Shown here: piece after piece, positions 1-51,836 of the stretch | Position numbering within the stretch: the stretch's first letter is position 1 | How the letters are laid out: every line of letters starts with the position of its first letter | DNA from: an uncultured Lamprocystis sp. | GTDB lineage: Bacteria > Pseudomonadota > Gammaproteobacteria > Chromatiales > Chromatiaceae | Assembly: GCF_903933125.1 (NCBI RefSeq) | Contig: NZ_CAIZIZ010000122.1 | Coordinates: 1 to 51,836, forward strand | Direction of reading: 5' to 3' | DNA length: 51,836 nt | Position numbers and translations under genes: made by a program | The notes under the pieces: model-generated | The model's input: only the letters and a program-made list of their open reading frames with translations | Told to the model about the DNA's origin: nothing | Database searches by the model: none

Positions 1-67
1 CGTAGGAGCGGCCCGCGGCCGCGACGGGCTGCCGCAACGACGGGTGGCCGGAACGATGATCAAGGCC
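1..67 (-). repeat. Dispersed GC-rich repeat, left copy
   Basis: These 67 bases are the reverse complement of 51756-51822 with about three mismatches. The inner end, ending in GATGATCAAGGCC, resembles the end of two further repeats at 2754-2860 and 46012-46137. It is an interspersed non-coding element; sitting at the window edge, it may be an assembly break point. Confidence 0.8.
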
Positions 68-523
68 CGCTCGGACTGCACCAGGCGGTGGGTGGTGTAG
101 CGCTCCCCGGTGGCGCTGTTCGTGGTTTTCAGAAGGTTAGAAAGCCCAGGCAGACTCCGTCGGCTTCACTGTGCTCTGGGTGTGCCCGGCCACCGCGTTC
201 CGGCGAATGTCCGGATTCCCACCAAGAACGCTGCATTGCCGGGCCGCACCGTCCCCGGAGACCCTCATCTCTCCGAATGCCCTCGGTCAAGTTTACCGAC
301 GCAGCCGAACGGGAAAGGTGCTTCACTCGTCGAGGATACGGGTGAACCGATGCTGCTCGGTGCGGCACTGCAACGCGTCGATGCAGCGTTGCAGCAGGTC
401 CGCCCTGTCAAACTTCCGAAATCGTGAGGATGCACGAGTCACGCTGACCCCAAGCGTGCGCCTTGAGCCTTGTCTCGGCAGCCGTGCAAGTTTATGCTCC
501 GATTAGCTAATTGGAGACTAACC
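68..523. other. Gene-poor region with a possible gene remnant
   Basis: I see no convincing complete gene here. On the minus strand an open frame ending in TGA at 323-325 has protein-like composition over about 40 codons (ending EQHRFTRILDE) but no start in context, and I do not recognise it. It may be the 3' end of a decayed gene. Other frames are low-complexity GC-rich shadows. Confidence 0.3.
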
Positions 524-772
524 ATGCAAACCCAGTTCAACATCCACGAAGCCAAGTCACAGTTATCCCGGCTCATCGAACAGGTGGAGGCCGGTGGCGA
601 GGCCGTCATCGCCCGCGCCGGCAAGCCGGTCGTGCGCTTGGTGCTGGTCGGTGAGGCACCGCAGCGGCGCGTGCTCGGTCGGCTGGAACGCTGCTTCAGT
701 CTGCCTGACAAACATGCACCGCCGATCCCGGAGACCCCGGATGACTTCATCGACGCCGTCGAGGGCCGCTGA
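524..772 (+). CDS. Type II antitoxin, Phd/YefM family
   Basis: This 82-residue protein begins MQTQFNIHEAKSQLSRLIE, the classic Phd/YefM amino terminus (small DNA-binding dimer whose C-terminal tail neutralises a toxin). The ATG at 524 is preferred over an upstream alternative at 470, because the family similarity starts there and a GGAGAC ribosome site lies just upstream. The stop overlaps the start of the PIN toxin gene as TGATG, so the two are translationally coupled. As in related modules, it probably represses its own operon; no operator was identified. Confidence 0.88.
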   Translation: MQTQFNIHEAKSQLSRLIEQVEAGGEAVIARAGKPVVRLVLVGEAPQRRVLGRLERCFSLPDKHAPPIPETPDDFIDAVEGR

Positions 773-1179
773 TGCGGGCGCTGACCGACACCCACATTCT
801 GCTGTGGGTCTTATTACGGCCCGCGCGACTCGATGCAGCGTGCAGAGACGTGCTGGAATCACCCGAGCATCGGGTCTTCTTCAGCGCCGTCAATATCTGG
901 GAGATCGCGATCAAGCGCGCCCTCAACCGCCCGGATTTCGACGTGGAGCCTGATGCAATCCATCGCGCGGCACTCGAAACCGGCTTTCGCGAGCTGCCGA
1001 TATCCGCCGTCCATGCCGCTGCCGTCCGTCACCTGCCGGCTCACCATCGCGATCCGTTCGACCGCCTGCTGATCGTCCAGGCGCAAACCGAGCCGCTGCT
1101 GTTGATGACCGATGACCCGCTGATCAGCCTCTACCCGGTTCAGCGGATTGGCGGGGTCGCAGCCGGCAAGAAGACATAG
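772..1179 (+). CDS. PIN-domain toxin (VapC-like RNase)
   Basis: The 135-residue protein has the PIN-domain acidic residues: D6 in LTDTHILLWVL, E44 in NIWEIAIK, D94 in RDPFDRLLIVQA and D114/D115 in LMTDDPLI. PIN toxins are metal-dependent ribonucleases cleaving tRNA, rRNA or mRNA. The segment HRDPFDRLLIVQA is typical of the subgroup paired with Phd/YefM antitoxins, which agrees with the overlapping gene upstream. All expected catalytic residues are present, so the module looks intact. The RNA target cannot be read from sequence. Confidence 0.9.
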   Translation: MRALTDTHILLWVLLRPARLDAACRDVLESPEHRVFFSAVNIWEIAIKRALNRPDFDVEPDAIHRAALETGFRELPISAVHAAAVRHLPAHHRDPFDRLLIVQAQTEPLLLMTDDPLISLYPVQRIGGVAAGKKT

Positions 1180-1550
1180 GCGAACGATCAGGTCTTACCT
1201 CCTGCGCGTCTTCGCGCTGAATCTCTCTGGCTTCCCGCGGCCGATGTGACGGGAAGATGAACGACGCCGGCCCATGCCGACACCGCATCATTTGGCTATG
1301 TTGTACGCTGGCAGCAGTCCAGCTTTGGCAACCTCTGGTACTTCTTCGCATCGGAACGGCGTGATCCTGCCACCACGCAACGACCGAGACAGAAAAGACG
1401 CCGCCGCCTGAACTGTGTTTACCGAATAAGGGGTTCCCTTACCCAGGGAATTCCCTTAGTATCCGGCCACCCGCAAACGACCGACCGACTTCCCACCCCC
1501 ATTTCGCGGGCAGGAGGGACTGGGTCGGCCCAAATAAACGGTTGGTAGTG
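1180..1550. other. Intergenic region upstream of the RlpA-like gene
   Basis: About 370 bases without a supported gene. It holds a short palindrome AGGGAATTCCCT near 1446-1457 within a CCC/GGG-rich stretch that could fold, and an AGGAGGG tract about 40 bases before the next ATG. I could not assign a riboswitch or a defined promoter. Confidence 0.35.
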
Positions 1551-1973
1551 ATGAAAAAAACCCTGATTATGTCGGCTCTGGCGGCACAGATGCTCGGCAC
1601 CGCAGTCGCGGCCCGCGCCGCTTTTCCGCAGGAGCAGTCAGGCTCATCCCAGGCCGGTGTGGCCTCCTATTACGCCGACCGCTTCCACGGACGGCGCACC
1701 GCCAGCGGCGCCCGCTACGACCGCAATGGGTACAGTGCCGCCCATCGCACGCTCCCTCTGGGAACCCAGGTGCGGGTGACCGATGTCGGCTCCGGCGAGA
1801 GCGTGGTGGTGCACATCAACGACCGCGGTCCCTTCGGACGGGGCCGGGTCATCGATCTCTCGCGCGCCGCGGCCTCCGAGATCGGACTCACCCGCAAGGG
1901 CGTTGCCAAGGTCCGACTGGAGGTCTTAAAGAAATCCAGGTCTGAACCACTCACCCTGAACGACGTGTTCTGA
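1551..1973 (+). CDS. RlpA-like double-psi beta-barrel protein
   Basis: A 140-residue exported protein. Residues 1-24 form a signal peptide (MKKT, hydrophobic core, AARA). Residues about 37-125 are the RlpA double-psi beta-barrel: ASYYADRFHGRRTASG, the HINDRGPF motif (N90, D91) and VIDLSRAAA. RlpA proteins bind septal peptidoglycan and some cleave glycan strands lacking stem peptides. This copy has no lipobox cysteine and no SPOR domain, so it is probably a soluble periplasmic or secreted minimal form. ATG 1551 is chosen over TTG 1542 because the signal peptide starts there. Confidence 0.85.
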   Translation: MKKTLIMSALAAQMLGTAVAARAAFPQEQSGSSQAGVASYYADRFHGRRTASGARYDRNGYSAAHRTLPLGTQVRVTDVGSGESVVVHINDRGPFGRGRVIDLSRAAASEIGLTRKGVAKVRLEVLKKSRSEPLTLNDVF

Positions 1974-2099
1974 CCTCCCTCAAGCCCGCCTCGCGGTCAC
2001 TCGCCGACCGCAGACGGGCGACGGGCGATTGCATCATTCACCCGTCTCGCGTAGGCTCTATGCGTGCCAATCTGTCGGATCACCGGATCAGGATTCATC

Positions 2100-2798
2100 G
2101 TGAAGCGCTTGTTCCCCATCGCTGCCGCCGTGTTGTTCGCGGGCCAGGTCCATGCTGCTCTGGTGCTGGGTAATCTGAGCACCACGACGCCTGGTGCGCA
2201 GCTCTCTTTCGGCTCGACCACCACCATCAACGAGGTGCAAAGTAAGGCGGTGAGTTTTACCGTCGATGAGAACTTTAGACTTGGCTCCGTGTATCTCGGG
2301 CTCTCGAACTTCGATGATGCTGACGTCTTCGACGTCTTCCTGGGCAGCCTGTCCGGAACGGTGATTTCCAAGGTTGCGCAATTGAGCCTGACGGCCCCCG
2401 TGCGCTCCCAGGATAATTCCGCGCTGGTTTGGCAGTTCAACCTGACCGGGCTCAGCGAGTTCCTGCTCCAGCCGGGAACCACCTACGCCTTGACGCTCAT
2501 GGGCGGCAGCACCACCAGCTACACTTGGGGCCGCGAGGGACTGAACCCGATCCCACCGACCGGTCCCGCAAATTTCGGCAACTATTACTTCAGCAGTGAT
2601 TCAGGCGTAACCTACAACGTCTCGACCGATACACACCTGACCAACTCCTTTGCCATCGACGGCACTCCGCTGCCGCTCCCCGCGCCCATCACCCTGCTGC
2701 CTGCCGGCTTGGTCTTACTCGCGTTGCGCCGTCCGCGGTTGCGGGCCAAGGCCTCGATCAAGATTCCGGCCGTGCGCAATCAGGCCATCCTGGCCTGA
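2100..2798 (+). CDS. VPLPA/PEP-CTERM-like exported protein
   Basis: A 232-residue protein with a signal peptide (VKRLFPIAAAVLFAGQVHA) from a GTG start at 2100; an earlier GTG at 2064 would give a poorer leader. The body is Thr/Ser/Gly-rich beta-type sequence without a recognised enzyme domain. Near the C terminus it has LPLPAPITLLPAGLVLLAL followed by RRPRLR, the VPLPA-type sorting tripartite signal (motif, transmembrane helix, basic cluster) cleaved by exosortase/archaeosortase systems. Unusually, about 15 more residues (KASIKIPAVRNQAILA) follow the basic cluster and come from a dispersed repeat. No exosortase gene is nearby. Confidence 0.72.
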   Translation: MKRLFPIAAAVLFAGQVHAALVLGNLSTTTPGAQLSFGSTTTINEVQSKAVSFTVDENFRLGSVYLGLSNFDDADVFDVFLGSLSGTVISKVAQLSLTAPVRSQDNSALVWQFNLTGLSEFLLQPGTTYALTLMGGSTTSYTWGREGLNPIPPTGPANFGNYYFSSDSGVTYNVSTDTHLTNSFAIDGTPLPLPAPITLLPAGLVLLALRRPRLRAKASIKIPAVRNQAILA

Positions 2799-2860
2799 AA
2801 CCGTCAGGGCTGGAAGCCCTGACTACGCACGCCGCCGGCCGGGATTACGATCAATGCCCT
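2754..2860 (+). repeat. Dispersed two-hairpin repeat, copy A
   Basis: This stretch matches 46012-46137 closely. It carries two perfect hairpins: CAGGCCA-TCC-TGGCCTG at 2781-2797 and GTCAGGGCT-GGA-AGCCCTGAC at 2803-2823. The upstream gene's stop codon lies inside the first hairpin. The second hairpin could act as a terminator, although no T-run follows. Confidence 0.8.
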
Positions 2861-2922
2861 GGTCAACTAGCGCCTGAGTGATCTACAAAACGCGTGCGAC
2901 CTGCGGCGAATCGAGGCGACGA

Positions 2923-5373
2923 TTACCCCTTGCGCTCCGCGCGGCGCGGTTCCTTGAAGAGCAGGGGCAGCACCTCCTCGTAGCGTGAGACGAAGTGGAT
3001 GCGGAATCCCTTGCGGACATGCTCCGGGACTTCATCGAATTCGCCGCGGTTGTCCTCGGGGAGGATGAGTTCGGTGATCCCGGCGCGGCGGGCGGCGATG
3101 AGTTTCTCGCGGACGCCGCCGATGGGGAAAACCTCGCCCGTCAGGGTGATTTCACCGGTCATGGCGATGCGCCGCACCGGCTCGTTGCGGGCGAGCGAGA
3201 GCAAGGCCGAGGCCATGGTGATGCCGGCGGATGGTCCGTCCTTGGGGGTGGCCCCGGCCGGAACATGCAGGTGGATGAAAGCCTTGTCGAAAAAGGATGG
3301 CTCGGCCCCCAAGTCGCGCGCGCGGCTGGCGACATAGGTGTAGGCGATTTCGGCGGACTCCTTCATCACATCACCCAACTGACCGGTGAGTTTGAAGCCG
3401 CGGGTCTGTTCATGGGCCCGCACCGCCTCAATGGACAGGGTGGCACCGCCCATGGCGGTCCAGGCGAGACCGGTGACGACGCCGGGGCCGGAGAGTTTAC
3501 GCTCGTCGCGGAAGACCGGACTGCCCAGATAGCCCTTCAGGTCATCGGGTGTGATGATGATGGGTGTCTCCTGCCCTTCCAGCAGACGCACCGCCACCTT
3601 GCGCACGATCTTGCCGAGTTGCTTCTCCAGGCGGCGCACGCCGGCGTCGCGGGCATAGCCGTCGATCAGCGGACGCAGGGTCGCGGTATCGAGTTTGATC
3701 GTATCCTTGGCCAGCCCGGCGCGGTCGAGCTGGCGCGGCAGCAGAAACCGCCTGGCGATCTGGAGCTTTTCCTCGGCGATGTAGCCGGCGAGCGAAATCT
3801 GCTCCATGCGGTCCAGGAGCGGCCCCGGAATGCTGTCGGTCTGATTGGCGGTGCAGACGAACAGGACCTTGGACAGGTCGAAGCGCAAATCCAGATAGTG
3901 GTCGAGGAAGTCCGAGTTCTGCTCCGGGTCCAGCACCTCCAGCAGGGCCGAGGCCGGATCGCCATGGTAGGAGGCGCCGACCTTGTCGATCTCGTCGAGC
4001 ATGATGACCGGATTGGCGGTGCCGGCGTCCTTGATGGCCTGCAGGAACTTGCCGGGCATGGCACCGATGTAGGTGCGCCGATGGCCCTTGATCTCGGCCT
4101 CGTCACGCATGCCGCCCACCGAGAACCGATAGAAGCGTCGACCCAGGGCATCGGCGATCGAGCGGCCGACCGAGGTTTTGCCGACGCCGGGCGGACCGAC
4201 CAGCAGGATGATGGAGCCGGCGATCTCGCCCTTGTGGATGCCGACCGCCAGGAACTCCAGGATGCGCTCCTTCACATCCGCCAGCCCGTAATGGTCCCGA
4301 TCCAGAACGCGGCGGGCGCGCTTCAGGTCCAGTTTATCCGCGGAGTGCTGTCCCCAGGGCAAGAGGGTGATCCAGTCGAGATAGTTACGGGTCACCGAGT
4401 ATTCCGGCGAGCCGGTCTCCAGGATCGCCATCTTCTCGAGTTCCTCGCCGACGCGCTTCTCGGCCTCCTCCGTGAGTGTGAGTTTGGCCAGACGCGCCTT
4501 GAACTTATCCACCTCGGCGGTCCGGTCATCCTTGGCCAGCCCCAACTCCTTCTGGATGGCCTTGAGTTGCTCCTTCAAGAAGAATTCACGCTGCTGCTTC
4601 TGCATCCGCTCCTCGACCGAGTGGCGGATCTTCTGCTGCGCCTTGGCCAGTTCCAGCTCGTTGTTAAGCAGCACCAGCACTTTTTCCATGCGCGGCAGGA
4701 GCGGCACCGCCTCCAAGACCTCCTGTAACTGCTCTTTCTTGGAGGTGGTGAGGCTGGCGGCGAAGTCGGACAGGTGCGATGGATCATCCGGGCCGAAGCG
4801 GTCCAGGAACATGCGCAGCTCTTCCACATACAGCGGATTGAGCGGCAGCAGTTCCTTGATGGTATTGATCACCGCCATCGCATAGGCACGCACCTCATCG
4901 TCCGGCGGACCGGCGGGCTCCGGCAGGTAGGAGACCCGTGCATTAAAGGGGACCTCGCCATGGACCCAGCCTTCGATATGGAAGCGCTGCAGGCACTCGA
5001 TCAGGACCTGCAAATGGTCATCCTGACGGTGCACCCGATGCACGCGGCAGGCGGTGCCGACGGTGTAGAAGTCCTTGGAGCCGGCCTCCTCCGAAGTCTC
5101 GCTATGGACCAGCACCACGCCGAGAATCTTGTGCTCCGTAGCGCCGACCGCCTCAATGGTGGACGACCAATGCTCCGCGGCCATCATGAGCGGCACGGCT
5201 TGACCAGGGAAGAAAGGTCGGGAAGCCACCGGTAATAGATGAATCTGTCCCGGCAGCATGTCACTCGCCCGCGCCAACTGAATCTGCCCGCCCGCCGCTT
5301 GGTCAGAGCTATCCTCGACATCGTCGCTTTCCATGTCCAGGCTGTCCGCTACCACGCTGTCCGACTCAGGCAT
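2923..5373 (-). CDS. lon: ATP-dependent Lon protease (endopeptidase La)
   Basis: An 816-residue full-length LonA: N-terminal substrate-recognition domain (about 45-235), coiled region, AAA+ module with Walker A GPPGVGKT at 393-400 and VIMLDEID Walker B, then the Ser-Lys protease domain with S715 in KDGPSAGIT and K757 in REKLIAARR. The 42-residue dyad spacing is close to the E. coli enzyme. Lon degrades misfolded and regulatory proteins in the cytoplasm. It starts about 105 bases downstream of rsmA on the same strand. The first 35 residues are acidic and less conserved. The C terminus is lysine/arginine-rich. No heat-shock promoter was identified. Confidence 0.98.
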   Translation of the reverse strand: MPESDSVVADSLDMESDDVEDSSDQAAGGQIQLARASDMLPGQIHLLPVASRPFFPGQAVPLMMAAEHWSSTIEAVGATEHKILGVVLVHSETSEEAGSKDFYTVGTACRVHRVHRQDDHLQVLIECLQRFHIEGWVHGEVPFNARVSYLPEPAGPPDDEVRAYAMAVINTIKELLPLNPLYVEELRMFLDRFGPDDPSHLSDFAASLTTSKKEQLQEVLEAVPLLPRMEKVLVLLNNELELAKAQQKIRHSVEERMQKQQREFFLKEQLKAIQKELGLAKDDRTAEVDKFKARLAKLTLTEEAEKRVGEELEKMAILETGSPEYSVTRNYLDWITLLPWGQHSADKLDLKRARRVLDRDHYGLADVKERILEFLAVGIHKGEIAGSIILLVGPPGVGKTSVGRSIADALGRRFYRFSVGGMRDEAEIKGHRRTYIGAMPGKFLQAIKDAGTANPVIMLDEIDKVGASYHGDPASALLEVLDPEQNSDFLDHYLDLRFDLSKVLFVCTANQTDSIPGPLLDRMEQISLAGYIAEEKLQIARRFLLPRQLDRAGLAKDTIKLDTATLRPLIDGYARDAGVRRLEKQLGKIVRKVAVRLLEGQETPIIITPDDLKGYLGSPVFRDERKLSGPGVVTGLAWTAMGGATLSIEAVRAHEQTRGFKLTGQLGDVMKESAEIAYTYVASRARDLGAEPSFFDKAFIHLHVPAGATPKDGPSAGITMASALLSLARNEPVRRIAMTGEITLTGEVFPIGGVREKLIAARRAGITELILPEDNRGEFDEVPEHVRKGFRIHFVSRYEEVLPLLFKEPRRAERKG

Positions 5374-5478
5374 GAAGGTCTCCCGGGCACTGGCCCGTTG
5401 CTGATTGAACCCGCGCCCAACCGCACCGCCAGCGGCGCCTGCTTCGGGGGGTAATACCTTGTTATCTATAGGCGGATT

Positions 5479-6294
5479 TCAGGGCGCGGCGCGGGAATTG
5501 CAAGCGGGTTCGGCGTCCGGGCGATGAACGGCGTTGGCCAGCCGGATAAAGCCGGCCACGTCGACCGTCTCCGCCCGTTGCCCTGGATCGATCCCGGCGG
5601 CAGCGAACACAGCCGCATCCGCCAACCCCAACAGACTGTTGCGCAAGGTTTTGCGACGCTGGGAAAAGGCCGCGGCGACCAGCCGCGCATGCAGCGCCGG
5701 GTCGACCAGGGGGTGCGGCAAGGGCCGCAGCGGTCGCAGACGCAGTAAGGCGGACTCCACCTTGGGAGCCGGGGTGAAGGCGCCCGGACCGATCCGGAAC
5801 AGCAATTCCGCGTCGCACCAGGTCTGCACCATCACCGTGAGCCGGCCATAGACCTTGTTGCCTGGCTCCGCGGCGATGCGCTCCACCACCTCGCGTTGCA
5901 GCATCAGATGCATGTCCGCGATGCACTCGGCCTGTTCGAGAAAGCGGAACATGAGCGGGGTCGAGATGTTGTAGGGCAGATTGCCGACCAGCCGCAACGA
6001 CGCCGGGCGCGGCGCCAGCGTGCACAGGTCAAAGCGCAGCGCGTCGGCACTGTGGATACGCAGCGTTCCCACCCCGGCCAGGCGCTCCCGCAGCGGTTCG
6101 ATCAGGTCGCGGTCGAGTTCGATCGCGTCCAGTGAGCCGGCCTGCTCCAGCAGACCCCGGGTCATCGCGCCCTGCCCTGGTCCGATCTCGACCAGAGCCT
6201 CCCCAGGGCGCGGACGGATGGCCTCCAGAATGCGGCGGATGGTACCGGGGTCATGAAGGAAGTTCTGGCCGAAACGTTTGCGCGCTTGATGCAT
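5479..6294 (-). CDS. rsmA: 16S rRNA dimethyladenosine transferase RsmA (KsgA)
   Basis: A 271-residue methyltransferase that dimethylates two adjacent adenosines in the 3' hairpin of 16S rRNA late in 30S assembly. The family opening KRFGQNFLHDP (residues 6-16), SAM motif EIGPGQG (36-42) and catalytic NLPYN (105-109) are all visible, and the length is normal. The start at 6294 is supported by family alignment. Upstream on the same strand is an unrelated membrane methyltransferase, separated by a palindromic repeat, so it is probably transcribed separately. Confidence 0.97.
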   Translation of the reverse strand: MHQARKRFGQNFLHDPGTIRRILEAIRPRPGEALVEIGPGQGAMTRGLLEQAGSLDAIELDRDLIEPLRERLAGVGTLRIHSADALRFDLCTLAPRPASLRLVGNLPYNISTPLMFRFLEQAECIADMHLMLQREVVERIAAEPGNKVYGRLTVMVQTWCDAELLFRIGPGAFTPAPKVESALLRLRPLRPLPHPLVDPALHARLVAAAFSQRRKTLRNSLLGLADAAVFAAAGIDPGQRAETVDVAGFIRLANAVHRPDAEPACNSRAAP

Positions 6295-6394
6295 ACCCTT
6301 CAGTGTGGCCGAATCAGCGGCCGGAATCGAGCCTTAATGCAGCGGCCAGCCAAGCCACGCTGGATGCGATCGCCGTCGGACGTGATCACCGGAC

Positions 6395-6424
6395 GTAGGG
6401 GGCGGGTTTCAAACCCGCCCCTAC
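6395..6424. repeat. GC-rich palindromic repeat (REP-like), copy 1
   Basis: GTAGGGGGCGGGTTT-C-AAACCCGCCCCTAC forms a near-perfect hairpin with one extra G. The same motif recurs at 7147-7175. It lies in the rsmA upstream spacer and may act as a bidirectional transcription barrier; that function is inference. Confidence 0.85.
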
Positions 6425-6471
6425 ACCAAGGGTCGGTCTGGATATCAGGTACGAAGGCGATAATGATCGGC

Positions 6472-6993
6472 TCAATAGACCCAGGGCACGAACTTGCGGA
6501 CCCGCAGCGCATAACCGGCGTACTCGGGATGGCGCTCGGTCAGCCAGCCCTCCTCCTTGGCCGCCTTGTAGTCGAAGAACAGAAAACCGAGGATCAGAAT
6601 CGCCAAGTGACTGAGACTCAGGGTGTAAAAGACCCAACCCAGGGCAACGAACAACTGGCTGCTGTAGAGCGGGTGGCGGATGAGCCCGTACACGCCGGTC
6701 GTCACCAACTGGCTGTGGTCCACCGGATAAGGCAAGGGCGTCAGGTACCGGCGAATGCCCAGCGAGCCAAGCGCGCCGAACGCCGCGCCGATGACACCCA
6801 GGGTCAGCAGGGCGACCCAACGCGGCTGGATGGTCGCGGCCATCAGGTCCGGCGTCAGCCAGGGATTCCAAACGGGAACCATGACAAAGGCAAAAAGGAG
6901 CGCGAACTGGACGGCGACCAGGAGTTCGCCGCGCCGGCCGTGCCAGGAGGCCGCTGGTGTTGACGGGGCGCCGGGGAGCGGATCGGGAGACAT
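6472..6993 (-). CDS. Isoprenylcysteine methyltransferase-like membrane protein
   Basis: A 173-residue integral membrane protein with hydrophobic segments at roughly 24-44, 60-80 and 120-145. The C-terminal half has the signature of the ICMT/phospholipid methyltransferase-like family: GVYGLIRHPLYSSQLF, then a helix, then EGWLTERHPEYAGYALRVRKFVPWVY. Family members bind SAM at this C-terminal region and methylate membrane-associated substrates. Bacterial members mostly have unknown substrates. It has no obvious operon partner: the flanks carry palindromic repeats and a decayed toxin gene. Confidence 0.7.
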   Translation of the reverse strand: MSPDPLPGAPSTPAASWHGRRGELLVAVQFALLFAFVMVPVWNPWLTPDLMAATIQPRWVALLTLGVIGAAFGALGSLGIRRYLTPLPYPVDHSQLVTTGVYGLIRHPLYSSQLFVALGWVFYTLSLSHLAILILGFLFFDYKAAKEEGWLTERHPEYAGYALRVRKFVPWVY

Positions 6994-7086
6994 GGATCGT
7001 CCTGCGGGTAATTGATCAGTAGCCCCAAAGTGCGGGCGCGCGACCGCGAGGCAAGGCGGTCGGCGGCTCGCAGCATTTCCAGACGC

Positions 7087-7141
7087 CTATAACTGGTCAA
7101 TAAACCACGCATCGTAGACGCGATACAGGGCGAGCGCGGGC
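7087..7141 (-). pseudogene. Duplicated 3' fragment of a HEPN toxin gene
   Basis: On the minus strand this reads PALALYRVYDAWFIDQL then a stop. It is nearly the same as the tail at about 7188-7243 (PALALYHVYDAWLIDRL). The two copies are separated by the palindrome at 7147-7175. It has no start codon. It looks like a duplicated C-terminal end of the decayed HEPN gene. Confidence 0.6.
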
Positions 7142-7146
7142 TTGGC

Positions 7147-7175
7147 GTAGGGGCGGGTTTGAAACCCGCCCCTAC
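7147..7175. repeat. GC-rich palindromic repeat (REP-like), copy 2
   Basis: GTAGGGGCGGGTTT-G-AAACCCGCCCCTAC is a perfect 14-bp-arm palindrome, nearly identical to that at 6395-6424. It sits exactly between two copies of a HEPN 3' end, and the stop codon (7172-7174) of the second fragment lies within it. Confidence 0.9.
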
Positions 7176-7340
7176 ATCGTGTTGGACTCCTGTAACCTGT
7201 CAATCAACCAAGCATCGTAGACGTGATACAGCGCGAGCGCGGGCTCGATGGCTGCGATAACACGATCGAGATCAATCATGCAAATAATGGCGGAAGAAAC
7301 CGAGCTTACGAGTGATGACCTCAGTGTTGGGCACGGGCAT
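7172..7340 (-). pseudogene. Remnant HEPN toxin gene of an MNT/HEPN module
   Basis: Downstream of and overlapping the MNT gene, an ATG at 7340 reads 22 codons (MPVPNTEVITRKLGFFRHYL, then HD) and stops at 7272. A second frame from 7279 reads MIDLDRVIAAIEPALALYHV and on to a TAG at 7172. The first piece resembles the amino end and the second the carboxyl end of HEPN/DUF86 toxins, which are about 130-150 residues. The middle, with the expected RNase Rx4-6H motif, is missing. I infer an internal deletion with a frame break, leaving the toxin dead. Confidence 0.55.
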
Positions 7341-7746
7341 AGAGAAGCTCCCGCTGTTGATCGCGGATCCACTGGGTATCGGCGTAGAGAAACACGGCGC
7401 GGTCCTGCTCCTGATCGAACAGTCCCGGCGTGTCCTCGAAGAGCACGCGGCCCTCACGCATCACCTCGAAAAGAGTCAGTGGCGAGGTCGCCGGCCCGAG
7501 CACCAGCAAGTCCAGGGGCGTACCCGCGAGGACGGCATCCAGGTCCGACCACCAGCACCCCTGCGCCAACAGGTCGGGCTGGACGCGGGGCAAGACCGCC
7601 AGATCCAGGTCGCGGCCATGGCCATCCCGCGCCACGGAACCGAACAAGACCACCAGCCGCCAGCGATGACGCTCGGCGACCGGTCTGACAGCCGCGCGCA
7701 AGGCCGCCGGATCAGGAGCCACGGGCGAATGACTTGGGGTGATCAT
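7321..7746 (-). CDS. MNT-type nucleotidyltransferase antitoxin
   Basis: A 141-residue minimal nucleotidyltransferase. The active-site motif is LFGSVARDGHGRDLDLAVL: G36-S37 and the metal-binding D46 and D48. In MNT/HEPN toxin-antitoxin modules the MNT protein neutralises the HEPN RNase, in known cases by AMPylation. The downstream HEPN gene is only a remnant, so this antitoxin appears orphaned. Its ATG (7744-7746) overlaps the ttcA stop as TGATG, coupling it to ttcA. An antitoxin kept intact after toxin loss is common, but it may have another role. Confidence 0.78.
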   Translation of the reverse strand: MITPSHSPVAPDPAALRAAVRPVAERHRWRLVVLFGSVARDGHGRDLDLAVLPRVQPDLLAQGCWWSDLDAVLAGTPLDLLVLGPATSPLTLFEVMREGRVLFEDTPGLFDQEQDRAVFLYADTQWIRDQQRELLYARAQH

Positions 7747-8528
7747 CAGTGCGGCGGCGGATCGCCCGCGGCAGCCGGAGGCGGTGCTGGCGGCACCACG
7801 CCCTCCGTCATGATAGGCTTGATGGCATGGAGGATGTTGGCAAACAGGTGGGGGTGCCCGGATTCCTCCCGCGCCAGCAGCGCTTTCATGTACTCCCGAC
7901 GCGTCGGCATGGAAAAACAGGCCGGGCAACTGTCGGGCACCACCGGCAATCCGGCCGCGCGGGCAAAATCCGCCGTCTGGCGCTCGCGGCAATAGGCGAG
8001 CGGACGGATGATGCGAATATCCCCCGCATCGTTGACATAATGTGCCTTCATGGTGCGCAACTGGCCGCCGTGGAAGAGCGACATCAGAAGGCTCTCGGCC
8101 AGATCGTCCAGATGCTGGCCCAGCGCCAGGACGTTGTATCCCTGCTCACGGCAGATGCGGTACATGATCCCCCGCTTCATGCGCGAACAGTAGGCACAGA
8201 ACGAATCGCCGTCCATGTGGGTGCGGGCCTGCTCCATGAGCGGCTGGCGCTCGTAGTACCCAACGAGCCCCAGGCGCGCGTAAAAATCCGGCAAGTGCGA
8301 TGGATCGAATCCAGGCACCTGCGGATCGACCGTCAGCGCCGCCAGCGCGAAACGCACCGGCGCATAGGTCTGAAGATGTCGCAGGATCATCAGCAGCGAC
8401 AGCGAGTCCTTGCCGCCCGAGACACCGAGCAGGATGCGGTCACCATCGCGGATCATACCGAAGTCGGCAATCGCACGGCCAACCTGACGCAACAGGGATT
8501 TCGGCGGCTTGGGGAAAGACTCGGTCAT
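7746..8528 (-). CDS. ttcA: tRNA 2-thiocytidine synthetase TtcA
   Basis: A 260-residue PP-loop ATPase. SGGKDS lies at 37-42, the CAYC pair at C111/C114 and further cysteines at C201 and C204 in DSCPACF. TtcA activates C32 of certain tRNAs with ATP and inserts sulfur using an iron-sulfur cluster held by three cysteines. The ATG at 8528 is preferred to a GTG 12 bases upstream. The Ala/Pro-rich C-terminal tail is not conserved. It starts 19 bases after the oxidoreductase stop and overlaps the MNT gene at its 3' end. Confidence 0.9.
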   Translation of the reverse strand: MTESFPKPPKSLLRQVGRAIADFGMIRDGDRILLGVSGGKDSLSLLMILRHLQTYAPVRFALAALTVDPQVPGFDPSHLPDFYARLGLVGYYERQPLMEQARTHMDGDSFCAYCSRMKRGIMYRICREQGYNVLALGQHLDDLAESLLMSLFHGGQLRTMKAHYVNDAGDIRIIRPLAYCRERQTADFARAAGLPVVPDSCPACFSMPTRREYMKALLAREESGHPHLFANILHAIKPIMTEGVVPPAPPPAAAGDPPPH

Positions 8529-8547
8529 GACTGGCAACACACTGTTT

Positions 8548-9546
8548 TCATGCGATGGTCAAGGCCAGCTTGCCGGTCACATGGCCGCCCTCGATCAGCC
8601 GATGGGCCTCCTGCACCTGCGCCAACGGGAAGGTCTGCGAGACATGAATCCGCAATTCCTCCTCATCGATCATCTTGCCGCAGCGACGCAGGATCTCACC
8701 CTGATGGGCACGCGCCCGCGGCAGATCGCGCAGTTGCGGCGTCAGCATCAGTTCCAGGCTGATGCGCAGGTTGCGGTTGCGCGCCTCCTTCAGGTCCAGG
8801 TCCGGCCCCGGGTCCAGAATGGTCACCAGATTGCCGTAGGCCGCCATCGCCGGAATGCTGGCACGGAAACACGCGGGTCCCACGGTGTCGAGGGCGACGT
8901 CCACCCCGCGCCCGCCGGTCCAGTCCATCACCGCCTCGACCAGATTCTCCTCGTGGTAATTGATGCAGTACTCGGCCCCCAGGGCATGGGCGAAGTCGGC
9001 CTTCTCCGGGCTGCTGACCGTGGTGCAGACCCGCGCCCCGGCCGCGCGCGCGAGTTGAATCGCGACATGCCCGACGCCGCCGGCACCGGCATGGATCAGC
9101 ACTGTTTGATCCGGCAGCAAACCGGCCCGGTCAGCCAAGGCCTCCCAGGCGGTGAGCAGCACCAACGGGGCCGCGGCGGCCTCGACGAAACTGATCCCGC
9201 GCGGCTTCGCCTGAGCGAACTGATTGTCCAAACAGATGTAGTCTGCGTAGTTACCGACCGGCCCGCCCAGTCCGCCGTGACAGAACCAGACCTCGTCACC
9301 AACCTTGAAGCGGGCGACCTCGGCGCCGACCGCCTCCACCACGCCGGACCCGTCGCAGCCCAGGACGGCCGGCAGCCCGTCGGGGAGGAGTGGTCCGCGA
9401 GCGCGGATCTTGGTATCAACCGGATTGATCCCGGCCGCCGCCAGCCGCACCAGAATATCGGTCGGGGTCGTCAGCTCCGGCCGCGGACGCTCCGTCAACT
9501 GAAGCACCGCGGGTCCACCCGTTTCACGCATTTCGATGACTTTCAT
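8548..9546 (-). CDS. Zinc-independent MDR oxidoreductase (quinone reductase-like)
   Basis: A 332-residue medium-chain dehydrogenase/reductase. It has the GroES-like N-terminal domain (AAAGINPVDTKIRARGPLLP) and a Rossmann nucleotide-binding motif HAGAGGVGHVAIQLA with GAGGVG at 154-159. The structural-zinc cysteine cluster of alcohol dehydrogenases is absent, which fits NADPH:quinone reductase-type members. They reduce quinones or enones with NADPH in the cytoplasm; the true substrate is unknown. It leads a minus-strand group with ttcA and the MNT gene and is divergent from the histidine kinase across 179 bases. Confidence 0.85.
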   Translation of the reverse strand: MKVIEMRETGGPAVLQLTERPRPELTTPTDILVRLAAAGINPVDTKIRARGPLLPDGLPAVLGCDGSGVVEAVGAEVARFKVGDEVWFCHGGLGGPVGNYADYICLDNQFAQAKPRGISFVEAAAAPLVLLTAWEALADRAGLLPDQTVLIHAGAGGVGHVAIQLARAAGARVCTTVSSPEKADFAHALGAEYCINYHEENLVEAVMDWTGGRGVDVALDTVGPACFRASIPAMAAYGNLVTILDPGPDLDLKEARNRNLRISLELMLTPQLRDLPRARAHQGEILRRCGKMIDEEELRIHVSQTFPLAQVQEAHRLIEGGHVTGKLALTIA

Positions 9547-9725
9547 ATGAATACTCCCCTCGCGTCATTGTCAGGTTCCGGAGCAACCAGCGCCGCGCGC
9601 TGCACTCCCCATGCGGCAGAATGTCGCGCCAAGCGCCTCAGAAGCAACAGTAGCCTTGAGCGCACCTGTCTGACAACAGCAAGACGGGTACAATTCGGCA
9701 ACACGCAGACCAGAGGACCAAGACC

Positions 9726-11492
9726 ATGAGCGACCCGACGGACCTTGATGACCTGAACGGCCAGATCGCCGAACTCCAGGCCCAGATCGCCCGGTCGGCG
9801 GTGGTCCGGCAGCAGTTGATGGCCACCCAGGACGACTTGCACCGCACGCTGGAGCGTTTCGCGGGCATCCAGTCCTACAACACCCGCGCCATCGCCGTGC
9901 GTGACCAAGGAGTATTTGCCGAAATTACGGCCGAAGCGGTGATGGAGTTGTTCGACCTCAGCTTCGGGCTCCTATGGCTGACGGCACCCGACAGCACCCT
10001 CGCGGACCACCCGGCCGCCGCCGTCGGAATCGCGCCCGCAACCATCGACGCCGCCGCGCTGGGCACACTGCTCGCCGACGCGCGTTTTCGGCGCGACCAC
10101 ACCGGATGGTGGGGTCCGGAAGCGCATCCCCTGCTGCGGGACCTGGGGTTGCGGCAACTGGTCGCGAGCGCCTGTATCGGCCCCAGCGAGACCCGCTTCG
10201 CCTTGGTCCTCGGCGGGGTCACGGCGCGCGAAAACACCGGCTGCCGCGAACTGACCGCCACGCAACTCGAGTCATTCACCGTCTTCGCCCAGCAAATCGG
10301 CGCCCTGCTCCAGAACCGCAGCGATCAGGCCCTGATCGAAGCCCAGCGCGAGCGGGCCGAGGCCGCCAGCCGGGCCAAGAGCGAGTTCCTGGCCACCGTC
10401 AGCCATGAACTGTACACCCCAATGAACGGCGTACTCGGCATGCTGCATCTCCTGCAGTCCAACGACCCCACGCCGGAACAGGCCAGACACATCGTCCTGG
10501 CGCAGCAAGCCGGCGAGCGGCTGCTGCACATCATCCAGGACATGCTCGATATGTCGTCGCTCGAAGCGGGCGCGCTGGAACCGCGCTATGCCCCACTGGA
10601 ACCCGGTGCCGAACTTCAGTCGGCGGCGGAGTCGCTGCGTGACCGTTGTACAGCCAAAGGCTTGAACCTGGTGATCACGCGTGACCCGGCACTGCCCGCG
10701 CACCTGCTGGGAGACGCGCGGCGGTTGCGCCAGATTGCCACCAACCTGATCGACAACGCGATCAAATTCACCGACCGGGGTACCGTGACCGTGACCATCG
10801 GCGGCGCCCCCCTGAGTGCCGATCGCTACGAACTGGTGCTTACGGTGTCCGATACGGGAATCGGGATCAGCACCGAGATCCAAACCCGACTCTTCACCCC
10901 CTTCACCCAGGCCGACGCCTCATTCACCCGACGCCACGGCGGCGCCGGGCTCGGACTCGCGATCTGCCGCCGACTGCTGGACCTCATGGGCGGTCGCATC
11001 AGCGTGGACAGCCAGCCCGATCAGGGGGCCTGTTTCAAGGTCCAGGTGCCCTTGACCGTCAGTCACACGGCGGACGCCGCACCGCGATCCCCGGCACCGG
11101 CCGCGGTGTCGGCCGCGCCGCGGCGGGTTCTGCTGGTCGAGGACAATCTGGTTGGTCAGAAGGTGGCGGCGGCCATGCTCGAACGGCTCGGCTGTTCCAC
11201 GATCATTGCAGCCAACGGACTGGAGGCGCTCGACACCTTTGGCCTGGGCGGCATCGATGTCGTCCTGATGGATGTCCAGATGCCGATCATGGACGGCTTC
11301 GAAGCCACGCGCCTGCTGCGTGAACTGGAGGCCGATCGGGGCTGGCCGCGCACCCCGGTGCTGGCCCTCACCGCCAATACGCATGACACGGACCGCAACG
11401 CCTGTCTGGCGGCCGACATGGACGACTTTGTCGCCAAGCCGATGACCAAGGCGGGGCTCCAAGACGCCCTGCGGCGGTGGGTGGAACTCTGA
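9726..11492 (+). CDS. Soluble hybrid sensor histidine kinase/response regulator
   Basis: A 588-residue protein without transmembrane segments. An N-terminal coiled coil (10-45) is followed by a GAF-like sensory region (about 50-195), a second coiled segment, HisKA with phospho-acceptor H227, an ATPase domain with N box LIDNAIKF (341-348), DTGIG (376-380) and GAGLGL (406-411), then a receiver with D516 ([12 protein letters not shown]). It probably senses an internal cue and passes phosphate along an internal relay; no Hpt or output domain is present. The H-box reads HELYTPMNG instead of the usual HELRTPMNG (Y230). No partner regulator is adjacent. Confidence 0.92.
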
Positions 11493-11495
11493 TGG

Positions 11496-12491
11496 TCAGT
11501 TCAGTTTCATCAGGCATCCGTCAGGTTGATAGCACAGGGCGCAGATCGCCAGGTCGGTCAAGGGCACCAGATCGGGTTTGGCCGCGTCCGCGTCCAGGTA
11601 GACAACGTCGATGGTACGCACCGCACGCCCGCCCCCGTCGCGGCCGCTGGCGCGCAGTTCATGGAGCATCTGCAACTCACCCATTGTCAGCCCACGTCCG
11701 CTGGTCATGGCGGTAAACTCGACCCGCTCCGAGGCCGGGTCATAACCGACGAAGTTCAGAGATGCGTGGGGCGCGGCGAGCCAACGGCGGTTCCAATCGG
11801 TCAGCACCGCGCGATGCCAGAGGGTCTGACCGACCCGAGCCGCACGCGCCAGCCGTAACTGACCATCGAGAACCGACTCGACCCACTGCGGCTCCGTGAC
11901 CCGGTCCGCGGCGCGGATCACGATCTTGTGGTTCCCGCTCGCCTGCGTATCGTCCCAGGCCCGCTCGAATGCGCGTCGATCCGCGCCGTAGTATTCCGCA
12001 ATCTGGGCATCGGTCGTCATCCAGAGGTGGCGCATTCGCGCAATCGGCGGCTCGGGAATGAAGAAACCACCAACCGAAGGCGAACGCACGACCTCGGCGG
12101 CGAGCGTCGGCAGCGCCGGGACTAGATAATGTGCGATTACGAGTGCGTGGGCAAGCCAGCGCCGCATCGCCGCCTCGCCTGCTCGGGCAAAGCACATTGA
12201 ATCGATCATCCACCCATTGCCTTGACGAGCGGCGATGACTTCCAAACCGCTGTCATAGGTCAGTTCCAGGAAGCCGTCATCGATTCCCGCAAGATCACCG
12301 TGCAGGATTTGATCAAGGGATGAGCGCCCCTGCGACGACGGCGACGGTTGGCCCGCCAGACGCCATGTTCGAAGCGTAGCGCCCACGGCGGCGGCATCAA
12401 CGAGTGCGTCGGCCAGCGTCGGCAACGGAGTTCCTGTCGGGTGGACGGTCAGCAGACGCAGATATTCAGGCAGTGAGTCGTCTGGATTCAT
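11496..12491 (-). CDS. Hypothetical protein, last gene of the eCIS operon
   Basis: A 331-residue soluble protein that I do not recognise. It has no signal peptide, membrane segment or clear catalytic motif. Its composition is that of an ordinary globular alpha/beta protein with many Trp and Arg residues. It begins 27 bases after the stop of the giant DUF4157 effector and ends 3 bases from the convergent histidine kinase gene. Its place directly after an effector with a predicted nuclease tail suggests an immunity protein, a loading adaptor or a second cargo. This rests only on position. Confidence 0.6.
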   Translation of the reverse strand: MNPDDSLPEYLRLLTVHPTGTPLPTLADALVDAAAVGATLRTWRLAGQPSPSSQGRSSLDQILHGDLAGIDDGFLELTYDSGLEVIAARQGNGWMIDSMCFARAGEAAMRRWLAHALVIAHYLVPALPTLAAEVVRSPSVGGFFIPEPPIARMRHLWMTTDAQIAEYYGADRRAFERAWDDTQASGNHKIVIRAADRVTEPQWVESVLDGQLRLARAARVGQTLWHRAVLTDWNRRWLAAPHASLNFVGYDPASERVEFTAMTSGRGLTMGELQMLHELRASGRDGGGRAVRTIDVVYLDADAAKPDLVPLTDLAICALCYQPDGCLMKLN

Positions 12492-12518
12492 GGTGGGCTC
12501 AAAGTGAGTACATGGTCA

Positions 12519-15500
12519 TCAAGGAATCGGAACGGCGGAGGCTGCGGGGCTCGGCGTCAACAACTGGCGAGCGCCCTTCGCATCGTAAGCACCCACATGA
12601 ATTCCGCCGGGATGACGGCCCAAGAGCGGTCTTATCAAAGGATCTTCCCTCATCTGCTTCAGCGCCTTTCCGGCATCCTCAGCACTGGAGAACATGATGA
12701 TGAGTCCATCATAGTCGCTGGCTTTCGCCGCGTCTGGAGCAAGACGCAGCCCGCGGCCCGGGGCGGCAGTGCGAGCATAGTCGCGCATTTGTTCAAGCAC
12801 AAAGGCACCAGGGCCGGTCTTGTCCTCAACGGCGAAACGCCCCTTGGGCAGCCATCCGGGCACATCGGCCTTCTGTCGCACCACATCATCCGGCGTGCGC
12901 TTTGCAGTCGTAGTGGCAAACTCCGGATGCCTGAAGGGCTCCACCGGCAGGCCGACCTCAATCCCGCCCTCGGCCCGCCACATCGCCTTGCGGAACTCGG
13001 TGAACAGCTCGCCTCTGGAGCGGTTGTCCGGCAGGGCCGCGAGTAGCGCCTGCAACGTCTCCATGCGCTGGGCACCATCGCCCACTGCTGCCGCCACGTC
13101 CGCCGCCTCCGCACGCAGGGCGCCGCGGAAACTGCTCAAGGCGCCGTCGGTCATGCCGCCGACCCCGCGCGGCAGGCCGCGCACCGCGTTCAACTGGGGG
13201 ATGGACCGCTGCGACCGGTTGACCAGTTCCTCGACGAAGCCCGCCCAGCCCAGCAACAGGCCGGCATCCGCCGGACCCATGGCGCCATCCTTCACCAGGC
13301 CTTCCAGATGCGTGCGGAACGGGCTCTTAAGAAGGCGCTGGGCGTTCACCAAATCCGTCCCCGTCAGCCGTCCAGCCGCTATGGCGGCTCGCTGACGCCC
13401 GAGCCCCTCCTGCTCTGCCTGCCAGGCGAGTGCCGCGTCCCGGCGCAGGTCCTCATGGTTGCGGACGCCGCCACGTCCGCGCGTGATCAGTCCGTCCGGA
13501 CCGATCGACAGGTGGGGCAATACGCCCTCCGGCGCACCTGGCGGGCGCTGGATGCGAATGATACGGCCGCCTTGGTCGCGATGAATCGAATAACCGGCCG
13601 TTTGTAACTTGGCCTCGACCTCGCCCGGCAGTTTCCCCTCGAAGCCGGCGAGGATCTTTTCCTGCGCCGTGGTCAGGTTGGCTTCGACCGGCTTCGCCGC
13701 CGTCCCGCGGGCATAGAAGCGCGGGGGCGAGGGGTCGTCCAGCCGCAAACCGCGGGCGTCGATGGACTCCGGCTTCAACAGGGCACGATCGAGCTCCTCG
13801 ATCCGGCGATTGATGAGGAACAGATTGTCGTCCGCCGCCAGCCACTCGCCCTCGGCCAGGGCATCACCCGCCCGGGCCCGGACCTCGACGTCGCGCAGGA
13901 TGCCGCGTTGCGCGTCGGCCTCGACGATCAGATGCTCGCGCGCCAGGCGGGCGCGGTCGGCCGGCCCCATCCCGCGCCAGGTGGTGTCGTCCACCGCCAT
14001 GACCCGCGTCATGCGCTCCCGCATCAGGGGGTCCTGCTGCCACTGCATCAGGTGCTGGATCTCCTCCCGCACGGCGGTCGGCGGAGAGCCGCGCCGCACA
14101 TAGACCCGTGGGCTGCCGTTCTCGATGGCGAACACCGCGTGGGCGCGCGGGTCCGCCGCGTGGCTCAGGAACTCCTGCTCATCCACCTCCACGACTTGAC
14201 GGGCCAGGACGCTCGCGTCGCGCTCACCGATATCGAGCCCCGTGCGCACCAGGTGCAGGCGCCGCAAGGCCGAATTCAGGGCCTCGGCATCCGCCGCGGC
14301 AAGCCCGCCAACACGCCGCAGGGCCGCTTGGGCACCGTCGATATCCCCCGTGGCGGCCTGGCGGCTGGCGGCCTGGATCGCCGCCAGGGCGTCGTCGCTG
14401 AGTGCTTCCGGGTGCTGCACACCCGCATCCGCCAGCAGGCGTCCCAGGGCCTCCGCCTCCTGCCCGCCGAGACGCGTAACCATACGCTGCACTGCATGAC
14501 CGATGGCGCCGCCCAGGGCACCGCCCGCGGCACCCATCGACGCGCCGCGCGCCAGGGCCGCCAGCAAGGCGGCGATCGCCGCGGCCACGCCGCGGTTCCA
14601 GGTCGCCTCATCAATGGCGGTCTGAAACAGCTCCCCGGCCGCACCGCCGATGGCACCGTCGATCGCGCCCTCGGCCATGGCCGCGCCCAGGCCCCCGGTG
14701 GCCGTTCGCACCGCCTGGCCGCCGGCCGCCCGCGCGGCCTGACCGGCGGCACGCCCGGCGGTGGCCCCATGCACAAGCTCCGCCGCCAACGCGGCGCTGG
14801 CCACCGCCACCGCGCCCTCCACCGCGCCGGTGGAGACATCGGTCAGCACCTCGGCGTCCGTGGACTCCCCGCGGATCGCTGCGCCGGTGAGACCCGCCGC
14901 CGCGCCCCCGGCGAAGCCGGCCAGGGCCGCGATCGCCACCGGCCCCAGGGTGCCGCCGCTCAGCGCGGTGACGACCACGGTCCCGACCACAGCCGCGACC
15001 AGCATCCCGGCGGTCGAGGCAAAAGCCCGATTCGTGGGTGCGAAGACCTCGAGCGCCCGCAGGGTGCGATGATAGAGATCCGCGAGTTGAGCCAGCTCGG
15101 CGCGTCCGACGCCGCCTGGACGAACCCGGTCGTAGAGAACGCGAAACTGGGTGGCATTCTCGTCGACCGTCGGACCGGCCCAGCTCAGCAGGTCGGAGAC
15201 GGCGGAGGCCGAAGGCCGCAAGGCGGTCAAACGGTCCTCCAACCGAAAGTGCATGAAGTCCGCTTCCGAGGTCGGATCCTGGGGGCCTGGGGTCGTACCC
15301 AGCACGTCCGGATCCCCAAAGGCGACCGCCTCGAAGGCCGCCCGCAGGTCGTGGTCGCGGTCTCCGATCTCCTCGGCCGCCTGACGAGCGGCGACGAAGC
15401 GCTCGGCCAAGGCGCGGTCGGCGGGTGTCACCTCGAGTGTCGGGTCCGCATCGAGTCGGCGGCGGATCACCATCCCCCGGCGCAGCTCCGCTTGGGCCTC

Positions 15501-17813
15501 CGGGCTGCGGGCGATGACTTCGATGAACGCACGGGGGTCGGCAACGCGCAAGGTCGGCCGGCCGTCGCGCACGACCCACGTGGTCGCGTCCTCCCGAAGC
15601 AAGGTTGCGGCCTCGCCCGCCAGTCCGCGGCGCAATCGCAGCCCCTGTATCGTCTCGGTGACGGTCCCGCGCTCAAGCCTGCGGAGCAAGTCGATCAACG
15701 GCGGGCGCGGCCGCTTATCGTCGGGCGCCGGGGGGGCCGCCATCAGGTTGGCGAGGCGCTGGCGCCGTTCCGCGGGCATGCGCAACAGCAGCGACCACAC
15801 GCGGGCGCTCTCGCCCCGCTCCCAGCTCTGTTCGATGTCATAGGCATCGAGCAAGGCTTGTTGGTCCTTCAGAAAATCGGTGTTCGCCAATTCCTGATTG
15901 CCCTCGTAGAGGGCGGCCAGCAGCAAATTCTGCTGGGCGGGGCTCGGATTGATGCCCATCACCTGGGTGACCTTCGACTGATACCAGGGCGATTGGGTCA
16001 CGGTGAGGCGACGCGCCGCGGGGATGCGCCGCATCCAGGCCAGCAACTCGGTGAAGTTCGCCACCTTGTTGACGGTGAACTGGGCGGTCTGCTCGGCGGA
16101 CGCGCCAAGCCCGGCCAGGGTCGCCTCGCCCGTCTCATGCGCGGCAAAGTAGAGCGACTGAACCAGCCCCTGCTCATGGAACCGCTGCTCGAGGGCGGCA
16201 AGCTCCGCGGTCCTGCGGTTGCGCTCCTCGCTCGATGCCGGCGGCAGTGCGTCGAGCCGGGCGCGCGCCTGGGCGATCATGGCCCCGACCCGACCGGCAG
16301 CATGCTCCAGCATCGCCGCAGACAGATCGCCAGTGCCGGACCCGGCACCGCGCAGGGCGCGTTCGAGGGCCGTCGCGTCGTCCGGCTCGGCGGTGATCGC
16401 CCGCAGGTCGCCGATGGTGGCCCCGAGCCGCGGCCAGGCGCCACCGTTGAGCCGGACACGCAGTTCGTGCCGCTGCGCCGCATTCAGGTCGGCGATGGCC
16501 AGGTAGGCGTCGCGGACCCGTCCGGCCGCCTCCGCCGCGCTGATCCGCGTGTAGGCGTAAGCGACCCGCTGGCGGGCGACGGCATCGATCGGGGCGGGTG
16601 AGCCCGGAGGCAACGCCGGCCGGGCCGCGCGGGCCCGCTCCGCCTTGCCAAGGAGGAGTTGCGTCGCGCGGTACTGGCCGTCTGCATCCATGGCACCGGC
16701 GATGGCCGCCTGGACGTCCGTCCACGATGCCCGCGGCGGGGCCGCGGGGGGATTGACGGCGGGCACCGCGGCGGCGGCCGGCGCGGGAACGCCCGCGGAC
16801 TCCTCGATCATCCGCAACACGTCGGCGTCCGGCCAGCGCTCCAGGGTCTCCATGATGCCGATCTGGTCATGGATCAGGATACCGGTACGGGTCTGGATGT
16901 TCTCGGCCAGGGTCAACTGGGCGCCGAGATAACCGCGTGCCGTGCCCCAGTCAGAATCGCCCAGCGCGCTCTTCAAATCCGGGAAAAAGCGAGGGCCGTA
17001 GTCCGCCCGCAACTGCGCCATGTCCGGGGGGTTCGCATTCTCCTTGAGTATCGCCAGTACCTCCCCGAGATCGAGCCCTTTGAATGGATCGGGCGTGAGC
17101 GCCCGGCGCAGTTCCGTCGCCCCGCGACGACGCGGCGGTGTGTCAAAGAGCCAGACCGCGGGCGCCCGTCCCTGGACCGCCGCCCGGCCCGCCGAAGCGT
17201 CCATTGCCACCCGCCGCGCCTCGGCTTCGAGTGCGGCGCGCCCATCCACCGACCCCGCCCCGCCTCGACGCGCCTGCAACACATGGGTCATTTCATGGGC
17301 CATCAGCGACAGGGGCGGCGCGCGCCCGGCGATCTCCAGCCGCGACTCACGGGTCGCCGCCCGTGCCGCTGGGCGGCCGCCGGGCGCGGGCACGCCCAAG
17401 ACGACGCTGACGCCACCCAGCGGCTCGCCGAACAGACGTTCCAACGCAGTTTGATGGGGCAAAAATCCACCCCGCCCGGCGCCGGAGTACGCGACCCCTG
17501 GATGGGCGACCGGGCCTGGGCTCAAGCGCCGTTCCAGGTAGTCGGACGGGATACCGGTGGACGCCGCCTGGGGGAGTGCCCACTCCGCCGCCGGGACGGG
17601 CGACGCCGACCAACGCACCGCGCCGGATGCCCCGCGCGCGGCCCCGGCGCAGGCGGGGCAAAGACCGGAGTTCGCAGCGCAAGCCGTGCATGTGACCCCA
17701 GCCACATCGCCGACGCGCCCGGCAGGCGTCTCTGCCGTACCCCCTCGCTCCCTGGGCCGTTCGGTGACGACCCGTTTGCCCAGGTCCGGCGCGACGGCAC
17801 GCTCGGCAGCCAT
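12519..17813 (-). CDS. Giant eCIS effector: DUF4157 metallopeptidase-like, nuclease-like C terminus
   Basis: A 1764-residue protein. Residues 42-55 hold a CxxC-x6-CxxC knuckle (TCTACAANSGLCPAC). Residues about 90-210 form the DUF4157/eCIS-core domain with HEMTH at 173-177, the zinc-peptidase HExxH motif. A long alpha-helical region follows, then a Gly/Ala-rich hydrophobic segment (about 930-1115) that could insert in membranes, as in polymorphic toxins. The last 150 residues carry FAVEDKTG (E1663, K1665) and EQMRDYAR (Q1675, Y1679), an ExK...QxxxY pattern of PD-(D/E)xK nucleases. I infer a delivered multidomain toxin. DUF4157 is known to mark eCIS cargo. Confidence 0.82.
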   Translation of the reverse strand: MAAERAVAPDLGKRVVTERPRERGGTAETPAGRVGDVAGVTCTACAANSGLCPACAGAARGASGAVRWSASPVPAAEWALPQAASTGIPSDYLERRLSPGPVAHPGVAYSGAGRGGFLPHQTALERLFGEPLGGVSVVLGVPAPGGRPAARAATRESRLEIAGRAPPLSLMAHEMTHVLQARRGGAGSVDGRAALEAEARRVAMDASAGRAAVQGRAPAVWLFDTPPRRRGATELRRALTPDPFKGLDLGEVLAILKENANPPDMAQLRADYGPRFFPDLKSALGDSDWGTARGYLGAQLTLAENIQTRTGILIHDQIGIMETLERWPDADVLRMIEESAGVPAPAAAAVPAVNPPAAPPRASWTDVQAAIAGAMDADGQYRATQLLLGKAERARAARPALPPGSPAPIDAVARQRVAYAYTRISAAEAAGRVRDAYLAIADLNAAQRHELRVRLNGGAWPRLGATIGDLRAITAEPDDATALERALRGAGSGTGDLSAAMLEHAAGRVGAMIAQARARLDALPPASSEERNRRTAELAALEQRFHEQGLVQSLYFAAHETGEATLAGLGASAEQTAQFTVNKVANFTELLAWMRRIPAARRLTVTQSPWYQSKVTQVMGINPSPAQQNLLLAALYEGNQELANTDFLKDQQALLDAYDIEQSWERGESARVWSLLLRMPAERRQRLANLMAAPPAPDDKRPRPPLIDLLRRLERGTVTETIQGLRLRRGLAGEAATLLREDATTWVVRDGRPTLRVADPRAFIEVIARSPEAQAELRRGMVIRRRLDADPTLEVTPADRALAERFVAARQAAEEIGDRDHDLRAAFEAVAFGDPDVLGTTPGPQDPTSEADFMHFRLEDRLTALRPSASAVSDLLSWAGPTVDENATQFRVLYDRVRPGGVGRAELAQLADLYHRTLRALEVFAPTNRAFASTAGMLVAAVVGTVVVTALSGGTLGPVAIAALAGFAGGAAAGLTGAAIRGESTDAEVLTDVSTGAVEGAVAVASAALAAELVHGATAGRAAGQAARAAGGQAVRTATGGLGAAMAEGAIDGAIGGAAGELFQTAIDEATWNRGVAAAIAALLAALARGASMGAAGGALGGAIGHAVQRMVTRLGGQEAEALGRLLADAGVQHPEALSDDALAAIQAASRQAATGDIDGAQAALRRVGGLAAADAEALNSALRRLHLVRTGLDIGERDASVLARQVVEVDEQEFLSHAADPRAHAVFAIENGSPRVYVRRGSPPTAVREEIQHLMQWQQDPLMRERMTRVMAVDDTTWRGMGPADRARLAREHLIVEADAQRGILRDVEVRARAGDALAEGEWLAADDNLFLINRRIEELDRALLKPESIDARGLRLDDPSPPRFYARGTAAKPVEANLTTAQEKILAGFEGKLPGEVEAKLQTAGYSIHRDQGGRIIRIQRPPGAPEGVLPHLSIGPDGLITRGRGGVRNHEDLRRDAALAWQAEQEGLGRQRAAIAAGRLTGTDLVNAQRLLKSPFRTHLEGLVKDGAMGPADAGLLLGWAGFVEELVNRSQRSIPQLNAVRGLPRGVGGMTDGALSSFRGALRAEAADVAAAVGDGAQRMETLQALLAALPDNRSRGELFTEFRKAMWRAEGGIEVGLPVEPFRHPEFATTTAKRTPDDVVRQKADVPGWLPKGRFAVEDKTGPGAFVLEQMRDYARTAAPGRGLRLAPDAAKASDYDGLIIMFSSAEDAGKALKQMREDPLIRPLLGRHPGGIHVGAYDAKGARQLLTPSPAASAVPIP

Positions 17814-17986
17814 GACCTAGTGCTTCCCCGGCATCGCAACGGCCGTCTGCCCCAGGCCGACCAACTCCACCAAGTCCGCGGCGGTCCGCGGAGCGACCGG
17901 AGGGCGCGCCCCGGTCATCGCGTGGCGCTGCTCCGCGGCGGGCCTGGGCAAACGGCTTGGAAGCTGGCGCCAGTCCATGGCATGGC

Positions 17987-19144
17987 CTACTTCTTCTCCG
18001 GCGCCCCGCCAAGCTGCAAGCGCAGCCAGGGCGGGACCAGCGGCAGTTGGGTCAGGTCGACACTGATGAAGGCGCCGAAGCCCGCCGGACCCATGCTCGG
18101 ACCCGTCTCCGGGAGACGCTGCATCGACCAGGCGGGGGCGCCGTTGGGGTTGGTCACCGGGGTGGGCCAACTCAGGCCCACACCGGCCCCGGCAGACAGG
18201 TTCAGGCCCGGCATCAGGCCGAGGTCGACCTTGCCGCCGGACAGACCAAGGCTATCGCTGCCCGGATCATAGCGCCAAGTGAGGTCGATCCCGAGGGTCG
18301 GAGCAAACTGGTCTTTCGCCTTGCCGAATGCCAGGCGCAGCCAATCGTCGCCCTTGAGCCGCCCGCCGAAAATGATTGGCCCCTCCCCCGTCGGCGGCAG
18401 AATGAACCGAACCTCATCAATCGTGCCATAGGGCACCACGGCGAGCGGCGTGGCCAGGTTAAAGTCGGACAGGAGCGCCCGGCCCTTGGCGCTTGACAGC
18501 ATCCCGGCCAGAAAGGTGCCGTACATCGCAATGCCGCCCACTGCCACGCCCGCCTGCGCATCCGCCGGGAGTTGGTTCCACTTGGCCTCCGCGTACGCCT
18601 TGAGAGGATCCATAAGAGACGGCTGCTGCGTGGCCACATCGACCACGGTTTCGAGTCCCCCGCCGACCGCGTCGGAAGTCGCCGCGGCCTCCTTGTCCGG
18701 GAGCTTCAACTCCGGCTCGCCCGGACGCGGCGGCCCGTCGAGCTGCACAGCCTGAACGCCGCTCGCCCCCTGCTCCAGGACATGGGCCAGCTCGTGCCCG
18801 AGCAAGCGGCGACCCTCGCGAGTCCCTGGGCGGAAGCGCCCCGGAGCCAAACCGATGTCGCGCCCGCTGGCGAAGGCATTGGCGGCCAGGGCGGCGGCGG
18901 CGTTTGACCCGGGGTGGATCCGCACCGCCGACAGGTCGGCCCCCAGGCGCCGCTGAAAATAGCCGAGCTCGGCCGCGGGCAGCGGCTGGCCCGGCCCGAG
19001 CCCCAGTGCGGCCGGGGCGCGGGTGGCCGGCACCCGCCCCCCCGGAGACGGGCGCTCACCGTGGGCAACGCGCTCGGCGCGGTGCTCGGCGCCGTGATCA
19101 TGGGTCGGGAGCGGCAGCCTGGCGCGGATGAGTCGACGTGGCAT
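17987..19144 (-). CDS. DUF4157 (eCIS-core) protein with beta-rich C-terminal domain
   Basis: A 385-residue protein. Residues about 50-130 are a canonical DUF4157 domain: ELGYFQRRLGADLSAVRIHP, then GRRLLGHELAHVLEQ with HELAH at 117-121. The N-terminal 40 residues are basic and disordered. Residues 200-380 are rich in alternating hydrophobic/polar strands (VDLGLMPGLNLSAGAGVGL, FGAFISVDL) and may form a beta sheet or barrel; I do not recognise the domain. It could be a cargo, a cargo-packing factor or a peptidase. It lies between the coiled-coil gene and the giant effector, with 173 bases before the latter. Confidence 0.82.
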   Translation of the reverse strand: MPRRLIRARLPLPTHDHGAEHRAERVAHGERPSPGGRVPATRAPAALGLGPGQPLPAAELGYFQRRLGADLSAVRIHPGSNAAAALAANAFASGRDIGLAPGRFRPGTREGRRLLGHELAHVLEQGASGVQAVQLDGPPRPGEPELKLPDKEAAATSDAVGGGLETVVDVATQQPSLMDPLKAYAEAKWNQLPADAQAGVAVGGIAMYGTFLAGMLSSAKGRALLSDFNLATPLAVVPYGTIDEVRFILPPTGEGPIIFGGRLKGDDWLRLAFGKAKDQFAPTLGIDLTWRYDPGSDSLGLSGGKVDLGLMPGLNLSAGAGVGLSWPTPVTNPNGAPAWSMQRLPETGPSMGPAGFGAFISVDLTQLPLVPPWLRLQLGGAPEKK

Positions 19145-19154
19145 GATCAGCCCC

Positions 19155-20057
19155 TCAAGGACCGGGCGGGGGCGGCGGGGTCAGGGCGGCGCTGACGGCC
19201 GCCGCGGCGTCCGCGTCGCGGGTGGAGCCCTTGGCCGCCATCGCGGCCCGCTTGGTCGCCAGGTTGAGCCGGCGCTGGCTCACCAGGGTGCGGGCGACAA
19301 GCAGGTCGGCCAGCGCCGACAGGGCCTGATCGCGCGCGGTGTTCCAGTCGGTCGTGAGCTTGGTCTCGGCGCTGGCTGGCTTGGCGTCGTTCAGGGCCTT
19401 GCGCGCTGCCTCATAGTCGGCAAAGGCAACCGCGGCGGCGGCACCACGTGCCTGTGGGGTCGCGGCCCCGGCCTTCGACCAGGCGGCGGCCTCCTCACGG
19501 CGCAACAGGGCGCGGGCCAGCGTCTTGGGCAGGTCCACCGGCGCGGCCTCCGCCGCGGCCAGGGCCGCGTCGGCGGCCGCCTGCTTCGCGTCGTAGGCCG
19601 CCTGCTTGACCAGCAGGTCAGCCTCGGCAGCAGCCAGCTCGGTCACCGCGGTATCGTCCAGCTTGGCGATGTCGTCATCGACCTTTTTGACCGCCGGGAG
19701 CGCGTCGCTCGTCAGCGTGGCCGGGCTCGTGCCCGCGGCGAGTGCTACCACCATGGCCAGGGCGGTGGCGGTAGCGTCCGCCAGGGGCTTGCCGCCCGCG
19801 GTACGTTCCAGCTCGGCCTTGGCCAGGGCCGCCGCGCGGGCCGTCAGCGCTTGGGTCAACTTGGCGTCCCGCGCCACGAGTTGGCCGCGCAGGCCATCGG
19901 CCTGCGCCTTGGCGGCCGCGAGCTCGGCGACAGCCTGCCAGGCCGCCGCCGCGGTCTGGGCCTGGGCGGCGCCCCCCGCGGCGGCGGCCGCCGCGGTCTG
20001 CTGCAGTGCCGCCAGGGTGGCCTCGGTCTGGGTCAGGGTCGTGTTGATGTCAGTCAT
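19155..20057 (-). CDS. Ala-rich coiled-coil protein of the eCIS operon
   Basis: A 300-residue protein that is very rich in alanine, with Lys/Asp/Glu/Gln arranged in long helical heptad-like stretches, and a Pro tail (TPPPPPGP). No family was recognised. Its start overlaps the ATPase stop (ATGA at 20054-20057). A helical rod made next to the ATPase and tape-measure-like gene could be a length ruler or a cargo-loading spacer inside the tube. That is inference. A low-complexity expansion of an ordinary helical protein is the alternative. Confidence 0.65.
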   Translation of the reverse strand: MTDINTTLTQTEATLAALQQTAAAAAAGGAAQAQTAAAAWQAVAELAAAKAQADGLRGQLVARDAKLTQALTARAAALAKAELERTAGGKPLADATATALAMVVALAAGTSPATLTSDALPAVKKVDDDIAKLDDTAVTELAAAEADLLVKQAAYDAKQAAADAALAAAEAAPVDLPKTLARALLRREEAAAWSKAGAATPQARGAAAAVAFADYEAARKALNDAKPASAETKLTTDWNTARDQALSALADLLVARTLVSQRRLNLATKRAAMAAKGSTRDADAAAAVSAALTPPPPPGP

Positions 20058-22036
20058 CCGGCTCCTCCCGGGCGGCCGGGAAAGGGCCTGCCCTTCTTGT
20101 TGAATTCCTCGGCCACCGCCGCCTCGAGGAGCGCGCCGGTGACCACCCCATCGCCGTCGGCGGCGGCAAAAGCCGCGCCGATGGCCGCGTTGCGGATCTC
20201 ACCTCCAGTGAGTTCGAAGCGCAGCGCCAACTGCTCTTCCGTGACACCCGGCGCCACCCGTCCCTTGGGCAGATGGCCGCGCCAGATGTGCAGCCGCTCG
20301 GCCACCCCCGGGCGCGGGAAGTGGATGACCTGGTCGAAGCGGCGCAGGAAGGCCTCGTCCACCCCCTGGAGCAGGTTGGTCGCGAGGATGGCACAGCCCT
20401 CGAACGCTTCCAGGCGCTGCAGGAGGTAGTTGACCTCGATGTTGGCGTATCGGTCGTGGGCGTCCTGCACATTGGTGCGGCGCCCGAACAGGGCGTCGGC
20501 CTCGTCGAAGAAGAGCAGTGCCGCGAAGCCCTCGGCGGCGGCAAAGAGTTCCGCAAGGTTCTTCTCGGTCTCGCCGATGTACTTGGAGACCACGAGCGAC
20601 AGGTCGACCGCCAGCATGGGCAGTTGCAGCCGGGTGGCCATGGCCTCGGCGGCCAGCGTCTTGCCGGTGCCGGAGTCGCCATGCAGCAACCCGATGACCG
20701 AGCGTCCGCGCCCGCCCGCGGCCAGACCCCAGCGCAGTTGCACCGTGACCCGACGACGCACCCGCCGCACCAGGTCGGCCAGGCGTGTCTGGGTCTCCGC
20801 CGGGACCACCAGCCGCCCCCAGGGGACCTCGGGCGTGCGGCGGGTGGCGAGTCGCAGGGCGCGCGGCGGGGTCAGGCTGGCCACCTCGGCCAGGGCCTCC
20901 TCCAGCCCGGCGCCGACGACGCCGGTCGCGGGCGCCGTCAGGAGCACCGCGGCAACGCGCCGCGGCGCATCCGCATCCAGCCAGTTGCGTCCGGCCAGTT
21001 CATCCGCCGCCGCCTGATCCAGGCCCAGGGCCGCGCGCCAGGCGTCGGACAGCTCCAAGGGATCATTGGCGCCGACTTCCAGCCGCACCAGCCGCGCCAG
21101 GGGTCCGCGCAGAATGAATGTGGCCGGGGCGATGATCGGCAGCGGCGCGGCGGTGCCGCCGACCGGTCTGACGTCGGCGCCGGACCAGGGCGCCGCCAAC
21201 TGCAAAGCGTCGGTCCGCAGGGCGACCAGTGCACCGGTGCCCAGCCCAACCACCTGCGCCTCGGCCCAGGGCGGAGCGGCATGGGGGTCGTCCGGGGCGT
21301 CCAGGACCAGGGCTCCGGCCGCCCCGGCGACTACCGCCAGGACCTGCTCGGCACGCTCCGGCTGACCCGCCAGGTGAACACAGATCCCCGGCTGCGCGGC
21401 CAGCCGTTCGGCCGCCCGCCGGATGCTCTCGGCGGGCCGGGACTGGGGTTGCACCCAACGCGGGCGCCAGCCCTCCCCCACGTGAGATGGGGCCGCCCCG
21501 TCGAGCCCGGCCAGCAGGGACTCGGTAGGGTCCAGCCGACGCTCCAGGGTCGGACGCGCGGCCTCGCCGGGGTGGATCAGACCGCTCGACCAGAGGGGCG
21601 AGGCGCGGACCGCGGCGCGCACCGCGGCCGGATCCGCGGCGTCGCCGAACAGGAGTTTCAGGGCCAGACCCAGTGTCAGCCGGCGCGCGCCGCCGCTGAG
21701 TTCGACGACCGTCGCGGCGCCATCCTCGCTCAGACAGGGCAGCACGGCGAAAGCAAGCAGGTCCAGATCGAACCCGGACAGCCCGCAGCCGGCGCTGATC
21801 CGCCCCAGCGGCTCGCGCTCCGGGTGGTCGGCAAGGGCGGCGAACAGGTTTGTGGACGCGGCGGCGATCCACTCGGCCAGGGCGCGCGGGTCCGCGACGG
21901 GCTGGTACGCGGTGACCAGGCGCCGCAGGCCCGCGTCCTCCGGGCGGCGCAACAGCAGGCGCCCGGCGGCCAGGGCCAGCCACAGGTCGAGCAGGGCGAC
22001 CGGCGCCGCCCGCGGCACAAGGCTCACCGCGCTCAT
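20054..22036 (-). CDS. AAA+ ATPase of the eCIS (Afp15/Pvc15-like)
   Basis: A 660-residue protein starting at ATG 22036, which overlaps the previous stop as ATGA. The N-terminal half is an alpha-helical domain typical of the eCIS ATPases. The C-terminal AAA+ module has Walker A GDSGTGKT (453-460), the pore-like KYIGETEKNL, Walker B LLFFDEAD (D510, E511), sensor LATNLL and an RRFD arginine-finger region. Afp15-type ATPases are needed for eCIS assembly or cargo loading and act in the cytoplasm of the producing cell. An upstream extension of the frame was rejected because it lies inside the neighbouring gene. Confidence 0.92.
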   Translation of the reverse strand: MSAVSLVPRAAPVALLDLWLALAAGRLLLRRPEDAGLRRLVTAYQPVADPRALAEWIAAASTNLFAALADHPEREPLGRISAGCGLSGFDLDLLAFAVLPCLSEDGAATVVELSGGARRLTLGLALKLLFGDAADPAAVRAAVRASPLWSSGLIHPGEAARPTLERRLDPTESLLAGLDGAAPSHVGEGWRPRWVQPQSRPAESIRRAAERLAAQPGICVHLAGQPERAEQVLAVVAGAAGALVLDAPDDPHAAPPWAEAQVVGLGTGALVALRTDALQLAAPWSGADVRPVGGTAAPLPIIAPATFILRGPLARLVRLEVGANDPLELSDAWRAALGLDQAAADELAGRNWLDADAPRRVAAVLLTAPATGVVGAGLEEALAEVASLTPPRALRLATRRTPEVPWGRLVVPAETQTRLADLVRRVRRRVTVQLRWGLAAGGRGRSVIGLLHGDSGTGKTLAAEAMATRLQLPMLAVDLSLVVSKYIGETEKNLAELFAAAEGFAALLFFDEADALFGRRTNVQDAHDRYANIEVNYLLQRLEAFEGCAILATNLLQGVDEAFLRRFDQVIHFPRPGVAERLHIWRGHLPKGRVAPGVTEEQLALRFELTGGEIRNAAIGAAFAAADGDGVVTGALLEAAVAEEFNKKGRPFPGRPGGAG

Positions 22037-23649
22037 CCCGATTCTCCGAAGCGCAGGCGCAGGGTGCGCCCGAGCCAGGGCACCCAACCCGGATCCTGGT
22101 CCCAGCCGGCACGGCGCAGGGCCAGATCCGCCGCGGCCAGTGGCCAGGTCAGTTCGGCCTCCCAGTCGGTGACGCGCAGCCGTCCCGGACGCAGCAGGAG
22201 CCGGGCGAGCAGCAGGTCCGCCGCGGTGCCGATGGCCGGTGTCGATGAACCGAAGATCCGGCGCGACGCACCGGGCGCGAAGGCGGTTTCCGCCGGGATG
22301 ACGGCGCTCAGGGCGGCCAGCAGGTCGGCGGCCGCCGTGGGGTCCCGCACCGGGATAGCGGCGATGCGCGCCCCCCAGTCGCACTCCGGGGCAAACACCG
22401 CGAGCAGGGGCCGCTCGCGCTCCTGCGCCGCCGCCAGTTCACCGGGCGGCAACGGGGCCAGGACCCGGCGCAGCGCGGTGAGTGCCAGGTCGCCCAGACG
22501 GCTCGCCAGGTGCGGCGCATCCGGGAGCAGCCCGAGCTTGAGCAGCGGCCGGATCAGGAGCAACAGGCCCCCGGCATGGATCGGCAGGCCCGGCGTCCCA
22601 TCGGTCGATCCCTCGTCCGCCGCGCCGAACACGCGGCCGGAGTCCGGGAACGACTCGGCCGCTACCGCGCCCCCGGTCCCCTGATCGGGTCGCCCGGCGA
22701 CCGCCGGCCGCCGCGCGCCAGGGTGGGAGTCGGCCGCGGCCGCGGCCGGGAGCGTCGGGCCGACCGCGGGCGAGCCCGCCCACTGGACGAGCGTCCGCGC
22801 GATCAGGTCCAGGATCAGGGTTGGCGACAGCCGACAGACCGCGGGGTACCGGGCGAACAGCGCGGCGGCCAGCCAGGGGGCGGCCCGGCTCAGGCCGGCG
22901 GCATCCGCGCCCCCGGCGGCAACCGTCAACGATTCGGCCAGCCCGCGGAGACGGCCCAGCCCCTCCCGCAGGAATGCGGCCCGCGCACGCACGGCCCCGC
23001 CGTCATCCGTCGGCGCCCCCTCCCCGTCCGGCAATCCAGGCGCGGCGGCACTCAGACGGACCACCAGTGCGCGGGTCAGGTCCGCCGCCTCCGGTTGGCC
23101 GAGCAGGCGGGTGACCCGCTGGTCGGCCGCGGCGAGCGCGGTCATCGTGATCACCGCCCGCGGCGGGTCCAGTGCCAGCCAGCGTTGCAGAATGACGGCG
23201 GGTCGCGGGGTGTCCGCCCCGGCGTCCACCAGCGCCGAAACCCACCAGGCCGGGGACACCCCGGCCGCGGCCAGTTCCAGGTAGCGGCGCTCCGCCGCCC
23301 AGGGGTCCGGAAACCAGACCTGATCCGCGGCCTCGACGTCAGCCCCCGCGGGCACCCCGGACAAGGACTGCGCCAGCGCCTGCTCACAGGCATCGGCCCA
23401 GCCCTGAGAGAGGCGAGCACTGTCCACCGCAACGCCGACCCGCAGGCGCAGGCTCAGCCGACGCACCGCCACCACCGCGCTGGCCGGCAGCCCGGCGCGG
23501 GCCAGGGCGCGGCCGGCAATCCCGTCCAAATCCTGCCTGAGCCGCCCGCCGAGCACGGCGCGGACCTGTCCGGTCAGCGCCGCGACCCGGTCCGGGTCCG
23601 CGGCCCGGATACGGGTCGCGAGCCGACCGATGGCGAGCGTGGCGGTCAT
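22033..23649 (-). CDS. CIS tape-measure-like protein
   Basis: A 538-residue protein. The C-terminal part has features I associate with the contractile-injection-system tape measure family (CIS_TMP): GLLLLIRPLLKLGLL followed by a helical block, then the ending LTWPLAAADLALRRAG and WVPWLGRTLRLRF. The N-terminal 350 residues are Ala/Gly/Arg-rich with a disordered stretch near 290-320. It lies directly upstream of the ATPase gene and overlaps it. In Afp the equivalent slot holds the tape measure Afp14, which is much longer. The family call is tentative, but membership of the eCIS is not. Confidence 0.55.
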   Translation of the reverse strand: MTATLAIGRLATRIRAADPDRVAALTGQVRAVLGGRLRQDLDGIAGRALARAGLPASAVVAVRRLSLRLRVGVAVDSARLSQGWADACEQALAQSLSGVPAGADVEAADQVWFPDPWAAERRYLELAAAGVSPAWWVSALVDAGADTPRPAVILQRWLALDPPRAVITMTALAAADQRVTRLLGQPEAADLTRALVVRLSAAAPGLPDGEGAPTDDGGAVRARAAFLREGLGRLRGLAESLTVAAGGADAAGLSRAAPWLAAALFARYPAVCRLSPTLILDLIARTLVQWAGSPAVGPTLPAAAAADSHPGARRPAVAGRPDQGTGGAVAAESFPDSGRVFGAADEGSTDGTPGLPIHAGGLLLLIRPLLKLGLLPDAPHLASRLGDLALTALRRVLAPLPPGELAAAQERERPLLAVFAPECDWGARIAAIPVRDPTAAADLLAALSAVIPAETAFAPGASRRIFGSSTPAIGTAADLLLARLLLRPGRLRVTDWEAELTWPLAAADLALRRAGWDQDPGWVPWLGRTLRLRFGESG

Positions 23650-23652
23650 GGC

Positions 23653-26514
23653 CTAACGGCTCGGCGTGCGCTTGATACGCTGCAGAGCGGCTAGATTGCC
23701 GCCGTTGATACGCAGCACCGTGGCGGCGGAGTCGAGCAGCGGCTGGTTCTCGATGGAGGTGCCCGCCTTAACCTTCTCAATCGCCGCCGCCGGGGTGGAC
23801 CCGGCGCGGATCTCGGTCTCCAGCGCGTCCGCCACGGCCGTCGGCACGCCTTTGCTCAGAACCTCCGCGCCCGCGGTGGCCGCCGCCCGCTCCGTGGTGA
23901 AGGCCGCGGTGAACTGCTTGTAGGTTTCAGCGCCCAGGAGTGCCTCGGCCTCGGCCGGGGAGCGCGCCAAGACCGCTTCGGCGGTCAACTCGGTCTTGGC
24001 ATCCGGCACATAGTCGCTGATCTTGCGCTCGCCCATGGTCCGGCGCAGGTCCGCGTAGAGTGAGCGGGAGTCGTTGTCCGCAAAGACCTTGGGACCCGCG
24101 GCCGTCAGGGCGTCCGCCACGGTCCCCTGGCGCGCGGCGGCCCGGCCGATGGCGAGCTTGTCGACCACCGCCAGGGTCTGGATCGGGGGCTGGACGGCGG
24201 CCAGGATCTGCATGACCTGGTAGTCCGGGTACTCGGCGGCATAGGCATCGGCCACCCGATCGACAGCGGTACGGCGGCGCAGGGTCTCGTCCGGAATCTC
24301 AAAGGCCAGGGGCGCCTCGACCGCGGCCACGTCGCGCCGGAATGCCAGGTTGCGGCTGGAGACCGCGAGCTCCGACCCGGAGAGGTCCGCGGCCTGGACC
24401 AGCGTATCCTGAACCTCGGGCCGGCCCAGTACGGCGACCATGATGGCACGCTTCTCCGCCGGTTGGGCGGCAAGCGCGCGGCGGTAATCCTGAACCTGGG
24501 GCGCCCGGATCTGCGCTTGGTCGCCCGCCGTGTTCTGACCGCTGCCCACCTTGACGATGGCCCCGGCCAGGGTCACCCACTCGATCAGCACCTGGATCAG
24601 CTCCAACACATAGAACAGCAGATCCAGGAGCACCAGACGCTGTTTGACATAGACCACGAAGTGCCGCGGCAGCATGTCGAGCCCCAGGCGCTGCATAATC
24701 CCGGCCAGGGCCGCGGCCTCCGGGAACAGCTCCGGGTCCAGGTTGGCGAGAGGTCCGCCGGCGGTCGCCGCCGGGTTCACCCCCCAGGCGGTCCCCTGGG
24801 GCAGCGCGTCCGCGGCGATCGGTCCGAGCAGCGGGTGCCGCCGGGTGAGCCCTTGCAGCGGCACCACCAGCTTGACGATCTCGGTGCGGCGGTTGACCAG
24901 GTGCTCCAGACCCAGCACCCGGAACAGGACCTCAAGGGTGGCGAAGAACCTGTTGGTCGCGAGCACCTTGTAAGCACTCGTCGACTTGTGGGTGTCGAGC
25001 GCTGCCGGCTGTTGCGCGCGGTCGTAGAGGGATCGGTCGAGCGTCCAATGGGGCCTGGTGACCTGAATCGGATCTTTATCGAAGACGTTGCCCAAATCCT
25101 CCAGAATGTCATCGTCGTGCAGCGCGACGACGCCATAGGTGATGACATTGGTATTGTCGAAATAGCGTGCCGCCTCAGCCATGCCGCGGCGCACCAGGGG
25201 CGAGACCAGGAAGTCCCCGGCCCCGGCCATGGCGAAAATCTCGTCGAACGCGGTCACGCCGATGTTTGAGTCCGGGTTGTTACCCTGGTCTTCCTGCGGG
25301 TCGAGCCGCAGCGGCAGGAAGCCGATGGGCGGAATGTGCCTGAAGCCGCGGGTATAGAGATCGTTGCGGAAGGGACGCAGGGGCTCGCGGGTCAGCCCCT
25401 CCGCCAACATGCATTGGAACTGATGGATGCGCGCCCAGGCGGCGGCGCGGGGCGGGGCGCCGAAGCGGGTGCGGTGCCAGTCCTCGGCCGGGGTGTCGCA
25501 GAGGGTCCGGCGCGGGATCCACTGATCCAGGAACAGCACGGTGCCGTCCTCGGCCAGGTGGAGCATGGCCAGCGCGATGGCCCCGGCATCGTGGCGCCCG
25601 GGCCCGGTGTCCCGGCAAAAGACCCCGTCGGCCAGAAAGTCCGGGTCCCAGCGCCGCCACAGCGGGTGCTCGAAGACATCGAAGTAGTAAGCGGACAGCG
25701 TGCCGCGCAAGTCCCAGGCGGTGCCCAGGTCCGGCCGCAGCGGCAGTTCCACCGGGAAGCGCACCAGCGAGAGCCCGAAGCCGCCGCGCCAGGCATCCGC
25801 CCGACAGGTGACGGGGGCGGCCCCGGCGCAGACCTCTCCCATGACCTTGGCCCCACCCTCATCGGTCTCCCCGGCCTCGATGACCAGCAGATAGGTCCCG
25901 GGGGGCACCGCCGGACCGCCGCTGGTGGGGCCGGCCGGATCCGGGGCGAGACAGAGGCAGGGAGCAAACTCGGTCCCGCCGCCGACCACCCGCTGGGGGG
26001 TCTTGCGATAGGTACCGATCAATTGCTCCACGGTGAAGTTGAACGCCTGAGAGACCAGGATCGGCCGGCCGAAGTGGTCGAAGGCGAGCCCGCGCTGGAG
26101 CGCGATCTGCCGGTTCACCGGGAAGCCATTAGCCCGCTGGTTTTGATCGACATTGGGAAGGACCGGGGTAGCGTTGGCCCCGTCGACCGCAAGCCCCAAC
26201 CCCCACGCGATACCGGGCATGAGTGCATGGGCGTTGAGCCGGGATCTGGCGTCGAAATAGGTGTCCTGCCGCGACAGCGCTTCGGCGGTAAGATAACGCC
26301 CGTTGAACCAATTGGTCCGGCGCAGGTTGTTATCGCCGCGCACGTCCCCCGCCGGGCCGCCGGGCAGGCCCTGCGCCGCCCCCTGAGGGCTGAATCCGGT
26401 GAGATAGTCGGCGACCAGCCGCTCCTCGGCCAGGGTCAGGTTCTCATTGCCGGCCATTTTCGCCATGACCCTGAAGAACCCCGGGTCCACCTTCATCTGA
26501 CTGTATGCGCTCAT
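23653..26514 (-). CDS. Large eCIS baseplate/fibre-associated protein
   Basis: A 953-residue protein of unknown fold. Near residues 62-110 it has the head motif LRRTNWFNGRYLTAEALSRQ ... RSRLNAHALMPGIAWGLGL, shared with the next upstream gene product and common in phage-tail-like clusters. The middle is beta-type with paired cysteines (CLCL, CAGAAPVTC). Residues about 622-652 are strongly hydrophobic (VLLDLLFYVLELIQVLIEWV). The last 300 residues are helical. A GGAG ribosome site precedes the ATG. It is plausibly a fibre or peripheral baseplate component, possibly membrane-contacting. Confidence 0.65.
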   Translation of the reverse strand: MSAYSQMKVDPGFFRVMAKMAGNENLTLAEERLVADYLTGFSPQGAAQGLPGGPAGDVRGDNNLRRTNWFNGRYLTAEALSRQDTYFDARSRLNAHALMPGIAWGLGLAVDGANATPVLPNVDQNQRANGFPVNRQIALQRGLAFDHFGRPILVSQAFNFTVEQLIGTYRKTPQRVVGGGTEFAPCLCLAPDPAGPTSGGPAVPPGTYLLVIEAGETDEGGAKVMGEVCAGAAPVTCRADAWRGGFGLSLVRFPVELPLRPDLGTAWDLRGTLSAYYFDVFEHPLWRRWDPDFLADGVFCRDTGPGRHDAGAIALAMLHLAEDGTVLFLDQWIPRRTLCDTPAEDWHRTRFGAPPRAAAWARIHQFQCMLAEGLTREPLRPFRNDLYTRGFRHIPPIGFLPLRLDPQEDQGNNPDSNIGVTAFDEIFAMAGAGDFLVSPLVRRGMAEAARYFDNTNVITYGVVALHDDDILEDLGNVFDKDPIQVTRPHWTLDRSLYDRAQQPAALDTHKSTSAYKVLATNRFFATLEVLFRVLGLEHLVNRRTEIVKLVVPLQGLTRRHPLLGPIAADALPQGTAWGVNPAATAGGPLANLDPELFPEAAALAGIMQRLGLDMLPRHFVVYVKQRLVLLDLLFYVLELIQVLIEWVTLAGAIVKVGSGQNTAGDQAQIRAPQVQDYRRALAAQPAEKRAIMVAVLGRPEVQDTLVQAADLSGSELAVSSRNLAFRRDVAAVEAPLAFEIPDETLRRRTAVDRVADAYAAEYPDYQVMQILAAVQPPIQTLAVVDKLAIGRAAARQGTVADALTAAGPKVFADNDSRSLYADLRRTMGERKISDYVPDAKTELTAEAVLARSPAEAEALLGAETYKQFTAAFTTERAAATAGAEVLSKGVPTAVADALETEIRAGSTPAAAIEKVKAGTSIENQPLLDSAATVLRINGGNLAALQRIKRTPSR

Positions 26515-26527
26515 GTTGGACTCCGGG

Positions 26528-27763
26528 TCAGGCGGTGACTTGGTAGACGGAAGACAGGCAGGCGTCGCGGCCGCCGGCGGTCGGCACCGAGTCGCCCACC
26601 ACGCCGGCCAACAGGCGGCCCTGGATGTCCAGCAGGGCGTGGTCGCCGGTGCCGGAGAGCAGGACCTGGAATCGGGTCGCGGGCACCCAAGCCCCCGCCA
26701 CCGCGATGACGATGCCGGTCGGGGTGACCGCGCGGCTGGCGACCGTCGGCTCCTTCCAGCCGGGGCCGGCGGGGTCCCAGTACAGCACCCGGACGGACGG
26801 GGCGGTCAGGGTTGCCGCGTCCACCGCGGCGCTGGTGGTCACGGTGATGATCATCTCGCCCGTCTCCTCCAGCGCGGCGGAGACGCCGACCGCCTGGAAG
26901 GCGGTGGCGCCGGGCGCACCGTCCAGGCGCACCCCGAGCGCCAGGTCGGCGACCGCCTGGAGCGAGGGCAGGATGGCGCGGACCCCGTTGTCGATCACGC
27001 CGGCCAATTCGACCCGCTCGACCGGCTCACCCACCGGCCGCAGATCCAGCGCCGCGAGCAAGAGCGGGGCCTCATCCGCCCCGCCCCAGCAGCGGGCGAG
27101 GTCCAGGCTGGGGTTCAGGATCAATTCGAGCAGCCGTTCACGCACCCCAGGCGGAGCGCTGAGTGCGGTGATATCGCGCTGGGTGGCGGCGGGATCCGGC
27201 GGCGCCTCGGCCTGAAGACAGACCCGGTAGCCGTCGAGGATGCGCGAGTGGACCAGCGCGGCATCGCTGTCAGAGCAGGGGGGGGTCACGGCCGGCACCG
27301 GGGCGCTCAGACAGGCGCGGTAGCTCAGCACCACATAGACCCGGCGGCGCGGATCCGGGTCCTCTTCCTCACCGTCAGCCTCGCCCGGCGCTGCCGGCGG
27401 CGCCGCGAGGTCACCCCAGAAGGGGGTGGCGGCGAGTCCGGTCAAGTCCAGGCAGACCCGCTGCGGGACATAGATCTCCCGCCCCAGGGCATCAATGGCG
27501 AGCCCAGGGTCGCAGATCAGGCGCAGCCCCGCCGGCTCGGTACTGACCTGCTCACGCACCCGCAGCCCCCAAGCGGTGCCGGCCCCATGCAGCAGGGCGT
27601 TGTGCAGCCGGCTGCGCAGCAGGAAATAGCGTTGCTCGGTCTCGAAATCCTCGGCCCCGAGCAACTGGCCGTAGTGGTAACGCAGCCGGGTGAAGGGGTC
27701 GCCCGGAGTGGCGGGGTCCTGGTCATCCAGCGGGGCGAAGGTCTCGGCGGTCATTGTGCTCAT
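26528..27763 (-). CDS. eCIS protein with tail-fibre-type head motif
   Basis: A 411-residue protein starting at ATG 27763, which overlaps the preceding stop as ATGA; longer in-frame starts would run through the upstream gene. Residues about 24-65 carry FTRLRYHYGQLLGAEDFETE ... RSRLHNALLHGAGTAWGLRV, the motif shared with the 953-residue neighbour. The C-terminal 120 residues look like an Ig-like beta domain (VDAATLTAPSVRVLYWD...VTPTGIVIAVAGAWVPATRF). I infer an adaptor or fibre component bound to the baseplate. No enzyme motif was seen. Confidence 0.65.
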   Translation of the reverse strand: MSTMTAETFAPLDDQDPATPGDPFTRLRYHYGQLLGAEDFETEQRYFLLRSRLHNALLHGAGTAWGLRVREQVSTEPAGLRLICDPGLAIDALGREIYVPQRVCLDLTGLAATPFWGDLAAPPAAPGEADGEEEDPDPRRRVYVVLSYRACLSAPVPAVTPPCSDSDAALVHSRILDGYRVCLQAEAPPDPAATQRDITALSAPPGVRERLLELILNPSLDLARCWGGADEAPLLLAALDLRPVGEPVERVELAGVIDNGVRAILPSLQAVADLALGVRLDGAPGATAFQAVGVSAALEETGEMIITVTTSAAVDAATLTAPSVRVLYWDPAGPGWKEPTVASRAVTPTGIVIAVAGAWVPATRFQVLLSGTGDHALLDIQGRLLAGVVGDSVPTAGGRDACLSSVYQVTA

Positions 27764-29634
27764 AGCGCCGTCCCCCATGGGGTCATGGGTTTGAAGGAGG
27801 GGTAGCGGTCGTCGTCGCGGCCGCGGTGGAGGGTGGTGAAGCCCGACAACACGGCGTCGCCGAGCACCGCGGGGGCGGGACGCCGCACCGACCCCAGGTG
27901 TGAGATGCCCACCAGACTGGCGCTGCCCACGCGGTAGCCGGCGTCCAGCCAGCACAGGCGGTGGATGGTGTGCGCCGGTTTGTGGGTCTCGATGGCCAGA
28001 TCCAGCACCGCCTCCAGGACCGCATCGCAGGGGCGCGGGACGATGACGGTAAAGCGGTGGGCATGACGCCGATAGAAGCCGATCAGCGGATCGTCCGGGA
28101 GCGGATCAGCGGGCGCCGCGGCTGGACAGGGGTGGTCGTCGCCCGCCCGGCGCAGCAAAAGGGCCGCGTGCCCGACGGCCAAGTCGCGCTCCCAGGACTC
28201 GGCGCCGGTCAGGTCGAAGGCCCCTTCGCGCCCGCCGATCTCCAATCCGGGACCCAGGGCGGAGTCGCCGACAAAGGCCGCCGTGGGCCGCCGCAGCCGG
28301 AACCCCTCGACGATCTGCACCGCCGATTCGGCGAGGATCGAGAGCAGTCGGGTCAGGCCCGGCAAGGTCCCGCGCGCCCGATAGAGTGGCGCGATCTCGA
28401 TCAGGAGTTGGCGCCGCACCCCCTCGCGCACGCGGTCGTCGAAGACCAGGGCGAGAAAGGAGGCGAGCCACTCCAGCGCCTCGCGCGGGGCCAGGCGGGG
28501 GTCGAACAGCCGCTGGAGCACGTCGATCCGCCCATCGAGTTCCGTGGTCCAGCCCTCGAACAGCGCCAGCGCCCGCTCCGTGGCCGCCCCGCCCTGCTCC
28601 TCGGCCCGCCAATAGGCGGGCAGATAGTCCAGCAGCGAAGGGCGCGGGAAACTGGCGCGCAGGGCAAAAAGCGCGGGGCCGCGCCGGCGGGTGCCGGCGA
28701 GCCGCAGACGCAGCCACAGGTAGCGCCCGGGCGGGGCAACGATCAGCCATTCATGGGTCTGCAGCGCCGCGGGTACCGCCGGCTGGACCCCGCGATGCGG
28801 GGCCAGCGGGTCCTCGGCGGGGCGCTCCAAGTCCAGCCCAGGGAGCGGCAGGTCGGCGCGGCCCGGGCGGGCATCAGCGAAGCCGAGCGGCACCCAACCC
28901 TCGGCCTCCTGCGTCGTCAGCGAGCCCAAGGGCAGCCAGGGGTCGTTCAGGTCGGGCATGACGAGGGCGCTGCCGCCGCTCGGGATCAGGTCGGCCGGCA
29001 GCCGCCGCCCGCGCCGCACGGCGAACGGCGGCAGATCATCGCCGGTCTTGGCCTCCACCGTCACGGCACAGTCCGCGGGCAGGCAAAGATCCAGGAACAG
29101 GCGATGCCAGACACAGGCGAAAACGCCCGAGTCCAGGGCGAAGGTCTCCACCACGCCCTCACCGCGCAGGGACTGCTCACGGGGATAAAGGACCCGGGCA
29201 CCGGCGGCGGTGGTGGCATAGACCTGACCCGCCTCCAGCCAGAGGGCGCGCCCGTCGAAACCGCGCACCGCGAATCCCCGCTCCGCCTCCGGCCCCGTGG
29301 ACTTGAGCAACATCTCACGGAAGAAGAAGGGCCGAGGGTCGCCCGGCCGATGCGCGGGTTCACCCACCAACAGCGTATCGGCGCCGGTCAGGATCAGATG
29401 CAGCGGGTCCCTCACCATGGGCAGACCCCAGAGGGTGACCCCATCCGCGCCGATCACCAGCAGCCGGTGCGCACCGGCCGCCCCGCGCAGCAGCGCGACC
29501 GCGCGCGGGAAGCGCGGGTCCGCGGCGAGCGCGACTAGGGCCTCGCCGGCCGCCGGGTGCGGCACCTGATAACCCCGCCATTCGCCGCCCCAGGGTTGCA
29601 CCAGGAGCCGGGACGTCGCGGCCTCCGTCACCAC
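27760..29634 (-). CDS. Tail protein I-like baseplate protein, 3' frame of a split gene
   Basis: At least 624 residues. From about residue 335 (LLDYLPAYWRAEEQGG...FEGWTTELDGRIDVLQRLFDP...EALEWLASFLALVFDD) it matches the P2 gpI/TIGR02242-type phage tail family, the baseplate wedge Afp12-like component. No good start codon lies at the true amino end: the frame is continuous with a upstream frame across a +1 shift near 29674-29676. I therefore read it as the main part of a protein of about 800 residues. The GTG at 29634 is only the first usable codon in this frame. Confidence 0.7.
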   Translation of the reverse strand: MVTEAATSRLLVQPWGGEWRGYQVPHPAAGEALVALAADPRFPRAVALLRGAAGAHRLLVIGADGVTLWGLPMVRDPLHLILTGADTLLVGEPAHRPGDPRPFFFREMLLKSTGPEAERGFAVRGFDGRALWLEAGQVYATTAAGARVLYPREQSLRGEGVVETFALDSGVFACVWHRLFLDLCLPADCAVTVEAKTGDDLPPFAVRRGRRLPADLIPSGGSALVMPDLNDPWLPLGSLTTQEAEGWVPLGFADARPGRADLPLPGLDLERPAEDPLAPHRGVQPAVPAALQTHEWLIVAPPGRYLWLRLRLAGTRRRGPALFALRASFPRPSLLDYLPAYWRAEEQGGAATERALALFEGWTTELDGRIDVLQRLFDPRLAPREALEWLASFLALVFDDRVREGVRRQLLIEIAPLYRARGTLPGLTRLLSILAESAVQIVEGFRLRRPTAAFVGDSALGPGLEIGGREGAFDLTGAESWERDLAVGHAALLLRRAGDDHPCPAAAPADPLPDDPLIGFYRRHAHRFTVIVPRPCDAVLEAVLDLAIETHKPAHTIHRLCWLDAGYRVGSASLVGISHLGSVRRPAPAVLGDAVLSGFTTLHRGRDDDRYPSFKPMTPWGTAL

Positions 29635-30178
29635 CAGGCCGAGGGCGGTACAGCCGAGCAGCAGCGGATCCGAACCCGGCGGGCAGCGCCAGCGACGCCT
29701 CCACCCGCAGATCCGGCGCCAGCAGCCGCACCGTCCGGCCCGGGTGATCCAAGAGCCAGAGCCGGCCCCAGGGGTCCTGGCCGATCGCGGCGGGGGCCGC
29801 CGGAACCGGGGGCGGCGCCAGGGGCGCGAAATCCAGACCAGCGGGCGCCGACGGGTCGGTTGCCGCCGCCGGCGTCGGCAGTTCCATCCAACCCTGGGGT
29901 GTCAGCAGCGCGAGCGGCCGACCGCCGCCGCCGGCCAGCACCCGACTCGCGGCGCAACGGTCGGGGGCACAGGCGATCACCACCGCTGATCCCATGACCG
30001 CCCGCCAGGCGGCCAGGTCGGCCGGGCTCAGAACCGCGTCGCCGCCGCCCGCGCCGTCGGCGCCGGCCAGCACCACGGCCCCGGACGCGCCGGGCTGCCC
30101 CTCGAGGCGGGTCCCGTCGTGGTCGCAATGCCCCCACATGGGGCGGCCGGTGAGCTGGGCGAAAGCCGGAGTGGGCAT
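29360..30178 (-). CDS. 5' frame of the split tail protein I-like gene
   Basis: Starts at ATG 30178, overlapping the baseplate J stop as TGATG. Residues 1-170 are plausible protein (PMWGHCDHDGTRL, DPWGRLWLLDHPGRTVRLL, beta-propeller-like). After about 29675 the frame turns into Arg/Gly/Pro-rich nonsense while the sensible sequence continues one base over as GSDPLLLGCTALGLVV. The natural product is probably a fusion with the next frame. A one-base insertion in the CCC run at 29674-29676 would explain it. Sequencing error, true mutation and programmed frameshift cannot be told apart here. Confidence 0.55.
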   Translation of the reverse strand: MPTPAFAQLTGRPMWGHCDHDGTRLEGQPGASGAVVLAGADGAGGGDAVLSPADLAAWRAVMGSAVVIACAPDRCAASRVLAGGGGRPLALLTPQGWMELPTPAAATDPSAPAGLDFAPLAPPPVPAAPAAIGQDPWGRLWLLDHPGRTVRLLAPDLRVEASLALPAGFGSAAARLYRPRPGGDGGRDVPAPGATLGRRMAGLSGAAPGGRRGPSRARRGPALPARGRAAARGGRCAPAAGDRRGWGHPLGSAHGEGPAASDPDRRRYAVGG

Positions 30179-32472
30179 CAGCATTCCTCCTTGCCGACCG
30201 GGACCGGCATGGCGTCCACCGGCAGCGGCGCGGGCTCAGTGTCCAGCGGCGGCAGGGGTTCGGCCACCGCGTCCGCCCCGATCGCCACCCGCACCTCCAG
30301 CAGGACCGGCAGTTGCCAGGGGAGCAGCGGGACGGTCTGGGTCACCGGGGCCGGGGTGCCGTTGCGGCTGATGGACTGGCCGACGATCAGGACCTCATTG
30401 ACCAGCCGCACCCCCTGAACCCGCAGCACCGCCGCTTCACAGTCACGGTCGCGCACGGCGCGGCCGAAGGGCCAGCCGGAACCGTCCGGTCCATAGGGCG
30501 GCAATGGGGCAAGATGCTGGCGCAGGGCCAGTTCCACATGGCGCCGCAGGGTCTCCTCCCCGGTTCCGGCGTCCGGCTCCACGGCCACCGAACAGGACAG
30601 CCGCACATACTGGGGCGGGGTCACATAGAGTTCGGTGGTCACCAGGCGCCGCGGCTCCAGGTGGGCGCAGACCCGCCGCAACTGCTCCCGGTCCGGCGTG
30701 GGTTGGTCGGGGTGCAGGGGGTCATAGGTCGGCAGCACGATCAGGGTGACAGTGCCGGGGACGCCGTCGACCCGCTCGTGCGGCTTGTGGCGGGGCAGGC
30801 AGTGGGCACGGCCGACCGCGGTGCCGGGGGTCTCCAGGGCCAGGGTCACGAAGTCTTCCGCGGCCACCGCCCGGTCGTTGGTGCGCAACACCGTGGGGAT
30901 GCGGGCGGCGGCGGCATCCTGAGTTTCGGCGTCGGCGCCGCCCTCCGCGGGCAGCGGGTTGGTGGCCTTCAGCGCCAGGGCGCCGGGCGGCGAGCCGGCA
31001 CGCACCCGGTTGATCCGCGCGGCCCCCAGATTGCCCTGGACCCCGCCGCCATAGCGATACGACTGGCAGCGGATGGCCTCGCCCGGCAGCGGGATGCGCC
31101 CATGGATGCCGTCGCCGAAGGTGACGGTCCCGTCGCCCGGATCCAGGGTATAGAAGGGGTCGTCGGGTCCGGCCAGCGCCAGGTCGTCCACCCGGGTCCA
31201 GTTCTCCCAACCCAGCACGCCGCGGACCTGGATGCGCTCGGCGTCCAGGATCGCCGGGGTGCGCGAGAGCCGACCGGTCTGCCCGGTCCGACCGTTCCCA
31301 TAGCCCAGGATCTCCGGGGGCGCGGTCACCGCCTGCTCCACCCGCACCATGTTGGCATCGATGAAGCGCAGCCGGATCGGCGGGTGAGCGGAGTCCGCCC
31401 GGCCCAGACGAATCCATGCCAGCACACGGGCGGCGAGCTGGTCGTCGTCCAGCCGCGGCGGCAACTCGCCGACCCCGAGCAGGTCCGGGTCGGGCGGGGC
31501 GAAGGCGTCCGCGGTCCAGTTGCCGAAGGGGGGAGTGCCGTCCGGGGCCTTATCCGGCAGCCGCAGACGCAGGGTGCCGGACCGGGTGAGCCCGTCGGTG
31601 CTGTCCGCCACCACCGTCAGGCGCTGGTAGAGCACCCGATCCACCCGTCGCGCCGCGCCGGAAAAGCGCCCGGTGGAGACCTCGAAACGGACCGGCCACC
31701 GGGGCGGGTCGGCGCCCGGGTCCGGGCAGCGCGCGTGGTCGGCGGCACCGCAGAGGGTGTCGTCGGTGCGCACGCCCAGATTCAGGACCTGGCCGGCCAG
31801 CGCACCGCGAATCTGTTGCAGGGCGGCGGCGTCGTTCCCGAGTTGCTTGAACACCGGTGCCGGGGCGAGCAGCGCCAGCCAGATCCGACCGTCCCGGCTG
31901 GACGCGGTGGAAACCCCCGCGGGCAGCACCCCGCCCGCGGGGGCGGGCAGCGGCACCGGCTGGTACTTGGCCAGCAGCGGGGCGCTGCCCAGGTGGTCCT
32001 CAAGCAAGGTGTTCAGGTTGTCTTCCCCGCCCGCCAGCACAGCGCCGTCGTAGCCCTGTTTGATCCAGGCGGTCAATTCCACCGGCAGCGCGGTGACCTC
32101 CTCCAGTGCCTGGAAACGGACCTCCCCGGCGGACAACTCCAGCCGCGGGGTCCCGCCCGCGAGGAACTCCGGCGTCACCGGCTGGAACGCCTTGGGCGGC
32201 AGCTCGAGGCGCACCTGCGCCTGGGCGATCCGCGCGGGGTTGGGGAGGATGGCCAGCAGCCGCAGAAACTCCAGCCGCGACGCCTCCGGCACCCGATTGA
32301 GCCGATACAGCAGATTGTCGCCCAGGGCGGCAAAGAGCTCGATCAGGGCGATCCCTGGATCCGAGGCATTATGGTCGGTCCACTCCGGGGCATGAATGGG
32401 GATGCGGCGCTTGAGCTCGGCGCTCAGGTCCGCGAAGCTGCGATCGTCCAGGCGCGGCGGAATGATGGCCAT
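30178..32472 (-). CDS. Baseplate J-like assembly protein (Afp11-like)
   Basis: A 764-residue protein of the putative baseplate assembly (gpJ/TIGR02243) family. It opens with IPPRLDDRSFADLSAELKRR ... TDHNASDPGIALIELFAALGDNLLYRLNRVPE, the standard N-terminal signature, and later has FGDGIHGRIPLPGEAI and TNDRAVAAEDF typical of baseplate J. It forms the wedge that links hub and sheath. It overlaps gp25 upstream and tail protein I downstream by TGATG, in the order gp25-gpJ-gpI also seen in P2-like tails and Afp. Confidence 0.93.
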   Translation of the reverse strand: MAIIPPRLDDRSFADLSAELKRRIPIHAPEWTDHNASDPGIALIELFAALGDNLLYRLNRVPEASRLEFLRLLAILPNPARIAQAQVRLELPPKAFQPVTPEFLAGGTPRLELSAGEVRFQALEEVTALPVELTAWIKQGYDGAVLAGGEDNLNTLLEDHLGSAPLLAKYQPVPLPAPAGGVLPAGVSTASSRDGRIWLALLAPAPVFKQLGNDAAALQQIRGALAGQVLNLGVRTDDTLCGAADHARCPDPGADPPRWPVRFEVSTGRFSGAARRVDRVLYQRLTVVADSTDGLTRSGTLRLRLPDKAPDGTPPFGNWTADAFAPPDPDLLGVGELPPRLDDDQLAARVLAWIRLGRADSAHPPIRLRFIDANMVRVEQAVTAPPEILGYGNGRTGQTGRLSRTPAILDAERIQVRGVLGWENWTRVDDLALAGPDDPFYTLDPGDGTVTFGDGIHGRIPLPGEAIRCQSYRYGGGVQGNLGAARINRVRAGSPPGALALKATNPLPAEGGADAETQDAAAARIPTVLRTNDRAVAAEDFVTLALETPGTAVGRAHCLPRHKPHERVDGVPGTVTLIVLPTYDPLHPDQPTPDREQLRRVCAHLEPRRLVTTELYVTPPQYVRLSCSVAVEPDAGTGEETLRRHVELALRQHLAPLPPYGPDGSGWPFGRAVRDRDCEAAVLRVQGVRLVNEVLIVGQSISRNGTPAPVTQTVPLLPWQLPVLLEVRVAIGADAVAEPLPPLDTEPAPLPVDAMPVPVGKEEC

Positions 32473-32861
32473 CAGGCACCCCCGCTGAGATAGAAAGGAA
32501 AGACCAGATTGCGCGCCCCGGGCTCACCCAGGACCTCATAGCGAATGGCGATGCGCAGCACCGTGGGTTCGCGCTCGTCGGTGGCAACCCCGACCGACTC
32601 CAGCCGGATGCGCGGCTCGTCGCGCGCCAAAGCCTCGGTGACGGTGAGCCGGATGCGGGTGCGCAGCTCCAGCCCGTTGGGCGCGAACAGGAACCGGCGC
32701 AGTCCGGCCCCGTAATTCGGCCGGGCGATGCGCTCCCCGGGCTCGGTGAGCAGGATGGCGCGGATGGACTGCTCCACCGCGGCGACTCCCGCGACCCAAC
32801 CGAAGCCGGCCGCGGTCACCAAGGGAAAACGCAACCCTTGTCCCAATTTGGACTCGCTCAT
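32472..32861 (-). CDS. gp25-like baseplate wedge protein (Afp9-like)
   Basis: A 129-residue GPW/gp25 family protein. The diagnostic stretch is AVEQSIRAILLTEPGERIARPNYGAGLRRFLFAP. In T4, P2, T6SS and eCIS baseplates this protein nucleates sheath polymerisation. The length is normal. A strong GGGGGGAG ribosome site lies inside the preceding micro-ORF, and the ATG overlaps that ORF's stop as ATGA. The end overlaps the baseplate J start. Confidence 0.95.
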   Translation of the reverse strand: MSESKLGQGLRFPLVTAAGFGWVAGVAAVEQSIRAILLTEPGERIARPNYGAGLRRFLFAPNGLELRTRIRLTVTEALARDEPRIRLESVGVATDEREPTVLRIAIRYEVLGEPGARNLVFPFYLSGGA

Positions 32862-32917
32862 GCGCTCCCCCCGGCGAACGGCTCCCTGGCGAACGGTGTC
32901 GGGCTGCTCATGGTCAT
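32858..32917 (-). CDS. 19-codon micro-ORF coupling two eCIS genes
   Basis: ATG 32917 to TGA 32858 encodes MTMSSPTPFAREPFAGGSA. The start overlaps the stop of the 843-residue gene (ATGA) and its stop overlaps the gp25 start (ATGA). The double overlap suggests it is translated, as a coupling relay or a small peptide. It occupies the place where a PAAR tip gene is found near gp25 in many eCIS loci, so it could be a remnant. No homology is recognised. Confidence 0.4.
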   Translation of the reverse strand: MTMSSPTPFAREPFAGGSA

Positions 32918-35445
32918 GACCCCTTCTTTGGGAACGGTATGCAGAATTTCAGCAGCAGCATCCAGGTGAATCCCGGAATCAGGATCAGGATGCTGAAGAT
33001 CAGACTGAACAAGACCATCGCGCAAATGGTGAGCACCGGAATGCCGAAACTGCAGATAAAACCGATGCCCCAATCGCGCTGGGTGTCGGCCATCTCTTCC
33101 CCGGCGACGATCCCGGAACGGTCGGGGGCGGTAACCGCCGCAAAGGGCCGCGCCCGCGCCTTGGCCAGGCGCGGCAGATCGCGCAGGAGCTTGGGGATGT
33201 CCGGCAGCTTGAGGACCGCCGGGCGCCCGCCCAGCAAATCGGTCGGGTCGGCGATGGCAAAGGGTTCGCTGCGTCCGGTCCAGATGACCTGCGCCGGCTC
33301 GCAGGGGTGGCGCCCGGCCACCCGCACCCAGCACCAGACGGCATAGAGGTGATCGGCATCGAAGCGCAGCCGCGGCGCCGACTCGCGGGCGCGCGCCTCG
33401 GGCAGCGCCAGTGACTCGGGGGCGAGGACGAAACGGTTCGCGGCCTGGTCCGCAAACTGCGCGAGCGTGGCCGCGACGGACGGAAAGCCGGGAAGGATCA
33501 ACAGACCCTGCGCCGGCTGCTCGAACAGACTGGCCCCGGCGGCGCGCAGCGGCAACAGACCCCCGGCGATTCTAAAAACGCCGGTGATCTCACCGGCCAG
33601 CGTGGCGGCCCGGGCGCGCAACTCGGCCCCGACCACCCCGCCCGCGGCACCGAGCCCCGCGTCCAGCCCGGCATAGAGATCCGCCAGTGCGACCCCGGCC
33701 CGGTGGACGCCGAGGAGGCGGCCCGCGTTGGGAAGCGCGTGGTAGGAGATCGGCGCCCAGGGCGGCGCGGTTCTGGGGTCGGCACGCCCGGCCTCCAGGG
33801 CCAACACGGATTCGATTTCTTCCCCAAGGGCCGCCGCCGTAGCGATTGGGTTGCCATCCATATCCACAGCGCGCAGCCGCCCCCCGGCGTCCCCCAAGCC
33901 CACGCGCGGGCTCAGATAGGCGGCCAGGGCCAGGCGGTGACCGCGCAGACGCAGGACCGCAAGCAGCAGCAGGGCCGACAGATCCGCCGCGCCGAGCACA
34001 CTGGAGTTGCCCTGGGTCGGTGCAGGGATGACGCCGGTATTCAGCCAGTGGTCGACCACCTGATGCAGCCGTTCGCGCACCAGCCGGTCCCAGTCCAGGG
34101 TATGTTGGGTGGTGTTCTGATGCAGCCATTCGGCCGGCTGGGCACCCGACTCCGCGGGAACCTCGTCGCTCATCGCGGAAAAGGCGTCCGGCTGAATCGC
34201 CTGGCTGGATGCCCCGCTGGACTGCCACAGCAACTGCCCGGTCGGTACCTGCCCGGCGATGTCCAGGTGGGCGGTCGCCGCCGCGGAGACCCCGGTCCAC
34301 AGGGCCGCGATGGCGCGGCGCAGCACCCAGTCCACGCCGGTCGCAACGGCGTTGTGGATATCCAGCGGGGCGGAGAACCCCAGGTGACCGGGGTTATTGA
34401 TCAGGATGCGGGCATTGGTGATCTCCCCCGCCGTCGGGCGCGTCGGCAGGAGGGCGTCGACGAACAGGATGCGCAGCTCAGGTGCGGCCCGAGCGCGCAG
34501 GGCGGGCGCCGCGGCAAACAGGTCATTGAGTGTCGTTCGGCTCCGGGCAGCCAGGGTGGCGGCGATGGTGGTCACCGAACTTTGGGAGAGCCGCGCCGTC
34601 ACCGCCTCCTGAGCGCTGCTGAAGACCGGCAGATAGCCGAACAGGGTGCAGTGCTCCGCGGCCTGGCCGGCATCCGGCGGGACCAGGGCCAGGGGTTGGC
34701 TGGTCAGGGCGACGGGCGGCAGCGCCTGCCCGACCGGGATGTCCAGCAATCCGTGCAGCGCCGCCTGGGCGCTCACCCTGAGGTCCGCGAACGGCAGTGC
34801 CGCCGGGTCGACCGGCAGGTGTTCGGCCGACGCGGCGGGCGGGTCCGGCGGGCGCATCTGCCCATCGAGCAGCCCGATCCAGGCGCCGTGCTGGTCATCC
34901 ACCGCGATCCAATCCTGCCAGTGCTCTTCGGTAGGGTGCCGCACCAGGCGGCGGATCACCGCCCCGGACTGCATGACCCGCGGGCGCGCCAGCCGCGGCC
35001 AGCCGGGTGAGCGACACACCACATCGAAGGCGATGAGGTTGAAGCGCTCATGCAGCGGCAGATACAGCTTGCGCAGCCAGGGCGGCGTGCCGCTCGGGAT
35101 CCCGTCCGGATCGATCCCGCCCCCGGACTCGGGTTCGAAGGCAAGCAGTGGACCGCGCGCGATGGAGTTCGGATAGCGTTTGGCGCCGACGGTGTCCAGC
35201 ATGGCATCCGGGGGCTCGGACCAGTCGCGCCAGGGCAGGAGCCTGGGCAGCGTCCGGGTCTGCCCGGCCACCGCCAGGAAGTCGTCCATGAAGCCGTCGG
35301 TCGCGAAGGACAGGATGAGCGGCGGTCGCGCCGCCGGGGCCTGCGTCAGGTCGCGCAGGAAGAAGGGGGCGACGGCGACCAGAACCTCCCGCGCCGCGAG
35401 GCGCAGAGCCGGTACCAGGAGCCGTTTGGATGGCTTGGCGCTCAC
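32914..35445 (-). CDS. eCIS-operon protein with C-terminal membrane hairpin
   Basis: An 843-residue protein with a mainly soluble, Ala/Leu-rich body and a C-terminal hydrophobic hairpin at about 794-838 (FICSFGIPVLTICAMVLFSL ... IFSILILIPGFTWMLLLKF) ending FPKKGS. It has no signal peptide and no recognised family. A basic flank (RLAKARARP) and the KKGS end suggest both ends stay in the cytoplasm. It lies between spike and gp25 genes and overlaps the spike stop by ATGA. I infer a baseplate-associated membrane anchor for the device. A membrane-active cargo is the alternative. Confidence 0.65.
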   Translation of the reverse strand: MSAKPSKRLLVPALRLAAREVLVAVAPFFLRDLTQAPAARPPLILSFATDGFMDDFLAVAGQTRTLPRLLPWRDWSEPPDAMLDTVGAKRYPNSIARGPLLAFEPESGGGIDPDGIPSGTPPWLRKLYLPLHERFNLIAFDVVCRSPGWPRLARPRVMQSGAVIRRLVRHPTEEHWQDWIAVDDQHGAWIGLLDGQMRPPDPPAASAEHLPVDPAALPFADLRVSAQAALHGLLDIPVGQALPPVALTSQPLALVPPDAGQAAEHCTLFGYLPVFSSAQEAVTARLSQSSVTTIAATLAARSRTTLNDLFAAAPALRARAAPELRILFVDALLPTRPTAGEITNARILINNPGHLGFSAPLDIHNAVATGVDWVLRRAIAALWTGVSAAATAHLDIAGQVPTGQLLWQSSGASSQAIQPDAFSAMSDEVPAESGAQPAEWLHQNTTQHTLDWDRLVRERLHQVVDHWLNTGVIPAPTQGNSSVLGAADLSALLLLAVLRLRGHRLALAAYLSPRVGLGDAGGRLRAVDMDGNPIATAAALGEEIESVLALEAGRADPRTAPPWAPISYHALPNAGRLLGVHRAGVALADLYAGLDAGLGAAGGVVGAELRARAATLAGEITGVFRIAGGLLPLRAAGASLFEQPAQGLLILPGFPSVAATLAQFADQAANRFVLAPESLALPEARARESAPRLRFDADHLYAVWCWVRVAGRHPCEPAQVIWTGRSEPFAIADPTDLLGGRPAVLKLPDIPKLLRDLPRLAKARARPFAAVTAPDRSGIVAGEEMADTQRDWGIGFICSFGIPVLTICAMVLFSLIFSILILIPGFTWMLLLKFCIPFPKKGS

Positions 35446-36143
35446 CAGATGTTCCCCGCCCCCGGCGTATAGCTCGCCGAGACCACGCTGTTGGTAATCA
35501 CCGTATCCGCCTTGACCACCCCGGAGAACTTGGACATCGCCGCGTCCACCGTGACCATGGCGGCCGTGATGTCGAGCCCCGCCGGGGCCTGGATCTTGAC
35601 CTTGACGTTGGCGGTAATCTCGATGTTGCCGGCCGCGTCGATCTTGATCTTGGCGCCGTTGGAGTGTTCGAGGGTGACAGTGCCCCCGGCGCTATCGTCC
35701 AGGGTCAGGGTGTGTCCGCTCTGGGTCTCCAACACCACCTTCTCGGCCCCGGCGGTGTCGTCGAAGGCGAGCCGGTGACCGGAGCGGGAGGTGACCGAGC
35801 GGACGTTGTTGTCGCTGTCCATGGTCTCCGGCGGGGCATCCACGCCGTTCCAGAGGGCACCGATCACCACCGGGCGGCGCGGATCCCCGCCGACAAAGGC
35901 GACCAGAACCTCATCGTCGACCTCGGGGATGAACCAAGTCCCGCGGTCGCCGCCGGCCATCAGGGTCGCCAGGCGCGCCCATGCCAGGGCCGCGCCGCCG
36001 TCCGCCGCCGCCACGAAGGGCAGGCGCAGCTGCACCCGCCCCTGGGCGTCCGGGTCCTGCACGTCGGTCACCTGGGCCGGATAGACGCCGTAGAGGCGGA
36101 AGCGGTCCTGACCGACTGCGGCGGGGTTGGCGCCGGGGATCAT
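35442..36143 (-). CDS. gpV/gp45-like spike protein
   Basis: A 233-residue baseplate assembly protein V. Residues 18-110 are an OB-fold (VYPAQVTDVQDPDAQGRVQL ... TWFIPEVDDEVLVAFVGGDP ... VIGALWNG) as in VgrG/gp5. Residues 120-230 form a repetitive beta-helix needle (GHRLAFDD, GHTLTLDD, GGTVTLEHSNG, AKIKIDAAGNIEI). It trimerises into the puncturing spike beneath the hub. In Afp8/VgrG the hub and spike are fused; here they are separate overlapping genes. The tip ends YTPGAGNIW without a PAAR domain. Confidence 0.92.
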   Translation of the reverse strand: MIPGANPAAVGQDRFRLYGVYPAQVTDVQDPDAQGRVQLRLPFVAAADGGAALAWARLATLMAGGDRGTWFIPEVDDEVLVAFVGGDPRRPVVIGALWNGVDAPPETMDSDNNVRSVTSRSGHRLAFDDTAGAEKVVLETQSGHTLTLDDSAGGTVTLEHSNGAKIKIDAAGNIEITANVKVKIQAPAGLDITAAMVTVDAAMSKFSGVVKADTVITNSVVSASYTPGAGNIW

Positions 36144-37222
36144 GATCCGTCCCCCAGGTCGGCCCGCTGGGCCTCGAATTCGGTGCGGTAGCCGTCCACC
36201 TGGTCGAAGCGGTGCGTGACGGCGGTGACCAGATAGGTCCCGGCGAACCAGGGACCCAGATCCACCAGATTGACCCGTGAGCCCACCCGCAAGGACGGCG
36301 TCCCCTTGGTGGTTCCGACCCCGCGCACGAAGCGGCGCGCCCGGCGCCGCATCGCCGCCTCCGCCAGGGTGCGCGCCTCGGCACCGGTGGCCGGGGCTTC
36401 CAGATGCAGATCCTCGGCGGCCTCTGGGAAGACGTCGGCCACCACCTCGGGTCCGAGCCGCCCGCCGCTCGCCTCCGGGCGCACCGCGTCCGCGCCGGCG
36501 CTCTCGTGGATCGCCTCCTTGGCGGCGACGTCCCAGCCATGAACCCGCACCGCGCCGCGCTGGTGGGCCAGGTCGGCGAGCACGGTGAAGCGGATCAGGT
36601 CGTTCTCACGGGTGAGCTTGATGGGTGGATCGTTGGCGTTGACGGGCTCCAGCACCCGCACGGTACCGTCGCGCAGCCCGATCAGGGCATCCCCGGTGCG
36701 CTCCCGCAAGGCACTCAGGTCATCTTGATTGACCTGCCATAGGGCGGTGTGACTGGCCCCGTCGCGCGCGACCTCGGCGCGCAGACCCGCGTCCTCCAGG
36801 ATGCGGGTCGCGATTGCCCCATCAGTCTGATCCTCGCTCAAACGTGTGCGGCGGCGATAGCGCAACCCGGTCAGGGCGTCCTCGGCGAGCAGGGTCAGCT
36901 CCGGCGCACGCAGTTCCGGGTAGGCGGCGCCGATGCCGGTAATGAGCCCCTCGAAAATCGGCTCCGGCGCGCCGGTAACAGCGAAGGCGATGCCGATGCG
37001 TTTGCCGAAGTCGATGGCGGTCCGGTCAAAGTGGACGAAGTCGACCGGCTTGCCCTCCTCCCGGCTCCCCCAGTTGAGGAAGACCGCCTCCAGGGAGGCC
37101 ACGCCGGCCGCGTCCGCCCGCGCCTCCAGCCGGATCAGATCCGCTTCCAGGCGCGCGGCGGGAGCGCCGTCCACCTGGATGCGTGGGCGACCCGCGGCGC
37201 TGAGTTCGGGCTGGCCGCTCAT
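36140..37222 (-). CDS. gp27-like baseplate hub (late control protein D family)
   Basis: A 360-residue protein of the phage late control D/VgrG N-terminal family. It has the typical opening PRIQVDGAPAARLEADLIRL, then FGKRIGIAFAV...IFEGLITGIGAAYPE, ADLAHQRGAVRVHGWDVAAKEAI and, near the end, LVDLGPWFAGTYLVTAVTHR. Hub trimers join the tube to the spike. It overlaps the DUF5908-like gene upstream and the spike gene downstream by ATGA. Confidence 0.92.
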   Translation of the reverse strand: MSGQPELSAAGRPRIQVDGAPAARLEADLIRLEARADAAGVASLEAVFLNWGSREEGKPVDFVHFDRTAIDFGKRIGIAFAVTGAPEPIFEGLITGIGAAYPELRAPELTLLAEDALTGLRYRRRTRLSEDQTDGAIATRILEDAGLRAEVARDGASHTALWQVNQDDLSALRERTGDALIGLRDGTVRVLEPVNANDPPIKLTRENDLIRFTVLADLAHQRGAVRVHGWDVAAKEAIHESAGADAVRPEASGGRLGPEVVADVFPEAAEDLHLEAPATGAEARTLAEAAMRRRARRFVRGVGTTKGTPSLRVGSRVNLVDLGPWFAGTYLVTAVTHRFDQVDGYRTEFEAQRADLGDGS

Positions 37223-37413
37223 GGGCAGTCGCCCCGCCGACGCAGCCAGCGCTCGATTTCTTCCGCCACCAGGGCGCGGACCAGCGGACGCAGGTCCTCG
37301 ATCTGCACCTCGAAGGCCGCCCCCTCCTGCGGACTGAGCGCAGCACCGGATTCGCCGCCGCCCGTTGGCGGGGACTCGATGGTGGTGGTCATCTCACCGA
37401 TATGCACGGTCAT
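37219..37413 (-). CDS. Small DUF5908-like eCIS protein (Afp6 position)
   Basis: A 64-residue acidic/basic helical protein: MTVHIGEMTTTIES, a Gly/Pro linker, then LRPLVRALVAEEIERWLRRR. Small proteins of this form (DUF5908) stand between the tube-initiator and hub genes in many eCIS operons. The call rests on position and on the short N-terminal strand plus C-terminal helix pattern. It overlaps both neighbours by ATGA. Its biochemical role is unknown. Confidence 0.6.
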   Translation of the reverse strand: MTVHIGEMTTTIESPPTGGGESGAALSPQEGAAFEVQIEDLRPLVRALVAEEIERWLRRRGDCP

Positions 37414-38723
37414 CGGTCACCCCCGCCCGACCCGTCGCCTGACTGACGCGCGGACTGACCGGAGGCTGCCGTACCGCAGCGACGGCAACCGCACCCGGGC
37501 GGGTGGACGGCGGCCGTCGCCGCGGCGGGCGACAGCGACTCCCAGCGCGGGCGACGCTCGCCCAGGTCGCGGGAGACCGGCGGACCGCCGACGCTGAGCA
37601 GGGGAACAGCGAGGCCGAGGGAACGCTGGGGCGCGAGCGGCGGACTGCCGCGGACCGGAAGCGGCGGTGCCGCCGCGGTGCCGCCGGAAGCCGCGGCGGG
37701 AGCCGGTCGGGCCAGCGCCCCACCCGCCCGCTGGTTGGCGACAACGGCGGCGAGTCCGGCCGCGCGGCTCCCCGGGGCCGGACCCTCGGGGGCCCAGGGG
37801 TTGGGGACGGCACCGGCGGCGGCGAGTCCGGGCGAAGGCTGAGGCAGCGCCAGACCGCTGCGCCCCAGGTCCACCCCGCCGCCCGCTCCGCCCGCACCGC
37901 CCGCACCGCCGCCCAGGGCCGCGGCGCCGAACAGGTCCACCGCGGCGGCGGCGTCCAGGTGGACCCCGGCCCCCACCGAGAGACCGATATCGGCAGACGC
38001 GCCGAACTTGGCTGAAAGCCCCAAATCCGCCGACAGTCCCAGGTCCAAATCCAGATCGAGGCCGACCTCGAGTGCGAAGCTCGCGCTCAGATCCAACCCC
38101 AGCCCGGCGCCGAAGGGGCCGCCCGCCCCCAACACGCTGCCGGCCCCGGCAGCGGCGGCCTGGGCGCGCGCGCCGCCGGCGGCCTGCTCGACCGCCTGAC
38201 GGCGCCGGGCGGCGTCGGTAGCGGCCACGTCGTAGCGGAACTCCTGTTCGGTCAGGGTCAACTGGACCTTGGACCGCAGCGGCACCCCGCTCGGGCTGAA
38301 ATACTCGAACACCTCCTGATGCGAGCTGATGACCCCGTTGAAGATCAGGGTCCCCCACGCGAACTGGACGCGCCGCGGGGCCTGCTCCTTACCGCTGCCG
38401 AACACTTGGAGCAGATCGGCGATGGGCTTGGTGCGCAGGCGCACATCCAGCAGTTCCTCGCCGCTCCCGCCGTCACCGGCCTGGCCGTCGCGCGGGCGGG
38501 TGGAGTCGAAGACACATTCAAAGTTCAGGGTCGCCTTGGAAGCGCCGACGTTCTGCACCTGCTGGCGTCCCTTACGGCCTTTGTCCTTCTGCTCACCGCC
38601 CGAGACCTTGAGGGTCAGGGTCTCCGGATTGAAATCGAGCGGGATGGCGCGGGACTCCTCAAGCTGCTTGCCCCCGGCAGCGAACGGGATCAGCTTGGCG
38701 CGTTTGAATTCGGCGGTGCTCAT
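37410..38723 (-). CDS. CIS tube/Afp7-like protein with long Gly/Ala-rich extension
   Basis: A 437-residue protein. Residues 1-165 resemble the CIS_tube domain (AKLIPF...IPLDFNPETLTLKVSGG ... TLNFECVFDSTRP ... VQFAWGTLIFNGVISSHQEV ... TLTEQEFRYDV), the tube-to-hub adaptor Afp7. Most homologues continue with a LysM domain. Here the tail is instead a low-complexity array of LGLDLDLDLGLS-like segments, Gly/Ala runs and Pro linkers, ending with a cysteine cluster PGCGCRRCG. The overlap with the tube gene upstream (ATGA) fits stoichiometric production. Confidence 0.82.
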   Translation of the reverse strand: MSTAEFKRAKLIPFAAGGKQLEESRAIPLDFNPETLTLKVSGGEQKDKGRKGRQQVQNVGASKATLNFECVFDSTRPRDGQAGDGGSGEELLDVRLRTKPIADLLQVFGSGKEQAPRRVQFAWGTLIFNGVISSHQEVFEYFSPSGVPLRSKVQLTLTEQEFRYDVAATDAARRRQAVEQAAGGARAQAAAAGAGSVLGAGGPFGAGLGLDLSASFALEVGLDLDLDLGLSADLGLSAKFGASADIGLSVGAGVHLDAAAAVDLFGAAALGGGAGGAGGAGGGVDLGRSGLALPQPSPGLAAAGAVPNPWAPEGPAPGSRAAGLAAVVANQRAGGALARPAPAAASGGTAAAPPLPVRGSPPLAPQRSLGLAVPLLSVGGPPVSRDLGERRPRWESLSPAAATAAVHPPGCGCRRCGTAASGQSARQSGDGSGGGDR

Positions 38724-39199
38724 TGCGGCTCCCGGCTCAGGCCCTCATGGACGATGTGCAGTTCCTCCAAGGGCACTTCACGTCCGGCCGCGGCGTTGAG
38801 ATCCGCGGCCTTGACCTTGTTGACAATCCCGTTCTCGAAGCGCCACACGCCGGCCGGCGCCCCCGCCCCGCTGGCCTGGTAGACCCGGACCGTGCCGGCG
38901 ACATAGGGCAGCGGAAAGGTGCCGTTCAGGCAATGCTGCACCCAGGTCCAGAAGGCCGGGTCCAGTGACAGGCCGCGCTTGAGCACCAAGGGGGGATTGG
39001 TGGTCTTGCCGACCAACTGACGCGCGCCGCGGTTGTAGCCGCCCTCGCGGAAGGTCACCGGCTCCAGGGTGATCTCGAGTCCGGAGACCTCCGAGAAGGC
39101 GCCGCGTGCCCCGAGCGCGAGGCCCTCGTCCCCGCCCAGGCCGGACAACTCGATCTGGACGGAAAAGTTATAGTTGGTGAGCAGGACCTCGGTGCCCAT
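38720..39199 (-). CDS. Tail tube protein 2 (T4 gp19-like)
   Basis: A 159-residue tail tube protein. YNFSVQIELSG at the start and FSEVSGLEITLEPVTFREGG, then LVLKRGLSLDPAFWTWVQ and the C-terminal VPLEELHIVHEGL follow the pattern of phage tube/Hcp-like folds. It stacks as hexamers inside the sheath. It differs clearly from the other tube protein, so it may form the special ring next to the baseplate, as Afp5 does. It overlaps the sheath gene upstream by TGATG. Confidence 0.93.
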   Translation of the reverse strand: MGTEVLLTNYNFSVQIELSGLGGDEGLALGARGAFSEVSGLEITLEPVTFREGGYNRGARQLVGKTTNPPLVLKRGLSLDPAFWTWVQHCLNGTFPLPYVAGTVRVYQASGAGAPAGVWRFENGIVNKVKAADLNAAAGREVPLEELHIVHEGLSREPQ

Positions 39200-41349
39200 C
39201 AGGGTGCCTCCATACGTGCATCGTCGGCGCCGTGACGCACCAGCCGAAAGACGATGAACTCCGCCGGTACCGCGGGCGCGACGCCGATCAGCAGGGTCGC
39301 GCGGCCCGCGTCCAGGTCGGCCTGGGGGTTGGTGCCGGCATCGCAGCGCACGAAGAAGCTGTCGCTGTCGGTACGCCCGGCCAGCGCCCCGGCATTGAAC
39401 AGGGGCATGAGCCGGCGCCGTGCGGTGCCGGCCATGGCCGACCAGAGGGCCGCATCGTTGGGCTCGAACGGCGCCCAGGCCAGGTCCGCGGCGAGTTGCG
39501 CCTTGAGCCAGTCGATCAGCCGCCGCACGCCGATGTGGGTCCAGTCCGGGTCAGTGGAGGTGGTGCGGGAACCGAGCAGCAGCAGACCGCGCTCGGTGCG
39601 CCGAATCTCGTCAATGCGCTCCTCAAACAGGAATCCGGGGTCCGGCAGCCCCTGATCCTCGACCCGGGCGAAGGCACCCAGGACCGACCGGTTGGCGGGC
39701 GCGGCCCAGACACCGATCGCGTTCTCCACCTGGGCGACGATGCCGGCCGCGGCGCCCCCGGGCGGGACGCTGAGCGCCGCGCCATCCGCATCCACCCGCA
39801 GCCAGGGCGCATAGAGCGCTGCCCGGTCACTGGCCAGCGACCGCCGCCACCCCACGACCTCCCCGGCACCCAGCCCGGGGGGCAGATCGAGCAGGGCGAT
39901 GCGTCCACCCTGGGCCTCGCAGTGAGCCACCAGCCGCTGTTGGGCCGCGCGGAGATCCGCGGCGTCGAAACCCAGAAGCGGATAACCGCGCACCTGGGGT
40001 GGCGCCTCGGCGGGCGACGCGGCGCAGGCGGCGGAAAAGCAGAACGGGTCCGCGGGCAGCGCCGGTGCCGCCGCGGGCGTCTCCGGGGTGCTGGGGTGCA
40101 GCAGGTCGGGCAGATAGAGCACAGCGATGGGTTCAAACGGGAAGGCGTCGTCCCAGCGGACCAAGGCGTCCAGCGCGCCGGGCCGAAAACCGAAGGGGAT
40201 GAGTCGGTGATCGCTGTCCGCGGCGGCCTGGGCCGGGTACATTTCAGTCGCCTCGAAGAACTGCGCACGCCCGGTGGTGACGTTGGCGTCGCGTCCGCGG
40301 CGGGAGACCGGCAACTCCGCCCCCGAGAGATAGAGCCCGGTTGGCGCGTCCAACAGCGCCTTGCCGGGGCGCAGCCAGGCGTCTGTGAGCAGTGCACTCG
40401 GACGCAGATACTCGGAGCCCCAGGGATCGTCCAGTGTGCCCCACAACCGGTCCGCCTCGGCCCCCGGGTCCTCCGGGTCCGGGTCATGCACCGGCGGCGG
40501 ACGCAGGCCCTCGGTCGCCGCGCGCCGCCCGATCAACCGCGGCAGATAGCGGGGATGATCCGGGTGCAGGCCGGTGTCTTCCCAGCGCTCCACCAGTCGG
40601 CCATCCAGGTGAATCTCCAGGGTCAGCGTCAGCTCCTGCGCGGCACGCAGCAACTCGGGGTCGCGGAAGGCCGCGGTGACGGCGGGGTAAAACTCAACCT
40701 CCGCCGCGCCCTGCCGGCTGGTGCCCAACCCGGCCCCCGCGGCGGGATCAGGCGCGATACCGGGCCCCAGACCGGTGACCCGGAAGAGCCGCAGCCGGGG
40801 GGCGGCGCCAGGGGAGTCCGGCAAGCCGGTCAGCCGCAGGGTGCTGCCGACCAGGGTACGGCGGTCCGGGGCCAGATAATGGGGCTGCCCGGCGGCGTCG
40901 ATTGCAAGGTCAAGCGGCAGGGGCCGCGCCACCACGCGCAGCCGCAACCCCAGACCATTGCCCCAGGCCCCGGGGTTGCGCGCGGCCAACCGGGCTTGGC
41001 GCCCGGAGGTGCCGCGCAGGGCACGGATACCGGGAAGGATGAACCGGGCGGTGCGGACCATCGCATGATCCAGGCAACGCACCACCACACAGCGCCGGCC
41101 GCCGTTGGCAAAGAACAGGCGCACCGCCTGGGGCAGGTTGAGCCCCGGCAGCGCCCGCCCGAACAACGCCGTGAACTGGCCGGGATCGTCGATCCCCACC
41201 GGGGTGTTGATCGGACCGCGCTCGCTGAGCCCGATCAGGGCGGCGACATCGAGCCGGACCCGCGGCCGGCGGGCGACCGCGGGGACCTCCTCGAAGACGC
41301 CGGGCGGCAGACCGGGCCGCCACAGGCTGCCTTGCAGTGCGACACTCAT
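39199..41349 (-). CDS. Tail sheath protein 2
   Basis: A 716-residue contractile sheath subunit. The N-terminal signature is PGVFEEVPAVARRPRVRLDVAALIG..ERGPINTPV, the middle contains LPQAVRLFFANGGRRCVVVR, and the conserved C-terminal handshake region is WTHIGVRRLIDWLKAQLAAD with WAPFEPNDAALW. Compared with sheath 1 it has a larger insertion (residues 120-420) likely exposed on the outside. It is probably the baseplate-proximal or decorated sheath. It precedes tube 2 in a repeated sheath-tube arrangement. Confidence 0.94.
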   Translation of the reverse strand: MSVALQGSLWRPGLPPGVFEEVPAVARRPRVRLDVAALIGLSERGPINTPVGIDDPGQFTALFGRALPGLNLPQAVRLFFANGGRRCVVVRCLDHAMVRTARFILPGIRALRGTSGRQARLAARNPGAWGNGLGLRLRVVARPLPLDLAIDAAGQPHYLAPDRRTLVGSTLRLTGLPDSPGAAPRLRLFRVTGLGPGIAPDPAAGAGLGTSRQGAAEVEFYPAVTAAFRDPELLRAAQELTLTLEIHLDGRLVERWEDTGLHPDHPRYLPRLIGRRAATEGLRPPPVHDPDPEDPGAEADRLWGTLDDPWGSEYLRPSALLTDAWLRPGKALLDAPTGLYLSGAELPVSRRGRDANVTTGRAQFFEATEMYPAQAAADSDHRLIPFGFRPGALDALVRWDDAFPFEPIAVLYLPDLLHPSTPETPAAAPALPADPFCFSAACAASPAEAPPQVRGYPLLGFDAADLRAAQQRLVAHCEAQGGRIALLDLPPGLGAGEVVGWRRSLASDRAALYAPWLRVDADGAALSVPPGGAAAGIVAQVENAIGVWAAPANRSVLGAFARVEDQGLPDPGFLFEERIDEIRRTERGLLLLGSRTTSTDPDWTHIGVRRLIDWLKAQLAADLAWAPFEPNDAALWSAMAGTARRRLMPLFNAGALAGRTDSDSFFVRCDAGTNPQADLDAGRATLLIGVAPAVPAEFIVFRLVRHGADDARMEAP

Positions 41350-41422
41350 GGATCCGGAACCTCAGGTCTGACGGGACGGCACATCGGCCGGGGCGGCACG
41401 GGCGCGCCCGCGGGGCCGGCGG

Positions 41423-41878
41423 TCATTCGTACTCCAGGTCCTCACAGACCAGGGTGAGTTCCTCCATCGCCACGTCCGAAGCCCCTTTGGCGGCCAGGGT
41501 GGGACCGGTCCATTTGGACGGTCGGGCGTTGACCAGCCGCCAGGTGGCGACCGTGGCCGCGTGGTCCTCGCTCAACAACTCGATGACTACCGTGGCGCGC
41601 GCCTGCATGTTGCCCTTGCGCACCGCCACGACCCAGTTCCACAGATCCAGGGCGGCGATCAGTCCGCGCTTGAGGGTGACATCCCCGGCCTTGTACATCA
41701 GGGGGATCTTGCGCGGGCGGTTGGCGGCATCCGTGCCCTCCCGATAGTCGGCATAGGTGATCTCGCTCGACAGTCCCGAGCAATCCGAGAACCCGCCCCG
41801 GAACTCGCCGCCGCTCCCGGGGGAGATGGTGACCTTGAAGTTGAATGGACCGTAGGGGTCTTCACGCAGGGTTGCCAT
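41423..41878 (-). CDS. Tail tube protein 1 (T4 gp19-like)
   Basis: A 151-residue main tube subunit: DPYGPFNFKVTISP, FSDCSGLSSEITYADYREG, DVTLKRGLIAALDLWNWV and the C-terminal VAMEELTLVCEDLEYE are standard for phage and eCIS tube proteins. A GGAG ribosome site precedes the ATG. It is separated from the genes on each side by 70-90 bases, unlike the tightly overlapping genes downstream, which may allow extra expression of this abundant subunit. Confidence 0.94.
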   Translation of the reverse strand: MATLREDPYGPFNFKVTISPGSGGEFRGGFSDCSGLSSEITYADYREGTDAANRPRKIPLMYKAGDVTLKRGLIAALDLWNWVVAVRKGNMQARATVVIELLSEDHAATVATWRLVNARPSKWTGPTLAAKGASDVAMEELTLVCEDLEYE

Positions 41879-41964
41879 GTCTGGTCTCCGTAGAAAATTC
41901 GGTCGCCGACGATCCGCACCGCGGACCGGGCCTTCGAGAACGGTTCAGGCCCGGACGCCGGGCT

Positions 41965-43851
41965 TCAGACGAGCGAGGCATCCGCGGTCCACTGGCCGAT
42001 GCGGAAGATCACGAACTCCGCCGGCTTGGTGGGCGCGACCCCGATCAGACAGACCAGACGGCCGTTGTCCAGGTCCGATTGACTCATGGTGGTCCGGTCG
42101 CAACGCACGAAAAAGGCGTCTTCCGGGTTCGCACCCAAGAGGGCGCCCTTGCGCCATTCGTCGTAGAGGAACCCCTCGATGGTGAGACGGATCTTGAGCC
42201 AGAGCTCCGCGTTGTTCGGCTCGAAAACCGCCCACTGGGTACTGCGGTCGATTGAATGCTCCAGATAGATGAAGAGCCGGCGGACATTGACATAGGTCCA
42301 TTCCGGATCCGAGGTGATGGTGCGCGCACCCCACACCCGGTAGCCGCGCCCCTCGAAGAAGCGCAGGCAGTTGATCCCTTCCGGGTTGAGGACGTCCTGC
42401 TCGCCCTTGTTGACGTTCCTGGAAAAACGCAGGATGCCGCGGACCGTCTCGTTGGCCGGGGCCTTGTGCACGCCGCGTTCGATATCGCTGCGGGCAAAGA
42501 TGCCGGCCATGGCACCCTCCGGGGACAGCAGCATGGTCTCGCGCGCCCCGCCCGGGACACTGACGACCAGCCAGGGGTAGTAGAGCGCGGCATAGGTGGA
42601 GTCGAATTTGCCGCGGACCTCGCGAATCTCGGCCTGATCGGCGTTGGCGGGCCCGGCCAGGATGGCGAAGCGGTAGCGCAGGTTGCTCGCGTGGGTGATC
42701 AGCACATCGTTGACCGCCTGACGGTCGTCGGCGTTCTCCAGCGCGGCGGACCCGGGGGCCGCGACGATGGCGATATCCTCGATCTCGGCCAGGGCCGCGA
42801 GCCCGGTTGCCGCGTGCCCGCTGCCTCCGCCCGCGACAGTGGCCGGCTCCAGCGCCCGTCCATCCACGCCCCCGGCCAGCGTCATGGGCGACCGCGCGAT
42901 CAGGACGTTCAGCAGATCGCGGGCGAAGGAGGTGCGGTCGGCCGGCAGACTGGGCAGATCGGCCACCGGATCGAACCAGACCCGCTGGCCGCGATCGGCC
43001 GGCGGCTCGACCCCGTTTGCCGGGTCCTCATGGCGCAGGATGCGACCGACGAACTGGTCGGAGTCCGGATGCGTGGACAGGCGCGGGATCAGGTCCAGCC
43101 GGCCCCCGGTCGAGCCGTCCTGGTTGGGTCCGATGGTCAGGTCCAGGGTGATCTTCTGCACCGCGGTCAACCCCGCGGCATTCAGATCCAGTGGATTGGC
43201 CGGGGGATTGGCGTCGTTGCTCAGCACCGGGCGTCCCGCCGAGTCGAAACTGACCGAGTAGAAGTTGGTTCCGACCACCGCCTGCGGACCGCTGGACGTC
43301 ACCACCCGGTCCTTGACCGTTCCACCCCCGGTCACCGCTTCCACCACATCCCCCAACCGCAGCCCGGTGACCGTGCGGTTGGGTGCCGCGCCGGTCAGCA
43401 GGTTTCCGCTACGAAACGCGCGGGCCGTCACGACCACATTGCCCGCGGCCCCAGGGAAGCGGGCACGCAGGAAGCGATCCACGCCAAGCACCGAGAGCGC
43501 CAACGGGTCCGGGCTGGCCGGCGTACCCGCCCGGCTGAGCGCGGTCGTGCTGCCGACCGCGGGGCGGAACACGCGCGCCACATAGACCCGTTTGCCGCCG
43601 TTCTCGAAAAACAGGCGCACCGCATGGGCCAGATGGTTGGTCGTCGGAACCCCGGCGAGCAGCAGCGCATCCGCGTCGCCGAACCGGCGCTGGAAGTCTT
43701 CGAAGCCGGTGATCAGAACCGGCAGACCCTCCACCGGTCCGAAGCGCGCCTGGCCGACGAAGCCGGCCGTGGAGGTGGCCACGCCCTCGATCGACTTGGC
43801 GCGGAAACTGGTCTCTTCGACATAGACACCGGGGGCAAGATACTCGGGCAT
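41965..43851 (-). CDS. Tail sheath protein 1
   Basis: A 628-residue sheath subunit beginning MPEYLAPGVYVEETSFRAKS, the standard sheath opening, and ending with WTYVNVRRLFIYLEHSID and WAVFEPNNAELW followed by the strand that links neighbouring subunits. ATG 43851 is chosen because a GGAGGG ribosome site lies 6 bases upstream and the family starts there; upstream in-frame codons overlap the previous gene. It is the likely major contractile subunit. Confidence 0.95.
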   Translation of the reverse strand: MPEYLAPGVYVEETSFRAKSIEGVATSTAGFVGQARFGPVEGLPVLITGFEDFQRRFGDADALLLAGVPTTNHLAHAVRLFFENGGKRVYVARVFRPAVGSTTALSRAGTPASPDPLALSVLGVDRFLRARFPGAAGNVVVTARAFRSGNLLTGAAPNRTVTGLRLGDVVEAVTGGGTVKDRVVTSSGPQAVVGTNFYSVSFDSAGRPVLSNDANPPANPLDLNAAGLTAVQKITLDLTIGPNQDGSTGGRLDLIPRLSTHPDSDQFVGRILRHEDPANGVEPPADRGQRVWFDPVADLPSLPADRTSFARDLLNVLIARSPMTLAGGVDGRALEPATVAGGGSGHAATGLAALAEIEDIAIVAAPGSAALENADDRQAVNDVLITHASNLRYRFAILAGPANADQAEIREVRGKFDSTYAALYYPWLVVSVPGGARETMLLSPEGAMAGIFARSDIERGVHKAPANETVRGILRFSRNVNKGEQDVLNPEGINCLRFFEGRGYRVWGARTITSDPEWTYVNVRRLFIYLEHSIDRSTQWAVFEPNNAELWLKIRLTIEGFLYDEWRKGALLGANPEDAFFVRCDRTTMSQSDLDNGRLVCLIGVAPTKPAEFVIFRIGQWTADASLV

Positions 43852-43868
43852 GGGACCCTCCGTCGGCC

Positions 43869-44735
43869 TCAGGGGAACAGCTCGATATCCCACCGGACGC
43901 GTTCGCCGATGGAAACCGTGGTTAAGGGATTCTGGCCGTTGACGCGCTCGCGCAGGGCACCAACGGCCGGGCGCAGTTGGAAGTCACGGACCTGGAACAG
44001 GGCAGTGCGATCCGCGTCCGAAAGGCTGAAGACACCCGGCGGCAGCGCCCGCAAATAACCCTGGGGCCCGGCCAGGGCCGCCGCCAAGGGCGGACGCGGG
44101 ACCTCGACGGTCAGGCGGCGGTCGAAGCGGCGCACCGGCGGCGCAACACCGCGATTTATCATTTCACCGGGCAGAACCAGGAGGTAGCAGCCGTCCGGGC
44201 CGCTCATGCTGGTGACCCGGTCCGCCACCTCGGTCCGTACCGTATCCAGCCCCACCAGGGCACCGGGGACCGGACGCCGGTCATCGCGCCCGCGCACCAG
44301 CCCCCAGATCGCGGCAGTGCCCGGGGGGACGGCGAAATCGATCGCCGGGCGCAGCGCGACGTCCAGATACAGGGGCCGCGGCGCGTTCGCACCCGGCACC
44401 TCGCCCGCCTCCAAGGCCTCCCGCACCGACTGCCGATCCGGTACCGCGGCGGTCAGCGCCTGCGGCAGATAGCGACCGGCGGGGTCCGACACTTCCACCC
44501 GGGCGATCCCCGGCGGCAACCGGAGAAAGCCGTAAAGCCCGGTCGACTGATGCCAGACAGGCGTCTCCTCGCGGTCCGGCACCCGCACCATCAGCCCCGG
44601 GATCGGGGTGAGTCCCAACGCAACACCGTCGCTCAAGTAACGCCGCGGGCGAATGGCCAGGACGCCGACCGCGGCAATCCGGTCCGGGGAATGCCCGGCG
44701 GCCCAGGTCATCACGTGTTCGGCGGGTACGGCCAT
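43869..44735 (-). CDS. Carboxypeptidase-regulatory-like eCIS protein
   Basis: A 288-residue protein. Residues about 140-190 resemble a carboxypeptidase regulatory-like beta sandwich (AAIWGLVRGRDDRRPVPGAL ... SMSGPDGCYLLVLPGEMI). Such a domain is commonly fused to DUF4255 in Pvc16-type proteins; here it is a separate gene starting one base after the DUF4255 stop. ATG 44735 is preferred to 44759. I infer that it works with the DUF4255 protein at the distal cap of the tail. Confidence 0.65.
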   Translation of the reverse strand: MAVPAEHVMTWAAGHSPDRIAAVGVLAIRPRRYLSDGVALGLTPIPGLMVRVPDREETPVWHQSTGLYGFLRLPPGIARVEVSDPAGRYLPQALTAAVPDRQSVREALEAGEVPGANAPRPLYLDVALRPAIDFAVPPGTAAIWGLVRGRDDRRPVPGALVGLDTVRTEVADRVTSMSGPDGCYLLVLPGEMINRGVAPPVRRFDRRLTVEVPRPPLAAALAGPQGYLRALPPGVFSLSDADRTALFQVRDFQLRPAVGALRERVNGQNPLTTVSIGERVRWDIELFP

Positions 44736-44736
44736 C

Positions 44737-45318
44737 TCAGGCAGGTACCGGGGGCACAACCGGGGTCATGACCAAGGTCCGGGTATCGGCAATCGGGGGG
44801 TCGGAGCGCTCGCGCACGGCCAACCGGATCGTGCGCACCACATAAGGGATCGAGATCTGGTAGGGGGGCTCCAGACTGTCCCAGAGCCTCAGCATGTCCT
44901 CAGTACTCAAGTGCGAGAGCGAAACCCGCAGCGCGTCCTCGGGCTCCCAGGGATAACCGGGATCCAGCAGGTTGCCGGTGATCACGGCGTGACGATCCAG
45001 GATATCCATGCAGCGCGCCAGCATCATCTGTTCTCCCTCCGCCGACGGACCGCTGCCCCACACCGTGAGCAGGTAATGCAGTTCCAGCCCCAGGGCCACC
45101 CGCCGCGGGGCGGTCGGCGCCAACCGGGGCAGTTCGACGTGGCGGCGCGCCTCGTCCACCTCCACCCGATAGAGAAAGATGGCCACCGTGTTGGTCAGCC
45201 CCGGGGAGAAGTGACGCGTGGAAAAAAGCGACACCGTGAAGGGGTTGACACCGCCGGTGGCAGCCAACTGGTCTTCGAGTAACCTCCGCAGGGTAGCGCT
45301 GGCGCCGGCAATGAACAT
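44737..45318 (-). CDS. DUF4255 tail terminator/cap protein (Afp16/Pvc16-like)
   Basis: A 193-residue DUF4255 protein: the opening ATLRRLLEDQL, FLYRVEVDEARRH, the conserved LGLELHYLLTVWG and YPWEPEDALRVSLSHLSTEDMLRLWDSL with YQISIPYVVRTIRL are typical. Afp16 caps the sheath-tube end and fixes particle length. It starts 34 bases after the first gene of the operon, with a weak ribosome site. Confidence 0.92.
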   Translation of the reverse strand: MFIAGASATLRRLLEDQLAATGGVNPFTVSLFSTRHFSPGLTNTVAIFLYRVEVDEARRHVELPRLAPTAPRRVALGLELHYLLTVWGSGPSAEGEQMMLARCMDILDRHAVITGNLLDPGYPWEPEDALRVSLSHLSTEDMLRLWDSLEPPYQISIPYVVRTIRLAVRERSDPPIADTRTLVMTPVVPPVPA

Positions 45319-45352
45319 GGATAAGGCTCGTTTTCGATCCGTTTACTTTCGT

Positions 45353-45685
45353 TTACTGCAAAGAGTCACCGGGCGCACTCGGCCGCGGCTCCGCCGCAGG
45401 TTCGGCGGGCCCGACTCCCGATGACTGGCGTGTGGCGCCTGCGCCATCACCCGCCAACATATAAAGGGTCTGGCCGGCCGGTGAGACCTTGAACTGGACC
45501 CGCGCCTCGCCGACCAGATAATCGAGGGCACGCTGAACCCGCCACCGGGTCTCTTCAAGTCGCTGCCGCTTGATCCACCAGCGGGCGATCCCTTCGACCG
45601 TATCCGCCGCCTCCCCATGGGTTTCCAGATACCTGAGGATTTCGCGCGCGAGCGACTCGACATCGACTTCGGGATTCATGCCCAT
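45353..45685 (-). CDS. Small winged-helix-like protein, first gene of the eCIS operon
   Basis: A 110-residue protein from ATG 45685, preceded by a GAGGGTGG ribosome site. Residues 5-80 look like a helix-turn-helix/winged-helix domain (ESLAREILRYLETH, EGIARWWIKRQ, TRWRVQRALDYLVGE, then a two-strand wing VQFKVSPAGQTLYML). The tail is disordered. Longer in-frame starts reach into the promoter and are unlikely. As the first gene behind the sigma-54 promoter it may be a local regulator. No family name is assigned. Confidence 0.65.
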   Translation of the reverse strand: MGMNPEVDVESLAREILRYLETHGEAADTVEGIARWWIKRQRLEETRWRVQRALDYLVGEARVQFKVSPAGQTLYMLAGDGAGATRQSSGVGPAEPAAEPRPSAPGDSLQ

Positions 45686-45735
45686 CGCCACCCTCGTCTC
45701 GCGTCGGCCCAAGCGCTGGCGCCATGTCCGAGTGT

Positions 45736-45752
45736 TGCAGTTTGGATGCCAA
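45736..45752 (-). promoter_or_regulatory. Predicted sigma-54 (-24/-12) promoter of the eCIS operon
   Basis: Minus-strand TTGGCATCCAAACTGCA matches YTGGCAC-N5-TTGCW with the invariant GG and GC at exactly ten-base spacing. The predicted start is near 45725, giving a 5' leader of about 40 bases before ATG 45685. A sigma-54 activator gene is the next gene upstream, which supports the call. Confidence 0.68.
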
Positions 45753-45901
45753 TGCGAGTCTTCTCGTAACCAATTGAATCGCAATGGCGTGTTGCGGCCG
45801 AGACCAGGCTGCGGGTTGATCAGGACCCACCAGCACCCGTGGTTTCGACAGTAAACACAGGGATATCATAATCTTATGCGGTTCGCGCCAAGACCGTCGG
45901 C

Positions 45902-45937
45902 GGGTCACCCACGACCCGCGCGGGTCGGATACGACCC
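45902..45937. promoter_or_regulatory. Tandem dyads, likely enhancer for the sigma-54 activator
   Basis: Two copies of GGGTC-N6-GACCC lie at 45902-45917 and 45922-45937, exactly 20 bp (two helical turns) apart. Their centres are about 184 and 204 bp upstream of the predicted start, the usual range for enhancer sites of sigma-54 activators. Between them is a perfect palindrome CGACCCGCGCGGGTCG. Flanking direct repeats ACCGTCGGCGG occur near 45893 and 45946. Confidence 0.6.
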
Positions 45938-46011
45938 ACCCCCCAACCGTCGGCGGCTGTCCGTCGCGGGACTGGAATGGTCCGCCCGCTGCGCCGGGCA
46001 GCGCATGCCGG

Positions 46012-46137
46012 CCTCGATCAAGATTCCGGCCACTTGGGCTCGCCGAGTGCGTCGTCAGGCCATCCTGGCCTGACACCGTCAGGGCTGGAAGCCCTGACTA
46101 CGCACGCCGCCGGCCGGGATGACGATCAAGGCCCGCG
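46012..46137 (+). repeat. Dispersed two-hairpin repeat, copy B
   Basis: This closely matches 2754-2860, with the same hairpins CAGGCCA-TCC-TGGCCTG (46056-46072) and GTCAGGGCT-GGA-AGCCCTGAC (46078-46098). It ends with GACGATCAAGGCCCG, like the inner end of the repeat at 1-67. It is non-coding. Confidence 0.8.
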
Positions 46138-46146
46138 TGCCGGCTT

Positions 46147-46351
46147 CAGCAATTCCAAATTTGAGGGTCCGCTGCGGCCCATGGTGGATGGGGCGCGCAC
46201 AACCGACGTGCTGAATCCCGAACATCGTGCGGCGCGCCTTATCCACCCTACAAAATTAAAGGTTTTGTAGGGGGGATAAGCGTAGCGCATCCACCATCAG
46301 CCCCGCCGACGGCTTCACGCTGGATGCTGCCGCCCAAATTTGGAATTGCTG
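46147..46351. mobile_element. MITE-like element, about 205 bp
   Basis: Terminal inverted repeats CAGCAATTCCAAATTTG (46147-46163 and 46335-46351, 17 of 17 bases) enclose a region with no gene. It is flanked by a perfect 9-bp direct repeat TGCCGGCTT at 46138-46146 and 46352-46360, a target-site duplication. Inside is a hairpin, CTTATCC...CCTACAAAA / TTTTGTAGG...GGATAAG (46238-46280), and flanking GTGGATG/CATCCAC arms. It must have been moved by a transposase encoded elsewhere. Confidence 0.75.
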
Positions 46352-46396
46352 TGCCGGCTTGCCGGGCGTGGTGGGATGCGTTCGCGGCGGGCGAGA

Positions 46397-47788
46397 TCAG
46401 ATTGGATCGCAGCCGTTTAGGGAGGCCGCGGTAATCCCGTATTTCTTGAGCAGCTTGCCGAGGGCACGCCGCTCCTTTCCGGCCACCCGGGCAGCGCGGG
46501 TCACGTTGCCGTTGGCGTCCGCCATCAGACGGATCAGATACTCCTTCTCGAAGATCTCGACGGCCCGGCTCTTGGCCGCGGCAAAACCGATCCCGGCGAG
46601 CGGGTGGTCGTCGGGCTGAAAAGGCCCCAAAGACTGTGCGGAATCGGCCGCGGGGAACACCCGCAACAGGTCACCGGTCGCCAGGAGAACCTCGCGATGC
46701 ATCAGGTTCTCGAGTTCCCGAACGTTCCCGGGCCAGTGATAGGCGCGCAGCAGGCGCAGCGTGCCCGGGTCCAGCGTCTTGACCCGAAGGCCGTACTGAT
46801 GACAGAACATCTCGACGAAGTGGCGCGCGAGCAGGTCGATATCGTCCACCCGCTCGCGCAGCGGCGGCAGCCGCAGTGACAGGATGTTCAACCGGAAGTA
46901 CAGATCGGCCCGAAACCCCTGCCGGGCCGACAACGCGCGCAGGTCGGCGTTGCTGGCGGTGACGACGCGGGTATCGGCGTGACGCACCTGCTGCCCGCCG
47001 AGCGGGCGGTATTCCTTGTTTTGCAGGAACCGCAGCAGCGCCGCCTGCGCCTTAGGCGAGAGTGCCTCGACCTCATCGAGAAAGAGGGTGCCGCCGGCGG
47101 CCTCACCGATCGCGCCCACGGCGGCGGAGCGGGCATCCGTGTAGGCACCGCGCTCATGACCGAAGAGTTCGTTTTCGACCAGATGATCAGGCAGCGCTCC
47201 GCAGTTGACCGGCACGAAGGGGCCACCCGCCCGCCCGCCCAGGTAATGCAGGGCGCGCGCGACCAGTTCCTTACCGGTGCCGGTCTCACCCTCGATCAGC
47301 ACCGGGGCCGCGCATTGGGCCAGCCGGCGCACCCGGCCGATAGCATCGAGAAAACTCGGGGAGCGGCCGATCAGGTTGAGCTCGACCAGGGTCTGCGCGA
47401 GCTCGGGGTCCAGACTCTCCGGCGCCGGGCGCCGATCATGGCACAGGCGTTTCAGCCGGTAAGCCAGTTCATCTTCAGCACAAGGCCAGCGGGCGCAGTC
47501 GCAGCAGCGCTCGATCAACTCCGGCTCCCACACCGTCTCGCCGGTGACCAGCAGTGCCAGACTTGGCATCGCCCGCGCCGATTCCATGGCCGTCAGGACA
47601 TGGTCCCGACGACCCGCTGAACCGAGCAGGAACACCACCGCCCCCGGCCAGCCGTCCATCGCTCCGTCGTTCACCTGCGCGGGCGACAGGACGCGCGGCT
47701 GGTAGCCGAGCGCGTCGAGGGCCGCGCGCATGGCCGCGCCGGTATCCGGATGGGCGAAGGGAACCAAGGCTAAGGGCGAGGCGTTCAA
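46397..47788 (-). CDS. Sigma-54-dependent activator (bEBP), likely eCIS regulator
   Basis: A 463-residue enhancer-binding protein from TTG 47788 with a GGGAGGA ribosome site. Residues 1-115 are a degenerate receiver-like domain lacking the phosphorylation aspartates but with a cysteine cluster CCDCARWPC (95-103). The AAA+ domain has Walker A GETGTGKE (167-174), [13 protein letters not shown] with the sigma-54 contact loop GAYTDA (214-219, normally GAFTGA), Walker [10 protein letters not shown] and the arginine-finger motif [10 protein letters not shown]. The C terminus is a Fis-type helix-turn-helix (about 430-455). It lies next to the eCIS promoter on the same strand and probably controls it. 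Confidence 0.9.
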
Positions 47789-48184
47789 GAAGTCCTCCCG
47801 GGCTTGCCGGTTGAGTTTCTATCGACGATGCCCCGGAGCGCTCAGGCGCAGTTCCGGGCGCGAAATCGGCAGCAGGGGCACTGCCGATCGATGCGAGGCG
47901 TTCGGGACACCCGCGTACCGGGCCGACTCAATCAATTCGTGCTGTCGCCGCACCTGCTGCCGACGCGACCGGGTGCCTGCTTGAAGGTCAGTCAGGCGTC
48001 AGAGGGTTATCGCCTGGCATTCTACTAGGAGAAAGATAGCAGACTTGACCCGAGGGGTCCGCGCGATTCAGGCACCGCCCGTGTCGGACGCGTCCCCGAT
48101 CCCTGTAGGAATCGTCTTGCCCCGACGGCCCACGGGCGGCGATCATCCCACGCATCTCGATCAGCGGCAGCGCGGCACCCTCAG
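47789..48184. other. Divergent intergenic region between activator gene and trmO
   Basis: About 400 bases with no supported gene. It contains a dyad GACCC-GAG-GGGTC at 48047-48059, related to the half-sites in the eCIS enhancer, which could be an autoregulatory site or chance. I found no convincing -24/-12 element for the activator gene. Confidence 0.35.
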
Positions 48185-48916
48185 TTGGACTTTCACTTTT
48201 CCCCCATCGGCTTCATCCGCTCTCCGTACACCGACAAGTTCGGTATCCCGCGGCAGCCGGGCCTGGTCACCGCCGCGCAAGCGCGGCTGGACCTGCTGCC
48301 GGACTATGCCCGCGAAGAAGCCTTCAAAGGGATCGAGGGCTTCTCTCATGTTTGGTTGCTGTTCGTGTTCCATGACGACTGTCTGACCGCCGGCTGGCGG
48401 CCAACAGTCCGCCCGCCCCGTCTGGGCGGACGTGAGCGGGTGGGCGTCTTCGCCAGCCGCGCGCCCTATCGGCCCAACCCGATCGGACTATCCGCGGTGG
48501 AACATCAGGGACTGGAACGCACCCCGACCGGCTTGGCCTTGCGCCTGCGCGGAGTCGACCTGCTCGACGGCACCCCGGTCCTCGACGTGAAGCCGTACGT
48601 CCCCTACGCCGACGCCCTGCCCCACGCGCGCTCCGGGTTCGCGGCGGCGGGACGTCCGCAGGACTGGGAGGTGGAGTTCAGCCCGGCGGCCTTGAGCGGA
48701 CTGGCGCGCGCCGACCCGGACGGCAGCCGGCAGTTGCGCCAACTCATCGAACAGGTGCTGGCCCAGGACCCGCGGCCGGGGTATATGGACCGCTATCCGC
48801 AACGCGATGCCTTCACCCTGCGGCTCTATGACCTGGAGTTGCGTTGGCAGGTGCTGGGGCGGCGCGCCCTGGTGACCGGGTTGGACACCGCGGCGGCGGG
48901 TGCGCCGGTTGATTGA
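48185..48916 (+). CDS. trmO: tRNA m6t6A37 methyltransferase TrmO (TsaA family)
   Basis: A 243-residue protein: FHFSPIGFIRSPYTDKFGIPRQPGL, then GFSHVWLLFVFH and the conserved RPPRLGGRERVGVFASRAPYRPNPIGLSAV. TrmO uses SAM to methylate N6 of t6A37 in tRNA-Thr. The C-terminal domain with YMDRYPQRDAFTLRLYD is also typical of full-length gammaproteobacterial enzymes. The start is a TTG at 48185, because the family begins there and no ATG is in frame nearby; no strong ribosome site is seen. Confidence 0.93.
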   Translation: MDFHFSPIGFIRSPYTDKFGIPRQPGLVTAAQARLDLLPDYAREEAFKGIEGFSHVWLLFVFHDDCLTAGWRPTVRPPRLGGRERVGVFASRAPYRPNPIGLSAVEHQGLERTPTGLALRLRGVDLLDGTPVLDVKPYVPYADALPHARSGFAAAGRPQDWEVEFSPAALSGLARADPDGSRQLRQLIEQVLAQDPRPGYMDRYPQRDAFTLRLYDLELRWQVLGRRALVTGLDTAAAGAPVD

Positions 48917-49087
48917 ACTCGGGTGATCGGTCCGCGATTTGGGAAGGAACCATCAGTCACAGGCCCTTTGAATTCATCCTGGTTCGTCGAGTGTCGCCTG
49001 GATTGAATGACCTCATCAACGTGTTAGCGTCTCGTCTGGACGAGATTTCATGATTGAACCTGGCCCGTTTTGTCACCTTGAGCCCCT

Positions 49088-49141
49088 TCATGCCGGCGAA
49101 CGCTCGTGGCGAACGCTCGCTTTTGAGCGAACTTGTTAGCC
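49088..49141 (-). other. attC-like site after the RelE/ParE-type toxin gene (degenerate)
   Basis: On the minus strand the toxin gene ends GGCTAACAAG, an RYYYAAC-like core containing the stop codon, followed by a hairpin CGCTC-AAAA-GCGAG and repeats of GAGCGTTCGCC. The sequence resembles the start of the better site at 50728-50825 (CTAACAAG...CTCAAAA.CGAGCG). The distal core is not recognisable. Confidence 0.35.
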
Positions 49142-49396
49142 CAACAATTGGTCATACTCGGCATGACTGCCAATCCAAAACCACTGCACACCGTCTGGGA
49201 CGGGTACGCCAAGAGCCCGAAAATGCTTTCCCACACGAACGCTTCGATACTGTCCATTCTTGACTTGTTTGAAGCGCAGGGACGGATGCGACGGGTCTTG
49301 ACGCAAGAGTTCGTAGTTCGCTCTTGCCAACTGCTGAATGGACTCTGGAAGATCGCCGAAACATCCCCAGAATTTGGTTGATGCGTAGTGTTTCAA
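49136..49396 (-). CDS. RelE/ParE-type toxin
   Basis: An 86-residue protein ending QWFWIGSHAEYDQLLG with YRSVRVGKHFRALGV before it, the pattern of a RelE/ParE-superfamily toxin subgroup (PESIQQLARANYELLRQDPS HP). Members either cut ribosome-bound mRNA or poison gyrase; which applies here is unknown. The start is TTG at 49396, overlapping the antitoxin stop. The TAA stop lies inside an attC-like core (GGCTAAC). Confidence 0.82.
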   Translation of the reverse strand: MKHYASTKFWGCFGDLPESIQQLARANYELLRQDPSHPSLRFKQVKNGQYRSVRVGKHFRALGVPVPDGVQWFWIGSHAEYDQLLG

Positions 49397-49593
49397 ATTT
49401 CCCTAGCCGACCCGGAGCGGTACTCCGCGAGCGCTTCTGCCGCCAAGGCGTCCAACTTACCAGCTTGGGCATCTGCCTCTATTTGGCGGTCCCAGGCATC
49501 GGCGTCCCACTCCTGAAACCAGCGGCGAAACTCGTAAAGCTCAACTTCAGATAACGCCTGAACCTGAGCTTCGATTCTTTCCAGTACTGTCAT
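49393..49593 (-). CDS. Small antitoxin paired with the RelE/ParE-type toxin
   Basis: A 66-residue acidic protein: MTVLERIEAQVQALSEVELY, EFRRWFQEWDADAWDRQIEA, then a C-terminal helix LDALAAEALAEYRSG. It is typical of short antitoxins located before RelE/ParE toxins. ATG 49593 with a GAGG ribosome site is preferred to TTG 49614. The stop overlaps the toxin start. Confidence 0.8.
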   Translation of the reverse strand: MTVLERIEAQVQALSEVELYEFRRWFQEWDADAWDRQIEADAQAGKLDALAAEALAEYRSGSAREI

Positions 49594-49608
49594 TTCTGTT
49601 GCCTCTAA

Positions 49609-49656
49609 TGCCAACTGTGCTATTAGGTGCCTAATGGTTTGTAGGACCCGTTAGGC
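49609..49656 (-). other. Short degenerate attC-like site
   Basis: Minus strand GCCTAACGGG (with the TAA stop of the DUF2442 gene) followed by CCATTAGGC and a GTTGGCA core near the next gene. CCTAACGG and CCATTAGG form an imperfect stem. It is shorter than a typical attC, so it may be a deleted or decayed site. Confidence 0.35.
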
Positions 49657-49938
49657 ATTCTTGGATTTCATAATTGAGCTTGGCCCCTTTACCATCTGGT
49701 CCATTTCTCTTGTCGAGTCTAGATACAATGTATCGGGACAAATATCTTGTTCATGAGGCCAAACGACAGTGCCGGCAGAGACCTTGGCTAGTCTAAAATA
49801 GCTATAGTTCTTAAACTCCTTGAAGACTCCAAATTCTACCAAGCCAGAGCAATCATATATTCCTTGCTCACCGTTACTGAAAACGATAGACAGTTTGTAA
49901 TCATTCAAGACCGATACTTGCTCAACTCTTGGATTCAT
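49651..49938 (-). CDS. DUF2442 protein
   Basis: A 95-residue protein with the DUF2442 pattern: VSVLNDYKLSIVFSNGEQGIYD at the start, FRLAKVSAGTVVWPHEQDICPDTLYLDS in the second half. DUF2442 proteins commonly follow DUF4160 genes as putative toxin-antitoxin-like pairs of unknown mechanism, and that is the arrangement here (5 bases apart). The base composition is clearly more AT-rich than the chromosome around it. The stop lies in a GCCTAAC core. Confidence 0.88.
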   Translation of the reverse strand: MNPRVEQVSVLNDYKLSIVFSNGEQGIYDCSGLVEFGVFKEFKNYSYFRLAKVSAGTVVWPHEQDICPDTLYLDSTREMDQMVKGPSSIMKSKNA

Positions 49939-49943
49939 AATCT

Positions 49944-50213
49944 TTACTTCAAAGGATCGATTTTATAAGGTAGTTCGCCTGACAGGGCCAGTTCCCAATT
50001 AGCCATTAGTTCTTCCTTATGTATTTCTATCCAGGCATTAAGGAGCTTCATTTTTGCAGAGGGAATATTTCCTTCAAGAATTTCTCCGTCGGGTATAGAT
50101 ACTATGACCTCTTGCCCTGAATATGTAACATGAATATGGGGCAGTTTATGTTGTTTGTTGTCCATGAAATACATATAAACGATGATCCCATAAAATGCTG
50201 AAATTGAAGGCAT
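49944..50213 (-). CDS. DUF4160 protein
   Basis: An 89-residue DUF4160 protein: MPSISAFYGIIVYMYFMDNK, then the conserved HKLPHIHVTYSGQEVIVSI and a C-terminal helix NAWIEIHKEELMANW. It pairs with the DUF2442 gene directly downstream; the pair is widespread on mobile DNA. Function unknown. It has low GC compared with the eCIS region. Confidence 0.88.
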   Translation of the reverse strand: MPSISAFYGIIVYMYFMDNKQHKLPHIHVTYSGQEVIVSIPDGEILEGNIPSAKMKLLNAWIEIHKEELMANWELALSGELPYKIDPLK

Positions 50214-50248
50214 GATTTCTCTCGAAGCTATCGGCCGAAGAGTTCGAA

Positions 50249-50400
50249 GAGTTCCGGGGACAGTTTACGAGTCGAGTTCCGGGGACAGTTTACTCAATTA
50301 CGTCTGCCGCAGAGCATGAAATAAGTAAACTGTCCCCAGAATTGCGTCGAAATAAGTAAACTGTCCCCAGAATTGCGTCCCCAGAATTGCCCAAGTTGTC
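50249..50400. repeat. GGGGACAGTTTAC repeat cluster (inverted tandem units)
   Basis: Two direct copies of AGTTCCGGGGACAGTTTAC (50250-50268, 50275-50293) face two inverted copies GTAAACTGTCCCCAGAATT (50325-50343, 50356-50374), with a further partial CCCCAGAATTG. The motif is a widespread bacterial intergenic palindrome often seen near REP-associated or IS transposases. Here it runs into the 3' end of a gene. Confidence 0.85.
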
Positions 50401-50724
50401 GCCTCCGTACTCACCGCCAAGCAAGCCGGGAATCTTTAGGCAATACTTCCGCCCTTCTTCGAGAGGACCTACCTTCGCTTGTGCCTCTTCGACAAGGGCA
50501 GGCATGCTCCAGTCCTGCTGAAACTCTTCATCTTCGATCAGTGTGTCGAGTGCCGAGCGATCCGCCGCGATGATCTTGCAGTACAGGTCCTCTGGGCAGA
50601 TGCGCCAGTATTGGCCATGTGGGTCACGGACCATGAGGTTCCCGAAGTCGTTCTCTGCGACGACTTTGACCGGCTGAATTCCGGTCCAGCCCCATGCGCG
50701 CGCAATAAGCTCAACGATTTCCAT
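50290..50724 (-). CDS. T6SS-immunity-like (Tdi1/DUF1851-type) protein with replaced C terminus
   Basis: A 144-residue frame. Residues 1-105 resemble the Tdi1/DUF1851 immunity-type family: NLMVRDPHGQYWRICPEDLYC and YCLKIPGLLGGEYGGDNLG. From about residue 110 the frame is made of the GGGGACAGTTTAC repeats (GNSGDAILGTVYLF) and is not native. The normal C terminus is therefore lost and the protein may be non-functional. ATG 50724 lies 3 bases after an attC-like end, as expected for the first gene of a cassette. Confidence 0.65.
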   Translation of the reverse strand: MEIVELIARAWGWTGIQPVKVVAENDFGNLMVRDPHGQYWRICPEDLYCKIIAADRSALDTLIEDEEFQQDWSMPALVEEAQAKVGPLEEGRKYCLKIPGLLGGEYGGDNLGNSGDAILGTVYLFRRNSGDSLLISCSAADVIE

Positions 50725-50727
50725 GAC

Positions 50728-50825
50728 GCCTTACGACCGGCCTAAAGCGGCGCGCGCCCCCACGCAGCCTGCCAGTTAGCACGAACCCCGTGGCGCGCGC
50801 TCGTTTTTGAGTCCGCTTGTTAGGC
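50728..50825 (-). other. Integron attC-like recombination site, 98 bp
   Basis: On the minus strand it runs from GCCTAACAAGCGG (R'' core plus L'') through GC-rich complementary arms (GCGCGCGCC / GGCGCGCGCC) to GCCGCTTTAGGC-CGGTC-GTAAGGC (L' and a slightly degenerate R', GTTAGGC expected). The DUF2283 stop codon is within the first core and the next gene's ATG follows the last core by three bases, the normal cassette junction layout. Confidence 0.6.
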
Positions 50826-51047
50826 TGCACTCTTCTTGCAGATACTCCTGTCCAATTCAAGCGTATACGACAAGATGGTATCAATATTAAGCCTGTCCGA
50901 CGCCCGAAGTATCTCTATCCCGGTGATTTTTCCATCTTCTGTCGTGTCGAGATTGACGCCTTCTGCGATTTCGATTACCCCGTCCGACTCTTGGTCGCCA
51001 AAACTTAAATACAATGCATCAACTTCATCGTCATAATGAACTCTCAT
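50820..51047 (-). CDS. DUF2283 protein (putative antitoxin)
   Basis: A 75-residue DUF2283 protein: MRVHYDDEVDALYLSFGDQE, VIEIAEGVNLDTTEDGKITG and IEILRASDRL. It overlaps the DUF4258 gene by ATGA; the two families often occur together as a toxin-antitoxin-like pair. Its TAA stop is part of the GCCTAAC attC core. Confidence 0.9.
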   Translation of the reverse strand: MRVHYDDEVDALYLSFGDQESDGVIEIAEGVNLDTTEDGKITGIEILRASDRLNIDTILSYTLELDRSICKKSAA

Positions 51048-51271
51048 ATCGTAGGTCCTTTTTTGAGCGGATAGCTCGTGATTATGGTAGCAACTTGACC
51101 TTCAAGAACCGCGACAATTTTCAGTGGGAACTTAAAGCCCGGAACGAGTTCTATTATCTCGTTCTCGCCAACGGCAAGATTTGCTTTCGCGATTATTTGC
51201 TCGACAGTGGATTCAGGAATACTGTAAAGCTTCGCACGTCGTTTCGCGTGTCTTGAGAACCGTATTTCCAT
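51044..51271 (-). CDS. DUF4258 protein (putative toxin)
   Basis: A 75-residue DUF4258 protein: IRFSRHAKRRAKLYSIPEST at the start and a beta-type second half ending VATIITSYPLKKG. The family is distantly like RelE/BrnT folds. It pairs with DUF2283 downstream. It is the first gene of the putative cassette, 26 bases inside the GTTAAAT core at 51297-51303. Confidence 0.88.
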   Translation of the reverse strand: MEIRFSRHAKRRAKLYSIPESTVEQIIAKANLAVGENEIIELVPGFKFPLKIVAVLEGQVATIITSYPLKKGPTI

Positions 51272-51755
51272 GAAAACCGCCTTTGTTAACCTCTCTATTT
51301 AACGCGCCGCCTTTTTCCGATTGCATCAGGGTTTATCCGGGTTGTCAAGCCCTTGCCCGCAGTTCTTCACCGCACCGTTCGTGCGTTATGAGGCAATCGT
51401 GCCTCTCAACGCACGAAAGGATCGCGGGTACGCCACATATACCGGGGATGCGCGCGTCGTTCTGATCAAAGAATTAAGAGAAAAAACACGCGTGTGAAGT
51501 CCCTTTCTCGGCGAATGTTCAGGGTGTTTAGAGGCACCGGCAGGCAGTCGCGCTTGGCCTCCCACTCCCCCGGAACTGCTGGGTCATCCGGCGGTCACGG
51601 GCGAGCGCGTGCGGGTGATCGAATGGCGGGATGGGACCAGCCAAATCTGTTGCCTCAACCCCGAGACTCAGGCCGCCGTCAACGGGATCGATACCGTTGG
51701 CTGGATGCTGAGCGCGAACGCACTCTGGACCAGCCGGGAACCGGAGACCTTTTCC
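51272..51755. other. Gene-poor right end with a long hairpin
   Basis: No complete gene is supported. A hairpin TCGTGCGTT-ATG-AGGCA-ATCG-TGCCT-CTC-AACGCACGA lies at 51379-51416 (14 paired bases with one internal bulge). From about 51566 a plus-strand open frame with protein-like composition (GERVRVIEWRDGTSQICC ... GWMLSANALWT) runs into the terminal repeat; it has no clear start and is probably a gene fragment that I cannot name. Confidence 0.35.
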
Positions 51756-51822
51756 GGCCTTGATCATAATTCCGGCCACCCGTCGTTGCGGCAGCCCGTC
51801 GCGGCCGTGGGCCGCTCCTACG
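51756..51822 (+). repeat. Dispersed GC-rich repeat, right copy
   Basis: Inverted copy of 1-67 with about three mismatches. It is followed by CAGGAGCGGCCCA, which pairs with the upstream GGGCCGCTCCTA to give a terminal hairpin. Confidence 0.8.
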
Positions 51823-51836
51823 GCAGGAGCGGCCCA

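Follow-up and report, generated by a model that had tools for sequence, protein, structure and literature searches.

The operon of a phage-tail-like injection machine (eCIS) in an uncultured Lamprocystis sp. is very probably under the control of a dedicated switch formed by sigma-54 and an enhancer-binding protein, both the operon and the predicted switch lying within the 51,836 nucleotides analysed here (the window). Little is known of what turns such machines on. Under a sigma-54 switch, the promoter would stay silent until one dedicated activator works, and such a switch would provide a direct handle to turn on eCIS machines and to find their triggers. Dedicated sigma-54 control of the injection system had been put forward in an initial annotation of the window and is supported, at the level of sequence, by the conservation of promoter and dyads in related loci; the annotation was correct, having seen part of a wider system.

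The putative promoter, TTGGCATCCAAACTGCA (45736-45752, minus strand), presents the TGGCA and TGC elements of a -24/-12 promoter in exact GG-N10-GC format, as had been annotated, and predicts a transcription start (+1) at 45725. Taken within the window alone, this match is meaningless: a consensus scan with three mismatches gives 31 such matches, this site included, against 44 expected. As the window-only match is no better than chance, its conservation in relatives was tested. The genome itself carries an rpoN gene, coding for sigma-54 (PF00309, 5.8e-16, contig C305).

Further upstream, two GGGTC-N6-GACCC dyads (45902-45917 and 45922-45937, no strand assigned) are centred at -184.5 and -204.5, with the exact step of 20 bp given in the initial annotation. 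Both dyads of the two-site enhancer proposed there are thus present, but a third, proximal site had been overlooked. This putative activator site, TGGGTCCTGATCAACCCG (45812-45829, minus strand), is centred at -95.5 and matches 10 of the 12 consensus letters, bringing the enhancer-like sites upstream of the promoter to three; it has the same letters in the related genome G005 and falls in the most populated position bin of the family. The window contains two dyads where 0.18 would be expected, a number reached in two of 100 shuffles. There is no enrichment of dyads over the whole genome (21 places, while the reversed pattern used as control has 24), and the pair at 45902-45937 is the only tandem among those 21 places. 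Between the stop codon of the upstream activator gene and the dyads, a MITE-like stretch is found (46149-46349) with the inverted ends GCAATTCCAAATTTG (46149) and CAAATTTGGAATTGC (46335); the distance from stop to dyads is about 467 bp in the window versus about 47 bp in G005, a difference of about 420 bp.

The adjacent gene upstream (46397-47788, minus strand) encodes a protein of 463 aa, counted from a TTG start, with a Sigma54_activat AAA+ domain (PF00158, 1.1e-58) and a Fis-type HTH (HTH_8, PF02954, 2.6e-6), which bears out its earlier identification as a sigma-54 activator. The predicted structure (pLDDT 86) comprises a beta-alpha, receiver-like N-terminus, the AAA+ domain and the HTH, and its best structural matches are NtrX, NtrC1/NtrC4 and FleQ, with VpsR lower in the list; Response_reg (PF00072) gave no match to the protein at E <=0.001. 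The sigma-54 contact loop reads GAYTDA, versus the canonical GAFTGA, and the replacement of the second glycine by D is shared by 22 of 30 aligned activators and by 61 of the 70 loops that are readable among 74 activators found beside promoter loci. In NorR the equivalent substitution, G266D, yields an active and signal-independent protein (PMC2941729), and the activator described here may therefore be controlled through its own amount or through a partner rather than by phosphorylation.

The claim that the promoter drives the eCIS is supported at the level of sequence; the first gene of the operon, however, is no eCIS structural gene but a small winged-helix leader gene of 108 aa, which we call sml (45353-45679, minus strand). 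Its product matches nothing in Pfam or NCBIfam at E <=0.1, and the fold is predicted by an AlphaFold2 model (pLDDT 75). All the following genes lie on the same minus strand. The first eCIS structural gene, coding for a Pvc16_N protein (44737-45318; PF14065, 7.3e-31), starts 34 bp after sml, followed by the sheath (41965-43893; PF04984, PF17482), the inner tube (41423-41878; PF06841), a second sheath-like protein (39199-41349; PF17482 above and PF04984 just below the cut-off) and a second tube protein (38720-39199; PF06841). Beyond these are found the genes for a CIS_tube protein, a hub-like GPD protein (below the cut-off) and a baseplate V spike (35442-38723), those for gp25, baseplate J and Tail_P2_I proteins, with one gene between them without Pfam match (27760-32861), an AAA ATPase (20054-22384; PF00004, 1.2e-24) and an eCIS_core protein (17987-19144; PF13699, 3.1e-21). 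Sheath, tube, gp25, baseplate J, AAA ATPase, Pvc16 and eCIS_core are thus assembled in one locus. From the activator to position 11496 there are 23 gene junctions, of which the first, between activator and sml, measures 717 bp and the other 22 are of 187 bp at most or overlapping, as computed from mechanical ORF starts, some of which are probably too early, with overlaps of 196-352 bp.

Two other features of the locus deserve description. A 1764-aa protein (12519-17813, minus strand), with no Pfam match at 0.001 and a weak internal match to eCIS_core (E 3.3e-4), is a candidate cargo protein. On the plus strand (7749-11492), the eCIS is flanked by a hybrid histidine kinase with HisKA, HATPase and receiver domains, preceded by two further genes. 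All three are also beside the eCIS in G005, and the kinase is a possible sensor for the system.

A search with the activator in 55 genomes, the source genome included, returned four clear relatives: G005 (96%), G006 and G007 (both 65%) and G019 (47%). The whole arrangement is retained in G005, namely the -24/-12 element (TTGGCATCCGAAGTGCC), the third site and both dyads with their 20-bp step, the N6 bases being different. In G007 (C1, 3682612-3733327), the activator gene is located about 49 kb from sml, past the eCIS at the opposite end of the locus, and sml retains its promoter and dyads.

The search was then based on sml, which was found in 19 of the 210 genomes sampled from the family and in 13 of the 369 from the class, the source genome being in both, giving a first set of 31 loci (alignment A3 holds 29 of the 31 sequences, L047 and two near-duplicates being left out). 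A good -24/-12 element (score >=0.84) is present in 30 of them, at a distance of 61-133 bp ahead of the sml match; it is missing in L047, where the contig has 223 bp before the match. Dyads, for which at least 10 of 12 letters had to agree with TGGGTC-N6-GACCCA over a distance of up to 300 bp, occur in 20 of the 31 loci and in two or more copies in 15, versus 0.44 loci expected from shuffles, with the qualification that both the motif score and the extended consensus were fixed after some loci had been seen. In control sequence from elsewhere in the loci, we counted 5 sites in 45,040 bp and 13 sites in 305,201 bp, and two of these 13 belong to the enhancer of L100, one of the loci themselves. 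Loci L077, L078 and L080 have activator and sml, though no eCIS was seen there by tblastn.

As a further control, we inspected the DNA upstream of 20 Pvc16 genes without sml, where "without" means that none was detected in a first look that scored part of the candidates per genome. The control covers the Pvc16 places that had been given a locus; L114 is an additional Pvc16 copy of an sml-carrying genome, and the dyad count excludes L122, which has some 30 bp upstream. No dyad was found in these 24,000 bp, and a sigma-54-like site lies within 1200 bp upstream in 5 of the 20, at 102-1035 bp and with scores of 0.84-0.86. On the same definition of absence, Pvc16 is found in 10 of the 13 class genomes with sml and in 20 of the 356 without (Fisher, 6e-10), so that sml can also serve as a marker.

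Scanning genome contigs for sml provided a second, broader sample of 116 relatives, of which 80 were kept. Their labels include Pseudomonadota, Acidobacteria/Holophagaceae/Geothrix, Desulfuromonadales, Desulfobulbaceae, Polyangiaceae and Nitrospirae, together with NC10/Methylomirabilota, Aminicenantes, KSB1, Ignavibacteria, Gemmatimonadota, Verrucomicrobia and Phycisphaerae. The promoter was found in 68 of these 80 and the dyad in 41. After the removal of 11 that duplicated the first 31 or each other, the remaining 69 brought the total to 100 non-redundant loci, the window among them and many of the relatives being MAG contigs. A good -24/-12 element stands within 250 bp of sml in 88 of the 100 loci, compared with 182 of 4000 windows drawn at random from these loci (4.6%), at 41-151 bp above the sml match (median 77 bp). 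The claim of the initial annotation has therefore survived the conservation check named there as able to refute it, as the dyad too is present: 56 of these 88 loci have it, 26 of them in at least two copies. It accompanies the promoter in 20 of 30 loci of the first set and in 36 of 58 of the second, which had not been used for writing the consensus.

The commonest positions of the dyad start are 71-80 and 161-170 bp ahead of the -24 element. Neighbouring sites are spaced by 20 bp in four loci (the window, G005, L048 and L055), by 32-33 bp in seven and by 42 bp in two, all of them near whole helical turns, and 17 further pairs are 56-221 bp apart, most commonly 86-94 bp. The tandem with a step of two helical turns, which the initial annotation had emphasized, is thus found in the window as described, but it represents one layout of several across the relatives. 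Within 250 bp, no good promoter is found in twelve loci, including the eCIS loci L047, at a contig end, and L152, and in L134 neither promoter nor dyad was found, yet the activator is directly upstream of sml. The 32 promoter loci without the GGGTC dyad contain 34 perfect 5-6-5 dyads of any sequence, against 12.6 expected.

The dyad and the DNA-binding helix of the activator appear to be linked and to change together. Of the 74 activators beside promoter loci, 46 go with a dyad; 39 of these have a recognition helix of the form [DE]RR-x-[LIF]-G-[KR], as do 7 of the other 28, a comparison in which the pattern was picked after looking and related loci share helix and dyad by descent. In some loci where the GGGTC dyad is missing, other helices go with other arms: SRTALWNLL or SRTGLWNLL with GTCAC, GTCAT or GTGAC (L150, L210, L213), and NRRAFxEL with AGGACA (L201, L205).

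The genes behind sml, and the activator nearby, were tallied in an equivalent set of 100 loci in which L136 replaces G005. An activator gene (E <1e-60 with the activator profile) is near sml in 77, absent in 18 and not judgeable in 5. Behind sml, eCIS genes follow on the same strand in 58 loci, T6SS genes in 8, a Tad-type pilus in 2, a partial eCIS in 1 and other genes in 25, and in 6 the contig ends within less than 1.5 kb; as the loci were found through sml, the 58% share says nothing about eCIS in general. The promoter is present in 56 of the 58 eCIS loci, 19 of the 25 with other genes, 6 of the 8 T6SS loci, both Tad loci and 5 of the 6 at contig ends, and the dyad in 40, 10, 1, 1 and 4 of them, respectively (the partial eCIS has neither), so that the dyad accompanies mainly eCIS. 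Seven of the eCIS loci with a promoter are labelled as lying outside Pseudomonadota (L141, L150, L158, L180, L208, L210 and L213), all of them MAGs, and the order activator-promoter-sml-eCIS recurs in MAGs of several phyla.

Some of the non-eCIS loci are worth describing individually. T6SS genes are behind sml in L166, L149, L163, L172, L175, L202, L193 and L091; L166 shows VipA and VipB domains fused in a single 697-aa protein, besides Hcp, TssF, TssG and a gp25-like protein (below the cut-off). The Tad locus L182 encodes TadE, CpaB, a secretin and a T2SSE ATPase. L088 and L151 (Sedimenticola MAG) have activator, sigma-54 promoter and sml, but in place of the eCIS the next gene encodes a DUF6345 protein. 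In L159, L173 and L176 (Holophagaceae, Acidobacteria and Geothrix MAGs), sml, promoter and dyad are present and the next large gene is on the opposite strand, so these loci are possibly stand-alone sml units.

We infer that, in the Lamprocystis locus, the activator encoded just upstream binds the dyads at about -95 and about -185/-205, presumably upon some inducing signal, and that the bound protein would assemble its ATPase ring, which, through looping of the DNA, would open the sigma-54 RNA polymerase parked on 45736-45752. The transcript would depend on RpoN and begin near 45725, with sml read first, and transcription would then continue across the short or overlapping junctions through the eCIS genes to about 11.5 kb. 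The winged-helix product of sml might itself have a regulatory role.

Other explanations have to be weighed against this model. The promoter might serve sml alone, the sml product regulating the eCIS or other genes and the eCIS genes having a separate promoter. The three loci in which the next large gene is on the opposite strand, the other genes found downstream of sml in 25 of 100 loci and the modelled winged helix, a common DNA-binding fold, are in line with this arrangement; we nevertheless hold it to be unlikely, given that Pvc16 starts 34 bp after sml, that the 21 later junctions are of 187 bp at most or overlapping, and that same-strand eCIS genes stand behind sml in 58 of 100 loci. It is more improbable that activator and sml make up a regulatory cassette of general use which adjoins eCIS genes incidentally. 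Such a cassette would account for the presence of sml and promoter ahead of T6SS, Tad pilus and other genes (6 of 8, 2 of 2 and 19 of 25 loci), but not easily for the dyad in 40 of the 58 eCIS loci as opposed to 1 of 8 T6SS loci, for the co-occurrence of sml with Pvc16 (10 of 13 versus 20 of 356 genomes), or for a gene order, from activator to eCIS, that is common to MAGs of several phyla.

The GAYTDA loop raises the question of whether the activator has ceased to drive sigma-54 and works with sigma-70, as FleQ and VpsR can. The frequency of D at the second glycine and the appearance of both proteins among the structural matches of the model speak for this reading, which we consider very improbable, as the -24/-12 element is conserved beside activators of the GAYTDA type and NorR G266D keeps its activity (PMC2941729). 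Finally, -24/-12 element and dyads could be chance matches in GC-rich DNA, in agreement with the 31 similar promoter matches against 44 expected in the window and with the absence of genome-wide dyad enrichment. This explanation is hardly credible in view of the position-specific conservation of the promoter (88 of 100 loci, with a background of 4.6%) and of the G005 dyads, kept while their spacer bases changed. Dedicated sigma-54 control of the eCIS operon is the reading that we favour.

A wider and distinctly more tentative proposal, which we regard as possible though doubtful, is that activator, dyads, -24/-12 promoter and winged-helix leader constitute a portable cassette that is present in several phyla and attached to large exported machines (eCIS, T6SS and Tad pili). 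The leader would be an obligate partner feeding back on the promoter or the activator and setting the share of cells that build the machine, and the GA[FY]TDA loop would make the activator respond to its own level or to the binding of a partner instead of to phosphorylation.

In terms of known systems, the combination of a bEBP, an enhancer and a -24/-12 promoter is classical. Such a combination placed before eCIS genes, joined by a conserved winged-helix leader, recurring across several phyla and having a cousin ahead of T6SS, appears to be undescribed in the literature searched. The initial annotation had known of no well-described sigma-54-controlled eCIS and, in agreement with it, no sigma-54- or RpoN-controlled eCIS was found among the matches listed in open PMC text, a source that leaves preprints outside and holds few subscription papers, as judged by title and start of abstract. 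None of the GerE/LuxR-type, BTAD and RfaH regulator families is known to comprise sigma-54 activators. Regulators of these families are described as adjoining eCIS loci, as the activator does here, with signals unknown and with GerE beside 25.8% of the loci, in the broad survey of Geller et al. 2021 (PMC8213781), and the word "sigma" has no occurrence in the main text of that article.

The activator resembles the bEBPs NtrX, NtrC1, FleQ and VpsR in its predicted set of receiver-like domain, AAA+ and HTH, and differs from them in the missing Response_reg match (E <=0.001) and in the D of its GAFTGA loop. Within T6SS clusters, VasH is a bEBP encoded by the cluster itself. Control of T6SS clusters by sigma-54 and VasH is reported in Vibrio, Aeromonas and Pseudomonas (PMC8710571, PMC3804575, PMC10482370), and as in the present case it ties a sigma-54 activator to the expression of a contractile machine; in our system the machine is an eCIS, the winged-helix leader comes first and the N-terminus of the activator is predicted to be receiver-like. 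NorR and norV of E. coli provide a parallel to the promoter region, with a sigma-54 activator and three enhancer sites above one promoter (PMC2941729), although NorR combines a GAF sensor with a GAFTGA loop, whereas the activator of the window combines a receiver-like domain with GAYTDA.
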